Source: a virus. From it: 22,997 bases of DNA. A model generated the notes under the pieces. The model saw nothing but the letters and a program-made list of their open reading frames with translations. It was not told where the DNA came from and did not search any database. Positions 1 to 22,997 of this stretch are shown piece after piece. Numbering within the stretch: position 1 is the stretch's first letter; every line of letters starts with the position of its first letter. The stretch lies in the IMG/VR virus record IMGVR_UViG_3300042349_000271, positions 1 to 22,997 of that record. One strand, given 5' to 3'. The translations under genes and the position numbers were made by a program.

Positions 1-213
1 ATCAAGAACCTGCACTGAAACGATTCTGCCATTTTCTATAATTGGTTTTAGTACAGCATCTCGTATAGGAGTTCCACAATTTCTTATAGTCAATACTGGT
101 GGTCTAGATTCACTATATCCAGATCCACCATTTTTAATGATGACGGAATCAACTCCCAAGTCATCATTAAAAACAGGAACTATTACTGCTCCAGATCCAG
201 GTCTAGTTGCCAT
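1..213 (-). CDS. Start of a G-x-G-Y repeat structural protein, cut by the left edge
   Basis: An open frame of 71 codons begins with ATG at 213-211 and runs off the left edge without a stop, so only the N-terminus is visible. It begins MATRPGSGAVIVPVF and soon enters a beta-repeat unit (V-D-S-V-I-I-K-N-G-G-S-G-Y, then R-P-P-V-L-T-I), followed by a second unit starting N-G-R-I-V-S-V-Q-V-L-D. This is the same unit type that recurs throughout the giant protein at 3066-18491. The gene starts 25 bases after the protease stop. Its ribosome binding site is weak (AGAAA), but a CATAAATA late-promoter octamer lies just upstream. It is probably another virion surface protein, either fibre or baseplate. 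No enzyme motif is visible. Confidence 0.8.
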   Translation of the reverse strand, partial: MATRPGSGAVIVPVFNDDLGVDSVIIKNGGSGYSESRPPVLTIRNCGTPIRDAVLKPIIENGRIVSVQVLD

Positions 214-235
214 AGTATTTTTCTAATTATATTAG

Positions 236-243
236 TATTTATG
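236..243 (-). promoter_or_regulatory. T4-type late promoter octamer (CATAAATA)
   Basis: The minus strand reads CATAAATA, one base from the T4 late consensus TATAAATA. It overlaps the TAA stop of the protease gene and ends 22 bases before the ATG at 213. The same octamer at nearly the same distance precedes the fibre gene, and TATAAATA at the same distance precedes gp25. That shared spacing supports a real promoter. Transcription would be expected to start near 230. Confidence 0.55.
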
Positions 244-1900
244 ATACCTTTCTTCTTTGTATTGCAACTCTAGGATAGGTCATTCCAGAAGATTGTCTTA
301 CGCTATAATTAAATTTTGGATTTGCTACTCCAGTTTCTGGCCTATCTTTTTTGTAGTATGCGTATCTATTATTTGATGTGTTGCCTAGGGAAATATAGTC
401 TCCAGCATTACCTCCAGTTGTAGAGATTTGACCAATTTTAGATGCACTGAATATATAATCTCTTGCAATAGTTTGATTTATATTTGGTAATTGCTCTGCT
501 AAGCAAGCAAGTAATCCTGCTACTTGAGGACTTGACATACTGGTTCCAGATATTGAACCAATTTTATATGAAGATGATCTTGGATCATTTGCTAGTATAA
601 TGCTAAATTCTGCTGCAGCAGTAGCATCATATACAGAAGACACAATATTTGATCCTGGAGCATATAAATCTACTCTACTTCCATAGTTACTAAAAGTTGA
701 TTTATATTCTTGTGAAGTAGTTCCAATACTTCCAACACAAATACTATTTCCTGCAGCAGTTGGGGAAGATCCTCTACTGTGGAATATTTGTTGTCCAGAT
801 ACAATGATAAAATTATCCCAATCTTGCATACTGCTAGTGGCACAATTCCAATAAGAATTTCCAGCAGAACCAACAATAATTACGCCATCATTAATTGCAT
901 CTTGAACATCAGCATCTAATGCAGCATATCTAGCAGGTATTTGATACAAATAATTATTAAATGGAACTGGAACACCATTCTCTTCTAATGCCTGTTTCTT
1001 TACTGTATTAGATAATCCTGATAGTGTTGTAACAGTAGATCTGTACATTACTTGAAATATATCAGCAAGTTGATAATTTGTTGTATATGAGTATCCCCAA
1101 CTATTATTAACTACTGTTGGATTTCTTCTGCCAGTATTAGCATTTACATCTTTGTTTTTATGCCAATGTCTAATATAATCAAATATCACTAGCGCCCAAT
1201 CTGAACCACCATAGTTACCACCTTGATAATTAAATTCCATGTTAAAGATTTTAGAATCTCTTGCCCATCCTTGAGTATTCCCAGCAACAGTTCCAGCAAC
1301 ATGAGTTCCATGGTTACTGCTTATGTTGGAATAATTATATGTTCCAGTAGTAGAAATACCAAGTATAGAACTATACTGAAACCAATCAATTTGATTTACT
1401 CTGGTTCCACCAGTGCCATCATCATTTATTGCAAATTCTGGATGTGATGGATTTATGTGGGCATCTACAATTACTACATCTACATTTTTGCCAGAGCTAG
1501 TTGTCTTTATATTTGCAGACCTTTGAGTAAATGCACTATTTGTACCCCATCCAGCAGCCTGTCCACCTTCAGTTATTCGGAGTAACCCCCAATTTTTATC
1601 AGAAGAATCAATTGTCGAATTCTTCTCAAATACTCCAGTTTGTGTCCAGAATGGTGTTACACTAAGTCCTAGTTCACTTGGTAGTAATTCTACAGCAAGA
1701 ACTCTAGGATCATTCCTTAGAGATTCTGCTTCTTGCTCCGTCAAACTATAATGAGTATTTCTACTTATATCTCTTCTCAACTTGCAAGAAACTTTTCTAT
1801 TGGGAATATATAAATCCCCACCAGGAGTTTCCATATCATCATAAAATTGCTCTAGATCATCAAATTTTTTTAATGTAACTACATATATACTTTTCATCAT
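239..1900 (-). CDS. Subtilisin-family (S8) serine protease with N-terminal inhibitor-like prodomain
   Basis: A 553-residue serine endopeptidase of the subtilase clan. Residues 3-72 resemble an I9 inhibitor propeptide: a KSIYVVTLKK opening, then L-T-E-Q-E-A-E-S-L and P-R-V-L-A-V-E. The catalytic core shows all expected motifs: Asp146 in VIVDAHI, His197 in NHGTHVAGT, the oxyanion Asn348 in GSAGNS, and Ser454 in SGTSMSSPQVAG. It should therefore be active. No signal peptide or membrane segment is seen. About 90 residues follow the Ser motif, ending in a basic R-R-K tail that may anchor the protein in the virion. The start ATG overlaps the fibre stop as ATGA, with GAGG just upstream, so translation is probably coupled to the fibre. 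A second in-frame ATG follows immediately. Roles in fibre maturation or in digesting host surface protein are both inference. Confidence 0.93.
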   Translation of the reverse strand: MMKSIYVVTLKKFDDLEQFYDDMETPGGDLYIPNRKVSCKLRRDISRNTHYSLTEQEAESLRNDPRVLAVELLPSELGLSVTPFWTQTGVFEKNSTIDSSDKNWGLLRITEGGQAAGWGTNSAFTQRSANIKTTSSGKNVDVVIVDAHINPSHPEFAINDDGTGGTRVNQIDWFQYSSILGISTTGTYNYSNISSNHGTHVAGTVAGNTQGWARDSKIFNMEFNYQGGNYGGSDWALVIFDYIRHWHKNKDVNANTGRRNPTVVNNSWGYSYTTNYQLADIFQVMYRSTVTTLSGLSNTVKKQALEENGVPVPFNNYLYQIPARYAALDADVQDAINDGVIIVGSAGNSYWNCATSSMQDWDNFIIVSGQQIFHSRGSSPTAAGNSICVGSIGTTSQEYKSTFSNYGSRVDLYAPGSNIVSSVYDATAAAEFSIILANDPRSSSYKIGSISGTSMSSPQVAGLLACLAEQLPNINQTIARDYIFSASKIGQISTTGGNAGDYISLGNTSNNRYAYYKKDRPETGVANPKFNYSVRQSSGMTYPRVAIQRRKVS

Positions 1901-3039
1901 GCCTCAAGTTGAAGGACTGTTAAAGTAACTGAAATGGATGCTGCAGACCCAGATTTATTTACGATCTTTAAGTAAATATTTTCTGATGGAGTTTGATCAT
2001 CATTAAATCCAATTGCAACTGGAGTCATTGCTTGAGTTGCTGCCGCTGTGGTTATAACCTCTGCGACTACTCCAGAACCTGGAATTGGATCTGTAGTTTC
2101 AGATCTTCCTGCATCTGCTGTCCTAGAAACTGTTGATGTGTAAATTGTAACCCAAGCAGCAGCACTTGTTGTTATTTTCAGTAGAGCATAAGTCTTAAAC
2201 CCAATAACTGCCACATCAGATGATGCATTATTTGCTATAGTACCAGTTGATACTGTAAGTGTTCCTCTTTGCTGAAGAGAACTTCCTCCTCCACCACCTG
2301 AAATATCGTCAATTGAATTTACCCAAGTTGTTCCATCATATTTTAATACCTGTCCAGTAGTTGGAGCAGTTACTTCAACATTAGATAAGTCCTGTATATT
2401 TACTGGAACATTAGGTTTATTTGTTAGATCGTTGTAACTACCAGAGAAAAGTGTGGGTTTACTTAACAGATCGTTATAAGAACCACTGGTCGCCACAGCA
2501 GATAATGTTGGTTTATTACCAAGATCATCATATAGACCACTAGTAGCAACGACAGATAACGATGGTTTGTTTAGAATTCTCGCTACACCAGAAGAAGCAT
2601 TCCAATCAGTATTAACCTGAGCAGCAGGTATTGTTGGTTTATTCGTTAAATCATTATAATTTCCCGAGAATAGTGCAGGTCTACCAGTAAGATCGCTATA
2701 CGAACCACTGGTTGCCACAGCAGATAATGTTGGTCTATTTAAGATTTGAGATATTCCAGAAGTGGCATTCCAATCAGAATTCACTTGAGCCGCTGGTATT
2801 ACAGGTCTATTGATAAGATCATTATAATTTAGTGCAGCATTAATAAATGCCACCCCATTTGATCTTAATACCTGACCAACAGTAGATGATGTCTCAATAT
2901 CAATTTTAATATTGGTGCCATCTCCGAGTTTTTCATATACCTCGTTAAGCATTGAATTTAACTTTTGACCAGCAGATCTCAGAGAGTCGCCAGTCCCGTC
3001 ATTCGGAGATGCTCCAACATTTATTAATTGTTTTGCCAT
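1897..3039 (-). CDS. Tail fibre protein with Y-N-D-L...K-P repeats
   Basis: A 380-residue phage fibre-type protein. The N-terminus (residues 6-40, I-N-V-G then N-D-G-T-G-D and L-N-x-V-Y-E-K-L-G-D-G) matches a well-known attachment motif of T4-like marine phage fibres. Residues 70-210 form a shaft with six Y-x-D-L...K/R-P units and two interspersed D-W-N-A-T/S-S-G units. A G-Q-V-L...D/N-G motif sits on each side of the shaft (about 55-66 and 229-241). A glycine hinge at 248-252 leads to a C-terminal domain (258-380) rich in Thr, Ala and Val, probably a beta-sandwich tip that could bind receptor. The ribosome binding site AGGAG lies 11 bases before the ATG, and a CATAAATA octamer lies upstream. 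The stop overlaps the protease start. The family is clear; the receptor role is inferred. Confidence 0.88.
   Translation of the reverse strand: MAKQLINVGASPNDGTGDSLRSAGQKLNSMLNEVYEKLGDGTNIKIDIETSSTVGQVLRSNGVAFINAALNYNDLINRPVIPAAQVNSDWNATSGISQILNRPTLSAVATSGSYSDLTGRPALFSGNYNDLTNKPTIPAAQVNTDWNASSGVARILNKPSLSVVATSGLYDDLGNKPTLSAVATSGSYNDLLSKPTLFSGSYNDLTNKPNVPVNIQDLSNVEVTAPTTGQVLKYDGTTWVNSIDDISGGGGGSSLQQRGTLTVSTGTIANNASSDVAVIGFKTYALLKITTSAAAWVTIYTSTVSRTADAGRSETTDPIPGSGVVAEVITTAAATQAMTPVAIGFNDDQTPSENIYLKIVNKSGSAASISVTLTVLQLEA
2410..2832 (-). repeat. Repeat array coding the fibre shaft
   Basis: This segment encodes the Y-x-D-L...K/R-P units. The units are degenerate in protein but some are nearly identical in DNA. 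For example, the 38 bases at 2480-2517 and at 2702-2739 differ at only two positions. Such repeats could allow units to be gained or lost by recombination. Confidence 0.75.
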
Positions 3040-3062
3040 CTTTTTTATTACTCCTATAGATT

Positions 3063-3070
3063 TATTTATG
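3063..3070 (-). promoter_or_regulatory. T4-type late promoter octamer (CATAAATA)
   Basis: The minus strand reads CATAAATA across the TAA stop of the giant gene, 23 bases before the fibre ATG. The predicted start near 3057 leaves a leader of about 17 bases that contains AGGAG. It would let the fibre and protease be made independently of the 15.4-kb gene upstream. Confidence 0.55.
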
Positions 3071-6000
3071 AAGCATCAAAAGTTATAAATGATAAATCAA
3101 ATGTGGTAGCAGATGAATCAAATGATCCTTGCGTTTCTTCAGGATCTGGAATTTCTGTTAGAATTTCAATTTCTGGATATAAGTATCCAATTCCAGCATC
3201 TATAACATCAACTCTAGAAATACCAACTTGTGCCTTTACTTGTCCATCAAAACCAGTTGGTGAACTTAATGAAACTACAGGAGTTGAGGTATAACCCTCT
3301 CCGCCAGAAGTTAACTGTACAGTTCTAATTCTTCCTCTAATTAGATTTGCTAATGCTTCACCATTTCTTCCAAAGACCGAACCAAGATAATCAAATGTGA
3401 TCAATGAGTTTGATGATTCGACAATAGCAACAGTTCTATCTCTATCTTCAGATTCAATTTCAAGTTGGTCTCCAGATTCAATTGGTGGAATTACTGTAGC
3501 AGCAATAACATCAGCATCAGATCCAATATACGAGTATGCAACAAAGGTACTACCAGCACGAGGAACTTCCGCAAAGTTGATTCTTGAACCAACAATCTCA
3601 AATGCTACTCCTGGTTCTTGAATAACTCCATTTAATGATACAATGATATTATTTTCTGGTCTAATATTTGTAGACTGAACTCCATCTGTAATTGTTAATG
3701 AATAGAATACTTCATTTAATTTTAAGTTGAAGCTGCTTCTTAGTGAGTCAAACTCGAATGAAATATCATCTAGTTTTCTCAATTTACCAACATAAGTTCC
3801 GTGGAAAGTTGCTCCTAATTCTGGTGCCTCTAAGAATTCAATAACATCACTGAATGTATTATATGATACTCCAGCTGGTTGTAGAATACCATTAATGTAA
3901 ACTAGAACATAACCATCAGAATCTGGGAAGTATGAGATTCCATTATTAGATGTCAACTTAAATGTTGTTTGTGTGCCATCAAAACCTCTGAAGGATCTTG
4001 AAATTCTACCAACAACTTCTTTAACAGTGACAATACCAGATCTATAATCATTAGACACTAACTGAGAATACTGTGTAAATGTTCCCTTAACGCCACTCAA
4101 ATATAATCTATAGTTTGATCCAATTTGGAGAATTCTTTCAACATATCCGTATGCAATTTCGGACTGTACAGAAACAGATTCTACACTTGCGAATCCACTT
4201 GGATACTGTTCGGAACCAGCAAAATATGCAATAGTTTCTCCAACCTCAAAATTATCATCATCTAGTAAATTGGAGATGTATAGATATTTTTGACCTCCAT
4301 TCTGCTCATACTTGAGTAAAACTGCTTCTTTTCCTTGAGGAATATTGTCCGTAACATTAACAATCTTTTCCCCAACCACAAATGTCGTAGCTTCTTCATT
4401 TGGAAGATCTATCGTTAAACGATATACATTTGTAGTTTTTACAAGACTACCAATAGATACCTGAGTTCCTTCATAACCTAAAGTATCAATATAGATGTCA
4501 CTCGTCGAAGAATATACTACATTAGATACATGGAATTTATCATTAAGTGATTCAGTATCTAGTACTAACTTACCACCAGAAGTATCAAGTACTGGAGATG
4601 TTGTTCTTTCATATAGAGATACCGTGGATTCGGAATCAGATTTTGGTGCTCTGATGTAATCTCCAGTGGAGAAACTTCCAAGGACATTCTTAAGTTGAAC
4701 TCTATTATCAATAGAAACTATAGTTGCAGTGAAATTATCTTCATTTAAGAGAACATTGTTCACATTAAATGGACCGCTTTGGATTGCAACATCAATATAG
4801 TTAATAGTTTCGGAATAGTATACCGAATATACCTTACAAATTCTTGATGGTTGACCTAAAACTGTAAGTTCCTGATTAATATCGAATGTTTCTACTGCTT
4901 CAGCAAAGTTAACTCTAAATCTCTTTAGAATAGTTTTTACATCTGCTCTATTGATAATGATTGATGAAATCTCACCATATTCCTGAGAAGTTGTGCCATA
5001 GATATAATCTCCTTCAGTAATACCACCCTTAACTGGAGTTATTGGATCTCTAGTTGGATATACAATAGAAGGAATTACAATTGAATTTTCTGGAACAATA
5101 GCATTATCATCAATATATGATGAATTATTTAATGTTCCTAATAGTATGCTCATATTATCATCAATAAATGACTGCATACTGGTCAAATTGCCCCCAGTTA
5201 TTGAAATTGCAGAGTCTGTATATGAATAGAAACCAGCAGCACTAGAAGGAGATTGTAAAGTTTCTGCAACTGCTTGCTTCATCAAATCTCTAACTTGCTG
5301 GTATGCATAAATGCTCTGAATTAATTCTCCCTGTAGTGAAGTTACAGTTCCAGTTGCAGCATCAATATATGCAACAGTAGATTCGTAAATTCCACTATTG
5401 CCATCTGTTAATAGATCATATACAATAGCATCAACAATATATCCAATGTCTCTTATGCACTTAGCATTTCCACCTGGGATTGAGAATCCTGGATAATTGT
5501 TAAGTGTTCTCTGAATAGTTTCATTCTGAATATACAACTTATTAAACATAATAAGTTTAGCAGCATCTCTCTTCACCTGTGTAGTTGGGATGAGAATATC
5601 AATTGCCTTTTGGAATAGAACATCAATCGCTGATTTAATATCTGCACATCCACCACCATATGTTCCATCATCTAATATAATTGTTAGATCCTTATATTTT
5701 GATGTTGTTATTCCATATAGTGAAGCATATTCTGTAGTTCCAGTAACAATCCAATTGTTAACTGCATATTGGCAAAGTTCATTTGCCTTTTCCATTGCAA
5801 CTACAGTAGGTAGAAGTTCATTCTTGATATACTCGATGTTATCATCGGATCCAACATAGAACTTCATTGCATTGATAGTATTAACATCTCCTCCAGATAC
5901 TAGATCTGAAATAATAGATGGTAAAATATACTGTACCAGATCTCTCTTACATGTTGCAGAAGAACCACCAGGATAGTTAAATGCCTTATACTGAACTCCA

Positions 6001-9000
6001 TTTAGGGTATAAGTAAATTGACTATCAATATGAGCGATAGTCTCATCAGCAATGAAGTTTCTATTGAACCAGATTAGATCACCAGCATCTCTATAAACAT
6101 TTCCTGTAGGTGCAATCGTGTCATTAATGGAATTCCATAATGTGTCAATCTGAGCACGAACATCAGCACAGTCTCCAAGATCAATTGTGATATCAACTGG
6201 AGGAATTGGGAATCTTTCAGTGTATTCTGGAGTTTCACTCAATTGACCAATTACTGCTTGCTGACAAAGTTCATTCATTTGAGTGTGGGTATAAACACTC
6301 TGGAGGACTTGTCTCTCAATAAATCTTAGACCACCATTACTATCAAGATAGAATCTTGCAGCAGTGATTGACTCATAGTTTCCACCATTTTCAATATCAG
6401 AAATTACAGCTTGTAGTAGTAGTGATAAATCTAATTTACATCTATTTGTTCCTTCGGTAGATGATGCGCTATCTCCAGGTATAACTAGATCTGGATAACG
6501 ATTTTTTAGTCTACCTGCTGCCTCATCGATAATATAAGCAGAATTTAGTCTTAGTAGATTTGCAGCATCTCTAAATCTGTGTTGAGCATCAGAGTAGATT
6601 TGATCAGTAGTAATAATTTTATCAGAAGTATCAATTTGCTTGACAACAAATGGAATAGCGAAATATGTCGATACTTTTGCTGTTATTGAGTTATAAGAAA
6701 TATTCTCTCCGACTATAAAGTTTCCAGTCTTATCTCCAACATAAATTGTTTTTAATGCATAATTGACACCAATAATGTCTGCTGATACTCCACTAATTGA
6801 TCCAAGTATAGTATTTCCTATTTGGAAATTACCTCCACTCAAATCATAATATGTTAGTTTTCTAACCTCAATAGACTCATCTTCACTAAAATCGTCAGTT
6901 TCATTTCTATATTCTACTTTAATATTTTGTACAAATTCTCCTTGTAGTAACTCTGCAGTTGGATTTGTGTAATTTAACAGTGTATTCTGAATTTCCTCAA
7001 AGTCCACAAATGTACTTTCTACCTTGATATCAGAATCATCAATATCAACTACTTCAGCAACACTTCTACTAATATCATCAACAATAGTATTTGGATTTGA
7101 TGGATTTACGATTCTGTTGAATAGTAAACCATAGAATCTACTTGGGTCACTGATGGATACTGAAGATACTGGATCAATCTTAATACTGGTTAAGATCTTA
7201 TGGTTCGCTGTTGAAGTTTGACCAATAATGATCTCATTTGCTACAAAAGTTCCAGAAATTGAACTTAGAATGAGTCTCTTGATTTGTGGATTCCAAAATA
7301 CAACTTCTCCAACTGCAGATGATGTTGATCCAACAACTTCTTCTCCGATTTGGAAATCACCAACGAATGAGTAATCTGAATTGATTACGATGTATACATT
7401 AGGATCTGTGTATGGAGCTAGTGATATAACTTTGGCAACAATTCCAGTTTGTGCTGAAATTATAAAGTCATCAATATCAATGTTTAGTAGTCCAGAAGGA
7501 GAATCATAAGTACCAGAAGTTTTGCTAATGACAATTTTATTTGTTATTACATTTGACTGTGGTTCTAAATTAATTTCTTCTACTACTGCAGTTTGCTTAC
7601 TTAAGTTAGTAAGTTTTTCTTGGAATCTGTATATATTGCTGTTAATAATAGATTCAACAGAGACTATGTTTGCATTTAATCCAGTTGCAGGTGATATTAC
7701 AGTTTCTGTATTTAAGAAGGTTCCCTGAATATTGAATACTGTTAGTGTGGTTGATGTTGAAGAAACAACCGTCGCTGTTGCATTAGATACAAGACCTCTA
7801 ATAGTATTTCCAAGTTCTGGGATAATGCCACTAATATTATTAATTGTTATTAATTTTGTTTCCTCAAACTGAAGTTCAACCTCTGCATAACTAATTTTGG
7901 TTGGTGCAGGAGGTGGCTCACTGAAGATGATATTTCCTTGCTGAACATTAAATGAACTTCCAGGTGCCTGAACAACTCCATTTATGGTAATCATAAATTG
8001 ACTTGTCTGTGCAACAACAATATTTCCATCAATTGTTAGTGGGAAAATTCTTCTTTCTCCATCAAACAGAGTGGAAATATCATCCAATTTCTGAACAACA
8101 GATGTTAGAATTTCCTCAGAAGATGTTAGTCTCTTATTTCTGAACAGAACTTGAGTATTATCAAATTCACTGTAGATTGGTTCTGCTAGAGCAAAGTTAT
8201 CTATGTGAGAAACTACAGAACTCTCAATTAGATTTACACTCTTGACTAACTCAAAGTCTGTTTTATTAGTTAATCCCTTGTTCTCTCCAGTAACTCCAAT
8301 TTCACCAAAAATCTTAAATCCAGCTGGGTGTACATTATCAATTACGATATTTTTCCATTCTTCAATAGAGATAGGACTCTTAATATTATATGAGAACGCT
8401 TGGTATAGGTAAGAGTCTTGAACTCTTTGTACAATTTCACTTGGTTTGCCAACATCATCTAGGAATTTGCCAGTTGTTTTTGTAATAGAATCAACTTCTA
8501 GAATACCTCTAGCAATACTAATATCACCAATAGTACCACTTGCCTTAGAAATTGATCCAGTTACATTTTGACCAATCTCAAAATCACCACTATAGTCAAC
8601 TAATTTGAGTAGTCTTGGACCAATTTGCCATCCATCATTATTTGATACTATTCCAATTGCAGTTGCATTATCGATGTTTAGACCCTGGAATACTGTTTCT
8701 CCAGATAGGAATCTTGCAGTTTCTAGTACAGATTCTGCCTTACCACCGAAGGAATCTGTTAGAATGATCTGTCTTCCAGTACCATTATTAACAAATGAGA
8801 TAAAGTTTCCAGTTTCTGCATCAACTGGTGTTAGTGCAATACGAAGCTGGTCATCTTCTAAACCAGATGTTGTACCAGAAATTGCATAGTAAGTCTGATT
8901 TGGATTGATGAAACCGAATGATGTTAGTGGGAAGTCAGCACCTTCTCCAAGGTCTCTGATATCAAACTTAACCTCAGCACCATTTGGAATTCCATGTGGG

Positions 9001-12000
9001 AATGCAAACTGGAATAACTGTAGGTCAATGTTTACAACATATGTGAAACTAGACTTTAATTCGACAGTTGGTTCTGTTGTATATCCAGATCCAGGATTCT
9101 TAATTACAATAGCATTAATTCTACCATTTCTTAGGATTGCTTCTGCAATTGCACCAGTTCCTCCACCACCAGTAATTACAACTTCTGGAGGTGAAGTATA
9201 TCCAGTACCAGGATCAATCACCTTGATGCTGCTTAATACGCTAGTACTTGTTAACTGTAGATTAACTGGGAATGTGATTTCTGGTCTTAATGTATAGTCA
9301 TGAGTATAATCAAAACCAAAGTTGTTGTTCTTTAGTCTCTTAATTTTACCAACACTACTTCCCTTAACAAAAATAGAAGCACCAGTTCCTCTTGGTGGAA
9401 TTACTACTCGTAACTCAGCACCAGATCCAGTTAGTTGTGGACCAAGAATACCAGGAATTGCATCAATATCAATAAATGCTGTAGTATATCCTTTTCCTGG
9501 ATCAGTTACAATAACTTCAACAATTTGACCTGCAGGATCTGTACTTCCATCTACTGTAATTCTTACTTTTCCTCCAGCTCCATCTCCAGAAATTGGAACT
9601 CCAAAGTATTCCCCTGCTTCATATTCTGTTCCAGGATCTATAATTTCTACTCTTTCAATCTTTCTGGAAGATTCAATATCGGTAATGATAGGTAGTTTTT
9701 TATAGAAACCACCACCATTAATGAGTCTAATAGAACCGATAGAACCTACTGCCTTTTTAGATGTGGTGGTATATGAAGATAATGCTGCAACTGCTGCCTT
9801 CTCTGGCTCAAATTTGATTGGGAAAATCAATTGATTTGCACCAGTTGTAATAGTTGCACCTCCAAGTTCCTTAACCTCAAATGTACCAATATAAGGACTT
9901 GGTAGAACATCAATGTAAGAATTATCTCCAACAGGACTTTCAGATCCAATTCTTGCTGGGTCTGCATAGTAACTGATATTTGATACATCGTCAGTTACCT
10001 TAAATGAAATGAATGGAGAGTTTCCTGGCTCATCTATACCTGGAGTTCCTTTTCTAACAATATTCTTGAAAGTATATTCAATTTTGTTTAGATTATCTCT
10101 GTAGAAAGATAAGAAGTGTCCTAGGTTTGATGGATCAGATGTATCAAAGGTATACTGCTGTCCATAAATTAATCTAATGATAGGATGCTTGACATAAACA
10201 CTAAACGATGTTCCAGATCCAATAACTGAAGATGGTGATGTCTTAATGCTGAAAATAAATTCTTTCTTATTAAGAACACTACTTACATAGTAAGTACCAT
10301 CAGTATTGGAATATTCAGGTGATGATTGTAGAGAAATAATATCTCCAATATTCAAGTAATGTGATGTAGCAGATCTTACAAATAATTGATCAGTATTTGC
10401 TGATGTGTTAATTTGCAATACTTTCTTCAGATTTGTAGTTAATGTAATTTGAGTTACTGCGGTTAGTCCTGAAATAGTTAATTGCTTCTTATCAGAACTA
10501 AATGAGAAGAATGAACTTCCAAGGATATATACAGATCCTCTAGAGTATGAAGATCCAGAAATAACTTCATCAACTCTTACTTGATAATCATCATCCGAAT
10601 AATCCTTAAAGATTGCAGATAATCCTACAGGAATATCAAAGACAAATGTTCCTGGAGTAGTAGCATCTTCATTAGCAAAGATGTATTTTGGTATCTCATT
10701 TACAGCATTATCGGATGTCTCTAATGATCCACTGCTATTGACAAAAGTGCCATTAACAGAAGAAATTAGTATCTGATTATCTTGTGGAATTACATCAATA
10801 ATTTTTGCTGTTGCAATAGAGACATTAGATGAATTCTTTTGAGTAAGAGTCGTTCCTTTTGTAAAATTAAATTCCTGATTCAATGTTAGTCTTCTTACAT
10901 TATCAACTTTAGATGTTGCGAATGTTCTAAAGAAGAATTTATCATACGACTTAGCAGATAGAATTGGTTTTCTTCCTCCAGGGGAAGGAATAGTTGCAGT
11001 TCTAGTTGACCAAGTATCAAGAGTGGATACTATAGTTTGTGTATTTTGATCTAAGAACGATAATACATCAGTAAAGTCTAATACTTGGAATCCTTCATTA
11101 GCTAAGATATAATTAGAAATATTTGTTTCTAATGCAATATTATTAAGTGTATATAATGTTCTGGAAATTTCTAGATTTGCATTTGTGAATTGAATATCAC
11201 CAAGTCTGACTGAATCTGAGTTTTTGTCTAGTTTAATAGAGTATGATTTTGCAGTTCCATGGTCATATGGAGTTAATGCTGCTGATGGAACAGATGATGG
11301 TCCAGAATATGTAATAGAGTAATTACTATATCTAATTTCATCAACTCTCATTGGCCAAGAAGAATATGATGTAGTAGATCCAAACTCAATTGTAGTTGGA
11401 TTCATATCTACACTTTCACTTATGGTTGCAATTTGCGTACCATTCCAAATTAATTTATATGTTGTAATTCCACTAGAGAACTCTTTCTTTAACGCAACAT
11501 GGACCCATCCAGATGTTAAATCTGTAATATAAGTAGATGCAGCAGTAAGTTGTGAAATTGATGCTGCATCATTACTTAATCTAACTTTTCCGTATGTGGA
11601 TGGAGAACTAGTATCTGCAAATACAGCAACTCTTACCCCATTAGTTCCATTGGTGCATCTAATTAATAGTGGAACTTTTGCAGTAGCTGCAGTATCCCAC
11701 TTAATCCATTTTTCTAGAGTCCAGGATGAAGATGCAATACTTGTGGTTATTGACATCTTAGCACTTTGACTCATATTATAAGCATATGTTCCATACTTAG
11801 AGGTTGTTCCAATAGAAACAGTTCCTGAAGTTACAATATTAGAAACTCTACCCAATCTATCTACATAATCAGATCCATCGAATAAGAATTGAGTTCTATT
11901 TGGATAGTATCTTCCAGTTATAGTTGGATCTCCAGATACATCAGACACACATGACACTACATCGTATCCATATGAATAATCTGTTGTTTCAATCTTATTT

Positions 12001-15000
12001 GATTTAATTACATTACCAAGATAGTTGATCTTTGAGATAATTACATATTTCGCATTATTTGCATCTGTTATAGAACATGCAATATTGATCTCTCCAAATA
12101 CATCAATAGATGTTTTTGCTGTCTGTAATGTTTGTGCTTGAGATATAGTATATGAATTTGCCCACTTGATTTCACCATCAGATAGGAGTCTTAGAACAGA
12201 AACTTTATTTTTGGTATTTGATGAGATTGTTCTTTGAGTTGCAGTAATATACAACTCATCATATTCATCAATAATAAGCGTTAGATCCTCGAAGTCACTA
12301 TCAAGTGCCCCATAGGTCTTTGCCCAATCTACGACAATTTTATTAGCAATAATATTTGCTTTTGATATGTAAATGCTTGTAGATGACTTACCTAAGAGAT
12401 ATATTTCATTCTTTGAGTTTACTTTAATCTGGAAGAACTTATCTTCTGTTGAGGGGGAAGTGATCTTTCTTCTAGTTAATGTATCTCCATTAGATGCAAT
12501 GTACATAACTATTGCATCATTAGTGTGATTAGTGTTTGTTGATGTATAACCACAAATTAGAATATTTCCATTATAGATTGTGATGTCTGTAGCATAATCT
12601 CCTCTACTTGCACCACTAATACCACCATATTGCCTTTGCCAATTAATAGTGGATGAAGTTCCAGAAGAATTTTCTGTTAATTTGACAACAATGATATCTG
12701 GGTTAAATGAATTTGATAGTATTGGATTTGGTCTAGTAGTACCAATTATGTAAATTGAGTTACCATCCTTAGCAATACCATTAAATACGCAATTCTTAGT
12801 TTCTTGAGTTGGTTGTACTGATGATAAAGTTCTTTGCCAGATCAAGAATCCTTCAGAGTTGAATTTAGCAACAAATCCATGAGTGTCTCCATTTGTGGTC
12901 TTAATAGATCCAACAATATAAGATTCTTTGGTATCCAGTACACTAGAATTTAATACTGTAATTTCTTGACCAGAAGTTAATGTAATTGTGTAGTAATTTG
13001 ATCTGGTTTGGATTTGTGGATGACTTATCCTAATTCTAGGAGTATCATCGAATGAATTGCCAGAATTGATGATCTTAATATCATTCAGTACACCAGTTGA
13101 TGTAATTGATGGAATAATCTCGGCATCTTTTCCGTTATCCGATTCAATATCAATAGTAATGGGAATATCACTTGAATATCCAATACCAGTTCTTGCAACC
13201 TCGACTTTTTCTAGACCAGGAATAGTGACCATTTTGATGGTCTTACTAACTGGTTCCATTTGAGGTTGTGTGATAACTTCTATTTTATCTCCAACTTCTA
13301 AATTATGTTGAACTTCTGTAGTAATGACACCCTCAAAACTATCAAGTTGTTCATTATAACGATAGTTATAATTTGTGATTTCTTCACCAAGAATCTTAGA
13401 AATTGCAGCAGAAGCACCATATCCATCTGTTCCAGTATTATCGAATACTAGAGTATCTCCAACCTGGTAGTTAACACCAGAGTTTTCAATTAGAAACTCT
13501 GAAATCTTTGCATCCTCAAACTTAGTTGTAGTCTCAACCTCGATATCAACTTTAGATGCAATGTCGATTGTGGGAAAATAATCAAAGATTTCTAACTTAC
13601 TTTCTTCTAATAGTAAACTGAATGTCTCTAATTCCTGTTCAGATAGAACACCATCTTTGTTTAAGTCTTCAATCTCAAAGGATAGGAAGTCTCCACTTTC
13701 GAGTGTGAGGATATTTGTGATTTCATTAGATTGTCTTTCTACATCAATATCAACATTCTCGAATGGATCCCTGTATCTAACAATTCCAGTGGGAATATTA
13801 GACTGAATTGCAAACTGATTTAGGTTCCAATTATCTGGTTGAGAGTAGAAACTTGGACCAACAATATATGGGAATGCTGGAGTTCCATCAGAATTAATAG
13901 TTACAAAGTATGCATAAACACCATCTGGGAATTCTGGAGTTTTAGTGAATCTTCCATTGTATTGATCAAGGAAGATAGACTCACTTCTGAAGACATATTC
14001 ATAGTCATCGATGAAAGTTCCAGCTGAAAAATTCAATAGAGACGGACCATCAATTCTAACTGGGTTAATATTAAGAATTTCATCATAAACTAAGTTAGTC
14101 TTTAATCTATAACCACTTCGTACTTGAGAAATACCACTATTGATATTTGTTGGGTCTGTTAGTCCATATGGACCGTAGATTGGATTTCCATCAAATGCCC
14201 ATCCAATGATTGGTGAGTGAACAAGACCAGAATCTTTCTCAGCAATTTGACCATTCACCACTCTTAGGTTGTCACCTAAAACAAATCTTAACTGAGTTGG
14301 ATTTGAGATGTGTCCATACTCTCCACCAAATTGTTTATTATAACCCTCAAAGATTGAACCATTCGCATAATCAAAATTAGTTGTTCTGTTTAGGTTAAAT
14401 GTCCACTCAAAGATTTCTGCATTAAATTCTGCTCCTTCGCCAATTGACTCTAATCTAATTTGAGTAGTTCCTTGTCTATAACCAACACCTCTGTTAACAA
14501 TAGTAATGCCAGTTACCTTTCCTGCATCTGCACCCTCTGTTGAAATTGTTGCTTTAGCGACAGCACCAAATCCTTCTCCAGTAATAATAACTTTAGGTGC
14601 GGTGGTATAACCAGAACCAGATGCAATTACAGCAACAGATGCTAATCTACCATTATTGACATATGCCTCTGCAGCAGCACCAGAACCACTACTTAGTGTA
14701 ATTGTGGGAGGAATGCTAAAATTATTTCCTGGATCTTCAATAATTACTCTATTGATAGGACCTCTCACAATTGCATTTGCCGTAGCTCCAATGCCACCTC
14801 CACCGACAATATTTACTGTTGGTCTAGATGTGAATCCATTGCCAGGAGTGTTGACTAGAATTCTAGATACGGTTCCATTTGTTATAATAGCAGTAGCAGT
14901 TGCACCATCTCCACCACCTCCAGAAATTGATACTAGTGGGGATGATACATATCCAGATCCTCCAGAAAGAACCTCAATTTCGACTACAGAACCATTTACA

Positions 15001-18000
15001 ATGACTCTAGCATATGCTGGATCACCATTGCCTCTAATGGTCATATTTGGGGGTACTACGGCATCATAGTCCTTTCCCCCATCGACGATGTTGATGCTTG
15101 TTATAGGACCATATGGGAACTTCTGAGTGGACTTATAGTTCCATACACTAACACCATTAACGAATGTTCCTACTGGACCTGGAGTAGATTCTTGCTTTAG
15201 TGAAATAGTGGTTGGTACTTTGGGGAATCTATTTAATTTTCTCTGATTTCCTGGTAATAGTGCAGTTCCTAAGAAAGGTCCAATCTTATAATTGGGGATT
15301 CCACTAGCAGCAACATAAACATAGTTTTCATTGAAGAAACTATTCTGAATATTAGTTGCAAATTTATTGATTGTGTTATTAATTGAGGTAGAATCACTCT
15401 TTCCTTTGTTTAGGTCAATGGAAACAAGTATATTACCCTGAGGATTTAAGTTAGCTGGTTGTGGTAACTGATATGTAAACGATGTTCTAGTTGGAATCGA
15501 TGTTACTAAGAATGAACCATTATACACAATTGGGTTAGCACCATATACAGTAACTTGATCTCCAATTAGAAGACCATGTTGGTTTTGGCATACCACTGTT
15601 GCAGTTTGATTATTTTGACCACCGAAACTAATTTGCTGAACTTGTAATAACTTTTTAACATTATATAACCAACTATCTAATAGTTTATTCTCTTCTGTAG
15701 AACCTAACTTGGAGATGTTTAATTTATCACCTTCCAAATAATATTTACCATCGTCTAGTAGGATTGTTTTATTTGCTTCGACAATGCCCAATACAGATAA
15801 CACAACTTCTTGTGTAGTTCCTTTGTTTACATAAACATAGAAATTTGATGAACAAATTGTTCCAGAATCCCATTCCTGTCGAATTCCAGATAGTTGTCTA
15901 GTACATTCAATAAACTGTGTTAGAGATTTCTCCTTATACCTGATAATCTCAGACCCAACAATAACTTCACCATTTCTTTCTGGCCAACCAATGGTTGAGT
16001 CTACCGTAACGATAACATCATCTAATAATAATTTTTCAGATAATTTAGTCTTGTATGGAATAGTGAATGAACCAATGATGGTTTCTTCTGCAAGAACTAG
16101 TTCATATACATCATAATCTGGTGTCTGAATTGCAATATAATTTTCTATCAGTGCTTGTGCAAATTTAACACTTGGATCAATTTCGTCTTCAAGTTGCTCT
16201 AGTAGACCATTTGTTAGATTGCGAGGATCCCCACTAACTAACTTTGCTCTCATAATGGTGTCTACAGACCATACAGATGCCGATGGCTTAATGATTTGGT
16301 CCTTTGGATATGAGATATCAATAGATACTCCATATAGAACATTGAAGAGATATTTCAATGCAAACTGAGTACCCTTAGATGCATAGAAATCTTTTGCAGT
16401 TCTTAGTACATTAGAGATGTTGACTCCACTTAATGAAATTTTTGGGAATCCTGGTAAATATTGATCAACTAGTCTGTCAATGACTTTAGCAAAAAATACA
16501 GAATCTAAACTCTTAACTAAACTACCACTGATGTGGGTTGCTACTATAGAATTTTTTTCAGATGCAAAAATAGCCTGGTTATCTTCAGTATAACCAATAA
16601 TTCCGCTAACTCCTCTGCTACAACCTACAAATTCTGACTTATTGTAATTTCTTCCATTGTTAATTACTTCAACACCAGTAATTTCTCCTTTACCAATCGT
16701 AGCAGATGCTTTGGCAGAGTCTGGTTCTGAAATATAAACTTTTGGTGGTTGGGAAGAAGAATACCCAGTTCCAAATTCAACGATACTGATATCCGTAATT
16801 TGCCCATTAAAGATTGTAGCAACAGCTTTTGCTCCAGATCCACCAATTGGATTTCCTAAATTGTCTTTTCTATCATCTACGATATACACACTAGGAATAT
16901 TGGAATATCCACTTCCACCAGATAGCAATTCGATAGAAATAACTCTACCAAAACTATCAACCTGAACATCAAGTACCTGAGCACCAGTAGGTTGTACAAC
17001 TTTAACTCTTGGTAAATTTGTTGATGAATATCCTGTTCCTGGATTGAGGATAGATACGGAAACTAATTCTCCACTAGCGTTCAGTACACCTTGTAGAACT
17101 GCCTGAATAGAATTGGGTTCTGATGGTGAATCGATATAGATTTGTGGAGGAGTATTGTATCCAACTCCAGAAGAAATTACATCAACAAAAGTAATTTGAC
17201 CATTATTTGGATTTACAGTTACATCACCAACCTCTGCTCCATATGGATTGATAAACTGAATCCTAGGAACAAAGTCATAACCACTACCACTATTTGTGAT
17301 AGTAATCGACTCTACAGATCCTTCTGCATTTACTGTAGCAAATCCCTTTGGTAGAGTGCCATCAGATCTTTGTGGTGCTTGGAATGACAATAATGGGGGA
17401 TTAGTTTGTGAATATCCAGAACCACCCTGCAATAGAGTCGCTACCTTTACGCCATTGACTAAAGCTTTGGCAGTAGCATTCTCACCATTTCCTTTGGTTA
17501 ATGTTATTTTTGGAGTATTTTCAATTGTGTAATTTTGACCACCATCTTTGATGATTACAGAATCTAATTCGCCATTATCGTTAATAACAGAGTATGCTAC
17601 ACATCCAGATCCAATAGATGGTGATGTATAGTTAATAAACGCTACATACGGAACAATATTACTATTTTCCTTGAGGATTATAGTATCTTGATAGATAGAG
17701 AAATCTTGATAAGGAACTAATAGTTTTTTGTTCTGAATTGCAATTACAAGTATATCTGAAGTTGGAACTACTGGTGCTCCACTATTTCTTAATCTAAATT
17801 TATTACTATCTAATTGTGTAGCAGACGCTACTATGATTTCAGTTGTCTCAAAACCTTTCAAGTATGTGATCGAAATCTCAGACGAATCATCTCCTTCACC
17901 TAAAGCATCGAATTCTCTAGGAGGAACGGTGAATATAATATTATCTTCTAAAATTTGATAATCTACATTAGGAACTTGTAAGTCTCCATATAGTTTAACA

Positions 18001-18491
18001 ATAAGGTGATTTGCACTTACTGGAAATACAGGTTCATTATTTGCAGTAAGATTGAATGATGTTCTTACCCCATTGAATTGTCTAAATGGGTTCGATAAGA
18101 TAATTTGCTTTCTCTGAAATTCGGAATATGAAATTGCAGGAGAAAATGTAATAGATGGAGATTTTCTAACTTCTCTGTAGTAGATTACCTCATCATCTAT
18201 TAATATAGTACCATCGATATCCAAAAATCCATCTGTATTTTCTACCTGAATATTGGCAGTATCTAAGTTGACATCGAAAATAGTTTCAGTAGTACCATCA
18301 AGTTTTGTTAGATCATATGAATCGATGTTCATATAATCTGTTAGATTATTGATGATGTTTAATGGACCACCAATTTTTTCTTGTGATCTATAGTACCCTT
18401 CCATAAATGCCTGGAAGAGTGGATTAGATTCCTGAATAAATTCTGGAATCTGATTAGAAACTGAAAGTGAGACGGATTTATTGTCGTGCAT
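3066..18491 (-). CDS. Giant (5141-residue) mosaic baseplate/fibre structural protein
   Basis: One uninterrupted frame codes for 5141 residues. It begins 25 bases after gp6, where T4 has gp7 (1032 residues) and gp8. The N-terminus (about 1-60) is a short helical region, followed by phage modules of the type D-G-x-I-L-I-D-D-E-V-I-Y-Y (about 80-108, again about 845-890). Residues about 655-755 carry A-K-D-F-Y-A-S-K-G-T and Y-P-K-D-Q-I-I-K-P-S, which I associate with marine phage structural proteins. G-x-G-Y beta-repeat blocks occur near 295-622, 1128-1350, 1664-1824, 2915-3150 and 5056-5109. Between them are a YHYH-like domain (about 1385-1535, W-A-F-D-G-N-P-I-Y-G-P-Y-G), an EF-hand loop (1609-1620), a beta-propeller-like region (about 1830-2200), a LamG-like domain (about 2204-2400) and three Cys-bearing helical repeats (about 3967-4420). 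Four N-G-V-x-Q-x-P-G beta modules also occur (about 164, 3500, 4865, 4950). No enzyme active site or signal peptide is seen. The ribosome binding site is weak. A structural role attached to the baseplate is likely; whether it replaces gp7 is inference. Confidence 0.9.
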   Translation of the reverse strand: MHDNKSVSLSVSNQIPEFIQESNPLFQAFMEGYYRSQEKIGGPLNIINNLTDYMNIDSYDLTKLDGTTETIFDVNLDTANIQVENTDGFLDIDGTILIDDEVIYYREVRKSPSITFSPAISYSEFQRKQIILSNPFRQFNGVRTSFNLTANNEPVFPVSANHLIVKLYGDLQVPNVDYQILEDNIIFTVPPREFDALGEGDDSSEISITYLKGFETTEIIVASATQLDSNKFRLRNSGAPVVPTSDILVIAIQNKKLLVPYQDFSIYQDTIILKENSNIVPYVAFINYTSPSIGSGCVAYSVINDNGELDSVIIKDGGQNYTIENTPKITLTKGNGENATAKALVNGVKVATLLQGGSGYSQTNPPLLSFQAPQRSDGTLPKGFATVNAEGSVESITITNSGSGYDFVPRIQFINPYGAEVGDVTVNPNNGQITFVDVISSGVGYNTPPQIYIDSPSEPNSIQAVLQGVLNASGELVSVSILNPGTGYSSTNLPRVKVVQPTGAQVLDVQVDSFGRVISIELLSGGSGYSNIPSVYIVDDRKDNLGNPIGGSGAKAVATIFNGQITDISIVEFGTGYSSSQPPKVYISEPDSAKASATIGKGEITGVEVINNGRNYNKSEFVGCSRGVSGIIGYTEDNQAIFASEKNSIVATHISGSLVKSLDSVFFAKVIDRLVDQYLPGFPKISLSGVNISNVLRTAKDFYASKGTQFALKYLFNVLYGVSIDISYPKDQIIKPSASVWSVDTIMRAKLVSGDPRNLTNGLLEQLEDEIDPSVKFAQALIENYIAIQTPDYDVYELVLAEETIIGSFTIPYKTKLSEKLLLDDVIVTVDSTIGWPERNGEVIVGSEIIRYKEKSLTQFIECTRQLSGIRQEWDSGTICSSNFYVYVNKGTTQEVVLSVLGIVEANKTILLDDGKYYLEGDKLNISKLGSTEENKLLDSWLYNVKKLLQVQQISFGGQNNQTATVVCQNQHGLLIGDQVTVYGANPIVYNGSFLVTSIPTRTSFTYQLPQPANLNPQGNILVSIDLNKGKSDSTSINNTINKFATNIQNSFFNENYVYVAASGIPNYKIGPFLGTALLPGNQRKLNRFPKVPTTISLKQESTPGPVGTFVNGVSVWNYKSTQKFPYGPITSINIVDGGKDYDAVVPPNMTIRGNGDPAYARVIVNGSVVEIEVLSGGSGYVSSPLVSISGGGGDGATATAIITNGTVSRILVNTPGNGFTSRPTVNIVGGGGIGATANAIVRGPINRVIIEDPGNNFSIPPTITLSSGSGAAAEAYVNNGRLASVAVIASGSGYTTAPKVIITGEGFGAVAKATISTEGADAGKVTGITIVNRGVGYRQGTTQIRLESIGEGAEFNAEIFEWTFNLNRTTNFDYANGSIFEGYNKQFGGEYGHISNPTQLRFVLGDNLRVVNGQIAEKDSGLVHSPIIGWAFDGNPIYGPYGLTDPTNINSGISQVRSGYRLKTNLVYDEILNINPVRIDGPSLLNFSAGTFIDDYEYVFRSESIFLDQYNGRFTKTPEFPDGVYAYFVTINSDGTPAFPYIVGPSFYSQPDNWNLNQFAIQSNIPTGIVRYRDPFENVDIDVERQSNEITNILTLESGDFLSFEIEDLNKDGVLSEQELETFSLLLEESKLEIFDYFPTIDIASKVDIEVETTTKFEDAKISEFLIENSGVNYQVGDTLVFDNTGTDGYGASAAISKILGEEITNYNYRYNEQLDSFEGVITTEVQHNLEVGDKIEVITQPQMEPVSKTIKMVTIPGLEKVEVARTGIGYSSDIPITIDIESDNGKDAEIIPSITSTGVLNDIKIINSGNSFDDTPRIRISHPQIQTRSNYYTITLTSGQEITVLNSSVLDTKESYIVGSIKTTNGDTHGFVAKFNSEGFLIWQRTLSSVQPTQETKNCVFNGIAKDGNSIYIIGTTRPNPILSNSFNPDIIVVKLTENSSGTSSTINWQRQYGGISGASRGDYATDITIYNGNILICGYTSTNTNHTNDAIVMYIASNGDTLTRRKITSPSTEDKFFQIKVNSKNEIYLLGKSSTSIYISKANIIANKIVVDWAKTYGALDSDFEDLTLIIDEYDELYITATQRTISSNTKNKVSVLRLLSDGEIKWANSYTISQAQTLQTAKTSIDVFGEINIACSITDANNAKYVIISKINYLGNVIKSNKIETTDYSYGYDVVSCVSDVSGDPTITGRYYPNRTQFLFDGSDYVDRLGRVSNIVTSGTVSIGTTSKYGTYAYNMSQSAKMSITTSIASSSWTLEKWIKWDTAATAKVPLLIRCTNGTNGVRVAVFADTSSPSTYGKVRLSNDAASISQLTAASTYITDLTSGWVHVALKKEFSSGITTYKLIWNGTQIATISESVDMNPTTIEFGSTTSYSSWPMRVDEIRYSNYSITYSGPSSVPSAALTPYDHGTAKSYSIKLDKNSDSVRLGDIQFTNANLEISRTLYTLNNIALETNISNYILANEGFQVLDFTDVLSFLDQNTQTIVSTLDTWSTRTATIPSPGGRKPILSAKSYDKFFFRTFATSKVDNVRRLTLNQEFNFTKGTTLTQKNSSNVSIATAKIIDVIPQDNQILISSVNGTFVNSSGSLETSDNAVNEIPKYIFANEDATTPGTFVFDIPVGLSAIFKDYSDDDYQVRVDEVISGSSYSRGSVYILGSSFFSFSSDKKQLTISGLTAVTQITLTTNLKKVLQINTSANTDQLFVRSATSHYLNIGDIISLQSSPEYSNTDGTYYVSSVLNKKEFIFSIKTSPSSVIGSGTSFSVYVKHPIIRLIYGQQYTFDTSDPSNLGHFLSFYRDNLNKIEYTFKNIVRKGTPGIDEPGNSPFISFKVTDDVSNISYYADPARIGSESPVGDNSYIDVLPSPYIGTFEVKELGGATITTGANQLIFPIKFEPEKAAVAALSSYTTTSKKAVGSIGSIRLINGGGFYKKLPIITDIESSRKIERVEIIDPGTEYEAGEYFGVPISGDGAGGKVRITVDGSTDPAGQIVEVIVTDPGKGYTTAFIDIDAIPGILGPQLTGSGAELRVVIPPRGTGASIFVKGSSVGKIKRLKNNNFGFDYTHDYTLRPEITFPVNLQLTSTSVLSSIKVIDPGTGYTSPPEVVITGGGGTGAIAEAILRNGRINAIVIKNPGSGYTTEPTVELKSSFTYVVNIDLQLFQFAFPHGIPNGAEVKFDIRDLGEGADFPLTSFGFINPNQTYYAISGTTSGLEDDQLRIALTPVDAETGNFISFVNNGTGRQIILTDSFGGKAESVLETARFLSGETVFQGLNIDNATAIGIVSNNDGWQIGPRLLKLVDYSGDFEIGQNVTGSISKASGTIGDISIARGILEVDSITKTTGKFLDDVGKPSEIVQRVQDSYLYQAFSYNIKSPISIEEWKNIVIDNVHPAGFKIFGEIGVTGENKGLTNKTDFELVKSVNLIESSVVSHIDNFALAEPIYSEFDNTQVLFRNKRLTSSEEILTSVVQKLDDISTLFDGERRIFPLTIDGNIVVAQTSQFMITINGVVQAPGSSFNVQQGNIIFSEPPPAPTKISYAEVELQFEETKLITINNISGIIPELGNTIRGLVSNATATVVSSTSTTLTVFNIQGTFLNTETVISPATGLNANIVSVESIINSNIYRFQEKLTNLSKQTAVVEEINLEPQSNVITNKIVISKTSGTYDSPSGLLNIDIDDFIISAQTGIVAKVISLAPYTDPNVYIVINSDYSFVGDFQIGEEVVGSTSSAVGEVVFWNPQIKRLILSSISGTFVANEIIIGQTSTANHKILTSIKIDPVSSVSISDPSRFYGLLFNRIVNPSNPNTIVDDISRSVAEVVDIDDSDIKVESTFVDFEEIQNTLLNYTNPTAELLQGEFVQNIKVEYRNETDDFSEDESIEVRKLTYYDLSGGNFQIGNTILGSISGVSADIIGVNYALKTIYVGDKTGNFIVGENISYNSITAKVSTYFAIPFVVKQIDTSDKIITTDQIYSDAQHRFRDAANLLRLNSAYIIDEAAGRLKNRYPDLVIPGDSASSTEGTNRCKLDLSLLLQAVISDIENGGNYESITAARFYLDSNGGLRFIERQVLQSVYTHTQMNELCQQAVIGQLSETPEYTERFPIPPVDITIDLGDCADVRAQIDTLWNSINDTIAPTGNVYRDAGDLIWFNRNFIADETIAHIDSQFTYTLNGVQYKAFNYPGGSSATCKRDLVQYILPSIISDLVSGGDVNTINAMKFYVGSDDNIEYIKNELLPTVVAMEKANELCQYAVNNWIVTGTTEYASLYGITTSKYKDLTIILDDGTYGGGCADIKSAIDVLFQKAIDILIPTTQVKRDAAKLIMFNKLYIQNETIQRTLNNYPGFSIPGGNAKCIRDIGYIVDAIVYDLLTDGNSGIYESTVAYIDAATGTVTSLQGELIQSIYAYQQVRDLMKQAVAETLQSPSSAAGFYSYTDSAISITGGNLTSMQSFIDDNMSILLGTLNNSSYIDDNAIVPENSIVIPSIVYPTRDPITPVKGGITEGDYIYGTTSQEYGEISSIIINRADVKTILKRFRVNFAEAVETFDINQELTVLGQPSRICKVYSVYYSETINYIDVAIQSGPFNVNNVLLNEDNFTATIVSIDNRVQLKNVLGSFSTGDYIRAPKSDSESTVSLYERTTSPVLDTSGGKLVLDTESLNDKFHVSNVVYSSTSDIYIDTLGYEGTQVSIGSLVKTTNVYRLTIDLPNEEATTFVVGEKIVNVTDNIPQGKEAVLLKYEQNGGQKYLYISNLLDDDNFEVGETIAYFAGSEQYPSGFASVESVSVQSEIAYGYVERILQIGSNYRLYLSGVKGTFTQYSQLVSNDYRSGIVTVKEVVGRISRSFRGFDGTQTTFKLTSNNGISYFPDSDGYVLVYINGILQPAGVSYNTFSDVIEFLEAPELGATFHGTYVGKLRKLDDISFEFDSLRSSFNLKLNEVFYSLTITDGVQSTNIRPENNIIVSLNGVIQEPGVAFEIVGSRINFAEVPRAGSTFVAYSYIGSDADVIAATVIPPIESGDQLEIESEDRDRTVAIVESSNSLITFDYLGSVFGRNGEALANLIRGRIRTVQLTSGGEGYTSTPVVSLSSPTGFDGQVKAQVGISRVDVIDAGIGYLYPEIEILTEIPDPEETQGSFDSSATTFDLSFITFDAS
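5232..6593 (-). repeat. Three Cys-bearing helical repeats inside the giant protein
   Basis: Residues about 3967-4420 of the giant protein contain three related units of roughly 150 residues. Each has an R-D-A-A/G-x-L-I/L opening, an N-x-x-Y/F-I-x-x-E helix, a C-K-x-D-L or C-I-R-D-I segment leading into a long helix, and an aromatic column ending in E-L-C-Q or a related helix. The first two are followed by a G-D-C-A-D-V or G-G-C-A-D-I linker. The units diverge in sequence but keep the cysteines. The spacing suggests an elongated all-alpha rod between beta-rich parts. Confidence 0.7.
9042..9749 (-). repeat. G-x-G-Y beta-repeat block D of the giant protein
   Basis: Residues about 2915-3150 hold around five units built on V-x-V-I-D-P-G-x-G-Y-T-x-x-P-x-V, separated by glycine-rich turns such as G-G-G-G-T-G-A. 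The last two units, around 9050-9235, are the most regular. The pattern is a short strand, a G-x-G-Y turn and another strand. Confidence 0.75.
14442..15110 (-). repeat. G-x-G-Y beta-repeat block B of the giant protein
   Basis: Residues about 1128-1350 hold around six units of 35-40 residues with G-S-G-Y, G-N-G-F or G-N-N-F turns, P-x-V/I-x-I strands and A-x-A-x-A/V strands. The glycine-rich linkers are nearly identical at DNA level in places, giving a locally repetitive stretch. Confidence 0.75.
16626..17609 (-). repeat. G-x-G-Y beta-repeat block A of the giant protein
   Basis: Residues about 295-622 hold around eight units. Each has a strand of the type L-V-S-V-S-I-L-N-P-G-T-G-Y, a proline-rich turn and a second strand such as P-R-V-K-V. 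Similar units recur at 1128-1350, 1664-1824, 2915-3150 and 5056-5109, and in the separate protein at 1-213. Confidence 0.75.
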
Positions 18492-18504
18492 TGTCTATAT
18501 TTAC

Positions 18505-18520
18505 CTAATATATGTATTAG
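18505..18520. repeat. Short inverted repeat at the gp6/giant-gene junction
   Basis: CTAATA, a 4-base loop and TATTAG form a perfect 6-bp stem that spans the gp6 stop codon. The only ribosome-binding-like bases for the giant gene (AGGT) begin at its 3' edge. The stem is AT-rich, so any effect on translation would be modest. Confidence 0.35.
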
Positions 18521-20769
18521 ATGAAGCAGGATCCTGGTCCAGATGGAGTACCAGAAGAGGGTGCTAATAGCGAAGGGGCAAACGATAATAATTTAATCGA
18601 TGGGAAACCAATACTTGTTGGTGATCCAGTGATACCTCCAGTTGGGAATGTTGATACTACTGGAGATCCAGCAGGGACCACTCCAATTGTTGGTGTGATG
18701 AATGACATAACAGCGCCAGGAACGATTGCAGAAGGGGTGATTGATGGAGAGAATGGTGCGACACCTACAGTAATGCTAGTGGGCACTGCAGTCGATCCTG
18801 ATGTGATCTGTGTTGATGTGCCAAATCCAGTTATTGAAGTCGTAGTTCCACCTATTCCAGTAGTTCCTGTAGTTCCTGTGGTAGATGTTCCACCTGCAGA
18901 TCCTCCAGTACCAATGCCTGTTGGAGTTGTATCTCCAGCAACTCCAGTAGTTCCAATAGTGGTTGCAGCAGTTCCTATTGCTGTTGCTGGTTGGAAATCT
19001 GTGGATAGAGATACCTGAGAGAGTTGCTGCAGTAAAGTATCTTCTAAATCGGTTTGACCCTCAAGGTTAACTGGTCCAAAAATAATCTCACCAGTTGCAC
19101 AACTATATGTACCTACATTTCTATCAAGAATGACTTTTTTGTTGTTTGCTAAGGTATATGATCTTAGATTTCCAAAACCATCATCCTCAAAATACTGAGG
19201 TACTCCAGGTCTATCTACAGTATAGTAAACACTACTCTGTATAGTCTTTCCTGGAGTAGTACTGCAACTACAGTTTAATTGAGTGCCAAACTCAACTCTA
19301 AAAGATTTTGGTCCAGTTGCTAATGGATATTCTTCAATTCTATAAAGAGCAATTGAAGAAATAACATCTTCAATATTTTTGTCTGCTTGAAGAATATCTG
19401 TATGTAATTTACTCACAGAGAATGTTTTATTGAAGTTAGAAAGATCTTCATTATCTCCATATTCTTGCAATGCTTGAAGTGCTTTATTCTTTAACTTATC
19501 AGAGGTGCTTTCTGAAAGTGTACCATCACCAAAGTTAGTAACAAAGTTCTTAGTCACAACAAGCATATTGAGATCTACATATATTTCTTTTGGATCTTCA
19601 ATGACAACATCTACAGATGCCATAGCATATGGTCTGAGATTTCTTATAATTTCTTGCTTAGTTAAGTTATTGACCTTTGTTCCTGTTTTGGTTCTAATTG
19701 ATAGAAAGACTTTACCATACACTGGTGGAGTTACCGATTCTCCTCCATATGCATTGACATATCTAGCATTTGGATAAATTACTTTTGTTAGACTTTCGTA
19801 GTCTTTTGCTGTAACTGCTCTATTTTGTGCAGCATAATATTTTGGAGCATTATATTTAATAGATTTTACAGACTCTTGCAAATCACCAATTTGAGACTTT
19901 GCACGGACAGTTAGAGTTATATCATCGACAATTCTATTTTCTGCATCTACTATCTGTCCAGTAAATGAAAACTGTTGTATATTATTCGCTTCAATTCCGT
20001 TAGTTACGACATACTCTAGTACGACTACTTGACCGTCTTCAAGTTTCTTTCCAATTATTCCATCACCGAAAGAAACTCTATATCTTCTATCTTCATCTTC
20101 ACTCAAGAAGAATGATCTTGTAGTAGCATCGATTGATGTGATGTTTTGTACTAGATTGTACTTATCCGATTCTGTGGATTGGATATTTGGTCTTACTGAT
20201 ACCTTTAATAGTTCTGTATCTACTTTTTCATTAGGAATGATATATCTTTGATCAATAGTAGTATCAACAACATATTCATACTTGAGCAAATTACCTTCGT
20301 AAACTGTAATGTCGGTAAAAGTTGCTATTCCAGTTGTTGAATCTACTCTAACTGTTTTGTCTTCAGTAATCACAAAAGAGTAAGACTTACCAGCAGAAAT
20401 TCCACTACAAATATTTCCCTTTTTTAAGGTAACTAGTAGTGGATATGCATTATTCTGTGCAATTTGTGTTTGTACTTCTACTGCAATACATGCCTTAGAT
20501 GCTTTTGCGGATCTAGGTGTATAGTTTAGTAACTTTGCTAGACTAGTTACATTATCTCTTATCGTGGCACTATCTAAGAATAACTCATTTAATGCCATAT
20601 TAGCATTAAATGCAGAGTAATATGTATTGTACGCTAGTACATCAAGGAGATATGATAAAGTAGAACCAGTGAAATCATAGTCCGAGAACTCAGGACGAGT
20701 TCTCATATAAGACTTTATAGATTCCCTAATCTCATCAAAATCAATATTAGTTAAATTTGTTGGTTTCAT
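18517..20769 (-). CDS. 6: Baseplate wedge protein gp6 with a low-complexity C-terminal tail
   Basis: A 750-residue homologue of T4 gp6, which forms the inner ring of the baseplate by joining wedges. The diagnostic N-terminus is clear: a helix with R-P-E-F-S-D-Y-D-F-T-G-S and L-L-D-V-L-A-Y-N-T-Y-Y (residues about 20-55), then L-N-Y-T-P-R-S-A-K-A, which aligns with the D-Y-D-F-E-G-S and L-L-A-Y-N-T motifs of T4 gp6. The middle (about 230-500) has the expected baseplate-J-like beta regions, including R-Y-R-V-S-F-G-D-G-I-I-G-K. T4 gp6 is 660 residues. The extra length is a Gly/Thr/Pro/Ser-rich tail from about residue 587. The start ATG overlaps the gp25 stop by one base (TAATG), with AGGAG just upstream. 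It is co-transcribed with gp25. Confidence 0.93.
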   Translation of the reverse strand: MKPTNLTNIDFDEIRESIKSYMRTRPEFSDYDFTGSTLSYLLDVLAYNTYYSAFNANMALNELFLDSATIRDNVTSLAKLLNYTPRSAKASKACIAVEVQTQIAQNNAYPLLVTLKKGNICSGISAGKSYSFVITEDKTVRVDSTTGIATFTDITVYEGNLLKYEYVVDTTIDQRYIIPNEKVDTELLKVSVRPNIQSTESDKYNLVQNITSIDATTRSFFLSEDEDRRYRVSFGDGIIGKKLEDGQVVVLEYVVTNGIEANNIQQFSFTGQIVDAENRIVDDITLTVRAKSQIGDLQESVKSIKYNAPKYYAAQNRAVTAKDYESLTKVIYPNARYVNAYGGESVTPPVYGKVFLSIRTKTGTKVNNLTKQEIIRNLRPYAMASVDVVIEDPKEIYVDLNMLVVTKNFVTNFGDGTLSESTSDKLKNKALQALQEYGDNEDLSNFNKTFSVSKLHTDILQADKNIEDVISSIALYRIEEYPLATGPKSFRVEFGTQLNCSCSTTPGKTIQSSVYYTVDRPGVPQYFEDDGFGNLRSYTLANNKKVILDRNVGTYSCATGEIIFGPVNLEGQTDLEDTLLQQLSQVSLSTDFQPATAIGTAATTIGTTGVAGDTTPTGIGTGGSAGGTSTTGTTGTTGIGGTTTSITGFGTSTQITSGSTAVPTSITVGVAPFSPSITPSAIVPGAVMSFITPTIGVVPAGSPVVSTFPTGGITGSPTSIGFPSIKLLSFAPSLLAPSSGTPSGPGSCFI
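18520..19011 (-). repeat. Low-complexity Gly/Thr/Pro/Ser tail of gp6
   Basis: Residues about 587-750 of gp6 are dominated by Gly, Thr, Ser, Pro, Ala, Ile and Val, with short near-repeats such as T-T-G-T-T-G-I-G-G-T-T-T and T-G-I-T-G-S-P-T. No charged residues occur for long stretches. The DNA is clearly more GC-rich than its surroundings and has short tandem repeats. The reading frame stays open, and the tail ends G-P-G-S-C-F-I. Confidence 0.8.
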
Positions 20770-21182
20770 TAATCTCCTGGTCTCTGTAGGATGAATGTGC
20801 TATTGATAGTAATAGTGTCACCAACAATTCTATATTCGATATCTACTCTAACTTCAGAGGAATCTGAGTCTTCAGCACTTACAATACAATCTATTATCTC
20901 TACCCTAGGCTCATAATTTCTGATAGTATTTATTATAGTTTCTTGGAGTTGAGCAGCAGAAAATCCATCTAGTGGCTCAAACAGTATTTCATATACTCTA
21001 GATCCAACTTCAGGATCCATTAATTTTTCTCCAAATCGTGTTTGGAGTAAATTTTGCACAGATTGACTTACTGCCTGCTCATTTTTTTGCACCAGAAGAT
21101 CCTTTGTTATTGGATTTTTCTTAAAACCAATATTCAGATCCTTAAATTCTCGAAGAAATCTCTGAAATCTATCTTCTGACAT
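20769..21182 (-). CDS. 25: Baseplate wedge protein gp25
   Basis: A 137-residue protein of the gp25/lysozyme-like baseplate wedge family (T4 gp25 is 132 residues). Visible family features are an N-terminal region with D-L-N-I-G-F-K-K-N-P-I-T-K-D-L, an A-V-S-Q-S-V-Q-N-L-L-x-T-R-x-G-E segment (about 37-54), P-E-V-G-S-R-V-Y-E-I-L-F-E-P (57-70), then the C-terminal strand pair with V-D-I-E-Y-R-I. In T4, gp25 with gp6 and gp53 forms the wedge core that meets the sheath. The stop overlaps the gp6 start. A consensus late promoter lies upstream, and a short hairpin covers AAGAG, its likely ribosome binding site. Confidence 0.93.
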   Translation of the reverse strand: MSEDRFQRFLREFKDLNIGFKKNPITKDLLVQKNEQAVSQSVQNLLQTRFGEKLMDPEVGSRVYEILFEPLDGFSAAQLQETIINTIRNYEPRVEIIDCIVSAEDSDSSEVRVDIEYRIVGDTITINSTFILQRPGD

Positions 21183-21187
21183 TATAA

Positions 21188-21205
21188 ACTCTTTTCTACA
21201 AGAGT
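21188..21205. promoter_or_regulatory. Hairpin covering the gp25 ribosome binding site
   Basis: ACTCTT and AAGAGT form a perfect 6-bp stem with a 6-base loop. In minus-strand RNA the 3' arm contains AAGAG, the likely ribosome binding site of gp25. The 5' arm lies just upstream of the start point predicted for the adjacent late promoter, so only read-through RNA would contain it. Confidence 0.45.
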
Positions 21206-21212
21206 ATTTATA
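21205..21212 (-). promoter_or_regulatory. T4-type late promoter (TATAAATA) for gp25
   Basis: A perfect TATAAATA on the minus strand lies between the 61-residue gene and gp25. It ends 22 bases before the gp25 ATG, with predicted initiation near 21199. It would drive gp25, gp6 and probably the giant gene late in infection. Confidence 0.75.
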
Positions 21213-21215
21213 CGC

Positions 21216-21401
21216 TTAATGCCACCTTTCGACATAATCATCGAACCCATTTTTGCCTCCACATGGTCTTGAATACCTATCTGATGGAGGGTTATTTGGT
21301 TTTTTAGTCTCTATCGATCCATAATCAGTGATCAATTTTGTGGTTCCCCACATTTTTTTCATGTAACTAACATCTCTATCTGGATTTGGGTTAATTGCCA
21401 T
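21216..21401 (-). CDS. Small protein of unknown function (61 residues)
   Basis: I do not recognise this protein. It begins M-A-I-N-P-N-P-D-R-D and has a short helical part with K-K-M-W-G-T-T-K, a proline-rich middle (K-K-P-N-N-P-P-S-D-R) and a C-terminal D-D-Y-V-E-R-W-H. It has one cysteine and no membrane segment or signal peptide. The start is supported by GGAG seven to eight bases before the ATG. It lies between the 71-residue gene (68-base gap with an 8-bp inverted repeat) and the gp25 late promoter. Its place among baseplate genes suggests a small structural or assembly factor, but nothing in the sequence proves it. Confidence 0.75.
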   Translation of the reverse strand: MAINPNPDRDVSYMKKMWGTTKLITDYGSIETKKPNNPPSDRYSRPCGGKNGFDDYVERWH

Positions 21402-21411
21402 CTGTTTTTCT

Positions 21412-21443
21412 CCGTAAAATGGTTAAAACAGAACTTTTTACGG
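21412..21443. repeat. Inverted repeat in the leader of the 61-residue gene
   Basis: CCGTAAAA and TTTTACGG form a perfect 8-bp stem with a 16-base loop. In the minus-strand transcript the 3' arm ends in the first two bases of the ribosome binding site GGAG. A second stem, CGGG/CCCG at 21441-21456, uses some of the same bases, so the two are mutually exclusive. Neither has a T-run, so a terminator is not supported. Confidence 0.45.
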
Positions 21444-21469
21444 GGTTGCTATCCCGAGTTTTGACAATC

Positions 21470-21685
21470 CTAGTCGAATTTTGGGTTAATATTTCTTCCT
21501 AGAGTGTAATTTTTATCAATTCTTATGTCTGAATTCCTAAAAGTCCAACATTCTCCATTACTATCTAGGAACACGACCCACTCAAGGTCGTGTTCTTGTG
21601 ATCTATCAATCATAAAAAAAGCCCAGCCTTTACCTTTTGGGGTAAAAACTGGGATAGTTGGGTTAAGTTGCAACATATTTTGCAT
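21470..21685 (-). CDS. Small conserved-type protein of unknown function (71 residues)
   Basis: A 71-residue compact protein: L-N-P-T-I-P-V-F-T-P-K-G-K-G-W-A, then E-H-D-L-E-W-V-V-F-L-D, G-E-C-W-T-F-R-N-S-D-I-R and T-L-G-R-N. Alternating strands with several Trp suggest a small beta-barrel or SH3-like fold. I have the impression that this type is common in marine T4-like phages, but I cannot name a function. It starts eight bases after the 47-residue gene without a clear ribosome binding site, so translational coupling is likely. A second ATG three codons on could be used. A 10-bp perfect inverted repeat lies within the coding sequence. Confidence 0.82.
   Translation of the reverse strand: MQNMLQLNPTIPVFTPKGKGWAFFMIDRSQEHDLEWVVFLDSNGECWTFRNSDIRIDKNYTLGRNINPKFD
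21569..21595. repeat. 10-bp perfect inverted repeat inside the 71-residue gene
   Basis: GAACACGACC and GGTCGTGTTC are exact reverse complements around a 7-base loop. They fall within the codons for E-H-D-L-E-W-V-V-F. No T-run follows on either strand. The stem is GC-rich in an AT-rich genome and should form in RNA. Confidence 0.7.
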
Positions 21686-21693
21686 TTTTGAGA

Positions 21694-21837
21694 TTATTTC
21701 CCTTGTCCGCGATACTTTTTGCGGGCAGGATTACGACTTGATGCTGCATATTTGGTCCCAGCACCAGCACCCTGGCGAGATTTTTTAGGAGGACCAGGAA
21801 TATAACCATTTTTATTGAAAGATCCAGGTTTGGCCAT
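21694..21837 (-). CDS. Very small basic protein (47 residues)
   Basis: An open frame from ATG at 21837 to TAA at 21694 gives 47 residues: MAKPGSFNKNGYIPGPPKKS, then a G-A-G-A-G turn and a basic end with N-P-A-R-K-K-Y-R-G-Q-G-K. It is very rich in Lys, Arg, Gly and Pro and probably unstructured, as in a nucleic-acid-binding or capsid/tail decoration peptide. The start has one of the best ribosome binding sites in the window (GAGGTGA, 3 bases, ATG), and a host-type promoter lies directly upstream. Those signals, and the tight fit before the 71-residue gene, support a real gene. I do not recognise the family. Confidence 0.75.
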   Translation of the reverse strand: MAKPGSFNKNGYIPGPPKKSRQGAGAGTKYAASSRNPARKKYRGQGK

Positions 21838-21861
21838 GTGTCACCTCGTTAGAACTTCCCT

Positions 21862-21890
21862 ATTGTAGCACAGATTCGCCTATTTGCCAA
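21862..21890 (-). promoter_or_regulatory. Host sigma70-type promoter before the small-gene cassette
   Basis: On the minus strand TTGGCA (21890-21885), a 17-base spacer and TACAAT (21867-21862) form a near-consensus sigma70 promoter. A TG one base before the -10 adds an extended -10 element. The -35 lies inside the end of the PAAR gene. Start near 21855 gives a leader of about 18 bases carrying GAGGTGA. It fits early or middle transcription by unmodified host polymerase. Confidence 0.65.
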
Positions 21891-22392
21891 CTATGACATT
21901 GGTGGATCCTCTACCAATCACACTCAAGCAAGGTGGTCCTAGAGGGTCTCCTACTGCTGCTAGACGCTTTCCATTGACAAACACTGTAGTTGTAGTTGCC
22001 TTTACAATTCTATCATGCCCTCTACCGAATAAATCTTCGGTTGTCAACCTACTACAATTACAATTGAATGTTTTTGGTTTACATTTAGATCCTATTGGAA
22101 CAATGACAATATTAGTAGTTGGAGATTTGTGATATTTTAACATATCTCCATCACATAATGGTGTAATTCCATTAATGAATACTGTTCTTGCCAATACCGT
22201 TGGATCTAATGGAGTTAGTTTTGTTGGCGGCCAAAGGCAACTAGCATTCTTTACACTAACTGGTTTTGTTGGTGTTGGTCCAGGAGGACATGCTGGTAAA
22301 GCATTACATGGATTCACATTATGAATATTTGCTGGAATGGCAACACCATGACCAGTACATGTTCCAGTTATAATAGCAGCTAATCCAGGCAT
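21880..22392 (-). CDS. PAAR-like baseplate spike tip protein
   Basis: A 170-residue protein of the PAAR type, which caps the central spike of contractile tails (T4 gp5.4 is the equivalent). The N-terminus M-P-G-L-A-A-I-I-T-G-T-C-T-G-H-G is typical. Two V-F-I/V-N-G-x-x-x-x-x-x-G-D repeats occur (about 71-84 and 137-149), and the last turn ends R-G-S-T-N-V-I-V-G-K. Nine cysteines and four histidines could bind the metal found at PAAR tips. At 170 residues it is longer than the roughly 100-residue minimal PAAR, because of a Cys/Pro-rich insertion (about 28-60) and a C-N-C-S segment (111-114). It starts 12 bases after the upstream stop, with no ribosome binding site. T4 also places its PAAR gene just before gene 6. 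Confidence 0.85.
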   Translation of the reverse strand: MPGLAAIITGTCTGHGVAIPANIHNVNPCNALPACPPGPTPTKPVSVKNASCLWPPTKLTPLDPTVLARTVFINGITPLCDGDMLKYHKSPTTNIVIVPIGSKCKPKTFNCNCSRLTTEDLFGRGHDRIVKATTTTVFVNGKRLAAVGDPLGPPCLSVIGRGSTNVIVGK

Positions 22393-22401
22393 TTTTATTT
22401 T

Positions 22402-22409
22402 TATTTATA
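22402..22409 (-). promoter_or_regulatory. TATAAATA octamer before the PAAR gene (doubtful promoter)
   Basis: A perfect TATAAATA overlaps the stop of the upstream gene. It ends only 9 bases before the PAAR ATG, against 22-23 bases for the other three. Initiation at the usual distance would leave a leader of about four bases. It may be a chance match in an A/T-only stretch, or it may make a nearly leaderless message. Confidence 0.35.
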
Positions 22410-22997
22410 CATTGGTTATTGATGTATCTGATAATTGATCTGGAACTTCATTGTCTTCATCAATCGAAACATTAGATTCATTAAACTTAATGTCCTCTCC
22501 AAGATCTCCATAATTCCTATTACAGAAATAGTCATATGGATTACCATACTTATTTACTGCATCAACAAATGTTTTTGTCTCTTGTGTTAAATCATGAAGT
22601 ATCTGAAGATTTCCACTAATTTCCCAACTACGAATATTCTCTACAATCACATCGTCATTAGCACCATATATGGTTCTTCCCCATAAGTATGACTTTGTGT
22701 ATGGTGTATAACCTAGGAATGAACCAAAGATAGATGATAGTGGATAATACACATCACAAAATGCATCTGCTATATTAGCACCAGGATCTTTTGATTGTAT
22801 TTGAGTCAATCTAGCAGCATAGGTTGGATTGTCTAGTAGACACTTTGTACATTTTCCTATGTCTGGATTAGTAGGATTTGGATTAATTCTCACACCTAGT
22901 CTAACATTAATCCATGTAAACTCCCTTGGATCAGGACAGAAGTTTTGGATTAGATATTTAATTTTATTAGTTGAACAAGGTAATTTATAAAATCCTC
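22405..22997 (-). CDS. C-terminal part of an unrecognised protein, cut by the right edge
   Basis: The frame stays open from the right edge to TAA at 22405-22407, giving about 197 residues. A GTG at 22893 could serve as a start, but the frame continues upstream with protein-like sequence (L-P-C-S-T-N-K-I-K-Y-L-I, then C-P-D-P-R-E-F-T-W-I-N-V-R-L). The true start is therefore probably outside the window. Visible features are a C-T-K-C pair, a tyrosine/proline-rich stretch (Y-Y-P-L-S-S-I-F-G-S-F-L-G-Y-T), G-A-N-D-D-V-I-V-E-N-I and an acidic C-terminus. In T4 the hub protein gp5 lies in this neighbourhood, but no OB-fold, lysozyme or beta-helix repeat is visible. A tail or hub-related role is a guess from position. 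Confidence 0.72.
   Translation of the reverse strand, partial: GFYKLPCSTNKIKYLIQNFCPDPREFTWINVRLGVRINPNPTNPDIGKCTKCLLDNPTYAARLTQIQSKDPGANIADAFCDVYYPLSSIFGSFLGYTPYTKSYLWGRTIYGANDDVIVENIRSWEISGNLQILHDLTQETKTFVDAVNKYGNPYDYFCNRNYGDLGEDIKFNESNVSIDEDNEVPDQLSDTSITNV

Follow-up and report, generated by a model that had tools for sequence, protein, structure and literature searches.

The late promoter in front of gp25, a baseplate wedge gene of a T4-like cyanophage, is best explained as a conserved site that restarts transcription of gp25 and gp6 after an early cassette, the small RNA stem overlapping this promoter being either incidental or a weak lineage-specific backup (probability about 0.6). The window, that is, the whole 22,997-base virus record analyzed herein, carries on its minus strand the tail region of a T4-like cyanophage, which comprises, in addition to the features listed in Table 1, an ORF with a PAAR motif and a portion of a further baseplate gene. 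In the proposed mechanism, the early cassette, consisting of a sigma70-type promoter, the 47-aa phrog_516 gene and an intrinsic terminator, would be set before the late operon, and the gp55-type late promoter would restart gp25-gp6 transcription downstream of it, the early silence of gp25 being due mainly to the terminator and the need for gp55. Late RNA should begin at about 21199 with a 17-nt leader, and the stem would form only in read-through RNA, in which it would hide AAGAG and, together with an outer arm, the AUG. RNA passing the terminator could originate at either the early promoter or the late box at 22402-22409.

Table 1. Features upstream of and around gp25 and gp6 in the window
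Feature	Position	Strand	Remarks
Late (gp55-type) promoter box TATAAATA, 5′ of gp25	21205-21212	-	NATAAATA at the same position in 35/65 distinct gp25 upstream regions
Predicted +1 (G) of late RNA, sixth base past the box	21199	-	Predicted from T4 spacing
5′ arm ACTCTT (-6 to -1; last A of the box plus -5 to -1)	21200-21205	-	
3′ arm AAGAGT, holding the Shine-Dalgarno-like AAGAG	21188-21193	-	
Possible outer arm GGCATTA at the end of the upstream ORF; pairs with TAATGTC (21184-21178) over the AUG, with one G-U	21217-21223	-	Minimum-energy fold of 21150-21232, long RNA
gp25, baseplate wedge subunit	20769-21182	-	phrog_261, E 3.2e-48
gp6, baseplate wedge subunit	18517-20769	-	phrog_219
61-aa ORF immediately 5′ of gp25	21216-21401	-	phrog_1414, unknown function
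71-aa ORF with terminator-like hairpin in its 5′ coding part	21470-21685	-	
Intrinsic-terminator-like hairpin, between sigma70-type promoter and gp25	21622-21653	-	13 pairs, U7 tail
47-aa basic ORF close 3′ of the sigma70-type promoter	21694-21837	-	phrog_516
Sigma70-type promoter TTGGCA-17-TACAAT, extended -10	21862-21890	-	

The named phages closest to the window by gp25 are S-H38 and S-CREM1, with 50-57% amino acid identity, varying with the alignment. Two IMG/VR contigs, L003 and L004, are near-identical to the window (99.94% and 100% over 3,411 bases), and the closest distinct gp25 relatives among the best 80 IMG/VR matches are L035 (68% amino acid identity) and L036 (66%); no gp25 relative between 68% and 100% was found in the phage records or in these 80 matches. 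Elsewhere on the minus strand of the window, one open frame of 5,141 aa (3066-18491) is flanked by baseplate and fibre-connector-like genes, and late boxes at 236-243, 3063-3070 and 22402-22409 lie at gene junctions, each including the stop codon of the upstream gene.

Exact TATAAATA sites occur twice in the 22,997 bases, both on the minus strand and each directly before a gene. The gp25 leader reads 5′-GGCATTAAGCG-TATAAATA-CTCTT-GTAGAAAAGAGTTTATA-ATG on this strand, and the late box is conserved, with NATAAATA lying 14-32 bases 5′ of the gp25 start in 35 of the 65 distinct upstream regions, for which the gp25 starts in IMG/VR loci were picked by a script rule. The same NATAAATA box has been reported 5′ of the late genes of various cyanophages, S-PM2 and Syn9 among them (PMC2984593). 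Being a start-proximal NATAAATA at a conserved position, the gp25 site is an ordinary member of the gp55-dependent cyanophage late promoters, from which we found no difference. The late box of T4 is described as an 8-bp element whose first base is at -13, roughly one helical turn ahead of the start (PMC2988020), and this spacing places +1 at 21199 and leaves the 5′ arm of the stem wholly upstream of +1.

The inverted repeat ACTCTT/AAGAGT, a perfect 6-bp stem, adjoins the late box; the order after the box is CTCTT-GTAGAA-AAGAGT-TTATA-ATG, with the loop GTAGAA at 21199-21194 and the gp25 start at 21182, and the predicted +1 is the first base of the loop. The first-pass annotation had claimed that late RNA would start just past the 5′ arm (21205-21200), and that AAGAG would be hidden in long RNA and freed in RNA from +1; the geometry holds, and the masking is borne out in folding models. 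The modelled unpaired state of AAGAG is 0.89 in RNA from +1 and 0.97 from -2, only 0.02-0.06 when the RNA begins at the box or 5′ of it, and 0.35 from -5; RNA from -5 would already half-form the stem, so that the exact 5′ end matters. For the AUG, the two longest RNAs give values of 0.28 and 0.05, against 0.72 for RNA from +1 and 0.76 for RNA from the box. The predicted energy of the 26-nt hairpin is -5.8 kcal/mol (z -2.54), matched by 5 of 200 shuffles, and the longer contexts are unremarkable (63 nt, z -0.69, 41/200 shuffles; 83 nt, z -0.97, 32/200). The thermodynamic z-score alone, being strong at 26 nt and weak at 63-83 nt, was rejected as proof.

Masking was expressed as the rise in energy for opening the start region that is caused by the 43 bases before +1, in comparison between own and swapped segments. 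By this measure the masking in the window is 5.4 kcal/mol, a level reached by none of 34 swapped gp25 segments, by 1 of 100 unrelated late-promoter segments and by none of 80 in a second draw. The window stem, at its site taken alone, exceeds chance.

The same test was applied to T4, for which the precedent called upon by the first-pass annotation is sound: masking is reported for e, 49 and I-TevI and implicated for segB, with soc also given as sequestered (PMC3014915), and is described or implied for I-TevI, I-TevII and segB, late-box hairpins at homing endonucleases being known from both T4 and Aeh1 (PMC2988022). Among 25 late-box ORFs of T4, the top five by masking were I-TevII, I-TevI, e, 49 and segB, while soc was missed (0.5 kcal/mol) and the 25 ORFs together did not differ from swaps (p=0.35). 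The masking test is informative but incomplete, and the miss of soc means that the absence of a signal in relatives is not proof against a regulatory stem; the odds that we assign to the explanations are unchanged by this miss, being based on the absence of the stem in relatives and on the terminator described below.

The window shares with these five T4 genes a late box overlapping or abutting the 5′ arm, a start masked in long RNA and a late RNA predicted to be devoid of the arm, in silico as far as the masking is concerned, and has its late box directly 5′ of the start. In contrast, the five T4 genes are stronger by the masking measure (10.1-13.0 against 5.4 kcal/mol). Furthermore, the structures of e are predicted in close T4 relatives (PMC3014915), whereas the stem of the window is absent from all 34 other distinct gp25 leaders. 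As to read-through RNA reaching gp25 at early or middle times, a conserved sigma70-type promoter lies upstream, with a terminator-like hairpin in between. Another cyanophage leader, that of psbA in S-PM2d, has a 36-bp inverted repeat in the 5′-UTR together with motifs of the sigma70 and gp55 types, but the role suggested for its hairpin is in stability or light response and not the masking of a ribosome-binding site across a late start (PMC5931967).

The first-pass annotation had named a lack of conservation of the stem among the findings that would speak against its reading, and such a lack was found. The 6-bp stem of the window is present in none of the 34 other distinct gp25 leaders, L035 and L036 included, and is shared by the near-identical L003 and L004; the L035 leader, CATAAATAATTAAAAATAAGAGAATG-ATG, retains AAGAG but not the partner arm. 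When own and swapped gp25 upstream arms were compared over 35 leaders, no matching of arm to start was detected (mean rank 0.50, Wilcoxon p=0.88), the window being an exception with +5.4 kcal/mol and no equal among its 34 swaps. Promoter-proximal perfect stems of at least 6 bp were found in 3 of the 35 leaders including the window, with different letters in each, against 3.9% of within-family swaps, and those at any position in 12/35 against 24% of swaps. Stems noted by eye in L016 (TGATGA/TCATCA), L043 (ACCAGT/ACTGGT) and L035 (GACAT/ATGTC) were rejected as functional turnover, there being no overall excess in the within-family swaps. With unrelated late-gene segments as reference, the gp25 family showed higher masking (2.87 against 1.66 kcal/mol, p=0.02; 7/35 at rank <=0.05), and of the 9 gp25 genes covered by the survey of genomes, window included, 4 were at rank <=0.05 against 0.6 expected; this tendency favours a gating stem, with p values that are uncorrected, sequences that are related and a family chosen because the window belongs to it. 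Its lack of conservation makes it more probable that the stem is incidental, or a weak backup confined to this lineage, than that it is a switch on which gp25 depends.

The upstream sigma70 promoter that the first-pass annotation had pointed out corresponds to a sigma70-type site conserved in relatives. Nineteen loci combine a strong sigma70-type site with the gp25 late box, and in 14 of these the phrog_516-type ORF is preceded by TTGGCA-17 and an extended -10. This ORF was found in 49 loci, and the late box is present in 19 of the 23 with a strong sigma70-type site against 10 of the 26 without (Fisher p 0.003, kinship ignored). Sigma70-like sites in the window are not above shuffles (13 against 22.1), and conservation in relatives is the only reason for which this promoter is credible.

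Between the promoter and gp25, all 19 clade members, window included, carry a hairpin ending at a T-run, 24 to 161 bases past the stop codon of the phrog_516-type ORF, with predicted energies from -10.6 to -22.9 kcal/mol; a hairpin of dG <= -9 plus T-run arose in 27 of 228 shuffles. At <= -10, such hairpins were detected in 19/19 forward sequences, 10/19 reverse complements and 5/19 gp25 coding sequences, the reverse-complement control thus being not clean, and under a stricter scan requiring perfect stems 14 of 21 loci had a terminator-like candidate, in some cases a weak one. That of the window (-19.1 kcal/mol, seven U) lies within the start of the 71-aa ORF, and a near-identical copy is present in L044, L050 and L069. 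The clade hairpins vary widely in sequence and in position, which suggests that the function rather than the sequence is conserved. The first-pass claim that the stem and the sigma70 promoter keep gp25 and gp6 off early is not supported, as it overlooked this strong terminator-like hairpin, owing to which early RNA probably ends before gp25. A terminator of an early cassette before the late operon would explain why gp25 has a late promoter of its own. The analysis shows directly the sequences, their conservation and the modelled folding, and we infer from these the earliness of the small gene, the efficiency of termination and the amount of read-through RNA, as well as the late start site with the help of T4 spacing. 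Besides the terminator-like hairpin, the 71-aa ORF has another strong one (-18.8 kcal/mol, within 21560-21605), so that the ORF could be attenuator-like, and it has one distant relative among the phage records (MW091528.1, 41.5%).

The masking test was then extended to 324 late-box ORFs, drawn from the window and 16 cyanophages, and T4 served as the control. In a smaller survey made before, 74 late-box ORFs had given no trend and did not differ from 200 of 313 control genes (p=0.22). With own and swapped arms of all 324 ORFs, an excess was found in the tail only (overall Wilcoxon p=0.83): masking of at least 8 kcal/mol in 10/324 against 65/9,720 swapped pairs, and of at least 12 kcal/mol in 3/324 against 3/9,720. 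The window ranks 27th, 26 other ORFs reaching its 5.4 kcal/mol, as do 340 of the 9,720 swapped pairs (3.5%). Promoter-proximal stems of at least 6 bp were in excess (22/324 against 9.5 expected), five of the 22 belonging to phrog_773 genes.

Three of the top four ORFs are nucleases: L251:6172 (endonuclease VII-like, 16.7 kcal/mol), L214:12937 (RusA-like, 13.6), L186:4783 (phrog_773, 12.2) and L141:11628 (HNH, 11.8). Other nucleases among the top 18 are HNH genes L227:18169, L253:2245 and L255:7773, PDDEXK gene L215:3911 and SegE gene L132:8416. Nuclease families were at the masking level of the window in 6 of 21 cases against 16 of 297 others (p 0.0015), a contrast for which all late-box members of each family were counted, including six unmasked GIY-YIG-like ORFs, the families were chosen after the hit list had been viewed, two PDDEXK/RusA-like singletons are still counted with the 297, and 6 phrog_773 genes were left out. 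This all-member count replaced an initial contrast (8/16) that had been defined from the hit list itself. The GIY-YIG-like cluster of six was assigned from its motif by eye, and a PF01541 search of the 16 genomes gave no GIY-YIG; Pfam analysis of 85 representatives of the remaining late-box families gave one HNH_5 and one HNH among the 25 of 42 families listed. Without nucleases, the two PDDEXK/RusA-like singletons and phrog_773, 12 of 295 ORFs were at rank <=0.0125 against 7.3 expected, so that a stem like that of the window is, outside these families, due to chance in the majority of cases. At rank <=0.05 the same 295 ORFs gave 27 against 18.2 expected (p 0.028), or 23/286 without gp25. For a masking stem at a gp25-type gene, chance is the somewhat likelier cause. 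Given the three nucleases among the top four ORFs, cyanophages probably do possess the T4-type device, chiefly at genes other than gp25. It is a tentative and rather doubtful proposal that stems straddling late boxes and masking ribosome-binding sites evolved repeatedly in cyanophages, with nucleases (HNH, endonuclease VII-like, RusA-like, SegE) as the main targets, as in T4, and gp25 as a further one subject to sequence turnover, the window stem being one independently arisen gate.

The strongest masking of all 324 ORFs, at the endonuclease VII-like gene of S-SRM01 (L251:6172), is associated with a perfect 17-bp inverted repeat, CATACCTTTTTCATTAC/GTAATGAAAAAGGTATG, that encloses the late box and takes in the start codon, in parallel with T4 gene 49. 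Strong stems also lie across the late boxes of six other nuclease genes, i.e., HNH of S-H38 (L141:11628; 13 bp, ATCTTTGGTATAA/TTATACCAAAGAT), RusA-like of Sf-FR1 (L214:12937), HNH of S-RIM2 (L227:18169), two HNH genes of S-SRM01 (L253:2245 and L255:7773) and SegE of S-CREM1 (L132:8416), and the strong stems at six cyanophage nuclease late boxes resemble those of T4 homing endonucleases. SegE is present in 14 of the 16 genomes, and the other three late-box SegE genes have low masking scores. In the literature searched, which covered few subscription papers, we found no earlier report of late-box stems at cyanophage nuclease genes. In five phrog_773 genes (L186:4783, L244:4540, L235:8073, L195:7465 and L177:2848), the late box runs directly into the 5′ arm of a hairpin that resembles a terminator and lies right before the start codon; the leader has the form ATAAAT-AGAGGG-N8-CCCTCT-T run-A-ATG, with arms identical in five phages and altered in ACG-2014a. 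RNA from upstream might terminate at this hairpin, and late RNA might be free of the arm.

A gate like that of T4 gene e, selected within the lineage, in which read-through early RNA carrying the stem would be blocked at gp25 and late RNA from 21199 would be translated, is in our estimate unlikely. The exact placement of the arm at -6 to -1 with the loop beginning at +1 is in good agreement with it, and so are the modelled difference in AAGAG accessibility, the specificity of masking for the own arm, the ranking of five T4 genes first of 25 by the same test, the excess of promoter-proximal perfect stems in cyanophages, the occurrence of the same arm position at SegE of S-CREM1 and the conserved sigma70-type promoter upstream. 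These points are met by the lack of conservation of the stem and of any own-arm effect across the gp25 family, in which proximal stems of at least 6 bp (3/35) are to be read against 3.9% of swaps, and by the terminator-like hairpin between the early promoter and gp25; in addition, early gp25 is not known to be harmful, which was counted against the gate. An off-switch role of the gp25 stem is possible, and the first-pass interpretation as a whole is partly supported. Pure chance, by which an AT-rich leader beside a late box carries a stem without any function, backup included, falls a little short of even odds and overlaps with the incidental half of the preferred explanation: the 12/295 late-box ORFs at top rank outside the nuclease and phrog_773 groups, the unremarkable 63- and 83-nt contexts and the absence of the stem from relatives agree with it, but the own-arm specificity at the window site and the tendency of the gp25 family do not.

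An effect of the opposite sign, whereby a 30-nt TATAA...TTATA stem-loop in long RNA would join a split ribosome-binding site and enhance gp25 translation, is highly improbable. Through this stem-loop, the distance between AAAGGTGG (21222-21229) and the AUG would shrink from 39 to 9 nt. The same extended stem forms in the predicted fold of the 63-nt RNA that begins at the box, where the AUG is left free; in RNA from the box the AUG is unpaired at 0.76. T4 offers a precedent in the same gene, its gene 25 having a split initiation region in which a hairpin between the upstream Shine-Dalgarno-like sequence and the AUG shortens the distance from 27 to 11 nt and enhances translation (PMC3014915). 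In the window, a similar hairpin is possible, but the Shine-Dalgarno-like sequence is not conserved, the stem also covers the nearer AAGAG, and the AUG is itself paired in RNA begun further upstream. Moreover, AAAGGTGG lies in the codons for a conserved protein end, and its letters vary with an Arg codon in relatives (AAAGATGG, AACGTTGG and AGCGATGG); since it follows the codons of this protein end, help to long RNA by a split site is unlikely. More distant T4-related phages are described as lacking the split site (PMC3014915).

The restart of gp25-gp6 transcription by a conserved late promoter after the early cassette accordingly remains our preferred explanation. If the gate were true, the transcript-length logic of T4 would be extended to a cyanophage baseplate gene. 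A more robust by-product is the own-versus-swapped arm test, which ranked five documented T4 cases first without being told of them and points to the nuclease genes of cyanophages as testable candidates. The gp25 locus itself resembles an early cassette, equipped with its own terminator, ahead of a late structural operon.
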